A stretch of DNA of 64,000 nt, from positions 62,138,955 to 62,202,954 of the forward strand of contig CM055101.1 in assembly GCA_029204225.1 (NCBI GenBank), written 5' to 3'. Below the pieces are notes generated by a model. That model worked only from the letters and a program-made list of their open reading frames with translations. It was not told the origin of the DNA and made no database searches. The stretch's first letter is position 1, and each line of letters starts with the position of its first letter. Of this stretch, positions 1 to 64,000 are shown in pieces. The translations under genes and the position numbers were made by a program. The stretch is from Diphasiastrum complanatum (Eukaryota; Streptophyta; Lycopodiopsida; Lycopodiales; Lycopodiaceae).

Positions 1-193
1 GGATCATCAAATAATCTAGTCTTCAATACGTAATTATATTGGGTAGTAGGTACGGCCTTGCCATGAGAACAAACTTTTCTACGAGCTTTATCATCAGATG
101 ATTCATCTCCACTTCAGATACTGAAGTGTTCTTGGCTTTCGGGAATCCAATCTGTATTGTCCTCAAATGTTTACACTGCAAAGGAGCCTGTAT

Positions 194-439
194 CTAGACT
201 TTACCGATCAAGTTACTACTAAGACTAGTCGCATAACTAGGAATCGCTTTCAAAAAGTCAGGCTTGACTAGCCTAAGAAGATTGAAGAGCTCTTCAAAAC
301 TGTTTTGAAACACAGTACCTGACAACAAGACTCGACGCATTGTTCTAATGCCCTTCGATTTATACTACTGCATAGTCTTGGTAGATATTTGCTTGTCTTC
401 AGATCCATCTCTCAGTAGGAGCCAGAACACATTCCGAGG
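194..439 (-). pseudogene. SNF2-family helicase fragment, DRD1/CLSY-like
   Basis: Reading the minus strand from 439 to 194 gives a frame with PRN followed by RRVLLSGTVFQNSFEELFNL and LVKPDFLK. This matches the helicase motif III region (LSGTxxQN) and the following ELFN/LVxPxFL block of SNF2 ATPases. From family knowledge, the DRD1/CLASSY group of plants is the closest in wording. In plants these proteins remodel chromatin for RNA-directed DNA methylation. An in-frame stop lies between the PRN and LSGT blocks, and another stop ends the frame at 194-196. No other helicase motif was found around it, so it is read as a pseudogene fragment or a captured exon. The match is by eye, and another SNF2 subfamily is possible. 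Confidence 0.5.
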
Positions 440-476
440 GGACCATGATATCTTCTGAGACAACCCTAAACCTTCT

Positions 477-480
<4 letters not shown>

Positions 481-520
<40 letters not shown>
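481..520. repeat. (GA)n microsatellite
   Basis: A pure AG/GA dinucleotide run of about 40 bases, followed by GT-rich low-complexity sequence to about 570. The stretch 521-1458 shows no convincing coding region. It holds a first copy of a dispersed motif near 597-645 (gactccacttccag...gcataagaacatgcaaac) that recurs near 1470 and 50287. Confidence 0.9.
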
Positions 521-522
<2 letters not shown>

Positions 523-1549
523 GTGAGTGTGTGTGAGAGCGAGAGTGATAGTGAGACTCACACATATATATATTGGGAAGATCAACATCTTAAGAAGGAC
601 CAGTTGTGACTCCACTTCCAGGATTGCATAAGAACATGCAAACAAAAATTTTCTGAAGCTTTCTTTAGAATTGCAGTTTTACTTCTCCATGAAAAAAGTA
701 CACTCATCTGTATTCCTTTCACATATTTGCTTGAATCAAGAAGTTCTTTTTTCCTCAAAAGTGTATTACATCCAGCACTAACTGGATTGAGAAACAGTGG
801 GACGAGGATCCTCATTACATATACTGTCAAAAGGGATGCTGCTGGATTGAGAAGAGAGCTCATTATGCTTCAAAGGTCCACATCTCTCTCTCCATATTGA
901 GATCTTGGCTTGGAACTCGGAGGATTTAGCTTGGAACTCAGAATTCGGTCGACCTCACAAGAAAAAGGTGGACAATTTTTCAAATGCAGATTATGAAGGT
1001 GCAAACTCAAGGTGCTTGTTGCCATTTCTGGTGAAAACGCTTCAGACTTATGGAAGAGCTCGAACTTTCTTCCTGACTAACTAAAGGCTTGTACTTTTCA
1101 TCATCATCGGAATCTTGCTCAACAGTATATTTGATATCCTTCTTTTGGCTGTTTGTTAGCTCACGCGGTTGCCTAAACCAAACAAAAGGTCAACATTTTT
1201 GCGTGTTTTGAGGTGCTTGTGTGGTGTGCATCCTCGATTTCATAGCTTGAGGAACGCAACTGCAACAAAACTACTGCTCCCAATTTTAAACTCCAAGGCT
1301 CTCCAAGTTCATATCTGGTCTTTGCACATTCTCACTTCATCTCCAAGTTCTTCTTGAATAGGCCTAATCAAAAAGTGAATGGTCACCAGAACTGTGTCAT
1401 TCACTACAGGGACCCACAAGAACTACACACTACTATGTCTTATATCAGCATCTTAGGAAGGACCAATTGTGACTCCACTTCCAGAATTGCATAAGAACAT
1501 GCAAACAAAAACAACTGGTCTTCACACAGTCTAGCTTCATCTCAACATT

Positions 1550-1556
<7 letters not shown>

Positions 1557-1603
<47 letters not shown>

Positions 1604-1637
1604 CTATGTATCTCTCTCTCTCTCTCTCTCTCTCTCT
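1557..1637. repeat. (CT)n/(ATCT)n compound microsatellite
   Basis: A CT run interrupted by several ATCT units and then CT again. It occupies the same position as the CT tract at 50372-50427 in the paralogous block. Confidence 0.9.
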
Positions 1638-1952
1638 GATTTTCAGCTCATTACAAATATTACATATGTTAAACACATACATACATTATGTTAAGAGTAC
1701 AATGATCGCGTTTCACAAAACCAGGCGCATGTTCCGCAAAAAAGCATACTGTATATTAATTTAAGAGATGTATAAAAAAAAACATTACGCATCCCGCCAC
1801 ATACGGCTAGGTCTGTTTGTAAACTACTATCTAACTATATGCCGTCTCATTTATTGCCGAAAATTACATAGAAAGAGTCCGCCACATATGGTTGGACCTT
1901 ATTTAGGCTTTACATTACTAGGGCGCCGAAGAGCCCACAAACTTGTCGTCCC

Positions 1953-2212
1953 GGTCAGGTGCATTATTTTGTCGCTCTGCCTCCTGGCTGGCCTGACGAT
2001 GAAGGACCCTTTCTCTGACCATGGCCAGCTGTTCTGCAGTGTAGTTAGTTTCAATCCGCTGTGTTTCCTCGCCCTAGCCGGCGGGGGTAGGGCAGTAGGT
2101 CCGAGAGTCGCAGGGCACGGGGCTGTAGCTCCGGGAGTCGTGCCATTATCTCTCGTTGGCTCTCTTGAAATTCTACTTCCTGCTTCCGATGCCTTTCATT
2201 GTGCCTTCGGAT

Positions 2213-2217
<5 letters not shown>
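1953..2217 (-). pseudogene. ORF2 relic, divergent subfamily
   Basis: The minus strand translates to pieces that match ORF2 of the hAT-like elements: [11 protein letters not shown] near 2170-2210 and NYTAEQLAMVRERV near 2020-2055, followed by SQEAERQNNAP. The corresponding pieces in the intact gene (30451-30858) are [24 protein letters not shown] and REAEQERQNNAP. The middle is not continuously readable. The N-terminal side is lost at the (CT)n tract that begins near 2218. This is an old, broken member whose transposase partner was not found. Confidence 0.65.
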
Positions 2218-2305
<88 letters not shown>

Positions 2306-2353
2306 AAACCGAAAAGCATATCTCTCCCTCTCTCTCCCTCCCTAAACCCGATA

Positions 2354-2430
<77 letters not shown>
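2218..2430. repeat. (CT)n microsatellites with (GC)n end
   Basis: Two long CT runs (about 2218-2301 and 2358-2417) are separated by two short spacers containing cctaaacc. The second ends in a CG dinucleotide run. The open frames of repeating SLSL residues across this stretch are microsatellite artefacts. Confidence 0.95.
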
Positions 2431-2431
<1 letters not shown>

Positions 2432-2459
2432 TTTTGAATGCGGCCAGACTCCCTCTCTC

Positions 2460-2650
2460 TGTTTTTTTATTTTAAAAAAAAAAAACGCATCCGGGTCCCA
2501 AACGCGTCCAGCGTCGAAAAATTTTATTTTTTAAAAAAAAATGGACTCGTTTGACCCCGCGTCTGGGAGTCGGACGTGTCCGGGAGGAGTCGAACTCGTC
2601 CGGGTTCGGACGCCGAGCGCAGACGCAAAAAGCCCGCGTCCGGCCTTACA
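2460..2650. repeat. GTCCGG-rich subterminal repeat
   Basis: GC-rich stretch with repeated cgtccgg, cggacg and acgcgtcc words between poly-A/T tracts. The same word set occurs at 12671-12800, 19355-19610 and 50890-51030. It is probably the subterminal region of the diverged transposon subfamily, by analogy with the GGTACC arrays of the young subfamily. The stretch from 2651 to 3453 shows nothing I can identify. Confidence 0.5.
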
Positions 2651-3453
2651 CTTTGAATGCAGCTATTGCCTACTGGGATTGATTATCAAGAGGGGAGCCT
2701 GTTTCATGTTTTTGCTGATTTGCACATACTTTATTTTGCTTCACAAAATCTGATCTGCATGAGTAGTTAGAGGGTACAAATTTCATATGGCATTGATGCT
2801 TTAATTCATCTCTAGCTCATTGTTCACTTTTAAGTTTATTATAACTATGGGGAGGAGCTGATTCTGCATTTGGATGGCGGATTTGATATATTTTACTTTT
2901 CATTCCTATGGATGTCGACTAGTTGACCAACATGAGCATTTTCGATCTTAGAATTTTCCTATTAAATGCTTGATGAGCATTTCTATTACAGAGCCTCAGC
3001 TATTTTGGACACCACAATCATAATGTTTTCACACATGGATTAGCATTCTTGTGGGAAGACCAATCAATTTGGTTTATGTGCAGCAACTACTCTTGTCATG
3101 GATGGTTTTGCACAAGCTGTTTCAACAAGCAGAAGAGCTGTGAGTATATAAGAGCATTGACAGTTTCAAAGGCAAATTTCTGTTTGGATGCTCTTTATGA
3201 TTGTGTTAAGGCTCAGGCATTTATGCTCAACCTTCCTGATTACCTGGGCAGTGGTTTCTACACAATTTTGCAGATTTACTTTCATCTGCTGCACCTCTGC
3301 AGATTTACTTGAAGTGTACCGGCCTTTTGTCAAAATCCATCAAAAGAGAGTTTTGAGCATGACATTGATGTTTTTGTTGAAATCTTCCAATAAACAGATA
3401 CAGTAATTGGGAACTGATATAGCCATGACTCATACTTAGAACCTCCGATGCAG

Positions 3454-4051
3454 CTCAGATATGAACAAATTCCAGAGAGTGAATACAAGACTCTTCCAAA
3501 TGGCCTAAAGTGGGTATAGCTAAAGCCATATTCTGTTTCTTTTGCATTATTTTCTGAATCTAGGTTAAAATAATTGTAAGGGAACATAGACGAATGCCAT
3601 TTTCTGTTGCTATGCTGTCATGCCTAGCCTCATGACTTTCCTTTTGAAAATGCAGCATGTGAAGCATTTGAGGAAGGAAATGGACATCACAAATATAAGC
3701 TTCTTTTTCTTGTGCAATTGAGAGCATAGTTTTATTTAAGAAGTTTTGAAAAAGCTTTAACAGAAAGCATATTTTTATTTTACTTTCAGGAATGAGAGCA
3801 CAAGTTTATTTGAAAGTATGTATCATCATCAGTCCTAGAGTTTTTTATTTGGTTAGCTGAAGTCTGGACGTGGGAGTCAATTTTTTAAACTTGGGTCAAG
3901 CTTATGTAGGAGAGTCCGTATTTAGTAATTACTGGTTGATCGCATCAGTTTTTACAGAAAAGGTAAGCAGCTGTGGCTTTGTTCTGTGAGCAGGTACTAT
4001 GACCTAAAAGTTGGAACGGGTGCTACAGCTGTAAAAGGATCACGAGTTGCG
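3454..4051 (+). pseudogene. FKBP-type peptidyl-prolyl isomerase, two exons (fragment)
   Basis: Two exon-like pieces with good splice sites join in frame. The first, 3454-3509, follows an acceptor (gatgcag) and ends before GTGGGT; it reads into TLPNGLK. The second, 3994-4051, follows ctgtgagcag, reads YYDLKVGTGATAVKGSRVA and ends before GTATAC. The joined wording LPNGLKYYDLKVGTGA is typical of the start of the FKBP domain in plant chloroplast (thylakoid lumen) immunophilins; FKBP16-4 is the nearest I recall. FKBPs isomerise peptidyl-prolyl bonds. I found no following exon (expected to begin VHY) before the next repeats at 5455, and no first exon. It may be a gene fragment or part of a gene with very long introns. 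Confidence 0.5.
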
Positions 4052-5454
4052 GTATACATGCAACTGCCAAATCCAAATTTTTATAGATAACTTTGGCCAA
4101 GAATGAATGTGAATGTCATTTATCATGTTTATTAGAGATGCTTTGAGAATTTAGTGAGAACAATATGCACTTATCATTTGTACTCAATCTTGAATCTATC
4201 CTTTTGATTGATACTACTTTGTTCTAGATTGTTCTAATTCAATCAAGTAGTGCTTTTATTCCTTTCTGTAAGCTAAGCCTATCTGACACTTTGTTACTAG
4301 AAACTGATATGCTGTGCAAAATGTGTTCACATCAAGTCTGTATGTTTTGAGATGGTTGAAGCAGAGATTCTGAAGAAGAATCAGCCTTTGAGCACAAGTC
4401 TATGTTTTGTGCATAAACGTTGAATTCTAGATTTATGTAAAGAGAATCTGTTGGTAAAGGGGTGAGTCACTAGCTTGTAAAGACGTGCTTAGAATTTTTA
4501 TGAATGTATGACATCTCAAAATGAGTTTGTTGGAAAATCTCTAGTTCTTTGTTGTGGGAACCATGTAAGGGACACAATGTCAGTGACCTACAATGGACCA
4601 AGCCTACAAAGGACTATCAGATTTGGTATTGACCGGCAGTTGAACTAGGTACCTAGCAATGATTCATGTTGCCAGATATGACTGCAATAGCATCTAGTAA
4701 GCAGGACATGGATAATTAGCTTGCACCAAATCGTCAAGCACATAATCAGATTGGATGATGATCGGTGCTTTTTAACACATGGTTGGGATGGTCTGCATGG
4801 TGGGACACAGGGGTGGCCATAAGAAGCACTACACCTTCCAATGTTACAACCCTACAAGATAGAAAACCATTATCGTGAATTCTAGAAGGCAACAATGTAC
4901 CAGACCAGATACCAACCCTTTCACAATAGAATAGTGTATAGCTCCAATGGATGATTGAAGGCCTTTTCAAAGTCAGTGCAAAGTATTAGAGCATTACCAA
5001 CCCACTGCATAATATGCTCAATGGCAACTTGAGAGTTGAGAGAATGACATAAATGATGCTACGATCCTTGACAAATCGAATTTGCTAGGTCGGTCAACAA
5101 AGAAACTATTTACTATTGCAAATGACAAAGCATAACACACCCATCACCTTATTGTGGCTCTATTAAATTCCATATGAAACTCTTGACTAACCTTTGCCCA
5201 ATTAGCTTTGCGACCTTTTTAAATTTGGCTTGTCACATAATTGATTCAAAGTATGGCGACTTGCATAAACAGTAAACATAGCACCATGTAATGCCATGAT
5301 TTTAGAGCATAATTATTAGTTTATGACTCTTGAGTTAGCCGTTGCATTTGAGATTTTTCAATTTTTTTGCTAAAGAAAGCTACAAGTTGACCATCTTGGC
5401 TCAACACAACACCTAAAACCATGCCTCTTACATTTTTTTTCAAAACAAATGGTG
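4052..5454. other. AT-rich stretch with no recognised content
   Basis: About 1.4 kb with only short open frames on both strands and no recognisable protein, RNA or repeat signature. It could be intron or intergenic sequence belonging to the FKBP locus, or an old decayed repeat. Confidence 0.5.
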
Positions 5455-5884
5455 GAACCCACGGTTCTCAAAACCGTGGGTCCTGGGAACCGTGGGATGA
5501 ACCGTACCACGGTTCATGAACCGTGGTACGGTTCCTCCATTTAATCAATTGATTAATTAATTACCCATTTCCCCCCAAAACCTTCCAAGGCATTTTTGGT
5601 CCTCATTTCACAGATTTCGGGTATTTTTTGGCTACTGTTCTTTGTTTGCTATTTTTGGCTATTGTACTTTGTTTGCTATTGTATGCTACTGTAATGTACT
5701 GTATTAATTCTGTACCCACTCCCTAATTTTTTTGGCATTTTTTGGGCTATTTTTGGGGTTGGGAAAATAAAAAATTAATTAATTAATCAATTGTACGGTT
5801 CGCCACAGTTCCCCCCAAATTTTTTCTGAGAACCGTATGGTTCTCAGAACCGTGGTGAACCGTCCATGGTTCATAAATTCTATG
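5455..5884. repeat. Short element with GAACCGTGG palindromic arrays
   Basis: Both ends of this stretch carry clusters of the word (G)AACCGT(G)G and its complement. The left cluster is 5459-5535 and the right cluster 5796-5872, with an AT-rich, gene-free middle. The right end reads CTATG at 5880-5884 and abuts a (TA)n tract shared with the CATAG start of copy 1 (5899). The arrangement mirrors the GGTACC arrays of the hAT-like elements but with a different word, so it is probably a nonautonomous relative. The exact left terminus is not clear. Confidence 0.5.
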
Positions 5885-5898
5885 ATATATATATATAT

Positions 5899-5995
5899 CA
5901 TAGGTCCTGCGGTACTGGGTACCGCGGATCCTGGTACCGCGGGACCGTACTGGTACCGCGGTACCATATTGGTACCACGGTACCACAATATATAA
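5899..5995 (+). repeat. Left subterminal GGTACC array of copy 1
   Basis: Begins CATAGGTCCTGCGG and contains repeated overlapping words GGTACC, CCGCGG and GCGGTACC. Left ends of copies 1 and 3 and of the fragment at 12148 share this order. Right ends share a distinct order that starts CATAGT or CATAGTGCC in the inverted sense. Confidence 0.8.
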
Positions 5996-6336
5996 TATAT
6001 ATATTATTTAATATTTTTTTTAATTTTTTTTAACCTCAATTACCCGCCCCCCTTGCTTCTTCTCTCCCAAATTTTTTTCAGCCCATCGCTGCCCTGCCAT
6101 CGCTTCTGGTTTTGCTGCCCTGCCTTCGCTCGCCCCTCTTCTGATTTGCGTCGCCCTTCGCCCACAGACCGCCCTACCTTGCATCTGATTTGCCTCTCCC
6201 TGCCATCGCCCTGCCTTCGCTGCCTTCGCCCATTTTCAGCGTCTCTCCAACAGTGAACCCTGCCGTTTTTTTCCCGGAAATCCATCCTTGCAGCTTTAGC
6301 TTCATCTGCATTTTTTCCCTAGTTTTCTCCATCGCA

Positions 6337-9300
6337 ATGGTGCAATTCGACCTTTCCGGTTTGTGGGACGAGGTAGACATTGTTAGGCGGGTTGCCGACA
6401 AGAGCAACAAGACCGGTCAGAAGATCGTGCGTTGTCGATACTGCCTCGTCGAATTTGCTGCGTCCCTCACTCGCCTTAAAGGCCACCTGCTCGGTGCACG
6501 CACCAAAAATGGTGCCACCTTAAATGCTGTCCCTTGTGGCAGCATGACCGTCCCCGACAGGCAGTGACTACTGGACACCTACGGGCCGCGGCTCGTGGCA
6601 GGGGAGAACACCATTTCGGAGGGCATTCTCCGGTTTTGCACCGCTCCTTATGTGGTTGACCTAGAGTTGTTGCCTGCTTGGCTGGCACGCACGAAGAGAG
6701 GGAGTCCATCCTCATCCCGTCCCATTGCCCCTCATCCCCCTTAGACAGTTCCGCCACACGCACCCCCATCTGCACCCATTCTGGTGGATCCTGTCTCATC
6801 ACGTCCGCCAGCTGCCACTGTAGTTCCACCACCACGTCCTGTTGCTCGCACACCCCCAGTTTACGATTTTCTCATGGATTCTCCGCCACCCGAGCAGGCC
6901 CAGGATGCTATTGACGAGGCCTTCGAGGATGTGGATGAGATTCCTTCTTCCTTCCCTTCCCATCCGGATGACCTCCCTAGCCAGCAGTTAGGGTCGAGTC
7001 CTTGTCTAGAGAGATGGAGCCTCTACGCCGCCACTGGGCCACATATGGATGCAGCATCATGTCCGATGGCTGGACTGATGTCAGGAGGAGGCCGATCCTC
7101 AACATCTTGGTCTCCAGCTGCATGGGTACACAGTTTTTGAGAGCCGTGGATTGCAGTAGAGGGGGGAGAGTCATATCTGCAGATTTCATTTACGACGTCA
7201 TTAGGTCTTCCATCCTGTCCATAGGCCCCCAACATGTCGTTACGGTGGTGAGGGACAATGCCACCAACTGCGTTCAGATGGGTGTCCTGCTAGAGGCCAA
7301 GTTCCCTCACATCGTCCATACCCCCTGTGCGGCGCACGACATAGACCTTCTCATGGGGGACATAGGTGCACTGCCCTGGGTTAGAGCCATCGTCCGCGAG
7401 GCCCTAGAGGCATGTTCTTGCCATGTTCCGGGTGTTCACCCATTTGGACCTCCGTAAGCCATCCCCCACACGCTTTGCATTCGACCTGGTGGTCATCGAC
7501 TGTCTGATCAGGTGTAGGGCACAGCTTCTACAGATGGTTGCAGTGGTCTTTGGCATGCTAGTACGTTTCAGCACACGGAGGATGGGGATCACTTTTCTTC
7601 CACGGTGAGGGGAGACCAGTTTTGGAGGGATGCACAGACATTGTGACGACTGCTTCGACCACTCTATATTGTGCTCCGCATGGCTGACAGGGAGGGGTCC
7701 ACACTTGGACTGGTGTATGAGCTCATGGACCGGATCGGACAGTTCCTGCAGCTGCCCATCTTGCAGCCAGAGAGGTAAGCGGTACAGTATTGTAATTGTT
7801 CTTTACCTTTTCAATGTTGGCTAGTTTGTTTTTCTGTTGATGTTACGCTTTTTCCAAAATTTGCTTCGACTTCGTGCAGGATGACGGAGCCGAGGTTCAT
7901 CTGGGAGATGCGGTGGAACTACTTTCACAGGAGTATCCACAGTGTTGCACACATCTTGCATCCCCTCTTCCTTTCTCCGACACAGATATCAGACGGGGAG
8001 CTCGAGGCGGATTGGCTTGAGTACATCTACAGGGTGGGTCCACACATTGGCTTGGATCCTATCAGACTCATGGAGGAGTTAGCTGCATTTCGTTTCGGGA
8101 TGGGCACGTTCGGTCACCCGGCTGCTCAGGATCCAGAGAGGAGGCAGCTCCCCTTTACCTGGTGGACCATGTTCGGTAGCACCTATCCCTCCATACAACG
8201 TCTTGCACTGCGTGTCCTTTCACAGGTATGTATCTCATCTCATCCTCCCTTCCTGTGTTTCGTTGACGTTCCACCCGTGCACATGTGCTGAACCATTTCA
8301 TTGCACGTACCACAGGATTGCGCTGTCTCCGTGTGTGAGCGTAATTGGAGCACATGGGCCCTCGTTCACACGAGGAGAAGAAACAGGCTGCCAGTGAGTC
8401 AGCTAGAGCGGTTGGTGTTCTGTAGCACCAACGCACGTCTCGCCAGGAGACTGCCGACCATTACGAGCGCATTGCAGGTGATGGGCTTTTCTCCCATAGC
8501 ATGTTGGTTGACGTCTCACTAAAATGTAGGTTTCAATTTTTGATAAAATTGTTGTGCTGACACGCTCAATTTTGACCTTGCAGACGAAGATATCTGATTT
8601 GGAGCGCCAGGTTGACTTGCCTACAGACAGCGTCCATCTCATGCCTGCAGATGACTTGGGCACACAGTTAATGGCAGAGAGAGAGAGGGAGCTTGCTGAG
8701 ATGAGAGAGAGATAGCTTGGGCTTGAGCACAGAGAGCCCCCATTGTATGAGGCCGATGAGCCAGTGTCAGAGGATGAGCATGATGAGGATGAGCCCATTC
8801 GGGTTGTGTTTGCCAGATCAGAGAGGGATGAGGCAGATGATACAGGTGCAGGGCACACGCCACGGGCAGGGGTCACAGGTGCATCGGGTGGCAGAGGTGG
8901 GGCACATGGCACAGGTTATACCGGGAGACAGGCAGGGCACACAGGGGGGGGCAGTGGCATACCTACCTATGTCGACATGATGGAGGAGGCTCTCGATAGA
9001 GGGCAGAGTGATTTAGATGCCGGTCCCGCAGCTGTTTGGATGAGTGCAGTACAGAGTCATGGCCGTTACTACGACAGCGCACCAGAGGAGGCACCAAATG
9101 ACTTTGATTGCACAGATTGGGAGGCCATGCAGGGTCTACAAGGTGCACGTGATGAGGCACAGGATGAGGCACGGGTTGATTCAGGGGATGGTGCACAGGA
9201 TGATTTAGGGGATGGTGCACAGGATGAGGCTCAGAGCCCAGAGCATTTGTATTCAGATGCCTAGTTGGACGACTTGATTGCCACATTGGATTCAGAGGCT

Positions 9301-9540
9301 CAACATATGCCGAGTGTCAGGGCACGCCCTTCATCTCTTGCCAGCATGCCATACACAGAGTCCCAGCCAGAGCATCCGCACGAGGTGTCTACAGTTCCTC
9401 CAGCTCCTCAGAGGGTATATGTGCGCCGCACAGCTCTTCCAGTGCCACCGATGCCATTCAGGCCTGTAGCCCCTCCATAGCCATGCACTTCTGCAGCACT
9501 AGGTCTCCATGGCAGGCCACCATCTGTGCCCAGGTTTTCT
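6337..9540 (+). pseudogene. hAT-like transposase, copy 1
   Basis: The exon layout follows copy 3: exon 1 from ATG 6337 to 7774, exon 2 7880-8225, exon 3 8316-8477, exon 4 from 8584. The N-terminal CRYC finger and KGH are visible. The reading frame is destroyed by a stop at 6565-6567 and by loss of the segment leading into the DUF659 core. Exon 4 carries in-frame stops at 8713-8715, 9262-9264 and 9478-9480 and is cut off near 9540, before the AT-hooks. Exon 3 still encodes the hAT C-terminal CERNWS motif. It cannot make a functional transposase. Confidence 0.8.
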
Positions 9541-9921
9541 CGCTGTATTTTCAATTTTATGTCAAATTCTATGTTCGTGTGTGAATCTTATTCAACTAAT
9601 TTTGATTGAAGTGAATGGTAGCGTCACATAAATGCACCTACATCATGAGCACAACAATTACCCCTACACCCCAAACGACATTTCATAAACACGAATAATA
9701 CATTTGCATTTAAAAAAATTACAGAGATTGCATTTCACATGACCAGGCTCGTGTTGCACAAAAAACAACTAGATATTGATTCAGCCGTTGTATAAAAATA
9801 ACATTACATATCCTGTCTTTTTTTAAGCAGCCATCTAGTTATTTGCCGCATCCTAAACTGCCAAAAACTACATAGCAACAGTCCGCCACATACAGCTGGA
9901 CCTTATCTATTCTAAACATTC

Positions 9922-10329
9922 CTACTGATCCTCCACTGACTCCTCGCCCTTGTCAGGTGCATTGTTTTGTCGCTCTCGCTCTGCCTCCCGATTAGCCCGA
10001 GCTGCCTCCTGGTTAGCCCGACGTCTGGCCGCCCTTTCCCTGACCATGATGAGCTGCCGTCGTGTGAATTTCATTCCGATCTGCTCATTCAAATCCAGCT
10101 CGACGGCGGGGGAAGGGGCCACAGCGGGGGCGTGTGGCTCCGGTTCCGGATTTCTCTGCCGAGTCTGTCGCAGCATCTCTGCAATGTCTGCCTCTTGCTT
10201 CCGATGTCTTTCGTTGTGCCTTCGGATATCTTCCTCGTGCTTCCGCCTGGCTTCGCCCTCGGGCTTCGGTGGTATGCGCTCTGCCATCTCGATCGACCTT
10301 CTCCTCACAACACCCTGGTCCTTGAACAC
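9922..10329 (-). CDS. ORF2 of copy 1, small charged protein
   Basis: A 135-codon frame on the minus strand, convergent to the transposase. The protein has a charged N-terminal half rich in Arg, Lys and Glu ([20 protein letters not shown]), a Pro-rich linker, a conserved NE/DEQIG block, FTRRQLIMVRERAARRRANQ and an acidic tail. The spacing of charged and Ala/Leu residues suggests helices, perhaps coiled-coil. I do not recognise the family. The start is either the first Met or the Met of MAERI 14 codons later; copy 4 supports the second. Compared with copy 3 it has a few substitutions and no stop. A TATA-like ATAAATAAG lies upstream near 10452-10460. Confidence 0.65.
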   Translation of the reverse strand: MFKDQGVVRRRSIEMAERIPPKPEGEARRKHEEDIRRHNERHRKQEADIAEMLRQTRQRNPEPEPHAPAVAPSPAVELDLNEQIGMKFTRRQLIMVRERAARRRANQEAARANREAERERQNNAPDKGEESVEDQ

Positions 10330-10744
10330 CCTCTCACAGCACCTTGGCTCTCAAACAGCCTCTCACAGCCTATCACCGGCTCTCGCTTGCTCTCTCACTG
10401 TCTATCACTAGCTCTCTCACAGCCTCTGAAAATGCCGACCACAATGGCATTCTGAGTGCTTATTTATCCCCACAGCCTGATCGGCCATGTGGATCCCCAT
10501 CATCCCTCCATGTGCCTCTGTACCTGCCCCCATGTGATGCTCCCCCCCTGTGTTGCTCTCCCATTGGCCCCATGGTCTGCTCACCCACAGTGCCCATATG
10601 CCGTTGCACCAGTCCCCTTCACCATGTATTGTAGCCTCTTTTTTTACACCTAGAACCCCTTTTTTTTTTCCATTTTTTTGACCTATTTTGGTAGGTAATA
10701 GGCAAAAAATAAATATTAAAAATATTAATTTTTTTTTTTTTAAA

Positions 10745-10848
10745 TATGGTACCGCCTTGGTACCGCGGATCCCAGGGCGGTACCGTACCGGCGGTACCAC
10801 TGATATGGTACCGGCAGTACGATACCAGCGGTACCAAAGGCCACTATG
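10745..10848 (+). repeat. Right subterminal GGTACC array of copy 1
   Basis: Contains GGTACCGCC, a GCGGATCC core and several GGTACCGGC words, ending ggccaCTATG. It is nearly identical to 47156-47259, the right end of copy 5. Confidence 0.8.
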
Positions 10849-11394
10849 ATATATAATAGATGCACCGAATCGCGATTCGCAACCCAGAATTGCAAATTTT
10901 TTTTTTTTTTTAATGGCTGAATCAATGGTCAAACCAGCGTTTTGCCTCTCAGAAGTGCAGTAGATGAGGCACAAAGAGATCTTATTTTCAGTAGCTATCT
11001 GGTTGTCATTTGCTCTGGTTTTCAGTAAATGTTAACGCTACAGTTTGGACTATCAACTGTATGGATGATGATCACTTTTGCAATCGTTTCACTGGAGATG
11101 TGAGTGCAATGTACATACAGTTGGGGGCATAAATATTGGGCCCTTCTCGGCGCGCATTTGGACCCCATTTATATCTACAGGGGGGTGGTAGCATTTTTAT
11201 CTACAATGTCTATATAGCAGGAAGCTCTAGGGGGTTCAGGGGGCGGAAACGGGGGGTGGTAGCCCCCCAATAAACAAGGGGTCCAGAAGGCGGTAGCCCC
11301 CCCAACGGCAAACTACACAGTCATAATGCTCTCAATCAGAGCTTCCATCTGATACCCATATTGCCCAAATTTAAAAAAAAAAAAAAAAACGATT
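10849..11394. repeat. Duplicated flank shared with 47260-47803
   Basis: This non-coding stretch matches 47260-47803 nearly base for base, with homopolymer length differences. It includes a GAATCGCGATTC palindrome near 10868, a long T run, and a G-rich part (about 11190-11320) with repeated ggggggtggtagc and gccccccc words. It ends in atacccatattgccca, the same terminus as the 531-bp element at 19780-20310. It is a segmental duplication of the copy 1 / copy 5 locus rather than part of the transposon. Confidence 0.75.
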
Positions 11395-12099
11395 CTGCAG
11401 GGGCCATAGCGGGGGCAGGTGGCTCCGGTTCCGGATTTCTCTGCCGAGTCTGTCGCAGGATCTCTGCAATGTCTGCCTCTTGCTTCCGATGTCTTTCGTT
11501 GTGCCTTCGGATATCTTCCTTGAGCTTCTGCCTGGCTTCACCCTTGGGCTTCAGTGGTATGCGCTCTGCCATCTCGATCGACCTTCTCCTCACAGCACCT
11601 TGGTCTTCGAACAACCTCTCACAGCACCTTGGCTCTCAAATAGCCTCTCACAGCCTGTCACTGGCTCTCGCTTGCTCTCTCACTGGCTATCATTGGCTCT
11701 CTCACAGCCTCTGAAAATGCCTCTCACAATGGCATTGTGAATGCTTATTTATCCCTATAGCCTGATCGGCCATGTGGTTCCCCATCATCCCTCCATGTTC
11801 CTCTGTACCTGCCCCCATGTGATGCTCCCCCCCTGTGTTGCTCTCCCATTTGCCCCATGGTCTGCTCACCCATAGTGCCCATGTGCTGTTGCACCAGTTC
11901 CCTGCACCATGTACTGTACCCTCTTTTTTTACACCCAAAACCTTTTTCATTTTTTTAACCTATTTTTGTAGGTAAAAGACTAATTAAATATTAAAAGAAA
12001 AAATATTAAAAATGGTACCGCCCTGGTACTGCGGATCCCGGGCGGGTACCGTACCGGCGGTACGTACTGTTATGGTACCGGCGGTACCAGAGGGCACTA

Positions 12100-12101
<2 letters not shown>
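11395..12101 (-). mobile_element. Right-end fragment of a hAT-like element with partial ORF2
   Basis: Holds the N-terminal part of ORF2 (11614 down to about 11395, minus), cut off in the Pro-rich linker by joining to the poly-A end of the preceding block. Behind it come the ORF2 upstream region (a TATA-like ATAAATAAG near 11739-11747 in the minus sense) and a right-type GGTACC array (about 12012-12101) ending gggcaCTATG next to (TA)n. No transposase part remains. Confidence 0.7.

Positions 12102-12147
<46 letters not shown>
12102..12147. repeat. (TA)n tract between two element ends
   Basis: A pure TA run of about 46 bases. It separates the CTATG end at 12101 from a CATAG start at 12148. Confidence 0.9.
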
Positions 12148-12149
<2 letters not shown>

Positions 12150-12354
12150 TAGGTCCCGCGGTACTGGGTACCGCGGATCCTGGTACCGCGGGACCATACT
12201 GGTGTTGGTACCGCGGTACCACAATATAAAATTTTATTTAATATTTAATATTTTTTAAATTTTTTTCTTACCTAAACCTACTCGCCCCCCCTCGCATTTC
12301 ATCAAAAATTTTTTTGCGCCCTCCTCCGCCCTACCATCGCTACTGTTTCCGCCC
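12148..12354 (+). mobile_element. Left-end fragment of a hAT-like element
   Basis: Starts CATAGGTCCCGCGG, runs through a GGTACC array, an AT-rich stretch and the pyrimidine-rich leader that precedes the transposase start in copies 1 and 3 (cgcccccc...cgc). It stops before any ATG and is replaced at about 12355 by CCGGACCCTCATG, a terminus of the GTCCG-type repeat. Confidence 0.65.
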
Positions 12355-12366
12355 CGGACCCTCATG

Positions 12367-12403
<37 letters not shown>

Positions 12404-12405
<2 letters not shown>

Positions 12406-12641
12406 TATTGCCCTGTGGTACCGCTGTTATGGTACCGTCGGTACGGTACCGCCCTGGGATCCGAGGTACCAGGGCGGTACCATAATAATAAAAAAAAAAA
12501 AATTTAAATTTATTTCCCTTGTTATTTTTGTAAAATTTTTTTTTTTTTTTTTTTTGGTACCGTAGGACCGGTACGGTACCGCAGTACCAGTATGGTTCCT
12601 CGGTACCAAGATCCGCGGTACCCGGTACCGCGGGACCTATG
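12404..12641 (-). mobile_element. 238-bp MITE-like derivative
   Basis: A short element with a right-type GGTACC end at its left (CATATTGCC..., first G of CATAG changed) and a left-type end at its right (...GCGGGACCTATG). Between them is only poly-A/T-rich filler. Eight bases on each side read ATATATAT, so it sits in the middle of a TA tract. It has no coding capacity, so the transposase of a copy like copy 3 would have to move it. Confidence 0.7.
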
Positions 12642-12670
12642 ATATATATTATATATATATATAATGATCC

Positions 12671-12800
12671 AGACATGAGGGTCGGGGCCAAAATGGCCAC
12701 GTCCGCGTCCGCGTCCGACGCCCGGACCCGGGGTCGGACGTGTCCTTTTTCTTTTTAATTTTGCGTCCGGGCCCCGGACGCGTTTTTTTAAAAAAAAAAA
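12671..12800. repeat. GTCCG-rich subterminal repeat, CATGAGGGTC terminus
   Basis: Starts CATGAGGGTCGGGGCC and contains repeated cgtccg, gtcggac and cggacg words. The inverted terminus (GGACCCTCATG) occurs at 12355-12367 and 51026-51036, and a direct copy at 19410. It may be the left end of the divergent hAT-like element whose gene starts at 13639, which would explain its distance of less than 1 kb from that gene. Confidence 0.5.
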
Positions 12801-13210
12801 GAAAAGAAAGAAAAAGCAAAAACCCGCGGCCCCTGCGGAGTCCGCAGAACCCGAGAGTAGGCAGAGGGCGGAAGCCTATTGTGGCTATTGGAATATACAT
12901 TGTAAATATGGGTTAAATCCAATGTAGTTAAAGGTTAATTAATCATGTATGTGTAGTTTTATTGTACTATGGAAATGCATTCACATGGTTAGATAAATAG
13001 GTTAGGACAAGTCGCTTTTAGAGTAATTGATGTTACGAAGTTAAGTTGTTAGGTTAGTTGACGTTTAGTCGTATTCGGGAAGAAGTCGAATAGTCCGTAA
13101 GTGACCGCAAGGTCGTCAATTGCGGTTTCCATGCTCTATGGGAAGCTGAACCGACCACTGGCAGTCATTACGGAGGATTGTGATATTGGATTGCGGCATT
13201 CTCACAGTTG

Positions 13211-13220
13211 TATAAATAGG
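13211..13220 (+). promoter_or_regulatory. TATA box of the divergent transposase gene
   Basis: TATAAATAGG preceded by acagttg, 419 bases upstream of the ATG at 13639. It is the best TATA match in the region. The (GA)n tract would lie in the 5' untranslated region. The call is from motif and position only. Confidence 0.5.
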
Positions 13221-13284
13221 ACATTTGGAGTTGGTTTAGGGGCTTTTGGATTTTACGCTGTTTGGACAGTAGGTGTGGGAGAGC

Positions 13285-13287
<3 letters not shown>

Positions 13288-13375
<88 letters not shown>
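13288..13375. repeat. (GA)n microsatellite
   Basis: A pure GA run of about 88 bases, followed by GT-rich sequence to about 13520 and by a short telomere-like tract (gggtttagggtttaggg) near 13556-13572. Confidence 0.95.
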
Positions 13376-13378
<3 letters not shown>

Positions 13379-13638
13379 TGTTTGTGTGTGTGTGAAAATT
13401 GTGTGTATGCATTCAGTTGTGTGTGTGTGGTGATCTGTGTGAGAGAGAGAGAGGGGAAAAGACAGAGTGTGAGGAACGTAGAGAGAGAGGATTTGTGTGT
13501 GTGCACAGTGCATGTGTGTGAGTTTAGGATTTAGGTTCAAGTGTGCTTGGGTTTGGGGTTTAGGGTTTAGGGCGGGAGAGAGCTTGGATTTCCGTGCTTC
13601 TGTGTGTGTGTGCGTGTGAGAGAGAGAGGGAGAGAGAG

Positions 13639-16600
13639 ATGGCTGCTCGTCCCATTTGGGATGAGGTGGAGGTCATGCCCAACAAAAAGTGGAGTTGCCC
13701 TTTTTGTCGAAAGCAGTTCACAGGGAATGCCTCTGGGGTTCGAGCACATCTGGGGGGGTTGCGAGTCCGACCCACGGGGGGACGCTACGGGATCGGCATT
13801 TGTATGGTCATCCCCGCTGCGGAGAGGGCTCGCATTATGGAGACATATTCTGAGACAGCTGTTGAGCCCGGTGAGCCGTCCACAGATGCCGCGGACTCTA
13901 TTTCTACTGGTGCACCCACTGCCACCGACCCTGCCACTGGTACACCCAGCGCCACCGCCCCCACCGTCGCATCTGCACCCGCCACCGCCGCTGCATCCGC
14001 CCCCGCCCCCGCCCCCGCCCCCGCCTCCGTCAATATTCCCCATGGATCCACGGCCTCCACTGCTGCACCTACGCCTCTGCCATCACCGTCAGATTTGCAC
14101 GGCCCATCCACATCCTCCACTTCCGCACCTGCACCTATGCCACCACCTCCAGATCCGCATCGTCCATCCGCATCCTCCCAGCCATCCACATCCCGAGGCA
14201 CCAGACAGATGTCCATGCCGGGATCTTTCAGAGAGGGGCACAGAGAGGCCACCAGGACCATAGCACAGATGTTCTATGACCTGAACCTCCCCTTTATCAT
14301 GGCATCATCCCGCATCTTTCGAGAGGCTATCTCGAAAGTTGCAGTCTGCGGGCCCGGCTACACACCACCCACAGCCGACGCACTACGAGGCCCTTTGCTC
14401 CAGGACCGGGTTGCATCAGTCAGAGAGAGACTGGCCGCACTGCACGAGGCTTGGGATAGATACGGCTGTTCCATCATGGCTGATGGGTGGATTGATCATC
14501 GCAGACGTCCACTCATCAACGTGATTGTTTCCAGTTGTTACGGTTCCAATGTTCTTGCGCAGCATCGACGCCTCTGAGGCAGGGAGAGTGCATTCGGCCG
14601 AGTACATTTACGGCATCATTCGCGCGGCGATAGAGGAGGTCGGACCACAACGCGTTGTCCAGGTATAATATTCTTTCATTAGTTGCGTGCTCATTTGCTG
14701 CTTGATGTTGATACAATAGTTCTGCGTAGTTTTCGATTGATTGCAATGTGTTTCCGAGCTGTGAACTGATCGTGTGAATGTATCGCGAAAGGTTGTGACG
14801 GACAATGCGTCCAACTGCCGCGGTATGGGGGAGCTTCTTATGGCAGACTACCCCTCCATTGTGTGGACGCCATGCGCCGCACACTCACTGGACCTCCTCC
14901 TGCATTCCATTGGGCGCCTGCCTTGGGTCAGTGACATTCTCACGAGGGCACTTGCGGTCGTGGACTTCGTCACACGCAAGCGCCGCATGACGGCGCTTTT
15001 CCGCACATTCAGCAGGTAAGCTGCCACTTACTTTTTGGCTCGTCAAGATGCTCTTTTTTTTTGGCTCGTTTCATGTGTGCCTCTCATTCCGTTTGTCAAT
15101 GCAGGCTCGACTTGAAGAAGCCCGCTCGCACCCGCTTCGCCTACCAGTTCATCACGCTTGAGCGGCTACACAAGCTCAAAGGTGAATTGCGGCACATGGC
15201 CACTTCGGCAGAGTTCACCGCCATGGACTTGTCCACGACCCCAGAGGGCTTGGCCTTCCATGACATCTTATTCATGGAGCCTTTCTGGGTGGATATGCAG
15301 CAGCTAATGGACATCATGCGCCCCATCTACTCTGTTCTGAGGCTCGTTGATCGCAAGGGGTGCACGATGGGCCTCATCTACGAGTTCATGGACCGCATAG
15401 GCGAGTCTCTCCAACGTTCCGAGCTGGACCCTGCCAGGTATAACTTTTTTCCGTCTCACCATCCTTACTTCCATTTCACACTCTGTTTCGTCTTGCTACC
15501 GCAACACGATGGTATGTAACTATTGCCTCCGCGTGGTTTGGTCCACAGGGTGGAGCCTATCAGGCGCTTGTGGCAGCGGCGATGGGAGAAGTTTCACCGG
15601 CCCATTCACAGTGTGGCCCACATACTGCATCCGCTTTTTCAGAGCGAGAGGCAGTACGACGATGCAGAGCTGCGTGCGGACTCGTTCGCATACCTCCGCC
15701 TCCTCAGCAGCGACACTGGGTTCCGCAGTAGGCTCGAGGTGCAGAGGCTCGGTTATAGGTAAACTCTTGATCTATCATACGTTTTCGTTCGTTCAATTTC
15801 ACTGCGCGGGCTCAAGTGTACTCAAGCATATCGTTGCTCAACTGCAGGCACTCTCTGGGGCTGTTCGGCGAGGACCTTGCACGTGTTCGAGAGAACAGGC
15901 TCTTGCCTGTATCATGGTGGGAGAGCTACGGCGTCGGGCAGCCAGACCTGAGGACGCTCGCGCTCCGAGTCCTTGCAGAAGTATGTTGTCTGATCTCATT
16001 CATCCAACCAGTTTTCGCATTTTCTCTACAAGGTCGGTACTCACTCGAGTTGTTGCCAATTAATGCAGGACTGTTCTGCTTGCGTGTGCGAGCGGAATTG
16101 GTCAGCGTTCAGCCTTGTTCCCACGAACAGGCGGAACCGTCTGACGACGGAGTGGTGCAATGACCTGGTGTACTGCAACACCAACACCAGAGTGGTTCGA
16201 CGCATCACGGAGAGCATGAGGGCAGGAGGCGCACACGCCCTACTGCTGCAGGTATATTTTGTTGCTCTGTCGTTTTGCTTTCGTATTGGTTTGAGACATT
16301 CAGTTTAATGCCCTCACGGTTGCTTCGGCTATTCTCACGAATGATTGACTTGTGCAGGTCAATCCCGATGAGTGCCTGGTTGCAGCGGCAGATCACGAGC
16401 CAGAGGTTGATCCGGACGATGCTGTTCGGCGTGCTCTGCGGGGTGATCCCGAGGATGATGCCGATGCCGATGAGACCACCACCCTCCCTGCTGACGTTCC
16501 ATTGCCCTCCTCTGATGATGAGCCCACATATGATTCAGATGAGACGGTCGACCCAGCAGGGGATGGTCCACGTGCCCCACCCAGTACCCCCGCATCACGC

Positions 16601-16960
16601 CCCCTTTCAGATGATGGATGGTCAGAGTTTGCGAGGGAGACAGAGGCTGCTGCCCAGAGACATACAGCGCAGAGATGACTCAGAGCATCACAGGCAGGCA
16701 GTTCCTCCCAGAGACCCCCCCGTGGCAGAGGGAGACCCCCAGGCAAGAGTGTACCACAGAGGGTTCCTTCCGGCAGACCCAAAGGCAGGCCAGCCAAGAG
16801 GGGACGCACCGATGATTTTTCTAGTGGTCTCTTGGCAGGCGTCGGCCCAGACCTAGAGGAGTCCCAGATGCCTCCAGACTCCGAGCCAGACTTTGTGTTT
16901 GACACCCCTGCAGATGCATCTGGCACGCAGAGGGATGATTTGTTTAGCGCAAACTTGTAG
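13639..16960 (+). pseudogene. Divergent hAT-like transposase, seven exons, two lesions
   Basis: Exons with GT..AG junctions: 13639-14662, 14792-15015, 15105-15437, 15549-15758, 15848-15980, 16069-16251 and 16358-16960. The N-terminus has a BED-type finger (CPFC then VRAHL). A long Ser/Thr/Pro/Ala-rich linker leads to the DUF659-like core with MADGWIDHRRRP (first catalytic Asp) and VVTDNASN (second). Exon 6 carries the hAT dimerisation motif CERNWSAF..NRL. The tail is acidic, then has AT-hooks (RGRGRPPGK and SGRPKGRPAKRGR). A one-base shift near 14546 and an in-frame TGA at 16676-16678 break it; otherwise the frame is kept. Transposases of this family excise and reinsert their element. It has three introns that the copy 3 gene lacks. 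Confidence 0.8.
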
Positions 16961-17111
16961 ATACTGATACACATTTTAGCATCATGTACAGTGGCATCAG
17001 ATGAGATGTATATATTTTCTTACAGTCTATTTGTGTCATGGCTAATTTATCGTGGTTGCTTACAAATGGTTAGCTCTGTGAAGTTTGAATGGTTAGTCAA
17101 AAATGGTTTGC

Positions 17112-17458
<347 letters not shown>

Positions 17459-17749
17459 AGCACATCTGCATCTCATTCAAAACATATGCATCATGTTCAA
17501 CCATTTAACATAAGACCCTAAACCTGACACCCCAACAAATGGCAGATTTAACACAACACCCCAAACCCTAACAAATCACCCTAAACCCACAACCCTACAG
17601 CCATAACCATCAAAACAAGCCACAAGCATAATCATCATCCATAAACATCATCAACCCCACCTACGTCCTCATTGTGTCGTAGGCATTGCACCACGGGTAT
17701 GTGCAGATTCAACATCAAAGCTGCACTTTCGCAGCATACACTTAAACCT

Positions 17750-17942
17750 GCGTAGAATGTATCAATGGTCCAGGAATACAGTCCATTGGTTCGTGGAGCG
17801 GGTATGTACTCAGGGGACCGAGCCTGGCCCGATTCGGGCATCGTCCGGTCAAAATGGCCGTTCGACGGGTTAGAAACGCAATTAGGTCAATCCAAATCGA
17901 CTAGTTCTGCAGCTATCCGTCTGACGGTCCCGTTTCTCCAAG
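17750..17942. repeat. Direct repeat unit, first copy
   Basis: Matches 18328-18537 with many substitutions. Shared blocks include ggtccaggaatacagtcca, gattcgggnatcgtncggtc and gtctgacggnccc. The two copies flank the ORF2 relic at 18019-18258. No function is recognised. In the minus sense the second copy lies inside an open frame of about 155 codons. Confidence 0.65.
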
Positions 17943-18018
17943 CACTACAGGGAGTGAATGGTCACCAGTGGAGTGGATGGTCATCATAACTGTGTCGTTC
18001 ACTACCGGGAACCAGAAG

Positions 18019-18258
18019 ACCTACTGGCTGGCCCGACGACGAGGGACCCTGGCCCGGACCATGGGAAGTTGTTCTGCGGTGAAGTTAATTCCAATCCGTT
18101 GCATTTCCTCGCCCACGCCAACTCGGTCAGGGGGGAGCAGGTCCGAGGACTGTGAGGGCACGTAGCTGCAGCTCCGGTAGTCGCCCCATTATCTCTCGCT
18201 GGCTCTCGTGAAATCCTCCTTCTAGCTTCCGTTCGTTGTGTCGGCGGACATCTACCAG
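18019..18258 (-). pseudogene. ORF2 relic next to the divergent transposase
   Basis: The minus strand contains RIGINFTAEQLPMVRARV followed by RRRASQ, aligning with EQIGMNFTRRQLIMVRERAARRRANQ-type sequence of the young copies. Further on is VRRHNER, matching the N-terminal RRHNER block. Frames between these blocks are broken. It is convergent to the transposase gene at 13639-16960, as in every other copy, so the pairing predates the split of the two subfamilies. Confidence 0.7.
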
Positions 18259-18292
18259 GACATGCTCCGACTAGTTGCCCACGTGACGTCGA

Positions 18293-18314
18293 CCCTAAAC
18301 CCTAAACCCTAAAT
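18293..18314. repeat. Short telomere-like tract (CCCTAAA)n
   Basis: Three units of CCCTAAA, the plant-type telomere repeat, at an interstitial position. Degenerate versions (ccctaaac) also occur around 17515-17590. Confidence 0.75.
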
Positions 18315-18327
18315 CTATCTCATCACA

Positions 18328-18537
18328 TAGGCCATGGTACTGTGTAGAACGCATCATCGGTCCAGGAATACAGTCCACAGGTTCGTGATCCCAATACGAA
18401 CCCAAGGGATCGAGCCTGGCTCGATTCGGGTATCGTTCGGTCAAAATGGCCCTTCGACTGGAGAGAAGCGCAATTAGGTCAAGCGAAATGGACTGGTTTT
18501 GCAACTCTTCGTCTGACGGCCCCGTTTCTCCAAACGG
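18328..18537. repeat. Direct repeat unit, second copy
   Basis: Diverged copy of 17750-17942. Downstream, 18540-19354 shows no recognisable gene. Confidence 0.65.
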
Positions 18538-19354
18538 GATCCGTTTCGGGTGCCGTCTGTTTCGGCCAGTGGACAACCTCGATATGAACCTGTGGGAACA
18601 AACAGGATGAGGAAACGATCGACGGTCGGGCCGCATCGTCCGTCCGAAGTTCGACGTTAAACAGGGCTTCAGGGACACTTTGTTCGGTCGGGACCTGAAA
18701 ACTGGGAGATGTTTCGGAGCCCCCGTGCTGGTACGCAAAATTTCGACATCGTATTGTAGCAAGTTGGAGTAGTGCCATAACTAATTAGTAAGCTGTTGAA
18801 GTTCATCCGGGAAGACACCGATCCCCTAAACCGAGTCACAGTAGTGTATAGCTTGTAACTCTTCTGGTGAGCCCTAATTTCCCCCAGAGACTTCTGCTCC
18901 TGAGAGCTTGTCACTCTTCTGGTGAGCGTTCACCTTTCCCCAACCCTCTGGCGAGCATTCACTTCTAAACCTTGGGGCAGTAATATGTTTGCCATACAAA
19001 CCTTCACTCGAAACCACTCTCAGATCTTTCTTTGCCGCTTTTTTGGAGCTTAGCTCCCAATGAAGGTTCGTAATAATTTATGAACTGCTCACTGGCCATG
19101 GTTGTTTAGTAATACTGAGGTTATGAGAGGCATGGCCCAGTGGTTAGGTCTGTTGCAAATATTTTTGGAAATTTTTTCAGTACTGTTTTCCTATTTTTTA
19201 ACAGGAGGGGGCAGGTGGGTGACAGGCACCCTCTGATAATTAATTCCGGGGGAAAAACAGGGGCCGTAAATTGTTTTTATTTTGCTTCTGGGATGGGGGG
19301 CAGTAGGCAGGTGCCTGTATTTTTTTTTTTCAAAAAAAAAATTTGAAAAAAATT

Positions 19355-19610
19355 GGACGCGTGCGGACGCGGACGCGTCCGCGTCCGCCATCCGCTTCCT
19401 TAGATAGATCATGAGGGTCCGGGCCCGGACGTGCCCAATTGTTTTTTTTTTTTTAAATTAACAAAAACTAAAAAAGGACGTGTCCGTACCGCCGGACGCA
19501 CCCGTGGCTTCATGTTTTCTTTTAAAAAATTTTTTTAGTCTAAATTTAAAAAAAAAGAAAAAAAAAAAACCAGACACGGACGCAGACGCGCGTCCGGGTC
19601 CCGCTTCCTT

Positions 19611-19611
<1 letters not shown>
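19355..19611. repeat. GTCCG-rich repeats with CATGAGGGTCC terminus
   Basis: Two adjoining units. The first ends gcgtccgccatccgcttccttaga near 19403. The second starts CATGAGGGTCCGGGCCCGGACG at 19410 and ends gtccgggtcccgcttccttaga at about 19611, next to (TA)n. The interior is poly-A/T-rich. The second may be a short nonautonomous element of about 200 bp. The first may be the right end of the divergent element. Confidence 0.5.
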
Positions 19612-19650
<39 letters not shown>

Positions 19651-19652
<2 letters not shown>

Positions 19653-20461
19653 TAGATCCAGCAGTACCAGGATCCGCGGATCCCGGTACCGCGGATCCAT
19701 ACTGATCCGCGGTACCATAATATATAATATATTTTTTTTAATATTTATTTTAATTTTTAAAAAAAATAAAATAAAATCAAGTGGGCAATATGGGTATCAG
19801 CTTGAAGCTATTGACGAGAGTAGTGCATTTATACAGGTTGCTAGTTCTGAAGAGAGCGAATAGCCAAAGGACCAAGGGGATGCAAAACACCAAAAAGTGT
19901 GTTTTTGCTCAGGGAGTCAAACCCCAAATCATGAAGAGGTCGTACCGTCGGGCGGGGCTCTGCCCCCCAAACCCACTGTCGGGGGGCTACTGCCCCCCGG
20001 ACCCCCTGTTTCTCGGGGTCCTACCGCCCCCCGAACCCCCCAAGACTTGTTGCTATATAGAAACTGTAATCTAGCCATCTCATAACCATCATGGTCTCAC
20101 AGTAGACCCTATACTAACAACCGTGCTCAGTAATGGCTTCTCCTCATAACGGGGGCCTTACAGATCTGAGCTCACGGTTAACTAGTGACTACTAAACTGA
20201 GAGGTGCATTATTTAGTTGTCTAACACAATTTGTAGCTGAAAGCACCGACAACCTGCATAAATGCACTGCTCTCGTCAAGAGCTTCAAGCTGATACCCAT
20301 ATTGCCCACTAAATTTTAAAAAAAAAAATTAATTTTTTAAAAAAAAAAAAGAATTAAAAATGGTGCCGCCTTGGTACCGCGAATTTTTGGGCGGCACCAT
20401 AATGGCGGTACCACCATTATGGTACCGCGGTACCATAATGGCGGTACCACGTGCCACTATG
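19651..20461 (+). mobile_element. Nonautonomous GGTACC element interrupted by another element
   Basis: Left end CATAGATCCAGCAGTACC at 19651 after a (TA)n tract. Right end ...gtgccaCTATG at 20457-20461, followed by a short AT stretch. The left array (19651-19727) mixes GATCC with GGTACC words. The right array spans about 20358-20461. The interior AT-rich DNA is split by the 531-bp inverted-repeat element at 19780-20310, leaving about 280 bp of its own sequence. It has no coding capacity. Confidence 0.6.
19780..20310. mobile_element. 531-bp element with ~58-bp terminal inverted repeats
   Basis: The left end agtgggcaatatgggtatca... is matched by the inverted right end over about 58 bases with a few mismatches. 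The interior holds G/C-rich palindromic words (ggggggctactgccccc, ctaccgccccccg) and no gene. The target duplication is unclear because the flanks are A-rich. The same terminus (tgggcaatatgggtatcag) closes the duplicated flanks at 11394 and 47790. Confidence 0.75.
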
Positions 20462-21059
20462 AAATATATATATTTCATAGTACCCTCTGGTACCGCTGGT
20501 ATGGTACCGCCGGTACGGTACCGCCCTCGGATCCGCGGTACCAGGGCGGTACCATTTTTAATATTTTTTTTAATCTTTTAATATATTTTTAGTAATTTTT
20601 TTTGCATATTAACTACCAAAAAAGGACAAAAAAAAGTAAAAAAGGGAGTTCTGGGTGTAAAAAAAGAGGGTACAGTACATGATGCAGGGGACTGTTGCAG
20701 TGGCACATGGGCACTGCGAGTGAGCAGACCGAGGGGCCAATGGGAGACCAACACAGGGGGGTAGCATCACATGGGGGCAAGTACAGAGGCACATGGGCAT
20801 TGTGGGTGAGCAGACCATGGGCCCAATGGGAGACCAACACAGGGGGGAGCATCACATGGGGGTAGGTACAGAGGCACATGGAGGGATGATGGGGATCCAC
20901 ATGGCCGATCAGGCTGTGGGGATAAATAGGCACTCACAATGCCATTGTGGTTGCCATTTTCAGAGGCTGTGAGAGGGCTGGTGATAGACAGTGAGAGAGC
21001 AAGCGAGAGCCGGTGACAGGCTGTGAGAGGCTGTTTGAGAGCCAGGGTGCTGTGAGAGG

Positions 21060-21449
21060 GTGTTCAAGGACCAGGGTGCTGTGAGGAGAAGGTCGATCGA
21101 GATGGCAGAGCGCATACCACCGAAGCCCGAGGGCGAAGCCAGGAGGAAGCTTGAGGAAGATATCCGAAGGCACAACGAGAGGCATCGGAAGCAAGAGGCA
21201 GATATGACTCGACAGAGAAATCCGGAACCAGAGCCACCCGCCCCCGCTGTGGATCCTGTCCCCGCTGTCGAGCTGGATCTGGATGAGCAGATCGGAATGA
21301 ATTTCACACGACGGCAGCTCATCATGGTCAGGGAAAGGGCGGCCAGACGTCGGGCTAACCAGGAGGCAGCTCGGGCTAACTGGGAGGAAGAGCAAGAGCG
21401 ACAAAACAATGCACCAGACGAGGGCGAGGAGTCGGTGGAGGATCAGTGA
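21060..21449 (+). CDS. ORF2 of copy 2, short in-frame deletion
   Basis: A 129-codon frame, convergent to the transposase of copy 2. It matches the 135-codon ORF2 of copy 3 except for six residues missing after EAD and a few substitutions (for example NWEEEQ for NREAEQ). The in-frame loss keeps the frame open. The region upstream (20640-20990) carries two units of an 85-bp repeat and a TATA-like ATAAATAGG near 20923-20931. Function unknown. Confidence 0.6.
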   Translation: MFKDQGAVRRRSIEMAERIPPKPEGEARRKLEEDIRRHNERHRKQEADMTRQRNPEPEPPAPAVDPVPAVELDLDEQIGMNFTRRQLIMVRERAARRRANQEAARANWEEEQERQNNAPDEGEESVEDQ

Positions 21450-21981
21450 GGGATGTTTAGAATAGATGAGGTCCAGCCGTATGTGGCGGACTATTGCTAT
21501 GTAGTTTTCGGCAGTTTATGGTGCAGCAAATAACTAGATGGCTGCTTAAAAAAATGACAGTATATGTGATGTTATCCTGATACAACGGTTGAATATATAC
21601 ATAGTTGTTTTTTGTGCAACGCGAGCCTGGTCATGTAAGATGCAATGTCTGTAATTTTTTTAAATGCAGATGTATTACATGTGTTTATGAAATGTCATTT
21701 GGGGTGTAGGGGTGATTGCTGTGCTCATGATGTAGGTGCATATATGTGAAGCTAGCATTCACTTCAAACGAAATTAAATGAAAATAGGATTCAGACACGC
21801 ACATAGAATTCTTCGACATAAAATAAAGCATCACATGTACAGAGCGACATACGCACAATGTGCAACAAATAATGTAGGCCAAACACTGTATATAATGTGA
21901 AAAATCATCTGAGTACAATGGTAGACCGTCTGCTAGAGACAAACTACTGAAACTAAAACAACAGAGCCACAATCAATGCTC

Positions 21982-24717
21982 TGGCTCTGACTCAGACGAA
22001 TGCTCTGGAGACAACTCAGGGCCCCGAGCTGACTCTCGCAGCCGATATCTCTGCCTGTCTGGAACTGGCATGGGCTGTGTATCCGAGGGGGAAGACTCGT
22101 CATCCTCATCCTCCCAATCAGCCTCCGCATCAGCCCCCAAGCAGGCCAAACAACACCTGCTCCAACTGGCTGTGATACTGCACCTCTACCTGTACCTGGA
22201 GCCCTGCGTGGTCGTCCTCTCCTCCCTGGCAGTTTCTGTGCCTTGACTTTCTTGTTCGGTGCACCCTTGGGCCTGCCTGGTCTCTTGCGGACAAGAGGAG
22301 CTGTCAATGCCTCGTCACCCCCATGCAAATCACCTGGCTGGCTAGGTTGGGCCCAAGCTGAGGCCGGCTGGGATAGGGAAGCAAAAGAGGGAACTCCCTG
22401 TGCAACTGAGCGAGGAGGATGAGCTCGTGAAGTGTGTGCTCGTGGGGCTGCTGCAGGTGGAGGAACTGGCTGTGCAGGAGGCGAGTACAGTGGCGATATG
22501 TACTGAAAGGGGCGCTGTGGTGGCCGGTACTGGTACATCCTGGGTGTTGCCAAAGGAGGAGGATGTGACGTGGGTGCTGCCACTGGAGGAGCCACTGTGG
22601 ATGTGGGTGCTGCAAGAGAAAACCTGGGCACAGATGGTGGCTTGCCATGGAGACCTGGTGCTGCAGAAGTGGACGGCGATGGAGGGGCTGCAGGCCTAAA
22701 TGGCATCGGTGGCACTGGAGGAGCTGTGCGACGCACATACACCCTCTGAGGAGCTGGAGGAACTGTAGGCACCTCATGCGGCTGCTCTGGCTGGGACTCT
22801 GTGTATGGCATGCTGGCAAGAGATGATGGGGGCGCCCTGACACTCGGCATCTGCTCGGCCTCTGAATCCAATGTGGCAACCAAGTCGGCCAGCTGGGCAT
22901 CCGAATACAAATGCTTTGGGCTCTGGGACTCATCCTGTGCACCAGCCTCTAAATCATCCTGTGCACCAACCTCTGAATCATCCTGTGCACCAACCCCTGA
23001 ATCAACCCAAGCCTCATCCCGTGCCTCATCATGTGCACCCTGTAGACTCTGCATGGCCTCCCAATCTGTGCAATGAAAGTCATCAGGTGCCTCCTCTGGT
23101 GTGCTGTCGTAGTAACGGCCATGACTCTGTGCTGCACGCATCCAAACATCTGCGGGACCGGCATCCAAACCACTCTGCCCTCTATCAAGAGCCTCCTCCA
23201 TCATGTCGACATAGGTAGGTATGCCATTGCCCCCCCCTGTGTGCCCTGCCTGTCTGCCGGTTTAACCTGTGCCATGTGTCCCACCTCTGCCACGTGATGC
23301 ACCTGTGACCCTTGCCCGTGGCGTGTGCCCTGCACCTGTATAATCTCGGCCTCTAGCAGTACACCCATCTGAATGCAGTTCGTGGCATTGTCCGTCACCA
23401 CCGTGACGACATGCTGTGGGCCTATGGCTAGGATGGAAGACCTGATGACATCAAACATGAACTCTGCAGATATGACTCTCCCCCCCCGCTGCAATCCACT
23501 GCCCTCAAAAACTGTGTGCCCATGCAGCTGGAGACCAGTATGTTGAGGATCGGCCTCCTCCTGACATCAGTCCAGCCATCGGACATGATGCTGCAACCGT
23601 AAGTGGCCCAGTGCCGACGCAGAGGCTCCATCTCTCTAGACAAGGACTCGACCCTATCCCTCAGCATGTGTGTGCGGACAACCTCTGAACTAGGGACTCT
23701 CCAGCTAGGGCTGACAGACTGTGCAAGGCGGAAGGCCCTTTTGAAGGGCTCAGAGTCAATGATGGCAAAGGGCAGGTTCAGCTCGTAAACCAGACTGGCC
23801 ACGGCCTGTGTGGCCTCTCTGTCCATGTGCGGCTGATGCGCGCCGCGAATGGTCTACTGCACGAGGGCTCTCCCTGGTGGGCGACGGGTGGTGGACCTCC
23901 AGCACGGCGCACCAACCGTGACGAGAATGGACGATGACGCGACAGGGTGGGCGCTGGTGGATGCATCGGCTGTAGACGTGGAATGGGGAGAGTGGGATGC
24001 ACTGGCAGGGATGGGTGCAGCAGCATAGGTGGGGTGCACTGTTGGAGGGGCAACATCTGGCATGGGGTACGAAAACTGCTGGCTGAGGAGGTCATCCAGA
24101 TGGGAAGGCAAGGAAGAAGGGATCTCTTCCACATCCTCGAAGGCCAGCCCAGTACCATCCTGGGCTTGCTCGGGTGGCGGAGAGTCCATGAGAAAGTCGT
24201 AGACTGGTGGAGTGCGAGCAACAATGGGTGGTGGTGGAACCGCAGTGGCAACTGTCGGACGCGATGGGACGGGATCCACCGGAATCTGAGCAGATGGGGG
24301 TGCGTGAGGCAGAATTGTCTGAGGGGCAAAGGGACCGGAGGAGGATGCACTCCCTCTCCTCGTGCGTGCCAGCCAAGCAGGCAGCAACTCTGGGTTAGTC
24401 ACATAAGGAGCGGTGCAAAATCGGAGAACGCCCTCCGAAATGGTGTTCTCCCCTGCCACGAGCCGCGGCCCGTAGGTGTCCAGTAGTCGCTGCCTGTCGG
24501 GGACGGTCATGCTGCCACAAGGGGCAGCATTCAAGGTGGCACCATTTTTGGCGCATGCACCGAGCATATGGCCTTTAAGGCGAGTGAGGGATGCAGCAAA
24601 CTCGACGAGACAGTATCGGCAGCGCATGATCTTCTGACCGGTCTCGTTGGCCTTGTCGGCAACCCGCCTGACAATGTCTACCTCGTCCCACAGACCGGAA
24701 AGGTCGGATTGCACCAT
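21982..24717 (-). pseudogene. hAT-like transposase, copy 2
   Basis: ATG at 24717 (minus). The first 287 codons are open, then CAG has become TAG (stop near 23856). The frame continues through the DUF659-like segment to a run of eight G (copy 3 has seven) near 23485, which shifts the frame. After VVTDNATN the sequence jumps at about 23341 to the exon 4 tail, so the rest of the core and the hAT C-terminal domain are missing. The tail keeps its Pro-rich and AT-hook region but has a further small deletion near 22155. Confidence 0.8.
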
Positions 24718-25037
24718 TGCAGATGAAATGAGGGATGGATTGCTGGAAAAAAAACAGCAGGGTTCACTGTTGGAGAGACACTGAAAATGGGCGAATGCAG
24801 GGCAAAGGAAATCAGATGCAAGGCAGGGCGTTGCGTGGGCGATGGGCGACGCAAGGAATCAAAGGCAGGCAAGAAAAACCAGCAGCGATGGCAGGGCGGA
24901 GAGGGCGCAAAAAAATTTCAGAGGAAATGCGAGGGGGGCGGGTAGGTTTAGGTAAAAAAAATTTAAAAAAATATCAAATAATAAAAATATTATTTTATTG
25001 TGGTACCGCGGTACCATCATGGTACCACAATAAATAT

Positions 25038-25172
25038 CATAGTACCCCGTGGTACCGCTGGTATGGTACCGCCGGTATGGTACCGCTGGTATGGTACCGC
25101 CGGTATGGTACCGCTGGTATGGTACCGCCGGTATGGTACCGCCCTCAGACCCGCGGTACCAGGGCGGTACCA

Positions 25173-25178
<6 letters not shown>
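25038..25178 (-). mobile_element. Solo right-end fragment, GGTACC array
   Basis: Starts CATAGTACCCC at 25038 and carries several tandem ggtatggtaccgcc/ctgg units. It ends at ggcggtaccatttttaat before a (TA)n tract. It lies between the head-to-head ends of copies 2 and 3. Confidence 0.65.

Positions 25179-25222
<44 letters not shown>
25179..25222. repeat. (TA)n tract at the left end of copy 3
   Basis: TA run of about 44 bases immediately before the CATAG start of copy 3. Confidence 0.9.
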
Positions 25223-25224
<2 letters not shown>

Positions 25225-25310
25225 TAGGTCCCGCGGTACTGGGTACCGCGGATCCCGGTACCGCGGGACCGTACTGGTACCGCGGTACCATGATGGTACC
25301 GCGGTACCAT
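25223..25310 (+). repeat. Left subterminal GGTACC array of copy 3
   Basis: Starts CATAGGTCCCGCGGTACTGG and holds at least six GGTACC or GTACCGCGG words in 88 bases. It probably binds the transposase, by analogy with subterminal repeats of other hAT elements. Confidence 0.75.
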
Positions 25311-25608
25311 AATATATTAATATAATTAATATTTAATATTTTTTGAAATTTTTTTAAACCTAATCTACCCGCCCCCCTCGCTTCTTCTCTCCCAATTTTT
25401 TTCCAGCCATCGTTGCCCTGTCTTCGCTACTGGTTTTGCTGCCCTGTCTTCCTTGCCTTGCGTCTGATTTGCGTCGCCCTTCGCCCACAGACCGCCCTGC
25501 CTTGCATCTGATTTGCAAGAACCTGCCTTCGCCCATTTTCAGCGTCTCTCACATAGTGTACCCTGCTGTTTTTTTTCCAGCGTTTTGTCCTTAGTTTTCT
25601 CCATCGCA

Positions 25609-28600
25609 ATGGTGCAATCCGACCTTTCCGGTCTGTGGGACGAGGTAGACATTGTCAGGCGGGTTGCCGACAAGGCCAACAAGACCGGTCAGAAGATCGT
25701 GCGCTGCCGATACTGTCTCGTCGAGTTTGCTGCATCCCTCACTCGCCTTAAAGGCCATCTGCTCGGTGCACGCGCCAAAAATGGTGCCACCTTGAATGCT
25801 GCCCCTTGTGGCAGCATGACCGTCCCCGACAGGCAGCGACTATTGGACACCTACGGGCCGCGGCTCGTGGCAGGGGAGAACACCATTTCGGAGGGCGTTC
25901 TCCGATTTTGCACCGCTCCTTATGTGACTAACCCAGAGTTGCTGCCTGCTTGGCTGGCACGCACGAGGAGAGGGAGTGCATCCTCCTCTGGTCCCTTTGC
26001 CCCTCAGACAGCTCTGCCTCATGCACCCCCATCTGCTCAGATTCCGGTGGATCCCGTCCCATCGCGTCCGACAGTTGCCACTGCGGTTCCACCACCACCC
26101 ACCGTTGCTCGCACTCCACCAGTCTACGACTTTCTCATGGACTCTCCGCCACCCGAGCAGGCCCAGGATGGTACTGGGCGGGCCTTCGAGGATGTGGAAG
26201 AGATCCCTTCTTCCTTCCCTTCCCATCCGGATGACCTCCTCAGCCAGCAGTTTTCGTACCCCATGCCAGATGTTGCCCCTCCACCAGTGCACCCCACCTA
26301 TGCTGCTGCACCCATCCCTGCCAGTGCATCCCACTCTCCCCATTCCACGTCTACAGCCGATGCATCCACCAGCGCCCAGCCTGTCGCGTCATCGTCCATT
26401 CCCGTCACGGTTGGTGCACCGTGCTGGAGGTCCACCACCCGTCGTCCACCAGGGAGAGCCCTCGTGCAGCAGACCATTCGCGGCGCGCATCAGCCGCACA
26501 TGGACAGAGAGGCCACACAGGCCGTGGCCAGTCTGGTTTACGAGCTGAACCTGCCCTTTGCCATCACCGACTCTGAGCCCTTCAGAAGGGCCTTCCGCCT
26601 TGCACAGTCTGTCAGCCCTAGCTGGAGAGTCCCTAGTTCAGAGGTTGTCCGCACACACATGCTGAGGGATAGGGTCGAGTCCTTGTCTAGAGAGATGGAG
26701 CCTCTGCGTCGGCACTGGGCCACTTACGGTTGCAGCATCATGTCCGATGGCTGGACTGATGTCAGGAGGAGGCCGATCCTCAACATACTGGTCTCCAGCT
26801 GCATGGGCACACAGTTTTTGAGGGCAGTGGATTGCAGCAGGGGGGGGAGAGTCATATCTGCAGAGTTCATGTTTGATGTCATCAGGTCTTCCATCCTAGC
26901 CATAGGCCCACAGCATGTCGTCACGGTGGTGACGGACAATGCCACGAACTGCATTCAGATGGGTGTACTGCTAGAGGCCGAGTTCCCTCATATTGTTCAT
27001 ACCCCCTGTGCAGCCCACGGCATAGACCTTTTGATGGGGGACATTGGAGCACTTCCCTGGGTTAGAGCCATCGTCCGGGAGGCCCTCTTCCTGGTGACTT
27101 TTGTCACCAGAAAGAGGCGTGTTCTTGCCATGTTTCGGGTGTTTAGCCATCTGGACCTCCGTAAGCCAGCCCCCACGCGCTTTGCATTCGACTTGGTGGT
27201 CATCGACCGTTTGATCAGGTGCAGGGCCCAGCTTCTACAGATGGTTGCCAGTGATCTTTGGGGTGCCAGTACATTTCCGCACACTGAGGATGGGGAGCAC
27301 TTTTCTTCCACGGTGAGGGGAGACCAGTTCTGGAGGGATGCACAGACATTGTCAGGACTGCTTCGACCACTCTACATTGTGCTCCGCATGGCTGACAGCG
27401 AGGGGTCGACACTTGGACTGGTGTATGAGCTCATGGACCGGATTGGACAGTTCCTGCAGCTGCCCATCTTGCAGCCAGAGAGGTAAGCGGTACAGTGTTG
27501 CAATTGACCTTTATCTTTTCAGTACTTGCTAGTTTGTTTTTCTGTCAATGTTAAGCTTTTTCGTAATGCCCTAAACCACATGCCCCTCACCTGCAGGATG
27601 ACAGAGCTGAAGTTCATATGGGAGACGCGATGGAACTACTTCCACAGGAGTATCCACAGCGTTGCACACATGCTGCATCCCCTCTTCCTCTCTCCGACAC
27701 AGATCGCAGACAGGGAGCTCGAGGCCGATTGGCTTCAGTACATTCACAGGGTGGGTCCACACATAGGTTTGGATCCTATCAGGCTCATGGAGGAGCTCGC
27801 TGCATTTCGTTTCGGCATGGGCACATTCGGCCACCCGGCTGCCCAGGATCCAGAGAGGAGGCAGCTACCCATTACCTGGTGGACCATGTTCGGTAGCACA
27901 TACCCATCTATACAGCGTCTTGCACTGCGTGTCCTTTCTCAGGTATGCATCTCATTTTATCCTCCATTTTTTGTGTTTCGTTGAAGTTTCACCTTTGCCA
28001 CAATGTGCTGAAGTATTTCAATGCACGCACCACAGGACTGTGCTGCCTCTGTGTGTGAGCGTAATTGGAGCACATGGGCACTGATTCACACGAGGAGAAG
28101 AAACCGGTTGTCAGTGAGTCAGTTGGAGCGGTTGGTGTTCTGTAGCACCAACGCACGTCTCGCCAGGAGGCTTCCGACCATTACGAGCGCATTGCAGGTG
28201 ATAAGCTAATCTTTCATAGCATGTTGGTTGACTCCTGTATGTTGGTTTCATTTCTTGATAAAGTTGTCTCTCTGACATGCAAATTTTAAACCTTGCAGAC
28301 GAAGATATCCGATTTGGAGCGCCAGGTTGACTTGCCTACGGACAGCACCCATCCCATGCCTGCAGATGACCTGGGCACACAGTTGATGGCAGAGAGAGAG
28401 AGGGAGCTTGCCGAGATGAGAGAGAGAGAGCTTGGGCTTGAGCACAGAGAGCCCCCATTGTATGAGGCAGATGAGCCAGTGTCAGAGGATGAGCATGATG
28501 AGGATGAGCCCATTCGGGTTGTGTTTGCCAGACCAGAGAGGGATGAGGCAGATTATACAGGTGCAGGGCACACGCCACGGGCAGGGGTCACAGGTGCATC

Positions 28601-29927
28601 ACGTGGCAGAGGTGGGACACATGGCACAGGTTATACCGGCAGACAGGCAGGGCACACAGGGGGGGGCAGTGGCATACCTACCTATGTCGACATGATGGAG
28701 GAGGCTCTTGATAGAGGGCAGAGTGGTTTAGATGCTGGTCCCGCAGATGTTTGGATGCGTGCAGCACAGAGTCATGGCCGTTACTACGACAGCACACCAG
28801 AGGAGGCACCTGATGACTTTCATTGCACAGATTGGGAGGCCATGCAGGGTCTACAGGGTGCACATGATGAGGCACGGGATGAGGCTTGGGTTGATTCAGG
28901 GGTTGGTGCACAGGATGATTCAGAGGTCGGTGCACAGGATGATTTAGAGGCTGGTGCACAGGATGAGTCCCAGAGCCCAGAGCATTTGTATTCGGATGCC
29001 CAGCTGGCCGACTTGGTTGCCACATTGGATTCAGAGGCCCAGCAGATGCCGAGTGTCAGGGCGCCCCCATCATCTCTTGCCAGCATGCCACACACAGAGT
29101 CCCAGCCAGAGCAGCCGCATGAGGTGCCTACAGTTCCTCCAGCTCCTCAGAGGGTGTATGTGCGTCGCACAGCTCCTCCAGTGCCACCGATGCCATTTAG
29201 GCCTGCATCCCCTCCATCGCCGTCCACTTCTGCAGCACCAGGTCTCCATGGCAGGCCACCATCTGTGCCCAGGTTTTCTCTTGCAGCGCCCACATCCACA
29301 GTGGCTCCTCCAGTGGCAGCACCCACGTCACATCCTCCTCCTTTGGCAGCACCCAGGATGTACCAGTACCGGCCACCACAGCGCCCCTTTCAGTACATAT
29401 CGCCACTGTACTCGCCTCCTGCACAGCCAGTTCCTCCACCTGCAGCAGCCCCACGGGCACACACTCCACGAGCTCATCCTCCTCGCTCAGTTGCACAGGG
29501 AGTTCCCTCTTTTGCTTCCCTATCCCAGCCGGCCTCAGCTTGGGCCCAGCCTAGCCAGCCAGGTGATTTGCATGGGGGTGACGAGGCATTGACAGCTCCT
29601 CTTGTCCGCAAGAGACCAGGCAGGCCCAAGGGTGCACCGAACAAGAAAGGCAAGGCACAGAAACTGCCAGGGAGGAGAGGACGACCACGCAGGGCTCCAG
29701 GTACAGGTAGAGGTGCAGTATCACAGCCAGTTGGAGCAGGTGTTGTTGGTTTGGCCTGCTTGGGGGCTGATGCGGAGGCTGATTGGGAGGATGAGGATGA
29801 CGAGTCTTCCCCCTCGGATACACAGCCCATGCCAGTTCCAGACAGGCAGAGATATCGGCTGCGAGAGTCAGCTCGGGGCCCTGAGTTGTCTCCAGAGCAT
29901 TCGTCTGAGTCAGAGCCAGAGCATTGA
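25609..29927 (+). CDS. hAT-like transposase with AT-hook tail (4 exons, intact)
   Basis: Exons 25609-27482, 27597-27942, 28036-28197 and 28299-29927 join in frame to about 1,336 codons; introns are GT..AG and 93-114 bp. The ATG (MVQSDLSGLWDEV) is shared by copies 1, 2 and 4. Domains: BED-like finger (CRYC...KGH, residues about 38-60), Pro-rich linker to about 270, DUF659/RNase-H-like core with MSDGWTD (near 380) and VVTDNATN (near 443) carrying the likely catalytic Asp residues, and hAT C-terminal dimerisation motif (CERNWSTWALIHTRRRNRL) in exon 3. The last 540 residues hold a charged helix, an acidic stretch, a Pro-rich region and AT-hooks (RKRPGRPKG, GRRGRPRR). Predicted role: excision and insertion of its own element and of short relatives. 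Expression is not known. Confidence 0.85.
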
Positions 29928-30450
29928 TTGTGGCTCTATTGTTTTAGTTTCAGTAGTTTGTCTCTAGCAGTCGGTCTACCATTGTACTCAGATGATTTTT
30001 CACATTATATACAGTGTTTGGCCTACATTATTTGCTGCACATTGTGCGTATGTCGCTCTGTACATGTGATGCTTTATTTTATGTTGAAGAATTCTATGTG
30101 CGTGTGTGAATCCTATTTTCATTTAATTTCGTTTGAAGTGAATGCTAGCTTCATATATATGCACCTACATCATGAGCACAACAATCACCCCTACACCCCA
30201 AACGACATTGAATAAACACATGTAATACATCTGCATTTAAAAAAATTACAAACATTGCATCTTACATGACCAGGCTCGCGTTGCACAAAAAACAACTATG
30301 TATATATTCAACCGTTGTATCAGGATAACATCACATATACTGTCATTTTTTTAAGCAGCCATCTAGTTATTTGCTGCACCATAAACTGCCGAAAACTACA
30401 TAGCAACAGTCCGCCACATACGGCTGGACCTCATCTATTCTAAACATCCC

Positions 30451-30858
30451 TCACTGATCCTCCACCGACTCCTCGCCCTCGTCTGGTGCATTGTTTTGTC
30501 GCTCTTGCTCTGCCTCCCGGTTAGCCCGAGCTGCCTCCTGGTTAGCCCGACGTCTGGCCGCCCTTTCCCTGACCATGATGAGCTGCCGTCGTGTGAAATT
30601 CATTCCGATCTGCTCATCCAGATCCAGCTCGACAGCGGGGACAGGATCCACAGCGGGGGCGGGTGGCTCCGGTTCCGGATTTCTCTGTCGAGTCTGTCGC
30701 AGCATCTCTCGGATATCTGCCTCTTGCTTCCGATGCCTCTCGTTGTGCCTTCGGATATCTTCCTCAAGCTTTCTCCTGGCTTCGCCCTCGGGCTTCGGTG
30801 GTATTCGCTCAGCCATCTCGATCGACCTTCTCCTCACAGCACCCTGATCCTTGAACAC
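30451..30858 (-). CDS. ORF2 of copy 3, unrecognised accessory protein
   Basis: A 135-codon frame convergent to the transposase, separated from it by about 520 bp. N-terminal half: strongly charged helix ([20 protein letters not shown]). Middle: PEPEPPAPAVDPVPAVE linker. C-terminal half: DLDEQIGMNFTRRQLIMVRE, then a basic/Ala-rich helix and an acidic end (GEESVEDQ). No membrane segment or signal peptide is visible. I do not recognise the family. Intact or nearly intact frames in copies 1, 2, 3, 4 and 5, and relics beside diverged elements, suggest it is a real gene of the transposon. A DNA-binding or transposase-partner role is a guess based on basic residues and context. Confidence 0.75.
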   Translation of the reverse strand: MFKDQGAVRRRSIEMAERIPPKPEGEARRKLEEDIRRHNERHRKQEADIREMLRQTRQRNPEPEPPAPAVDPVPAVELDLDEQIGMNFTRRQLIMVRERAARRRANQEAARANREAEQERQNNAPDEGEESVEDQ

Positions 30859-30987
30859 CCTCTCACAGCACCCTGGCTCTCAAACAGCCTCTCACAGCCT
30901 GTCACCGGCTCTCGCTTGCTCTCTCACTGTCTATCACTAGCCCTCTCACAGCCTCTGAAAATGCCGACCACAATGGCATTGTGAGTG

Positions 30988-30996
30988 CCTATTTAT
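30988..30996 (-). promoter_or_regulatory. TATA-like box of ORF2, copy 3
   Basis: ATAAATAGG on the minus strand, about 130 bases upstream of the first ATG of ORF2. The same or a one-base variant (ATAAATAAG) stands at the equivalent place in the other copies. Between it and the ATG lies a leader with repeated gtgagagg words. Confidence 0.5.
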
Positions 30997-31037
30997 CCCC
31001 ACAGCCTGATCGGCCATGTGGATCCCCATCATCCCTC

Positions 31038-31250
31038 CATGTGCCTCCGTACCTGCCCCCATGTGATGCTCCCCCCTGTGTTGGTCTCCCATTGGGCCCA
31101 TGGTCTGCTCACCCACAATGCCCATGTGCCTCTGTACTTGCCCCCATGTGATGCTACCCCCCTGTGTTGGTCTCCCATTGGCCCCTCGGTCTGCTCACTC
31201 GCAGTGCCCACGTGCCATTGCAACAGTCCCCTGCATCATGTACTGTACCC
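31038..31250. repeat. 85-bp tandem repeat upstream of ORF2
   Basis: Units begin with gtgcct(c/t)(c/t)gtac at 31041 and 31126, with a partial third from 31212. Each contains a ccatgtgatgct block and a tctcccattggncc block. Copies 1 and 5 carry one unit plus a partial, and copies 2 and 3 two. Copy 4 (31600-31960) carries several, some altered. Confidence 0.75.
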
Positions 31251-31361
31251 TCTTTTTTTACACCCAGAACCCCCTCTTTTTACTTTTTTTTGTCCTTTTT
31301 TGGTAGTTAATATGCAAAAAAAAATTACTAAAAATATATTAAAAAATAAAAAAATATTAAA

Positions 31362-31465
31362 AATGGTACCGCCCTGGTACCGCGGATCCCAGGGTGGTAC
31401 CGTACCGGCGGTACCACTGATATGGTACCGGCGGTACCATACCAGCGGTACCAGAGGGTACTATG
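31362..31465 (+). repeat. Right subterminal GGTACC array of copy 3
   Basis: Contains ggtaccgccctggtaccgcgg, a ggatccc core and four further GGTACC words, ending gggtaCTATG. It is followed by a (TA)n tract of about 26 bases. Confidence 0.8.
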
Positions 31466-32109
31466 ATCTATATATATATATATATATATATTCTAATTTT
31501 TTTTATAATTTTTTTTTGCATATTAACTACCAAAAAAGGACAAAAAAAAGTAAAAAAAAAGGGGTTCTGGGTGTAAAAAAAGAGGGTACAGTACATGATG
31601 CAGGGGACTGGTGCAGTGGCACATGGGCATTGCGGGTGAGCAGACCGAGGGGCCAATGGGAGACCAACACAGGGGGTTAGCATCACATGGGGGCAAGTAC
31701 AGAAGCACATGGGCACTGTGGGTGAGTAGACCATGGGTCCAATGTGAGACCAACACAGGGGGGGAGCATCACATGGGGGCAGGTACAGAGGCACATGGGA
31801 CAAATCCGGACAGGTACACCGTCACATGGGCACTGTGGGGGAGCAGACCACGGACCCAATCGGAGTGCAGCATGTAGTACAGGTACATGGAGCAGGTACA
31901 TTGGCACATCACAATTAATGGGGACAGGTACAAGGGCACATGGAGGGATCATCAACAACTGCACATGGGGGAACAGGCTGTGGGGTTAAATAGGCACTCG
32001 TGAGGCTGTGAGAGCCAGTGAGAGGCTGTGAGAGAGAGGCTGTGAGAGTCATTGTGAGAGTTATTGTGAGAGCCACTGAGAGCCAGTTCGAGAAACAAGG
32101 TGTCGTGAG

Positions 32110-32475
32110 ATGGCAGAGCGCATACCACCAAGGCCTGAGGGCGAAGCCAGGAGGAAGCTCGAGGAAGATGTCCGAAGGCACAATGAAAGGCATCGGAAGC
32201 AAGAGGCAGACATTGCAGAGATGCTGCGACAAACTCAGGAGAGACACCCAGAGCTGCAGATCCCCGCCCCCGCTGTGGCCCCTGCTCCCGCTGTCGAGCT
32301 GGATCTGGATGAGCAGATCGGAATGAACTTCACACGACGGCAGCTCATCATGGTCAGGGAAAGGGCGGCCAGACGTCGGGCTGGCCAGGAGGCAGCTCGG
32401 GGTAACCGGGAGGCAGAGCGAGAGCGACATAACAATTCTCCTGACGAGGGCGAGGAGTCAGTGGAGGATCCATAG
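32110..32475 (+). CDS. ORF2 of copy 4, diverged but open
   Basis: A 121-codon frame from MAERIPPRPEGE to the acidic end. It lacks the upstream MFKDQ start of the other copies, because the corresponding codons are changed and frameshifted, so MAERI is the likely start here. It differs from copy 3 at many sites (for example TQERHPELQIPAPAV in the linker) yet stays open and keeps DEQIGMNFTRRQLIMVRERA unchanged, which suggests past selection. It is convergent to the copy 4 transposase fragment. Confidence 0.6.
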   Translation: MAERIPPRPEGEARRKLEEDVRRHNERHRKQEADIAEMLRQTQERHPELQIPAPAVAPAPAVELDLDEQIGMNFTRRQLIMVRERAARRRAGQEAARGNREAERERHNNSPDEGEESVEDP

Positions 32476-32922
32476 GAATGTTTAGCATAGATGGGGTCTA
32501 GCCGTATGTGGCTGACTGTTGTTATGTAATGTTCATCAGTAGATGAGGCAGCATTTAGTGTCTAGCATAGTGTAAAAAACAGCCCCAGTCGTATGTGGTG
32601 GGAATACGTATTGTTATTTTCATACATCTGATGAATTATTGTACGGTGTGTTTTTTGTGCAATGCGTGCCTTGTGTATTGCAATCTGATGTATGTGTTTA
32701 TGAAATGCTATCAGGGGGTATTTCTATGTTCTGCATATGCTCTCGATCTCTGTAGTGAAAACTAATTGAAAACACGCACACACCATTTAAAGTAAAACTG
32801 CAAGTAGAACATCACAATTACAAGTTGACAAATACAGATTGTGCAGTGAATAGAATACGTCCAACACTGAATATAATATGTAAAATGGTCTGAATACAGT
32901 GTTCGACCATCTGGTCACCATT

Positions 32923-33201
32923 CTTATGGATGGGGTGGATAATGTTAGTGCACTAGGAGGATGGGAAACCAGAAACAACTGCGGACTTAAGAAGGGTGGC
33001 TATAGTGGGGGCGAGTATGTCGGAGGCATGGGAAAGGAGTTCAGATTCAAGGTCTTCGATATCTCTGGCCTTATGGGATTTCATCTTCTTAATGGCTGTG
33101 AGTACCATGTCAGATGTGAAGGAGAACTCAGATGGCCTTGGAGATATGGAAATAGGTGAGTCGGTAGGGACCGTGTATAGGCTAGTAGCATAGTCAGTCC
33201 A
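32923..33201 (-). pseudogene. LINE-type reverse transcriptase fragment
   Basis: The minus strand reads VLTAIKKMKSHKARDIEDLE...LLSHASDILAPTIATLLK, then a stop, then NIIHPIHK. This fits the N-terminal RT region of plant non-LTR elements (AIKKMK..KAxGxDxL, later GxFPxxW....PIHK). One in-frame stop is present in the FP..W block. Only this segment is found; no endonuclease or YxDD part is nearby. Confidence 0.55.
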
Positions 33202-33206
33202 TATGC

Positions 33207-33435
33207 AGTTATGATCAAAATCTCAGGTGTTGAATCAATGAAGCATAAAAGACAGCAATAGACTAAAGCCCTACAAGCAATAGACAAGACAATAGGTTCT
33301 CCCACGAAGAGCCCAAGCAATACCAATCAATAATCTGAAAAATGAGTGTACAAATTCCCCTATAAATACCCTACCAATGAACCCTAAAATAGGAATTCAA
33401 AAGTAAAGGGAGGCAAAATGTGGAGGGAAAATAGT
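33207..33435 (-). mobile_element. Truncated LTR of the element C family
   Basis: Starts AGTTATGATCAAAATCTCAGG and matches 56562-56780, the LTR of element C, nearly perfectly apart from an extra block (aataccaatc) near 33320. It ends at agggaaaatagt, about half-way through the LTR, exactly where transposase copy 4 begins. Confidence 0.75.
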
Positions 33436-34931
33436 CACCAGGAAGAGGGCCTCCCGGACGATGGCTCTAACCAAAGGAAGTGCTCCAATGTCCCCCATCA
33501 GAAGGTCTATGCTGTGCGCTGCAGAGGGGGCATGAACAATATGAGGGAACTCGGCCTGTAGCAGTACACCCATCTGAATGCAATTCGTGGCATTGTCCGT
33601 CACCACCGTGACGACATGCTGTGGGCCTATGGCTAGGATGGAAGACCTGATGACATCAAACATGAACCCTGTAGATATGACTCTCCCCCCCCGCTGCAAT
33701 CCACTGCCCTCAAAAACTGTGTGCCCATGCAACTGGAGACTAGTATGTTGAGGATCGGCCTCCTCCTGACATCAGTCCAGCCATCGGACATGATGCTGCA
33801 ACCGTAAGTGGCCCAGTGCCGACGCAGAGGCTCCATCTCTCTAGACAAGGACTCAACCCTATCCCTCAGCATGTGTGTGCGGACAACCTCTGAACTAGGG
33901 ACTCTCCAGCTAGGGCTGACAGATTGTGCAAGGCGGAAGGCCTTTCTGAAGGGCTCAGAGTCGATGATGGCAAAGGGCAGGTTCAGCTCGTAAACCAGAC
34001 TGGCCACGGCCTGTGTGGCCTCTCTGTCCATGTGCGGCTGATGCGCGCCGCGAATGGTCTGCTGCACGAGGGCTCTCCCTGGTGGGCGACGGGTGGTGGA
34101 CCTCCAGCACGGCGCACCAACCGTGACGGGAATGGACGATGACGCGACAGGGTGGGCGCTGGTGGATGCATCGGCTATAGACGTGGAATGGGGAGAGTGG
34201 GATGCACTGGCAGGGATGGGTGCAGCAGCATAGGTGGGGTGCACTGGTGGAGGGGCAACATCTGGCATGGGGTACGAAAACTGTTGGCTGAGGAGGTCAT
34301 CCGGATGGGAAGGGAAGGAAGAAGGGATCTCTTCCACATCCTTGAAGGCCCCAGCAGTAGCATCCTGGGCTTGCTCGGGTGGCGGAGAGTCCATGAATAA
34401 GTCGTAGACTGGGGGAGTGCGAGCAACAGTGGGTGGTGGTGGAACCGCAGTGGCAACTGGCGGACGCGATGGGACGGGATCCACCGGAATCTGAGCAGAT
34501 GGGGGCGCGTGAGGCAGAACTGTCTGAGGGGGATGAGGGGCAAAGGGACTGGAGGAGGGTGCACTCCCTCTCCTCGTGCATGCCAGCCAAACGGGTAGCA
34601 ACTCTGGGTCAGCCACATAAGGAGCGGTGCAAAATCGGAGAATGCCCTCCGAAATGGTGTTCTCCCCTGCCACGAGCCGCGGCCCGTAGGTGTCCAGTAG
34701 TCGCTGCCTGTCGGGGACGGTCATGCTGCCACAAGGGGCAGCATTCAAGGTGGCACCATTTTTGGCGCGTGCACCGAGCAGATGGCCTTTAAGGCGAGTG
34801 AGGGATGCAGCAAACTCGACGAGACAGTATCGGCAGCACACGATCTTCTGACCGGTCTTGTTGGCCTTGTCGGCAACCCGCCCGACAATGTTTACCTCGT
34901 CCCACAGACCAGAAAGGTCGGATTGCACCAT
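33436..34931 (-). pseudogene. hAT-like transposase, copy 4 (5' part)
   Basis: ATG at 34931 (minus), MVQSDLSGLWDEV. The frame stays open through the finger (one Arg changed, giving CCRYC), the Pro-rich linker and MSDGWTD. A run of eight G near 33690 then shifts it. Sequence continues through VVTDNATN to EALFLVT and is cut at 33435. Upstream, the fusion with copy 5 at 35077 happens to extend the open frame by about 100 codons of antisense copy 5 sequence; this is not a real N-terminus. Confidence 0.8.
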
Positions 34932-35791
34932 TGCAGATGAAATGAGGGATGGATTGCTGGGAAAAAAACAGCAGGGTTCACTGTTGGAGAGACGCTGAAA
35001 ATGGGCGAAGGCAGGGCGAAGCAAGTTAGACGCAAGGCAGGGCAGTGCGTGGGCGAAGGGCGACGCAAGGAATCGAAGGATGTGGATGAGATCCCTTCTT
35101 CCTTCCCTTCCCATCCGGATGACCTCCTCAGCCAGCAGTTTTCGTACCCCATGCCAGATGTTGCCCCTCCACCAGTGCACCCCACCTATGCTGCTGCACC
35201 CATCCCTGCCAGTGCATCCCACTCTCCCCATTCCATGTCTACAGCCGATGCATCCACTAGTGCCCAGCCTGTCGCGTCATCGTCCATTCCCGTCACGGTT
35301 GGTGCACCGTGCTGGAGGTCCACCACCCGTCGCCCACCAGGTAGAGCCCTCGTGCAGCAGACCATTCGCAGCGCGCATCAGCCGCACATGGACAGAGAGG
35401 CCACACAGGCCGTGGCCAGTTTGATTTACGAGCTGGATCTACATTTTGCCATCACCGATTCTCAGCCCTTCAGAAGGGCATTCCGCCTTGCACAGTTTGT
35501 CAGCCCTAGCTGGAGAGTCCCTGGTTCAGAGGTTGTCCGCACACACATGCTGAGAGATAGGGTTGAATCCTTGTCTAGAGAGATGGAGCCTCTACGCCGC
35601 CACTAGGCCACATATGGATGCAGCATCATGTCTGATGGCAGGACTGATGTTAGGAGGAGGCCGATCCTCAACATCTTGGTCTCCAGCTACATGGGTACAC
35701 AGTTTTTGAGAGCCGTGGATTGCAGCAGGGGGGGGGGAGAGTCATATCTGCAGAGTTCATGTACGATGTCATTAGATCTTCCGTCTTGTCC

Positions 35792-35796
35792 ATAGG
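35792..35796 (+). repeat. Target site duplication of element A, left
   Basis: ATAGG directly before the 5' LTR. The same five bases follow the 3' LTR at 42106-42110. Uninterrupted copy 1 has ccataggccccc at this place. Confidence 0.95.
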
Positions 35797-36154
35797 TGTT
35801 ACGAGCTCGTAACCAGTGCCGAACCCTAGAGAACACAGATAGGTCAGATACCACAGTCAGGGTCGTGTCCAGCGTACATGACCAACAGGGCAAGACAGTG
35901 TGAGTAGTGTGCCCCAGCACGGTCCATAGCCATGGCGGGCCTAACACAGCCTAGGGACCCTGTCAGCAGGATAGGGCCCCCAGTTGGGTCCCGTCGTGCA
36001 GTCGGCCACGTCAGTGCCACGTGGCCGACACTTGGCAGTAGCATGCTACCAGTCCTCACACTGGGCTAGGAGGGGCTTACTCTATATCAGGGAGTAGGCA
36101 AGGTTGGGTGGATCAGTTAGTGTTTGCCCTACTGTGGTGTTAGGATCTATTACA
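35797..36154 (+). repeat. 5' LTR of element A
   Basis: Starts TGTTACGAGCTCGTAACC, itself an imperfect inverted repeat, and ends TATTACA. A TATA-like ctatatcag lies near 36081. Transcription should start within it. Confidence 0.95.
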
Positions 36155-36155
36155 C

Positions 36156-36168
36156 TGGTATCAGAGCC
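36156..36168 (+). other. Primer binding site of element A (tRNA-iMet)
   Basis: TGGTATCAGAGCC, one base after the 5' LTR. It is complementary to the 3' end of plant initiator-methionine tRNA, the usual primer of Ty3/gypsy elements. Confidence 0.9.
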
Positions 36169-36957
36169 ATCTCCATCCTAGGGAGTTTAGGACAGCAGTA
36201 GAGAAAGCTATCAGAAGATAGGAAGTGTTTCTCAGATTCTCAGAGAGGAATAGAGGAGGAGGATCGCTGTAGGAGCAGCCTTCAAACTTCTGATTTCCAC
36301 TGAGAAATCACAGTAGCAAGGAGTCAGATTCCAAGTGTAGGTAACTCGCTGAAAAAACAGCTGTTTCTCACTGACTTCAGAGGATTCTTCGTAGTTTTCC
36401 CAGCGAAATTAGAGTAGGAAGAAGCCAGCACCTCCATCGCTGTACAGTCAGAGACCTACATCCGATTTCCAGGGAAAAAGTTACTGGTTTTCAGCGAGTT
36501 GGAAGCCAAAAAAGAGGAGCAGGGCCAGCGCTGCCAGTGCTTCTGAAAATCTGGTTTTTCAACAAGTTTTTGGGCCCCAACGTCAGAGATTTGGAGCAAG
36601 AGGATTTCTACCAGATCAGCGAGTAGGAGACTTCTGAAATTTCAGAACTCAGAAGGGTTTTTGGACTTCAGATTGGCCTTTTTGTGGACAAGTTGGATTG
36701 CAATCAGACCAGCGAGCTACTATCCTCAAAAAACCGGGAAATTTAGTACCGTTTTGAAGCCTCAAACTGGCATTTTTCGGAACAGCAGGTCTGAAATTTT
36801 GGGGAAAAGAGCTGAAAGGGTTCCTCTTCATTCTTTCTTTGGAAGTACAGTCCTCAGAAACAGCTAAGTCATCTTTCCTTTCCCTTGTACAGTTGTAAAT
36901 TAGTCTTTTAGACTTTTTTCCTTCAGAAGTTAAGGTAGCTCTCTTTCAGTTTCGAAG
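36169..36957 (+). other. 5' leader of element A
   Basis: About 790 bases between primer site and gag start, without a long plus-strand frame. It would contain packaging signals, which cannot be placed from sequence alone. Confidence 0.6.
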
Positions 36958-39900
36958 ATGACCACTCCTCAGGGACCTGATCAACCCCAGGAGAGAGGCT
37001 TCGACGAACTTGAAACAGAAGCCTTGGCTTACAGAAAAGGGAAGGAACCCATGGAAGTAGAAGAACAGGAACAGTTCGCCGAAGAACTCGACGAACTAGT
37101 TACCAAGGAGCAGTTCCTCCAATTGGTAACAGAAGTGGATGAACTGAAGCTGGCATTAGCCAATTTCAAGTCCAGTGTGGACGACTCGTTCGCTGAACTC
37201 AAAAACTTGATTTTGAGCTCCGCGAAAGGAAGCCTTCCCTCCACTTCTCAGTTATCCCCTTCTCCACTTCCATCAGTTTCGGGTGAGACTTTACGGTCTC
37301 ACCCCAGTGTTTTTAAAGATTTAAAGCCTCCTACTTTTAATGGGGAAGAGAAGGATAGAAATGCAGATATTCTACAAACCTTCCTCAGCAAATGGAAGAA
37401 CATTCATGCTCTTAAACAGACCCCTGACCATTTGCAAGCAATTGAGGCCAGTCTTTCTTTAGGGCCTATGGCCTATAAGTGGTGGTTAAATCTCCAGGAG
37501 ACTGGGCAGACTCCCCGGTCATGGAAAGCTTTTGAAGAAGCTTTCCTAAGAGAATTTCTACCAGAGAATGAACTTGATAGAGCCTGGGAAGCCTGGGAAA
37601 GAACAGTAATGGACAAGTCCCTCATCCAATATATCTCGCAGTATCGAGAGGCAATTTTAAAGATTAAAAATATGGATGACTATCAAAAAATCAGGGGATT
37701 TGTCCGTGGCCTCAAAGATGAATATAAAGTAGAGGTCCAGAGAAACTCGCCTACTACCCTTGAGCAAGCTCTCAGATATGCTCAAATCTATGATGATTCA
37801 GTGGGTAGGAAGAGAGCGAGACAGCAACCACTTTCTGAGCAGCTTCCTCAGAAAGACTTTCAATTTAAAAAGAAATTTTTAAAAAAAAAGAAAGAAGATA
37901 AATTTAAAGGTGAAGCTCCTCAGAAACGCCCTTCACTCATACAGCCCTTAAAACCAGATGATTTTGAGAAAGCCAAACAGGAACGTTTGTGCTTTGTGTG
38001 TATGGGCAAGGGACACACAGTCAGACAGTGTCCCAAGGGGCCTTTCACTAAAAAAGATAAAAAACAAGTTCATCTTGTTCAGACTGTATGTTTCCCCAGT
38101 AACTCGGCAGCTTCCGAGATCAAAGTGTATCATGAAGATCATGAACACTGTTGCCAGCTGACCTCTGCAATGCTAGCGAGACCCTTCAGCTTTGGGCCGC
38201 ATGACCTAGTACGTATGCATGGGAAAGTTGGTAACCAGTCAGTAAGAGTCATGGTTGATGATGGGGCAACCCATAATTTCATCAACCACACCCTGGTTAA
38301 AAAGCTTAAACTACCAGAAGTACCTAGTCAGCATAGGTACATAGTTTCATTAGCTAAGGGTGAAGATAAAAAAATATGGGAAACTATGGTAAGTAAGTTA
38401 AATCTTGGTATTCAGGGGTACCAAGATCAAATAAACTTTCAGATAATGCACATGGATCGAACAGACATTGTTCTCGGGAGAGATTGGCTCTACAGTTTAG
38501 GACCTTCCCTCCACAGAAACTATCAGGAGAACACCCTCAGCTTTCAGTATAAAGGCCGAGAGATCCAGTTGCATGGGGAGCATGATGTTCCCAACAGCCC
38601 TATGGTCTGCAATTCAGAGCTCTGTCAGCTAATCGGAGACGAAGACCATCAGGTATTCTTATGTGACTTTCAGTTTATTCCTGAAGTTTCTATTTCCAGT
38701 TCTATTCAGCAGAAAATCAGTAAATTAGAAACTTTATTGTCTAAATTTAAAGATGTTTTTCTTGAAGATTTGCCACATGGTTTACCACCTAGCAGAGAGG
38801 TAGATCATGTAATAAACCTAGTACCAGGTACAGCACCTGTTTCTAAACCTCCGTATCGGGTCAGCCGAACAGAGGATGAAGAAATAACTAGGCAGTTAAC
38901 AGACTATCTTGGGAAAGGCCAAATTCAGACCAGTAGTTCACCATGGGCCTCACCAGTCCTATTGGTGAAAAAGATAGAGGGGTCTATGCGTCTTTGCGTA
39001 GATTACAGAGCCCTCAATAAAGTCACAATTAAGAATAAATACCCTATGCCTCGAGCAGACGAGTTGTTTGATCAACTCGACGGGGCTAAGTTTTTCAGCA
39101 AAATAGACCTCAGATCGGGATATCATGAAGTCCGTATAAAATCGGAAGATGTCTCGAAAACAGCTTTTAGGACTCGTCACGGTCATTATGAGTTTAAGGT
39201 GATGCCATTTGGGCTCACAAATGCTCCAGCTACCTTTATGACCTTGATGAACAGTGTCCTCAGACCATACTTGGGTAAGTTTGTAGTCGTATTTTTAGAT
39301 GACATCCTCGTCTACAGCAAAACGAGGAAGGAGCATCTAAAACACCTCAGAAAGGTGTTTCGACTGCTCAGAAAGCATAAGCTTTATGCTAAACAATCCA
39401 AGTGTGAATTCTTCGTTGAAGAAGTAGCATATTTGGGTCACATTATCTCTTCAGATGGGATTAAGATGGACCCAAATAAGGTTAAAGCCATACTCAGTTG
39501 GCTGAGACCTCAGAATATTTTGGAACTTCAAATCTTTCTTGGTCTGGCGGGATATTACAGACGATTTGTCAAGGAATATGCTCAGATAGCAGTCCCTATG
39601 ACAAATCTCCTTAAGGGGAAGGGAAAGGAGTTCATTTGGGAGTCCGCACAACAGGAGAGCTTTGATGCTCTCAAAACAGCCTTAGCTACAGCACCAGTTT
39701 TAAAGGTCGTCGACCCCAATCAGCCATTTGTGGTCGAAACAGATGCTAGCGACTTTGCAGTAGGTGCTGTGCTAACTCAGGGTGGACGACCAGTTGCGTT
39801 CGAGAGTAAAAAACTCGAGCCAGCACAGACTAGGTATAGTGCCTATGAAAAGGAACTCTTTTCTATAGTCCATGCCCTTAAGACTTGGAGGCATTATTTG

Positions 39901-41736
39901 TATGGTGCCAACTTTGAGGTCCTGACAGACCATGAGAGTCTCAGATACCTTTGCAATCAACCTGAGCTTAGAGGTCGGAAAGCTCGTTGGGCAGAGTTGA
40001 TGCAAGAGTTTGACATGTCTATCAGATATAGGCGCGGAAAATTCAATACAGTAGCAGATGCCCTTAGCAGAATGCCTATGATAAACGAGCTGAGTTTTAC
40101 TCAGATTCGTAATGAGTTACTCGAGTCCTTGAGAGGGAAATGCCAGCATGATGCATTCTTCTCTATTATCTGGAACTCAGTCCAGAACAGACAGTTACAG
40201 ACTCCAGAACCAGTTCCCGGGGCTGGTGCCAGTTCATCCAAGAATACGGCAGTTTCCGTTGAGGATGATGATGAGTCCGAGTATACGTCGTCAGATGACG
40301 TTGAGGATTCTGAGCCTGTATCACCCAAGCAAACCCCAGTGGTTGAGGGTCAGTTGACTCAAGGATTCAAATGGAAACAGTATTCCATTCAGGATGAGTA
40401 CTTGCTCTATAGAGATAGAGTATGTGTCCCCAATTCAGAGGATTATAGGCAGCAGGTCCTATATGAATGTCATGACAATCCTAGCGCGGGACACCCAGGC
40501 ATACAGAAGACCTATGAGCTTCTTCGTAGGCAATTTTTCTGGCCCAGTATGAAAAAGGACGTCCACCAGTATGTAACCAGTTGCCAGAAATGTCAAGTAA
40601 ATAAAGCAGAGCGTTTAAAGGCAGGAGGGTTGTTGCATCCCTTAGAAATACCAGCTGGTAAATGGGAGAGTATCTCCATGGATTTTATAGTAGGCCTGCC
40701 TAAAACCCAAAAGGGTAATGACGCTATATGGGTCACAGTTGACCGTCTGACCAAAATGGCTCATTTTATTCCGACCAAAACAACCGTTAGAGCTCCAGAG
40801 TTAGCGAGGTTGTTTGTAGACGGGCTATTTAAATTGTACGGTCTACCTTCCGGCATAGTCAGCGACCGGGACAGTAAGTTTACTGGAAATTTTTGGAAGG
40901 CAGTATTCCATCATCTCCATACTAAACTTAATATGAGTACCACCGACCATCCACAGACGGACGGTCAAACAGAAAGGGTAAATCAAGTGCTGGAGGATAT
41001 GCTTCGTGCATACGTCAGCAAGAGGCAGACTAATTGGGAGGAGTATCTCTCGATATTAGAGTTTGCTTACAACAGTACCAAACATTCAGCTACGGGATAC
41101 AGCCCATTTATGCTGATGTACGGTTTTCAGCCACGCTCACCCACAGCTGTAGGGTTTAAACAAGAAAAAGTTGAAGTAGCCAGAAACTTTTTAGAAGACC
41201 TAAACCAGATGATAGAACATGCTAAGCGTAGCATTAGACAATCCCAGGATCGAGCCAGGCATTATGCAGATCCACACAGACGGGATGTGCAGTTCTCCAC
41301 TGGTGAGAGAGTCTACTTGAGAGTCCCAGTTGACTCTAAAACCCTCAAATCAGGAGTGTGTGCTAAGTTGTCTCCAAGGTATTGTGGTCCCTTTACCATC
41401 AGTAGGAGACTAGGCGAGGTCACCTATGAACTAGAACTCCCACACAGCAATAAGGTTTTTCCAGTTTTTCATGTAAGTCAGTTACGAAAAGCCTTAACCA
41501 GATCAGATAATCTGGTAGGGGACAGTGTTCTAGTTCTCCCATTGGATCCTCAACAACCTCCACATGAACCAGAGGAAATTCTTGATAGTAGAGAGACGCA
41601 GACTCGTCATACTCTATACCGAGAATATCTGGTTAAGTGGAATGATCAGCCTGTTGAGAATGCCACTTGGGAAAGAGGCAGCGTCCTTCGCAAGATTTTT
41701 CCAGACTTTGTCTTAGAGGACCAAGACGGTTCTTAA
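36958..41736 (+). CDS. Element A gag-pol polyprotein with chromodomain (1,592 aa)
   Basis: Single open frame. Gag with coiled N-terminus and retrotransposon-gag core (about 120-290), zinc knuckle CX2CX4HX4C (345-358), protease near 431 (VDDGATHNF, Asp-Asp-Gly rather than Asp-Ser/Thr-Gly), reverse transcriptase (about 640-810; CVDYRALNK and FLDD), RNase H (about 920-1040; ETDASD), integrase (HHCC from about 1170; Asp in SMDF near 1240, Asp in SDRD near 1301, Glu near 1340), GPF motif (near 1475) and a C-terminal chromodomain (1538 on; YLVKW, ATWE). Gag and pol are not separated by a frameshift. Chromodomains steer integration to chosen chromatin. It appears able to code for all functions. Confidence 0.96.
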
Positions 41737-41747
41737 GGGGGAGGGAG
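41735..41747 (+). other. Polypurine tract of element A
   Basis: AAGGGGGAGGGAG, directly before the 3' LTR and starting just inside the end of the polyprotein stop codon. It primes plus-strand synthesis. Confidence 0.9.
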
Positions 41748-42105
41748 TGTTACGAGCTCGTAACCAGTGCCGAACCCTAGAGAACACAGATAGGTCAGAT
41801 ACCACAGTCAGGGTCGTGTCCAGCGTACATGACCAACAGGGCAAGACAGTGTGAGTAGTGTGCCCCAGCACGGTCCATAGCCATGGCGGGCCTAACACAG
41901 CCTAGGGACCCTGTCAGCAGGATAGGGCCCCCAGTTGGGTCCCGACGTGCAGTCGGCCACGTCAGTGCCACGTGGCCGACACTTGGCAGTAGCATGCTAC
42001 CAGTCCTCACACTGGGCTAGGAGGGGCTTACTCTATATCAGGGAGTAGGCAAGGTTGGGTGGATCAGTTAGTGTTTGCCCTACTGTGGTGTTAGGATCTA
42101 TTACA
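41748..42105 (+). repeat. 3' LTR of element A
   Basis: 358 bp, identical to the 5' LTR apart from one base. Followed by the duplicated ATAGG at 42106-42110. Confidence 0.95.
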
Positions 42106-45100
42106 ATAGGCCCCCAGCATGTCGTTACGGTGGTGACGGACAATGCCAGCAACTGTGTTCAGATGGGTGTCCTGCTAGAGGCCGAGTTCCCTCACATCGT
42201 CCATACCCCCTGTGCGGCGCACGGCATAGACCTTTTGATGGGGGACATAGGTGCACTTCCTTGGGTTAGAGCCATTGTCCGCGAGGCCCTCTTCCTGGTG
42301 ACCTTTGTCACCAGGAAGAGGCGTGTTCTTGCCATGTTTCGAGTGTTTAGCCATTTGGACCTCCGTAAGCCATCCCCCACACGCTTTGCATTCGACCTGG
42401 TGGTCATCGACCGTCTGATCAGGTGCAGGGCACAGCTTCTACAGATGGTTGCCAGTGATCTTTGGCGTGCCGGTACGTTTCAGCACACGGAGGATGGGGA
42501 GCACTTTTCTTCCACGGTGAGGGGAGACCAGTTCTGGAGGGATGCACAGACATTGTCAGGACTGCTTTGACCACTCTACATTGTGCTCCACATGGCTGAC
42601 AGCGAGGGGTCCACACTTGGACTGGTGTCTGACCTCATACACCGGATCGAACAGTTCCTGCAGCTGCCCATCTTGCAGCCAGAGAGGTAAGCAGTACGGT
42701 GTTGTAATTGGTCTTTATTTTTCAGTGTGTACTAGTTTGTTTTTTCCAAAATTTGCTTCGATTTCGTGCAGGATGACGGAGCTGAGGTTCATATGGGAGA
42801 CGCGGTGGAACTACTTTCACAGGAGTATCCACAGCGTTGCACACATCTTGCATCCCCTCTTCCTTTCTCCGACACAGATATCAGACAGGGAGCTCGAGGC
42901 GGATTGGCTTGAGTACATCTACAGGGTGGGTCCACACATTGGCTTGGATCCTATCAGACTCATGGAGGAGTTAGCTGCATTTCGTTTCGGGATGGGCACG
43001 TTCGGTCACCTTTTGCTCAGGATCCAGAGAGGAGGCAGCTCCCCATTACCTGGTGGACCATGTTCGGTAGCACCTATCCCTCCATACAACGTCTTGCACT
43101 GCGTGTCCTTTCACAGGTATGCATCTCATCTCATCCTCCCTTGCTGTGTTTCGTTGACGTTCCACCCGTGCTCTTGTGCTGAACCATTTCATTGCACGTA
43201 CCACAGGATTGCGCTGCCTCCGTGTGTGAGCGTAATTAGAGCACATGGGCCCTCGTTCACACGAGGAGAAGAAACAGGCTGTCAGTGAGTCAGCTAGAGC
43301 GGTTGGTGTTCTGTAGCACCAACGCACGTCTCGCCAGGAGACTGCCGACCATTACGAGCGCATTGCAGGTGATGGGCTTTTCTCCCATAGCATGTTGGTT
43401 GACGTCTCACTAAAATGTAGGTTTCAATTTTTGATAAAATTGTTGTGCTGACACGCTCAATTTTGACCTTGCAGACGAAGATATCTGATTTGGAGCGCCA
43501 GGTTGACTTGCCTACAGACAGCGTCCATCTCATGCCTGCAGATGACTTGGGCACACAGTTAATGGCAGAGAGAGAGAGGGAGCTTGCTGAGATGAGAGAG
43601 AGATAGCTTGGGCTTGAGCACAGAGAGCCCCCATTGTATGAGGCCGATGAGCCAGTGTCAGAGGATGAGCATGATGAGGATGAGCCCATTCGGGTTGTGT
43701 TTGCCAGATCAGAGAGGGATGAGGCAGATGATACAGGTGCAGGGCACACGCCACGGGCAGGGGTCACAGGTGCATCGGGTGGCAGAGGTGGGGCACATGG
43801 CACAGGTTATACCGGGAGACAGGCAGGGCACACAGGGGGGGGCAGTGGCATACCTACCTATGTCGACATGATGGAGGAGGCTCTCGATAGAGGGCAGAGT
43901 GATTTAGATGCCGGTCCCGCAGCTGTTTGGATGAGTGCAGTACAGAGTCATGGCCGTTACTACGACAGCGCACCAGAGGAGGCACCAAATGACTTTGATT
44001 GCACAGATTGGGGGGCCATGCAGGGTCTACAAGGTGCACGTGATGAGGCACAAGATGAGGCACGGGTTGATTCAGGGGATGGTGCACAGGATGATTTAGG
44101 GGATGGTGCATAGGATGAGGCTCAGAGCCCAGAGCATTTGTATTCAGATCCCTAGTTGGACGACTTGATTGCCACATTGGATTCAGAGGCTCAACATATG
44201 CCGTGTCAGGGCACGCCCTTCATCTCTTGCCAGCATGCCATACACAGAGTCCCAGCCAGAGCATCCGCACGAGGTGTCTACAGTTCCTCCAGCTCCTCAG
44301 AGGGTATATGTGCGCCGCACAGCTCCTCCAGTGCCACCGATGCCATTCAGGCCTGTAGCCCCTCCATAGCCATGCACTTCTGCAGCACTAGGTCTCCATG
44401 GCAGGCCACCATCTGTGCCCAGGTTTTCTCTTGCAGCGCCCACATCCACAGTGGCTCCTCCAGCTGCTCCTCCAGTGGCAGCACCCACTCCACATCCTCC
44501 TCCTTTGGCAGCACCCAGTCCACTTGCTCCCCCTTGGGCAGCACCCAAGATGTACCAGTACCGGCCACCGCAGCGCCCCTTTTAGTACATATCGCCGCTG
44601 TACTCGCCTCCTGCACAGTTAGTTTCTCCACCTGCAGTACCCCCACGGGCACACACTCCACGAGCTCATCCTCCTCGCTCAGGTGCACAGGGAGTTCCCT
44701 CTTTGGCTTCCCTATCCCAGCCGGCCTCATCTTGGGCCCAGCCTAGCCAGCCAGGTGATTTGCATGGGGGTGATGAGGCATTGACAACTCCTCTTGTTCG
44801 CAAGAGACCAGGAAGGCCCAAGGGTGCACCGAACAAGAAAGGCAAGGCACAGAAACTGCCAGGGAAGAGAGGACGACCACTCAGGGCTCCAGGTACAGCT
44901 AGAGGTGCAACATTACAGCCAGCTGGAGGAGGTGTTGTTGGTTTGGCTTGCTTGGGGGCTGATGCGGAGGCAGATTGGGATGATGCTAGTGACGAGTCCT
45001 CTTCCTTGGATACACAGCCCATGCCAGTTCTAGACAGGCACAAATATCGACTGCGAGAGTCAGCTCGGGGCCCTGAGTTGTCTCCAGAGCTTTCGTTTGA

Positions 45101-45634
45101 GTCAGAGCCAGAGCATTGATTGTGGCTCTGTTGTTTCAGTTTCAGTAGTTTGTCTCTAGTAGACGGTCTACCATTGTACTCAGATCATTTTTCACATTAT
45201 ATACAGTGTTTGGCGTACTTTATTTGCTGCGCATTGTGCGTACGTCGCTCTGTACATGTGATGCTGTATTTTCAATTTTATGTCAAATTCTATGTTCGTG
45301 TGTGAATCTTATTCAACTAATTTTGATTGAAGTGAATGGTAGCGTCACATAAATGCACCTATATCATGAGCACAACAATTACCCCTACACCCCAAACGAC
45401 ATTTCATAAACACGAATAATACATTTGCATTTTACAGAGATTGCATTTCACATGACCAGGCTCGTGTTGCACAAAAAACAACTTGATATTGATTCAGCCG
45501 TTGTATAAAAATAACATTACATATCCTGTCTTTTTTTAAGCAGCCATCTAGTTATTTGCCGCGCCCTAAACTGCCGAAAACTACATAGCAACAGTCTGCC
45601 ACATACCGCTGGACCTTATCTATTCTAAACATTC

Positions 45635-45990
45635 CTACTGATCCTCCACCGACTCCTTGCCCTCGTCAGGTGCATTGTTTTGTTGCTCTCGCTCTGCCTC
45701 CCGGTTAGCCCGAGCTGCCTCTTGGTTAGCCCGACGTCTGGCCGCCCTTTCCCTGACCATGATGAGCTGCCGTCGTGTGAAGTTCATTCCGATCTGCTCA
45801 TGCAAATCCAGCTCGACAGCGGGGACAGAAGCCACAGCGGGGGTGGGTGGCTCCGGTTCCGGATTTCTCTGCCGAGTCTGTCGCAGCATCTCTTGGATAT
45901 CTGCCTCTTGCTTCCGATGTCTATCGTTGTGCCTTCGAATATCTTCCTCAAGCTTCCTCCTAGCTTCGCCCTCGGGCTTCAGTGGTATGC
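45635..45990 (-). pseudogene. ORF2 of copy 5, truncated duplicate
   Basis: The C-terminal two thirds of ORF2 in the minus sense, lacking the N-terminus. At about 45990 it runs into a repeat of the 3' spacer (gtgaatcttattcaac), which shows a tandem duplication whose junction cuts the gene. Confidence 0.75.
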
Positions 45991-46333
45991 GCGTGAATCT
46001 TATTCAACTAATTTTGATTGAAGTGAATGGTAGCTTCACATAAATGCACCTACATCATGAGCACAACAATTACCCCTACACCCCAAACGACATTTCATAA
46101 ACACGAATAATACATTTGCATTAAAAAAAAGTATAGAGATTGCATTTCACATGACCAGGCTCGCGTTGCACAAAAAACAACTATATATTGATTCAGCTGT
46201 TGTATCAAGATAACATTACATATCCTGTCTTTTTTTAAGCAGCCATCTAGTTATTTGCCGCATCCTAAACTGTCGAAAACTACATAGCAACAGTCCGCCA
46301 CATACGGCTGGACCTTATCTATTTTAGACATTC

Positions 46334-46741
46334 CTACTGATGCTCCACCGACTCCTTGCCCTCGTCAAGTGCATTGTTTTGTTGCTCTCGCTCTGCCTCC
46401 CGGTTAGCCCGAGCTGCCTCCTGGTTAGCCCGGCGTCTGGCCACCCTTTCCCTGACCATGATGAGCTGCCGTCGTGTGAAGTTCATTCCGATCTGCTCAT
46501 CCAAATCCAGCTCGACGGCGGGGGAAGGGGCCACAGCGGGGGCGTGTGGCTCCGGTTCCGGATTTCTCTGCCGAGTCTGTCGCAGCATCTCTGCAATGTC
46601 TGCCTCTTGCTTCCGATGTCTTTCGTTGTGCCTTCGGATATCTTCCTCGTGCTTCCGCCTGGCTTCGCCCTCGGGCTTCGGTGGTATGCGCTCTGCCATC
46701 TCGATCGACCTTCTCCTCACAACGCCCTGGTCCTTGAACAC
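46334..46741 (-). CDS. ORF2 of copy 5, full-length
   Basis: A 135-codon frame nearly identical to ORF2 of copy 1 (PEPEPHAPAVAPSPAVELDL is shared). It has DEQIGMN where copy 1 has NEQIGMK, and RERVARRR for RERAARRR. It is open, with the same upstream region and TATA-like word near 46872 (minus). Function unknown, as for the copy 3 gene. Confidence 0.65.
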   Translation of the reverse strand: MFKDQGVVRRRSIEMAERIPPKPEGEARRKHEEDIRRHNERHRKQEADIAEMLRQTRQRNPEPEPHAPAVAPSPAVELDLDEQIGMNFTRRQLIMVRERVARRRANQEAARANREAEREQQNNALDEGKESVEHQ

Positions 46742-47155
46742 CCTCTCACAGCACCTTGGCTCTCAAACAGCCTCTCACAGCCTGTCACCGGCTCTCGCTT
46801 GCTCTCTCACTGTCTATCACTAGCTCTCTCACAGCCTCTGAAAATGCCGACCACAATGGCATTCTGAGTGCTTATTTATCCCCACAGCCTGATCAGCCAT
46901 GTGGATCCCCATCATCCCTCCATGTGCCTCTGTACCTGCCCCCATGTGATGCTCCCCCCCTGTGTTGCTCTCCCATTGGCCCCATGGTCTGCTCACCCAC
47001 AGTGCCCATATGCCGTTGCACCAGTCCCCTGCACCATGTATTGTAGCCTCTTTTTTTACACCCAGAACCCCTTTTTTTTTCCATTTTTTTGACCTATTTT
47101 GGTAGGTAATAGGCAAAAAATAAATATTAAAAATATTAAAAAAAAAAAATTTAAA

Positions 47156-47259
47156 TATGGTACCGCCTTGGTACCGCGGATCCCAGGGCGGTACCGTACC
47201 GGCGGTACCACTGATATGGTACCGGCAGTACGATACCAGCGGTACCAAAGGCCACTATG
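47156..47259 (+). repeat. Right subterminal GGTACC array of copy 5
   Basis: Almost identical to 10745-10848, ending ggccaCTATG. Confidence 0.8.
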
Positions 47260-47803
47260 ATATGTAATAGATGCATCGAATCGCGATTCGCAACCCAGAA
47301 TTGCAAATTTTTTTTTTTTTTTTTTTTTATGGCTGAATCAATGGTCAAACCAGCGTTTTGCCTATCAGAAGTGCAGTAGATGAGGCACAAAGAGATCTTA
47401 TTTTCAGTAGCTATCTGGTTGTCATTTGCCCTGGTTTTCAGTAAATGTTAACGCTACAGTTTGGACTATCAACTGTATGGATGATGATCACTTTCGCAAT
47501 CGTTTCACTGGAGATGTGAGTGCAATGTACATACAGTTGGGGGCATAAATATTGGGCCCTTGTCGGCGCGCATTTGGACCCCATTTTTATCTACAGGGGG
47601 GTGGTAGCATTTTTATCTACAGTGTCTATATAGCAGGAAGCTCTAGGGGGTTCAGGGGGCGGAAACGGGGGGTGGTAGCCCCCCGAGAAACAAGGGGTCC
47701 GGAAGGCAGTAGCCCCCCCCAACGGCAAACTACACAGTCATAATGCTCTCAATCAGAGCTTTCATCTGATACCCATATTGCCCAAATTTAAAAAAAAAAA
47801 AAA
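47260..47803. repeat. Duplicated flank shared with 10849-11394
   Basis: Second copy of the non-coding flank described for copy 1. After 47803 it continues (47804-47867) into attctgcgcgattttggg... with a GAATCCCGATTC word, sequence that the copy 1 locus has lost, and then joins transposase copy 6. Confidence 0.75.
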
Positions 47804-47867
47804 CTATTCTGCGCGATTTTGGGAAAATCTCGAAACGCGTTTCTGAATCCCGATTCTGAATGATAGT

Positions 47868-50288
47868 GCACTGGATCCTGTCCCACCGCGTCCGCTAGTT
47901 GCCATTGTGGTTCCACCACCACCTACTGTTGCTCGCACTCCCCCAGTTTACGACTTTCTCATGGACTCTCCGCCTCCCGAGCAGGAGCAGGCCCCGGATG
48001 CTAGTGACGAGGCCTTCCAGGATGTTGAGGAGATCCCTTCCTCCCTCCCTTCACATCCGGATGACCTCCCTACCCAGCAGTTTTCGTATCCCATGCCAGA
48101 TGTCCACCCTCCACCAGTGTACCCCACTTACGCTGCACCCATCCCGGCCAGTGCATCCCACTCTCCCCATTCCACGTCTACAGTTGATGCATCCACTAGT
48201 GCCCAGCTTGTCGCGTCATCATCCATTCCCGTCACGTTTGGTGCACCGTGCTGGAGGTCCGCTACCCGTCGCCCAGTTGGGAGAGTTCTTAGGTAGCAGA
48301 GCATTCGCGGCGCGCATCAGCCACACATGGACAGAGAGGCCACATAGGCCGTGGCCAGCCTGATTTATGAGCTGAACCTTCCATTTGCCATCACCGACTC
48401 TGAGCCCTTCAGAAGGGCCTTCCGCCTTGCACAGTCTGTCAGCCCTAGCTGGAGAGTCCCTAGTTCAGAGGTTGTCCGCACACACATGCTGAGGGATAGG
48501 GTCGAGTCATTGTCTAGAGAGATGGTGCCTCTACGTCGCCACTGGGCCACTTACGGTTGCAACATCATGTCCGATGGCTGGACTGATGTCAGGAGGAGGC
48601 CGATCCTCAACAGATTGGTCTCCAGCTGCATGGGCACACAGTTTTTGAGGGCAGTGGATTGTAGCAGGGGGGGGGGAGAGTCATATCTGCAGAGTTCATG
48701 TTTGATGTCATCAGGTCTTCCATCCTAGCCATAGGCCCACAACATGTCGTCACAGTGGTGACGGACAATGCCACGAACTACATTCAGATGGGTGTACTGC
48801 TAGAGGCCGAGTTCCCTCACATTGTTCATACCCCCTGTGCCGCGCACGGCATAGACCTTCTGATGGGGGACATAGGTGCACTTCCCTGGGTTAGAGCCAT
48901 CGTCCGTGAGGCCCTCTTCCTGGTGACAAAAGTCACCAGGAAGAGGCGTGTTCTTGCCATGTTCTGGGTGTTCAGCCACCTAGACCTCCGTAAGCCAGCC
49001 CCCACATGCTTTGCATTCGACTTGGTGGTCATCGACCGTTTGATCAGGTGCAGGGCCCAGCTTCTACAGATGGTTGCCAGTGATCTTTGGTGTGCTAGTA
49101 CATTTCCGCGCATTGAGGATGGGGAGCACTTTTCTTCCACGGTGAGGGGAGACCAGTTCTGGAGGGATGCACAGACATTGTCAGGACTGCTTCGACCACT
49201 TTACATTGTGCTCCGCATGGCTGACAGCGAGGGGTCGACACTTGGACTGGTATATGAGCTCATGGACCGGATTGGACAGTTCCTGCAGCTGCCCATCTTG
49301 CAGCCAGAGAGGTAAGCGGTATAGTAATGTAATTGGCCTTTATCTTTTTAGTAATTGCTAGTTTGTTTTTCTGTCAATGTTAAGTTTTTTCGTAATGCCC
49401 TACACCACATGCCTCTCACTTGCAGGATGACCGAGCTGAAGTTCATTTGGGAGATGCGGTGGAACTACTCCTACAGGAGTATCCACAACATTGCACACAT
49501 ACTGCATCCCCTCTTCCTCTCTCCGACACAGATCGCAAACAGAGAGCTCCAGGCCGATTGGCTTCAGTACATTCACAAGGTGGGTCCACACATAGGTTTG
49601 GATCCTATCAGGCTCATGGAGGAGCTCGCTGCATTTCGTTTCGGCATGGGCACATTCGGCCACCCGGCTGCCCAGGATCCAGTGAGGAGGCAGGTACCCA
49701 TTACCTGGTGGACCATGTTCGGTAGCACATACCCATCTATACAGCGTCTTGCACTGCGTGTCCTTTCTCAGGTATGCATCTCATTTTATCCTCCAGTTTT
49801 TGTGTTTCGTTGAAGACAATGTGCTGAAGTATTCCAATGCACGTACCACAGGACTGTGCTGCCTCCGTGTGTGAGCGTAATTGGAGCACATGGGCACTCA
49901 TTCACACGAAAAGAAGAAACTGGTTGTCAGTGAGTCAGTTGGAGCGGTTGGTGTTTTGTAGCACCAACGCACGTCTCGCCAGGAGACTTCCGACCATTAC
50001 GAGCGCATTGCAGGTGATAAGCTAATCTTTCATAGCATGTTGGTTGACTCCTGGTATGTTGGTTTCATTTCTTGATAGAGTTGTCTCCCTGACATGCAAA
50101 TTTTAAACCTTGCAGACGAAGATATATGATTTGGAGCGCCAGGTTGATTTGCCTACGGACAGCACCCATCCCATGCCTGCAGATGACCTGGGCACACAGT
50201 TGATGGCAGAGAGAGAGAGGGAGCTTGCCGAGATGAGAGAGAGAGAGCTTGGGCTTGAGCACAGAGAGCCTCCATTGTACGAGGCAGA
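47868..50288 (+). pseudogene. hAT-like transposase, copy 6 (both ends missing)
   Basis: Starts in the Pro-rich linker of exon 1 (TGGATCCTGTCCC) and runs through exon 1 (to 49311), exon 2 (49426-49771), exon 3 (49852-50013) and the first 173 bases of exon 4 (from 50116). In-frame stops occur near 48294 and 48345 (CAG to TAG), and an over-long G run near 48667 shifts the frame. Catalytic wording (MSDGWTD, VVTDNATN) and CERNWSTWALIHT survive. At 50288 exon 4 is cut by the diverged repeat also seen at 1459. Confidence 0.8.
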
Positions 50289-50366
50289 TCCACTTCCAGA
50301 ATTGCATAAGAACATGCAAACAAAAACAACTGGTCTTTGCACAATCTAGCTTCATCTCAACATTCG

Positions 50367-50371
<5 letters not shown>

Positions 50372-50427
<56 letters not shown>
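50372..50427. repeat. (CT)n microsatellite
   Basis: Pure CT run of about 56 bases. Confidence 0.95.
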
Positions 50428-50432
<5 letters not shown>

Positions 50433-50770
50433 CAGCTCATTACAAACATTACATATGTTAAACACATACATACATTATGTTAGAGTACAAAGATTGCGTT
50501 TCACAAAACCAGGTGCATGTTGCGCAAAAAAGCATATTTAAGAGATGTATCAAAAAAACATTACGCATCCCACCACATACGGCTGGGTATGTTTGTAAAC
50601 TACTAACTATATGCCACCTCATTTAGTGCCGAAAATTACATAGAAAGAGTCCGCCACATATGGCTAGACCTCATTTGGGCTTTACATTACTAGGGCGCCA
50701 AAGAGCCCACAGACTGATCGGCCCGGTCAGTTGCATTATTCTTTCGCTCTATTATATGTATCCCTAAACC

Positions 50771-50776
<6 letters not shown>

Positions 50777-50834
<58 letters not shown>
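50777..50834. repeat. (CT)n microsatellite
   Basis: Pure CT run of about 58 bases followed by cacacgcgcgtgcgcg. Confidence 0.95.
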
Positions 50835-50839
<5 letters not shown>

Positions 50840-51392
50840 GCGCGTGCGCGTTTTGAACGCGGCCAGACTCCCTCTCTCTGTTTTTTTTTTCAAAAAAAAA
50901 AATACACGTCCGGGTCCAAATTAAAAAAAAAAAAATGGATGCGTCCAATCCCGCGTCTGGGGATCGGACGCGTCCGGGTCCGGACGCCGGACGTGGACGC
51001 GAAAAGCCCGCGTCCGGCCCGGACCCTCATGTCTAATCCAGCAGTACCAGGATCCACGGATCCCGGTACCGCAGATCCACATTGGTACTGCGCGGATCCA
51101 TACTGATCCGCGGTACCACAATAAAATAATATATTTAATATTTAATATATTTATATATATTTTTTGCCCTAATCCCCCCCCCTCGCTTCATCTTTCTCCC
51201 TGCCCATCGCGTTGCTGTTCGCGCCCTCTCCCTATTGTCCGCGCCCTCCTCTCCATCACACTGTCTTCGTGTTGCACAGATTGTTCGGCCATTGCTGTGG
51301 ATTTTCCAGCCTTCCGCCTCCTATCACACTCACGATCATCTCTGCCTTTTTTCCCCAGTTCCTTCTACAAAAATGGTGCATTCCAACCTTGC

Positions 51393-51806
51393 AGTTACGA
51401 ATAAAGCCACAGCTGATCTAAAGCTAAGCTATGAAAGCATCACATAAGCAAGACTTAAGCTATGAAAGCAGCACATAAGCAAGACTTAACCCTAGAAAGC
51501 AGGAAAGAGAGAGATTAAGGAGACTAAAGAGAGAGATCAATATCATCAGCTGAATAACAAATGACACAGTTTCCCTACTTATAGCCAAGAGGAAGCCCTA
51601 AAAGGAAGCTTCCGGTGGCTAGGGCCCAACTGGGAGGGAAAATAGTGCGCCCTCCAAGAATGGCCTAATAATGAATAATAAGGCCAAAGGTTAACCATAT
51701 AGTCTAAGTGTGACTAATGAATAAAAAAGGGCCCAAGGCCTGCTTATGCATAAAGTAAAGTAAATGTAAATGGACGCTGCGAATGTAATGAGCCGAGTCC
51801 ATAACT
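51393..51806 (-). repeat. 3' LTR of element B (left)
   Basis: 414 bp. Contains a 22-bp segment (around attaaggagactaaag) that the other LTR lacks; otherwise nearly identical to 55679-56070. The purine-rich CCAGGGAG lies next to it in the minus sense. Confidence 0.88.
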
Positions 51807-51839
51807 CTCCCTGGCACAAAAGAAAAAGACCCAACTGCC

Positions 51840-52440
51840 GAAAAGAAACTGGATCAAGTAGCAGCAAGCCCTGGTGCATCAACAGCTAGAGCAACATCTG
51901 ATGTAGAGGAATCAACAAGTGCAGCAAGAGCACGAGCCTGATCCGCAAGTGATGGTGTATGATAAAAGACATCAATAGGCTCCCATGTGGCCTCCTCAAT
52001 AGGACGGCCATCCCACTGGACCAAAAACTGAATCTGCCGGCGGCGTCGACTATGGTATAGACGAACCTGTAATATAGCAGCAGGTAAAAATGGAAATAAC
52101 TCTGGAGCAGTAGGAAACTCAGCATCACAAGGATCGTCATCCTCAATAGCAGCACGTAATAAACTGACATGGAATACATCGCAGGCGCGTGTGGAAGCAG
52201 GAAGCTATAAGCGATATGTAATTGGACTAAGAACCTGCCAAAATGCGATAAGGCCCATAATAACGTGGTGCAAGCTTCTCAGTAGAAGCATGGCCCTGGA
52301 CAAAATGATGATGTGCAAACCGTAGGCGTAGATAAACCATATCTCCAAGCTGAAACTCAACATGGCGGCGGTGACGATCAACTGAGGTCTGATAACGCTG
52401 CTGAACATGCTGTAAATGAGAACTGGCCCGGGTAATAAGC
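51840..52440 (-). pseudogene. Element B: integrase C-terminus and chromodomain
   Basis: In the minus sense a frame with VDRHRRHVEFQLGDMVYLRL and KLAPRYYGPYRIL (integrase C-terminal GPY motif) is followed, after a frame break near 52225, by QFLVQWDGRPIEEATWEP, a chromodomain. The same sequence with few changes is in element C near 57093-57302. It ends shortly before the 3' LTR. Confidence 0.75.
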
Positions 52441-53591
52441 TCTCGAGCACCAAGGTATCCAAAAATCCCGAGAAGGTAGAACAATCCATCATAGGATACA
52501 CCAAAAACGGATGGAGAATCGGATAACCCATCGGAACTGGCTGCAAGTGTAATCCCAAAGTACACACCAGGCGCACAAGTGAGGAATAGAAGAAATGCAC
52601 TGGAACGAGGAACAGGATCCGCAACATCAGTAGGAAGCATTGGAGCAATATCCACATGTAGCTGGGAATGAGTATCAAAGCACATATGAGCGACACTGAA
52701 GTATATGGCGGCAACATCCCCAAAAACTATCCAAGAGAGGAGAAGGAATTCTCTCAAGGTACCATGATGGTCTCGGAACACCAGAACAAAGTGGCAACTC
52801 AGCATCGGAGACCAAGCGATATGGAGCAACCTGAAATGACAGGGAACCTGAAGATCACCCAGACAAACAGTAGCTAGAACGGAGGCAATAACCCAAGCCA
52901 ACAGGATATGCCAAGCCTGACAATGAGCAACAATCCTAGGAACAGATAGAGAGCCACATGCATAATCATAGAGATATCCGCACCATAGGCGATCAGTAAT
53001 ATGGAAAAACCAGCACCAATCAACAAGTCCAAATGAAAACCAAGCTATATGTAATAACCAGGATTGCCATATATCCATAGCTAAAAATGAAGCAGTAGTG
53101 TAAGCAATAGATCCAAATGAAATCCAAGCGATACGTAATAACCAGGAATGCCAAATATCAAGAGGTAAACAGGAATCAGTCGCATGAACCCAAAAGTGTA
53201 TACCATCGGCATGGACTGCAGCAAACCTATATGTAGAAACACCAGGAGACGGAAGGATGTCCGTGTACTCATCTAGAAAGATCCCGACATATAAATACCC
53301 TAGATAAGTAATAGTGATCATCTGGCACATATCCTCGGATGAAAAATGTGTAAGGGCCAAAGGTGCATGAATCATGTCAGGAACCGTAGAAATATCATGA
53401 GGCAGATCACAAACCTCAAGCAGAGATCCATGGAGTAAAGCGAAAGAAGATACAACCTGATCACCAATAGCGAGGGAACCATCAAACGTGGACCCATGAA
53501 GAACCCCATAGAAATCAGCAGGAACATTGGCCATAACAGACTCAAGAGATGGAGATATAGAGACCAATGGAGAAGATACTGCACCAACCAC
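52227..53591 (-). CDS. Element B: 454-codon frame, unknown domain fused to integrase tail
   Basis: An uninterrupted frame. About 370 N-terminal residues match nothing I recognise; the last 75 are a chromovirus integrase C-terminal region. The unknown part is rich in aromatic and hydrophobic residues and holds a repeated block (DIWHSWLLRIAWISFG and DIWQSWLLHIAWFSFG). It replaces the reverse transcriptase to integrase core expected here. It could be captured host or transposon DNA, or a chance frame in filler. No ATG context supports translation from its own start. Confidence 0.4.
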   Translation of the reverse strand: MVGAVSSPLVSISPSLESVMANVPADFYGVLHGSTFDGSLAIGDQVVSSFALLHGSLLEVCDLPHDISTVPDMIHAPLALTHFSSEDMCQMITITYLGYLYVGIFLDEYTDILPSPGVSTYRFAAVHADGIHFWVHATDSCLPLDIWHSWLLRIAWISFGSIAYTTASFLAMDIWQSWLLHIAWFSFGLVDWCWFFHITDRLWCGYLYDYACGSLSVPRIVAHCQAWHILLAWVIASVLATVCLGDLQVPCHFRLLHIAWSPMLSCHFVLVFRDHHGTLREFLLLSWIVFGDVAAIYFSVAHMCFDTHSQLHVDIAPMLPTDVADPVPRSSAFLLFLTCAPGVYFGITLAASSDGLSDSPSVFGVSYDGLFYLLGIFGYLGARELITRASSHLQHVQQRYQTSVDRHRRHVEFQLGDMVYLRLRFAHHHFVQGHASTEKLAPRYYGPYRILAGS

Positions 53592-53639
53592 CGAACCAAG
53601 AGGGCAATCTGAAGTATGTGCAAAAGCAATAGTAGAAAT

Positions 53640-54983
53640 ACCACCAAGGTATACGACCTCAATATCAATGAAACCAGGAATGACACTGAATACGATATCT
53701 GTGAATCAAGGCATATAGGCGCAAGGCACACAACAACAACCTGTAAATCCGAAGCAACATCAACCTGAGGAAGAGGACCCACGGATGCTGAAAGTGAAGC
53801 AGCAACTGATGTACTCTGAATGGAAAGAAGAGCTGCATCGTCAACCTTTGGCAGGCTACGCATAAACTGCTTCCTGGTAACCAATTGGAAGTCTCCCTGA
53901 GAATCAATGCCAACAAGTGAGTGTGTAACTGCATCAAGTACAAATGTCAATGTCTGCTGTGTCAAGTCCAGTGTAACGGCTCCAAGAGATGCAAACCAAT
54001 CAGCACCAAGGATAAGATCATAACACTGCATAGGAATAATGTAAAGATCTGCCTGTCCAAAAAAATCTCCAATGCGGTATGGTAAATGCTGAAACATCTG
54101 AGAACTAGGAAAAGAATGGGAACTGGCAACCTCAATTGTGAGAGGCTGTGAAGCCTCAGGAATAGGTGAAGCACGTATCTGATGAGTGATATAACTGCTA
54201 ATAAAAGAATGAGTGCTGCCAGTATCAACTAAAGCAATATACTTACGATCTGTAATACGTACACGTAACCGAATGGAGCGAGGACCAGGACGCCCTGTCC
54301 AAGTAGCATAAGCAAGCTGAGCATGGCAAGTAGCAGGAAGTAGATTAGTGGAAGGCTCAGAGGATAGGTCAGGCTCATCAGAAATGTGAATGTAGATATC
54401 GGAATCATCTGGAGTAGTGCCCTCATGGTAAAAAACAGCAGTAGTAGTAGGGAGAGGCTGACAGCAATCACGGGCAAAATGGTCAGGACTCTTACAACGA
54501 AAGCAAAGACGCTTCTGCGGAAGATCAGCGAACTCTGCAGACGTGTAACGTCGGACAAAAGCAGGTCGAGGAGTCGGAGGACGAGGAGGCAAAGGGGCAA
54601 TGGAGAGAGCTGGAACAGAAGGAACCGGAATAGGTAGCAAGCTGTACCCTATCACGAAAGTCTCGAGCAAAGTGTGGCTCAGGAAGTGGGGGACGTGAAA
54701 AGAAACCAGGAGATGGGTTAGGTGGAATGATCGGTCCACCACCAGGCTGACTAGTAGAGGAAGAAGGAAATCCAAATGGAGGGGGAGTTCCAAATGAAGG
54801 AAAAACAGGAGCTTTACCAGGACCATGAGGCTGTAAAGAATCAATTTGTGACTGCATAGTAGCAAAGCCGGTCATAACGGTATCGAAGCGAAGAACGAGG
54901 CCAGAAAGGGTCTCATCCATGCGACGAAACTGATCGGATAAGGTTTCCTGAGTAGTCTCACTCGGGGTAGGTGAATGTGCCAT
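53640..54983 (-). pseudogene. Element B: gag N-terminus, zinc knuckle and protease
   Basis: From ATG 54983 (minus) MAHSPTPSETTQETLSDQF leads into a Pro/Gly-rich gag start. Near 54640 the frame breaks and the gag core is missing. Then come the zinc knuckle CFRCKSPDHFARDC (about 54465-54510) and the protease with VDTGSTHSFI (near 54220) and ILGADW. The frame fades near 53800, where the unknown segment begins. Element C carries the following protease-RT linker (SGKQFIQSLPKA), a match to RKQFMRSLPKV here. Confidence 0.75.
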
Positions 54984-55037
54984 AATGATAGTGGAAGGAA
55001 TAGACGAAAACTTGAGAGAGCGGACTCTTGTCGTCAC

Positions 55038-55678
55038 CCCAAATTAGTCTATTAAAACCACTATTATCACAACTAAGAAGGGACAACAATCAGCAAATGA
55101 AAAAAAGTGAAAATGAAGGCAGTGAAAATGCGCTGGACAGCCAGGAGGCAAGTGACAAATTGGAATATCAAACGGAGTCGGAATTTCGTGAAATCTGGTT
55201 GAGGATGGGCGATGGACAGCCTCCTGCAAACAAAGTGTGAAAAATGGCTGCAAACGGAGACAAAAACGGACGAAAGTGACAGGTATGAAGCGGCTGGACA
55301 GCCTGCCAACAAAAGTGAAAAGAGGGCTGAAAATGGAAGGAGGAACGGACGAAAGAGACGAGGGAATTGGGCACTGAGAGCCTGCAAACAAGCTGGAAAT
55401 GGGTGATGGAGGGTTGAAACTTGGGCGCCGGAAATAATCTGCCCCAAATTTTTTTTTTTTCCGGCCGCCAAATTTAGTGGAAGTACTTCTGCTAACTATC
55501 TGCTAAAGCTCCACCAAGGAAAATGATGGGAGCTGGCCCTCTTCCAAACTGTGCTGAATGTTGTTGAAGCAAAGAGACGAAAGCCCTCAGCAAAGAGAGA
55601 AAAATCAGCAAGGAAAATGGGCACCCAAGTAGAAAATCAGATCTGAAATTCAGCAATGAGGAAAGTGCTCTGATACCA
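55038..55678 (-). other. 5' leader and primer site of element B
   Basis: About 640 bp with no gene. Contains an A-run/ccggccgcc block also found in the leader of element C (59850-59900), and ends with the primer site complementary to initiator-Met tRNA at 55665-55678. Confidence 0.7.
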
Positions 55679-56070
55679 AGTTACGAATAAAGCCACAGCT
55701 GATCTAAAGCTAAGCTATGAAAGCATCACATAAGCAAGACTTAAGCTATGAAAGCAGCACATAAGCAAGACTTAACCCTAGAAAGCAGGAAAGAGAGAGA
55801 TCAATATCATCAGCTGAATAACAAATGACACAGTTTCCCTACTTATAGCCAAGAGGAAGCCCTAAAAGGAAGCTTCCGGTGGCTAGGGCCCAACTGGGAG
55901 GGAAAATAGTGCGCCCTCCAAGAATGGCCTAATAATGAATAATAAGGCCAAAGGCCAACCATATAGTCTAAGTGTGACTAATGAATAAAAAAGGGCCCAA
56001 GGCCTGCTTATGCATAAAGTAAAGTAAATGTAAATGGACGCGGCGAATGTAATGAGCCGAGTCCATAACT
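55679..56070 (-). repeat. 5' LTR of element B (right)
   Basis: 392 bp, starting AGTTACGAATAAAG and ending CATAACT in the plus sense. Followed by the duplicated CTTGC. Confidence 0.88.
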
Positions 56071-56561
56071 CTTGCCGATCTGTGGGACGAGGTGGACATT
56101 GTCAAGCGGGTTCCCGACAAGTCCAACAAGTCCGGTGCAAAGATCGTGCGTTGTCGATATTGCCTGGTCGAGTTCGTTGCCACCCTCACTCGCCTTAAAG
56201 GCCACCTGCTCGGCGCACGCGCCAAAAATGGTGGCACACTGAATGCTGCCCCCTGTGGCAGCATGTCTGTCCCCGTCAGGCAGCGACTTCTGGACACCTA
56301 CGGCCACGTCTTGTGGTGGGGGAGAACACCATTTTGGAGGGTGTTCTTCGATTTTGCACCGCTCCTTAGGTGGTTGACCCCGAGTTGCTGCCTGCTTGGC
56401 TGGCACGCACGAGGAGAGGGAGTGCATCCTCGTCCAGTCCCTTTGCCCCTCAGACAGTTCCGCCACACGCACCCCCATCTGCACCCATTCCGGTGGATCC
56501 CGTCCCATCGCGTCCGCTAGTTGCCACTGCGGTTCCACCACCACCTACTGTTGCTCGCACT

Positions 56562-57016
56562 AGTTATGATCAAAATCTCAGGTGTTGAATCAATAAAGCA
56601 TAAAAGACAGCAATAGACTAAAGCCCTACAAGCAATAGACAAGACAATAGGTTCTCCCACGAAGAGCCCAAGCAATAATCTGAAAAATGAGTGTACAAAT
56701 GCCCCTATAAATACCCTACCAATGAACCCTAAAATAGGAATTCAAAAGTAAAGGGAGACAAAATGTGGAGGGAAAATAGTGCGCCCTCCTACGGGCCCCC
56801 ACTCCACATATAACCATATAATAAGGGCCCAAGGCCAATCAATGTCATAAAAAAGGACCCAGTGTGGGTCATAAGCATATAAAAAGGCTTTGGGGCCTGT
56901 ACATGACTAATATAAAATGCGTAACCAGAAATATACATAACCAACAGCAAATGTAAAGAGGCCTGCGGAATATATGCAGAGTAGCCCAGTAGGCCTGTAT
57001 CCTGTAAACCGTAACT
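56562..57016 (-). repeat. 3' LTR of element C
   Basis: 455 bp. Shares its first half with the truncated LTR at 33207-33435 and a short core (gggaaaatagtgcgccctcc) with the LTR of element B. Preceded by GCACT (56557-56561), the probable target duplication, whose partner lies outside the window. Confidence 0.88.
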
Positions 57017-57089
57017 CTCCCTGGCTATAAAGAACATTGCCCCCAATGTAGACAAAATAAGATAAGAACCAGTGCCAGAGAAAAATACT

Positions 57090-59500
57090 GCATCAAGATA
57101 TCCCATCTGAGAAAGGAACATCAAGAGAAGTCGGAGCATCCCGAGAAGCAATGGTAGCTGCAAGTGATTGAGCCTGATCAGCCAGGATAGGGGTATGATA
57201 AAAAACATCAATGGGCTCCCAAGTAGCCTCCTCAATAGGACGACCATCCCACTGGACCAAAAACTGAACCTGCAGATGGTGACGACTATGCAATAAGCGC
57301 ACCTGTAAAATAGCAACTTGCAGGAATGAAAAAGCTCTGGATCTGTAGGAAATGAGGAATCTGGAGGAGCATCATCCTCAATAGCAGCACGTAATAAACT
57401 GACATGAAAGATATCACAAGCCCGAGTAGCAGCAGGTAGCTCAAGACGATATGTATCTGGACTGAGGCGCTCAAGAATATGAAAAGGCCCATAATAGCGC
57501 GGCGCAAGCTTCTCAGTAGAAGCAAGACCCTGTACAAAAAACGATGGCGAGCAAAGCGTAACCGGAGAAAAACAGTATCTCCCTCTGCAAACTCAACATG
57601 GCGTCGATGACGATCAACAATGGTCCTGTACCGCTGCTGAATATGCTGTAAATGAGTAGCAGCTCTAGTAATAATCTCCCGAGCACTCGAAAGATAAGAT
57701 GAAATAGTAACAGGTGCATCATCTGGAGGAGCAGGTATACCGGGTAGAACTAGTGAGTATCCATGAGCAAGCAGGAAAGGAGAAACACCTGTGCTGAACT
57801 AACAGAACTGTTATAACTATACTCAGCCAAACATAAATGCTGATCCCAATCACGACTAGAAGGAGAAACATAATGTCGTAAATAATCCTCCAATACCCGG
57901 TTAATAACCTCAGACTGACCATCCGCAGAAGAATGATAAGCAGTGCCCATAAGTATCCTAACATCCAAGATACGCATAAGCTCTGTCCAAAAACCTGATG
58001 TAAACTTGGTATCCCGATCAGTAAGTATAGATCGTGGGAGACCATGTAAGCGGAAAATCTCAGAAATAAATATACGACCACACTGCTTTGCTGTAATAGT
58101 ACGTCTGACTGGTATGAAATGAGCTTGTTTAGAAAACCTATCAACTACCACCAAACAAGAGTCATGATCACGTTGAGTACGGGGAAGACCTAAAATGAAG
58201 TCCATAGATATATCAGTCCACTGGCGGGAAGGAATAGGCCAACTTTGAAGGAGACCGCCAAGTTTTTCACGGGAATACTTGTTACGAAGGCAAAAATCAC
58301 AAGTATGAATAAGGTGGGAAAGCTCACGCTTCATGGAAGGCCAATAAAAATGTTCTTTCAAACGGAACAAGGACTTCTGAAAACCAAAATGGCCACCAAC
58401 AGGAGAGGAATGGGCATCAAGGAGCTGTGGACGTATGTCGAGAGTGCTGGGAATACATAACGAACCATAGTGAAACAAACGATGATTAACAATGGAATAA
58501 ACCTGGCGAGGGTGAGAGGAAGGACGAGAGGCAAACGACATAATATCATGAAAGTCTGGACATGTGGCATAAGCCTGAGGAAGATCATCATACCAAGAGT
58601 GGGGAGACATAACAAGATTGTAAGTAAGAGCAGGTAAACGAGACAAAGCATCAGCAGCAGCGTTACTTTTACCAGGCTTATAATGAATATCAAAGTGAAA
58701 GGACTGTAAAAACTGAAGTCAACGGTACTGACGATCACTAAGATCCTTTTGTGTATACAAATAACGAAGTGACTGGTGATCAGTAAAAACATCAAACGGA
58801 ACACGATAAGAAACATACGAACATCATGAACATCAACAGGCACAAGCCATGAAAGAATAGAACGGACCTTAGAGGGTCAAGACGAACAATACCATTAGTA
58901 ACAAAGAAGCCCAAAAACTCGATTTGTACAACAGCAAAAGAACATTTAGAACGTTTAGCATACAGATGATGAGTAACTAACAAAACAAAAACAGAACGAA
59001 CGTGCTGAACATGAAGAGAGAGAGTGGTGCTATAAATGAGGATATCGTCAAAATAAACAATGACACTTTCCAAGCAGAGGACAAAAGATGCTATTCATGA
59101 CATTCTGAAAAGTGGGCGGGCCATTGGTAACAGCAAAAGGAAGGACACGAAACTCATATAGACCAAAGTGGGTACGGAAAGCTGTCTTGTGCTCATCAGG
59201 AGGATGCATACAAATTTGGTGATAACCGGAACGGAGGTCAAGTATAGAAAAGATCTTGGCTTGGCCTAACTGGTCAAACAGGTCATCCATATGAGGGATA
59301 GGGTACTGATTACGGATAGTAAGTTTATTCAAAGCACGATAATCAATACATAGACGTTTAGTACCATCCTTCTTATCAACAAGTAAAACAGGAGCACCAA
59401 AAGGACTGTGGCTAGGAACAATAAGGCCTTGACGTAATAAATCAGACACCTGACGCTGGACTTCCTCGCGCTCAACAATAGACATACGAAAAGGAGGACG
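57090..59500 (-). pseudogene. Element C: reverse transcriptase to chromodomain, broken
   Basis: Pieces in the minus sense: RT start (59485-59048; LCIDYRALNKLTIRNQYPIP), the YFDDILIYS active site near 59035, a shortened RT thumb/RNase H region near 58800 ending HQSLRYLYTQKDL and DALSRLP, integrase (58646 to about 57790: zinc-binding GGHFGFQKSLFRLKEHFYWP, CDFCLRNK; catalytic blocks SMDFILGLP and LTDRDTKFTSGFW, then QSEVINRVLEDYL), and chromodomain (57302-57093; EEATWEP). Several frameshifts and an RNase H deletion show it is dead. Confidence 0.85.
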
Positions 59501-59529
59501 AGAAGGAGGTGATGCAGAGGAAAGAAGGT

Positions 59530-59966
59530 CTATATGGTGGTTGACATCTCATAAAGGTGGTAACTGAGTCGGCTCTCTAAAAACATGCTCAAATTCACGC
59601 AACAGTTCAAAAAATACCTGTGGCAAAGGTGTTGCATCCGCAATAGGCTGAACAGAAAGAATAACCGCACAGTGGGCCTTCGGGAGGCTCTGTATGAACT
59701 GCTTCCCAGAAATAAGCTGATAGTCCTGCCGAGAATCAATACCGGAAAATATATGCCGAGTACCATCATGAGAGAATGTCAATGTCTGCTGCTGAGGATT
59801 CAAAAAAAAAAGAAAAAAAGAGGGAAAAGGATTTGGAACTCGTGCACCGGAAATAATCTGCCCAAATTTTTTTTTTTTTTTTCCGGCCGCCAAATTTAGC
59901 AGAAGTACTTCCGCTAACTATTTGTTAAAGCTCCGCCAAGGAAATGCTCTGATGGGAGTTGGTCCT
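59530..59966 (-). other. Element C: protease-RT linker remnant and part of leader
   Basis: From about 59805 to 59550 the minus strand reads QQQTLTF, then SGKQFIQSLPKA and ELLREFEHVF, the segment between protease and RT. It is joined at about 59805 straight to leader sequence (the ccggccgcc block near 59882), so gag and the protease active site have been deleted. Confidence 0.7.
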
Positions 59967-61181
59967 TGTAGCGCAGGCATCCCAAAGGGAGCCGGGAACC
60001 ACAACTTAGCTTCCCAGCCTTCAACTCTTGCCATCCAAACCCACTTGACATACAAGCAGCCAACTCGCCAACAACGATCAGACTTAACCAACTTGAAGTT
60101 CCGAAAACCAACATTGAGATCCAACCTGGCGCCATGCCAGATCGGGGGTCTCGATGTGGGTGACTTCCCTCCAAGCAAGCTGCCCGACATACATCAAACT
60201 TAACCAACTCGAAGCTTCGTTACAAACGAGTAACATCCATTCCAAGCAAGCGGTCTGACTTACATCAGACTTAACCAACTGAAAGCTTCGTCACGAGCGC
60301 TGGAAGCCAACCTGGCGCCACGCCAGACTGGATAGCCATAAACAGGTAACTTCCCCCCAAGCAAGCCATCCAACTCAGCCGACAGGTTAGAGCCCGTTCC
60401 CCAAGAGCTTAACCCATTCACGTTTATGCAAGGAACACTCAAAACCACAAGCCGCGACAGATATGGAAACAACCAGTTCCTGGACCAAATGGTCCCGACA
60501 GCATACTGCTGGCGCCACGGACCGAATGGTCCCGACGGCATACCGCTGGCGTCCCGGGATACGACCCTCAGCTATGTGCCAACTTAAAAATTTGGAAGCG
60601 GCCTTACAACTGGCGCTTTTACCGAACACTGAAACCCAGAAGGTAATCAGAGTCAGTTTGAGGAAAATCCCACTTTATTGATAAATCTGAGAAGGTTACA
60701 TTTCAAGTGTGTGACCGACCCTAGTCTCCGGGGCGCTAGCATGCCAAGGCGAGAGCCATGACAACATTCCAGCAAGGGAGGCTGAGACTTGGTTGGAGCT
60801 CGCCCTGAGTCGAAACCCACACTCCCCTATAGTATTGGTGTGATTCGGCACCCCCCCCTCATACCAAGCACTCTACCCAAGCTGGTAAAGCACGTTTTTC
60901 TCTCTCTAGGATTTTCTCTTTCTAGAAAGTCATTTTCTCTCTCTAGATTTTATTGATCCCTAGGCTTCCTTTAATCATGCCTAGATTGTGTGAGGTGATT
61001 GCACATCGATATGAGCTCTCTGGACTCCGCTAGAACCGATCAAAGATTTTTAGCCATAGGAACTTGGCGCCGGCTGGATTCTGGTCACAGTGGCGCCGGC
61101 GCCGGGAGCAGCAGGGGCGCTGCTGGCGCCAGGGACATAGCTGGCGCCGGAAGTAAAGCTTGTAAAGGTAGCTTTACAACA
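59967..61181 (-). repeat. 3' LTR of element D (left)
   Basis: 1,215 bp, starting TGTAGCGCAGG and ending TTTACAACA in the plus sense. A GGCGCC-rich segment lies at 61068-61150. The two LTRs differ by scattered substitutions and by indels in this segment. Confidence 0.88.
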
Positions 61182-62615
61182 TCCACCCCACCTTTATAAA
61201 ATCTGATGTCCTCATCAGATGTCAGATTAAAGTAAAGGTGTCTCCCAATTAAAATAACTATACATTTAAGCTACTTGGCACAGTACTCAATTTACTGGCC
61301 ACTTTTTATTAACATTGAAGCTGGCACACCACAAGTCGGAGGCTCAGCTCTTTGTATTGAAAAATTACATAACTTGAAAATATATCTTTGTCTGGGAAAA
61401 GCGTAGATTTGATATCGCTTTCGTAAAACCCGAGAACCTTATTAACTGGTGACAGAGGCCTTTTTTTGAAATGTTAGCCCCTGTCGCTTCTGACTTTCGA
61501 CTTTGGAACTCCTTTGAGCTCCTGATTTGTCCTTGATGCACTTTGTGTTGAGCTCCCTGAGCTCCAGATTAGTTCAGTTCTGCACAGGTATCAAGGCTCC
61601 CTGAGCCAAAGGATTTATCGTTTGATTGCCCACTTTATGGTCCACTCGGTGCCTTGTTGCTTTTGCACCTTGATTTTCAGTTCCGAAGGTGGCCGTCCCA
61701 AAATGAAGACCAACTGCTCCATAGAAGATCTCCCCTGAAATTGCCCTTTCCAACTTTTGACTTTCTGCTTGCGTTTGGTGGGCGTTGTCGCAAATGAAAC
61801 TAACCCAAGAAATAGGCTAGCCATCCATCCTTTGCAAACATTGAGTCGTTTCGTTGCCGTTCACGTGCGAGTACTTGAACTGCAAATCCGCCCCACAGAT
61901 TCTGTAGTCCTCTTTGTTTGATGGTATCAGCCTTCAAAAGAAAAGGTTCCTTCTCGAGCCATCAGCTCCTTGTATCACAAGCAATCATGCAAACCAGGCA
62001 AAGCACGAGTACTAAGACTCACCACGAATACATACAAGTAAGACACTCAGGCAGGTTTACTAACAAGTAACAAAGACAAGGTCCCCCTTTGAGATGGTCC
62101 TGCCAACGGACCTTTGCCTGGCCGCGCCCATACAAATCGATCACAGAATCAGCCCACATAGGACACCCCTCCAACTATCTGTGCTTTCACCATTAAGCAG
62201 CACATTGCCTCAGTCACGCCCCACCACTTTTTGATCGATAGCCCTTATAGCTAAACGCGGCAGCTAATCACCCGTGCTTTACACCCGAATTCGAGCAGCA
62301 TCTCTGTATCAATGGTTAACCCGTACAGTTCGAATATGTCGCCCCGCACCCCACAAGGCACAAACCGTGCTTACACCAACCTAATGGCAGCACACTGCCT
62401 CATCTGTCCTACGTGCAGACATGACCGTGCTTACACCTCAAGGGCAGCACCTTGACTCATCAAGTCCCCTGTTCTGCCGACCACCCCGACCGTGGACGCA
62501 CCCGTGCTTACACTGTGGGCAGCACCTTGCACAATAGTTGTCTTGATGAACCCCAAACCGTGGCCGTTTCCGTGAGATCCGCATAGCTGACCGGCCAGTC
62601 GGCTCTGATATCACA
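61182..62615 (-). other. Interior of element D, noncoding
   Basis: No gag or pol similarity on either strand. It contains repeated blocks around ccgtgcttacac and agcacattgcctca (62185-62480), suggesting small tandem duplications. It probably depends on proteins of another element for movement. Confidence 0.65.
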
Positions 62616-63849
62616 TGTAGCGCAGGCATCCCAAAGGGAGCTGGGAACCACGACTTAGCTTCCCAGCCTTCAACTCTTGCCATCCAAACCCACTTGACAT
62701 ACAAGCAGCTAACTCGCCAACAACGATGAGACTTAACCAACTTGAAGTTTCGAAAACCAACATTGAGATCCAACCTGGCGCCATGCCAGATCGGGGGTCC
62801 CGATGTGGGTGACTTCCCTCCAAGCAAGCTGCCCGACATACATCAAACTTAACCAACTCGAAGCTTCGTTACAAACGAGTAACATCCATTCCAAGCAAGC
62901 GGTCTGACTTACATCAGACTTAACCAACTGAAAGCTTCGTCACGAGCGCTGGAAGCCAACCTGGCGCCACGCCAGACTGGACAGCCATAAACAGGTAACT
63001 TCCCCCCAAGCAAGCCATCCAACTCAGCCGACAGGTTAGAGCCCGTTCCCCAAGAGCTTAACCCATTCACGTTCATGCAAGGAACACTCAGAACCACAAG
63101 TTGCAACAGATATGGAAACAACCAGTTCCTGGACCAAATGGTCCCGACAGCATACCGCTGGCGCCACGGACCGAATGGTCCCGACGGCATACCGCTGGCG
63201 TCCCGGGATACGACCCTCAGCTATGTGCCAACTTAAAAATTTGGAAGCGGCCTTACAACTGGCGCTTTTACCGAACACTGAAACCCAGAAGGTAATCAGA
63301 GTCAGTTTGAGGAAAGTCCCACTTTATTGATAAATCTGAGAAGGTTACATTTCAAGTGTGTGACCGACCCTAGTCTCCGGGGCGCTAGCATGCCAAGGCG
63401 AGAGCCATGACAACATTCCAGCAAGGGAGGCTGAGACTTGGTTGGAGCTCGCCCTGAGTCGCAACCCACACTCCCTTATAGTATTGGTGTGATTCGGCAC
63501 CCCCCCTCATACCAAGCACTCTACCCAAGCTGGTAAAGCACGTTTCTCTCTCTCTAGGATTTTCTCTTTCTAGAGAGTCATTTTCTCTCTCTAGATTTTA
63601 TTGATCCCCAGGCTTCCTTTAATCATGCCTAGATCGTGTGAGGTGATTGCACATCGATCTGAGCTCTCTGGACTCCGCTAGAACCGATCAAAGATTTTCA
63701 ACCATAGGAACTTGGCGCCGGCTGGATTCTGGTCACGTGGCGCCAGGAGCGGCGCCGGCGCCGGGAGCAGCAGGGGCGCTGCTGGCGCCGGGGACATAGC
63801 TGGCGCCGATGGCGTCGGAAGTAAAGCTTGTAAAGGTAGCTTTACAACA
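62616..63849 (-). repeat. 5' LTR of element D (right)
   Basis: 1,234 bp. Its GGCGCC segment (63713-63815) is longer than in the other LTR by an added gtggcgccaggagc block and gatggcgtc. Confidence 0.88.
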
Positions 63850-63854
63850 GTCCT

Positions 63855-63992
63855 CCTCCATACTGTGCTGAATGTTGCTGAAGCAAAGAGACGAAAGCCC
63901 TCAGCAAAGAGAGAAAAATCAGCAAGGAAAATGGGCACCCAATTTGAAAATCAGATCTGAAATTTAGCAATCAGGAAAGTGCTATGATACCA
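63855..63992 (-). other. Element C leader (continued) and primer site
   Basis: Continuation of the C leader after element D. It matches the leader of element B at 55540-55678 (gtgctgaatgttg, cagcaaagagagaaaaatcagc) and ends with the initiator-Met primer site next to the 5' LTR start. Confidence 0.75.
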
Positions 63993-64000
63993 AGTTATGA

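Follow-up and report, generated by a model that had tools for sequence, protein, structure and literature searches.

Two-gene transposons and the hAT superfamily

The maize element MuDR carries two convergent genes, the transposase gene mudrA and mudrB, in one DNA transposon with terminal inverted repeats (TIRs) of about 215 bp, as described in the available part of PMC3440606. PIF/Harbinger and Pong elements are likewise two-gene cut-and-paste elements, as far as the available text of two sources goes (PMC5543537; PMC2528002). Elements of the hAT superfamily differ from Harbinger and CACTA elements in that they usually encode just one transposase, according to the accessible part of a rice survey (PMC4423477). 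Parts of the same sources give CA as the hAT ends (PMC4423477) and 8–23 bp as the length of hAT TIRs (PMC2528002). Another system with an accessory protein is VANDAL21 of Arabidopsis, a MULE-type element (PMC6446971, in part) whose VANC protein is aimed at the repeats of its own element (PMC5735166, in part). In the open-licence literature, as far as its texts were available, no description of a two-gene hAT was found; in the available parts of PMC2528002, PMC4423477 and PMC6446971, "second ORF" refers to PIF, Mutator and MULE elements. Nor was a description of the present element found there among Diphasiastrum transposons.

The locus described here lies in a 64-kb stretch of Diphasiastrum complanatum DNA (the window) and is probably a two-gene hAT DNA transposon, with a separately expressed transposase and a second, selected gene, ORF2, that would have an accessory role (probability about 0.7). 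The initial annotation had proposed a hAT-like transposon in which a second gene, of unknown family, converges on the transposase, and the evidence supports this description. It had also named PIF/Harbinger and CACTA as two-gene comparators. PIF/Harbinger is indeed a two-gene system, but in layout MuDR comes closer to the present element than either does (PMC3440606, in part). MuDR has a MULE transposase and the present element a DUF659/hAT transposase.

Element boundaries and insertion sites

Positions 25223–31465 (copy 3) constitute a single element delimited by inverted CATAG... ends with GGTACCGC repeats. The limits annotated initially fall exactly on these ends, which read CATAGGTCCCGCGG at 25223 and CATAGTACCCTCTGG on the minus strand at 31465. 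The left end (25223–25310, plus strand) consists of the terminus CATAGGTCCC and GGTACCGCGG subterminal repeats and adjoins an (AT)n run, and the right end (31361–31465, minus strand) consists of the terminus CATAGTACCC and GGTACCGC repeats. An 86-bp tandem repeat of 2.1 copies (31037–31216) lies between ORF2 and the right end. The window contains 63 matches to GGTACCGC versus 1.3 expected.

Copies 1 and 3 both have facing CATAG ends, short TIRs that start with CA as in hAT elements, in contrast to the long TIRs of MuDR and to the CACT(A/G) ends of CACTA elements. The flanks of copy 1 (ATATATAT / ATATATAA) and copy 3 (ATATATAT / ATCTATAT) fit an 8-bp target site duplication, but both sit within AT repeats and the length of the duplication therefore cannot be fixed. 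Insertion beside or within (TA)n runs is also described for MuTAnT, Micron and TAFT in the available part of PMC4486113; MuTAnT is a Mutator-like element, whereas the present element is a hAT. Among 19 matches to the end pattern, 12 were retained as termini of the family of copy 3 (family 1), and seven were excluded because no GGTACC repeats lie behind them; an end at 19651 was added by eye, and a truncated end near 51033 was left uncounted. ORF2 reads inward from the right end at all six loci with a recognisable right end (A, B, C, D, G and J), and in copies 1 and 3 both ends enclose it.

The transposase of copy 3

The transposase gene has four plus-strand exons (25609–27482, 27597–27942, 28036–28197 and 28299–29927) separated by GT..AG introns, which splice into an open frame of 1336 amino acids; the earlier description of an intact four-exon hAT/DUF659 transposase is thus borne out. 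Exon 1 has a BED-like N-terminus (by eye) and a DUF659 match (PF04937, E 1.6e-40, 138.7 bits against a cut-off of 34.7), which gives the protein a hAT/DUF659 core. The hAT dimerisation domain (Dimer_Tnp_hAT, PF05699) scores 18.6 bits with exon 2 alone (E 0.0017), below the cut-off of 21.4. Exon 4 is proline-rich and acidic, contains AT-hook-like motifs (RKRPGRPKG and GRRGRPRR, by eye) and had no match in a Pfam search. No MULE transposase was matched by exons 1, 2 and 4, which gave only DUF659 and Dimer_Tnp_hAT. The motifs SDGWTD (residue 379), TDNATNC (442) and, in exon 3, CERNW (747) are taken here as candidate sites of the hAT catalytic acidic residues, and CERNW is presumably a hAT motif. 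The DUF659 core and CERNW are shared with DUF659-type plant hAT elements, whereas the second gene and the long C-terminal exon lacking a Pfam match set the present element apart from them.

The ORF2 gene and its product

ORF2 of copy 3 (copy D) is open on the minus strand from 30451 to 30858 and convergent to the transposase. The open frame agrees with the intact 135-codon gene annotated initially, but a shorter length is more likely. The 135-codon start was set aside because it needs a GTG, while the similarity between copies D and E fades just before the first ATG; this ATG is likely the start and gives 121 codons (30451–30816). A TATA-like ATAAATA (30990–30996, minus strand) precedes the ATG by ~175 nt; in alignments inspected by eye, it recurs in copies A, B, C and G, with TTAAATA in E. 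An upstream reading frame of 25 codons also precedes ORF2.

The product is highly charged and, in an AlphaFold model (mean pLDDT 73), has two long helices (9–45 and 76–108) joined by a proline-rich linker, the second helix being basic. As a fold the model is weak (pTM 0.29); a Foldseek search of it against the PDB found no match, and a profile search against the PDB returned none at E up to 1. With a low pTM and no structural match, it is from charge alone that the second helix, with its FTxxQLxMVRxR block, is predicted to bind nucleic acid, as it probably does. Pfam holds no family for copies D, A and E or for the relative P0001 (A, E and P0001, together with the relative P0028, were searched at E up to 10), and only Pet100 at E 0.41 appeared for P0028. 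A scan of viral contigs gave 27 pattern matches, none of them confirmed. The usual second partner in PIF/Harbinger elements is a Myb-like protein, whereas ORF2 lacks a Myb or other Pfam domain, and the transposase superfamily differs as well.

ORF2 loci and element copies in the window

About ten ORF2 loci had been estimated, and ten (A–J) were counted. At six of them (A, C, D, E, F and G) the frame continues without interruption as far as the stop codon, F lacking a start and C having an in-frame 18-nt gap; B is cut, and H, I and J are relics. Intact transposases are found at one of seven family-1 loci (copy 3). As support for the two-gene reading, the difference carries little weight by itself, because the transposase is a target ten times longer.

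Copy 1 (5899–10848, plus strand) has both ends, a broken transposase (6337–9540) and the open ORF2 A (9922–10287, minus strand). A right-end fragment (11396–12101, plus strand) contains ORF2 B (11396–11572, minus strand), cut at its 3' side, and no transposase. Copy 2 (20476–25030, minus strand) has a broken transposase and the open ORF2 C (21102–21449, plus strand), its left terminus not being recognised. Copy 4 (approximately 31490–35000, minus strand) is a mosaic with transposase exon 1 (34931–33430) and the open ORF2 E (32110–32475, plus strand). In copy 5 (35001–47259, plus strand), a Ty3-type retroelement with its coding frame at 36958–41736 interrupts the transposase; this copy has ORF2 F (45635–45991, minus strand), whose start is lost, and ORF2 G (46334–46699, minus strand). 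The convergent order attributed to copies 1, 2, 4 and 5 is seen in all four, but their transposases are broken. Whether ORF2 always lies convergent to DUF659-hAT genes was judged within the window: it faces a transposase in the same stretch at six of the ten loci, spread over five elements, the pairing is doubtful at I and J, and at B and H the available sequence has no transposase. The copies are not independent, since they recombine: the transposase of copy 4 is close to that of copy 3 (dS 0.063) while its ORF2 is distant (dS 0.33), and copies 1 and 5 have a common right flank, which makes them duplicated segments (by eye).

An older element family

A second, older family has ends that differ from those of family 1, and ORF2 relics are present there too. 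One of its elements (12674–18252, plus strand) has the left end CATGAGGGTCGGGGCC at 12674, a diverged transposase and relic I (18024–18252, minus strand); both the transposase and the convergent relic had been reported before, and their membership in one element is putative. A search for end motifs at this locus found the left end and no right end, and when inverted repeats on either side of the diverged transposase were sought, most of the arms obtained were telomere-like, GC-rich or A/T-rich. Relic H (1936–2218, minus strand), also of the older family, has a frameshift and a stop, with no transposase up to the window edge. Relic J (50697–51031, minus strand) retains only the 3' end, to about 50750 (by eye), and reaches an older-family right end, CATGAGGGTCCGGGCC. 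Between the two families, the transposases are 38–54% identical over matched pieces and the ORF2 copies 46–52%. The 3' flanking DNA is homologous (69% across 281 columns, most of which lie beyond ORF2). The pairing of ORF2 with the transposase is thus likely a feature of two element families, as judged from relics only in the older one.

Selection and conservation of ORF2

A single pair of ends encloses both the transposase and ORF2, and the changes in ORF2 are those of a protein-coding gene. The excess of synonymous changes for which the initial annotation had called was found: among the six open copies, dN/dS is 0.18–0.40 in 14 of 15 pairs and 0.79 in A–G, and three separate pairs (C–D, A–G and E–F) pooled give 0.39 (p 1.7e-4). 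Across families, pS is 0.56 versus a pN of 0.25 for D–H (p 2.8e-5), with a like excess for D–I (p 2.1e-4), E–H (p 7e-3) and E–I (p 2.6e-4). Between D and E, which are among the most different copies, changes affect 43 of 365 ORF2 positions (12%), compared with 67 of 220 for the 3' flank (p 5e-8) and 80 of 171 for the 5' region (p 5e-18), the flanks thus differing by 30–47%. Such a conserved island is seen only in the D–E and A–E comparisons and is absent from closer pairs; in A–D, 27 of 365 positions are changed in ORF2, 28 of 249 in the 3' flank (p 0.11) and only 7 of 174 in the 5' leader.

The FTxxQLxMVRxR block had been named the best conserved part. Seven of its residues (T75, Q78, L79, M81, V82, R83 and R85) are indeed invariant in nine aligned rows, two of them relics, but RRHN (22–25) is equally so, F74 varies, and pN in three pairs is similar in residues 1–45 (0.044) and 67–100 (0.043).

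A reading of ORF2 as no protein gene at all, either a chance frame in young GC-rich repeats or a stretch conserved as DNA or RNA, is very improbable. In its favour, antisense frames of 118–162 amino acids overlap ORF2 in copy 3, and 17% of random change sets in a simulation stayed free of stops. Against it, none of 5000 simulated sets had so few amino-acid changes for the 43 base changes, and in all six pairs so tested dN/dS is lower for the ORF2 frame than for any of the other five. Four of the six copies keep antisense frame −0 open, with a dN/dS of 0.8–1.6, and each of the remaining four frames is interrupted by stops where tested; antisense frame −1 also has a dN/dS below 1 (0.41–0.68), but every one of the six copies has a single stop in it. 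Residues 67–100 are conserved at synonymous sites also (pS 0.04 versus 0.21–0.32 elsewhere in three pairs), as expected of constraint on nucleotides. This explanation was set aside because relic I differs in the block at synonymous sites (by eye), which makes recent gene conversion among copies the more likely cause.

Proposed roles of ORF2 and alternative explanations

In the two-gene reading, the left end would express the DUF659 transposase, and a separate promoter at the right end would express ORF2, a presumed accessory protein of 121 residues. ORF2 would bind the repeated ends of its own element during transposition, and we give roughly even odds to its acting in this way, as a transposition factor or end-binding protein. 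Alternatively, it would bind the non-coding repeats of the element to counteract silencing, in the manner of VANC from the VANDAL elements of Arabidopsis. This variant is tentative and the less favoured of the two. The 86-bp tandem repeat adjoining ORF2 and the numerous GGTACCGC repeats would suit it, since the sequences that VANC targets are often arranged as tandem repeats in the protein's own elements (PMC5735166, in part). On the other hand, VANC is only a possible analogue, and ORF2 has no Pfam match. Repeated subterminal sites are, moreover, typical transposase-binding sites. The mudrB gene, from the closest layout, is apparently required for integration, according to the available part of PMC6446971.

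ORF2 could instead be a host gene or gene fragment that the element captured and carries without a role, as the available text of PMC6446971 notes is often assumed for extra frames in MULEs. The very few known relatives of ORF2 and the near-neutral young pair A–G would agree with this, which we nevertheless regard as improbable. The protein searches met no host homologue, and the synonymous excess indicates that ORF2 was maintained, which argues against a capture without a role. Furthermore, ORF2 occurs in two families with such divergent transposases and homologous 3' flanks, and any capture is therefore old.

Relatives and lineage

Rather probably, the element belongs to a distinct, old two-gene hAT lineage in clubmosses, and perhaps ferns, in which a partner of a new family would have been inherited together with the DUF659 transposase since before the split of the two families. 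If so, the convergent MuDR-like design arose independently in the hAT superfamily, and why accessory proteins persist becomes a question for a further superfamily if a hAT lineage keeps a selected partner gene, with the intact copy 3 as starting material. Orphan plant proteins would also gain a meaning, such as P0001, a hypothetical protein of Diphasiastrum complanatum annotated as a named gene product. Two ORF2 relatives were found, P0001 (87% identity) and P0028 (E 1.5e-5), in searches that scored only candidates sharing short words: 237 in the search that found P0001 and 7995 of a larger number in that for P0028. Transposase relatives were likewise scored only if they shared short words with the query (7996 of a larger number of candidates). 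In the resulting tree, the transposase clusters with P0002 and the diverged copy of the window (98/96); a Ceratopteris fern protein stands next to this group (99/98), followed by the long-branched Arachis protein P0014.

Copy 3 and its convergent gene

The region 25223–31465, referred to as copy 3, is one DNA transposon. Its left terminus, CATAGGTCCCGCGG, and its right terminus, CATAGTACCCTCTGG, are oppositely oriented, with GGTACCGC-type repeats internal to both; GGTACCGCGG, allowing at most one mismatch, has 63 matches in the whole window versus 1.3 expected by chance. The transposase comprises four exons with GT-AG borders and a spliced open frame of 1336 residues, in which the DUF659 domain is strong and the hAT dimerisation match falls below threshold. 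The last exon (28299–29927) forms a long extension rich in proline, bearing AT-hook-like motifs and lacking a Pfam match. The small second gene, ORF2 (30451–30816), lies on the strand opposite the transposase, and its stop codon is 524 bp past the transposase stop. The paired ends, DUF659 frame and opposite-strand ORF2 bear out the initial annotation of a hAT-like transposon with a second convergent gene. That interpretation was largely right, and the element is a hAT transposon carrying a second, selected, convergent gene. According to a survey in rice, a single transposase is the usual coding content of hAT elements (PMC4423477); no exception was found in the open-licence literature searched.

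The copy 3 transposase is under the same kind of selection as ORF2 when compared with copies 1, 5, and 6 (dN/dS 0.28, 0.28, and 0.24), and under weaker selection against copies 4 and 7 (0.45 and 0.46), while no significant selection was detected against copy 2 (0.65, p 0.21).

ORF2 lies between both preserved ends in copies 1 and 3, and reads inward from the right end at all six loci with a recognisable right end. A TATA-like box is located ~175 nt upstream of the ORF2 ATG in copy 3 (locus D), with an identical box in loci A (copy 1), B (a right-end fragment), C (copy 2), and G (copy 5), and a variant in E (copy 4). By eye, copies 1 and 5 share one right flank, and copy 4 is a mosaic, both of which count against a simple tally of independent copies. 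Within the sequence at hand, the transposase is absent for locus B and relic H. The locus of relic J is chimeric, since a junction between two families at ~50289 separates J from copy 6, which precedes it.

ORF2 as a protein-coding gene

Ten ORF2 loci were counted, in agreement with the earlier estimate of about ten in 64 kb, and in six of them the frame stays open as far as the stop. All pairs of the six open copies were compared, and dN/dS is 0.18–0.40 in 14 of 15; the remaining pair, A–G (0.79), belongs to a duplicated segment. The synonymous excess that the initial annotation had tied to its reading was found, with a pooled dN/dS of 0.39 (p 1.7e-4) for pairs C–D, A–G, and E–F (F being also in copy 5). 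Where all six frames were set side by side, that of ORF2 gave the lowest ratio in 6/6 pairs; the next-lowest, antisense −1 (0.41–0.68), contains a stop in all six copies.

None of 5000 simulated sets of 43 random base changes had amino-acid changes as few as D versus E. The absence of stops alone is weak evidence, because 17% of these sets were stop-free. Changed sites between D and E number 43/365 in ORF2, 67/220 just downstream, and 80/171 just upstream, and the similarity drops off shortly before the ATG. The A–E pair shows a similar pattern, whereas A–D lacks such a contrast (ORF2 27/365; downstream 28/249, p 0.11; upstream only 7/174). Among 5.8 billion proteins searched, a single close relative of ORF2 was found, a hypothetical protein of the clubmoss Diphasiastrum complanatum with 87% identity, which makes this plant or a near relative the probable source of the window.

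Residues 67–100 are nearly invariant among copies, synonymous sites included; between D and E (30451–30816 versus 32110–32475), 4/102 sites changed there and 39/263 elsewhere (p 0.003). Gene conversion is perhaps the cause.

Predicted structure and possible action of ORF2

The AlphaFold model, of moderate confidence (mean pLDDT 73, pTM 0.29), has long helices at 9–45 and 76–108 around a proline-rich linker, and Foldseek returned no match to it. The second helix is arginine-rich and contains the conserved block. Judging from this charge, the ORF2 protein would plausibly bind nucleic acid and pair with itself or with the transposase. In published accounts, MuDR offers a precedent for the layout of copy 3 (PMC3440606), its mudrB is reportedly apparently required for integration (PMC6446971), and VANC exemplifies an accessory protein directed at its own element's repeats (PMC5735166).

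A second, older family

The diverged transposase at 13.6–17.0 kb has the left end CATGAGGGTCGGGGCC at 12674, and nearly the same end, reversed, closes relic J at 51031. Relics H and I match each other at 78% over 212 columns, and share 54–60% amino-acid identity over unbroken codons with the ORF2 of family 1 (elements with CATAG ends). Synonymous excess is found between family 1 and the relics (D–H, p 2.8e-5; D–I, 2.1e-4; E–H, 7e-3; E–I, 2.6e-4). The ORF2-related database protein P0028 matches relic H (58% over 53 residues), and in a tree with one partly misread row the transposase-related P0002 clusters with the diverged transposase (support 92/82, below the 95/80 mark); together these suggest, though they do not prove, that ORF2 and its transposase diverged in step. 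Relic I lies ~1.06 kb past the diverged transposase; a GA repeat occupies the interval, and a 194-bp stretch is duplicated to either side. It is likely part of the same element.

Inverted telomere-like TTTAGGG repeats flank this locus (13552–13572 and 18293–18313). By eye, a non-coding motif near CCGCCACATACGGCT recurs downstream of ORF2 in both families (9837–9905, 46240–46313, and 1794–1905).

Target sites and other elements

The eight bases outside family 1 termini (5899, 10848, 12101, 12148, 12404, 12641, 19651, 20461, 20476, 25038, 25223, 31465, and 47259) are A/T only in 11 of 13, several sharing one AT run, versus 2% of all 8-mers. Since these ends nearly always adjoin AT-rich or AT-repeat DNA, the sequence points to insertion into TA microsatellites. 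Such a preference is known for MuTAnT, Micron, and TAFT (PMC4486113), and the literature mentions hATm-3, a hAT element whose target duplication is TATATATA (PMC8721813).

A miniature element of ~240 bp with both family 1 ends lies within an AT repeat (12404–12641). Another short, non-autonomous element with family 1 ends (19651–20461) has an inner part common to 11202–11302 and 47618–47718. Copy 5 contains an inserted open Ty3-type polyprotein frame of 1592 aa with a chromodomain (36958–41736).
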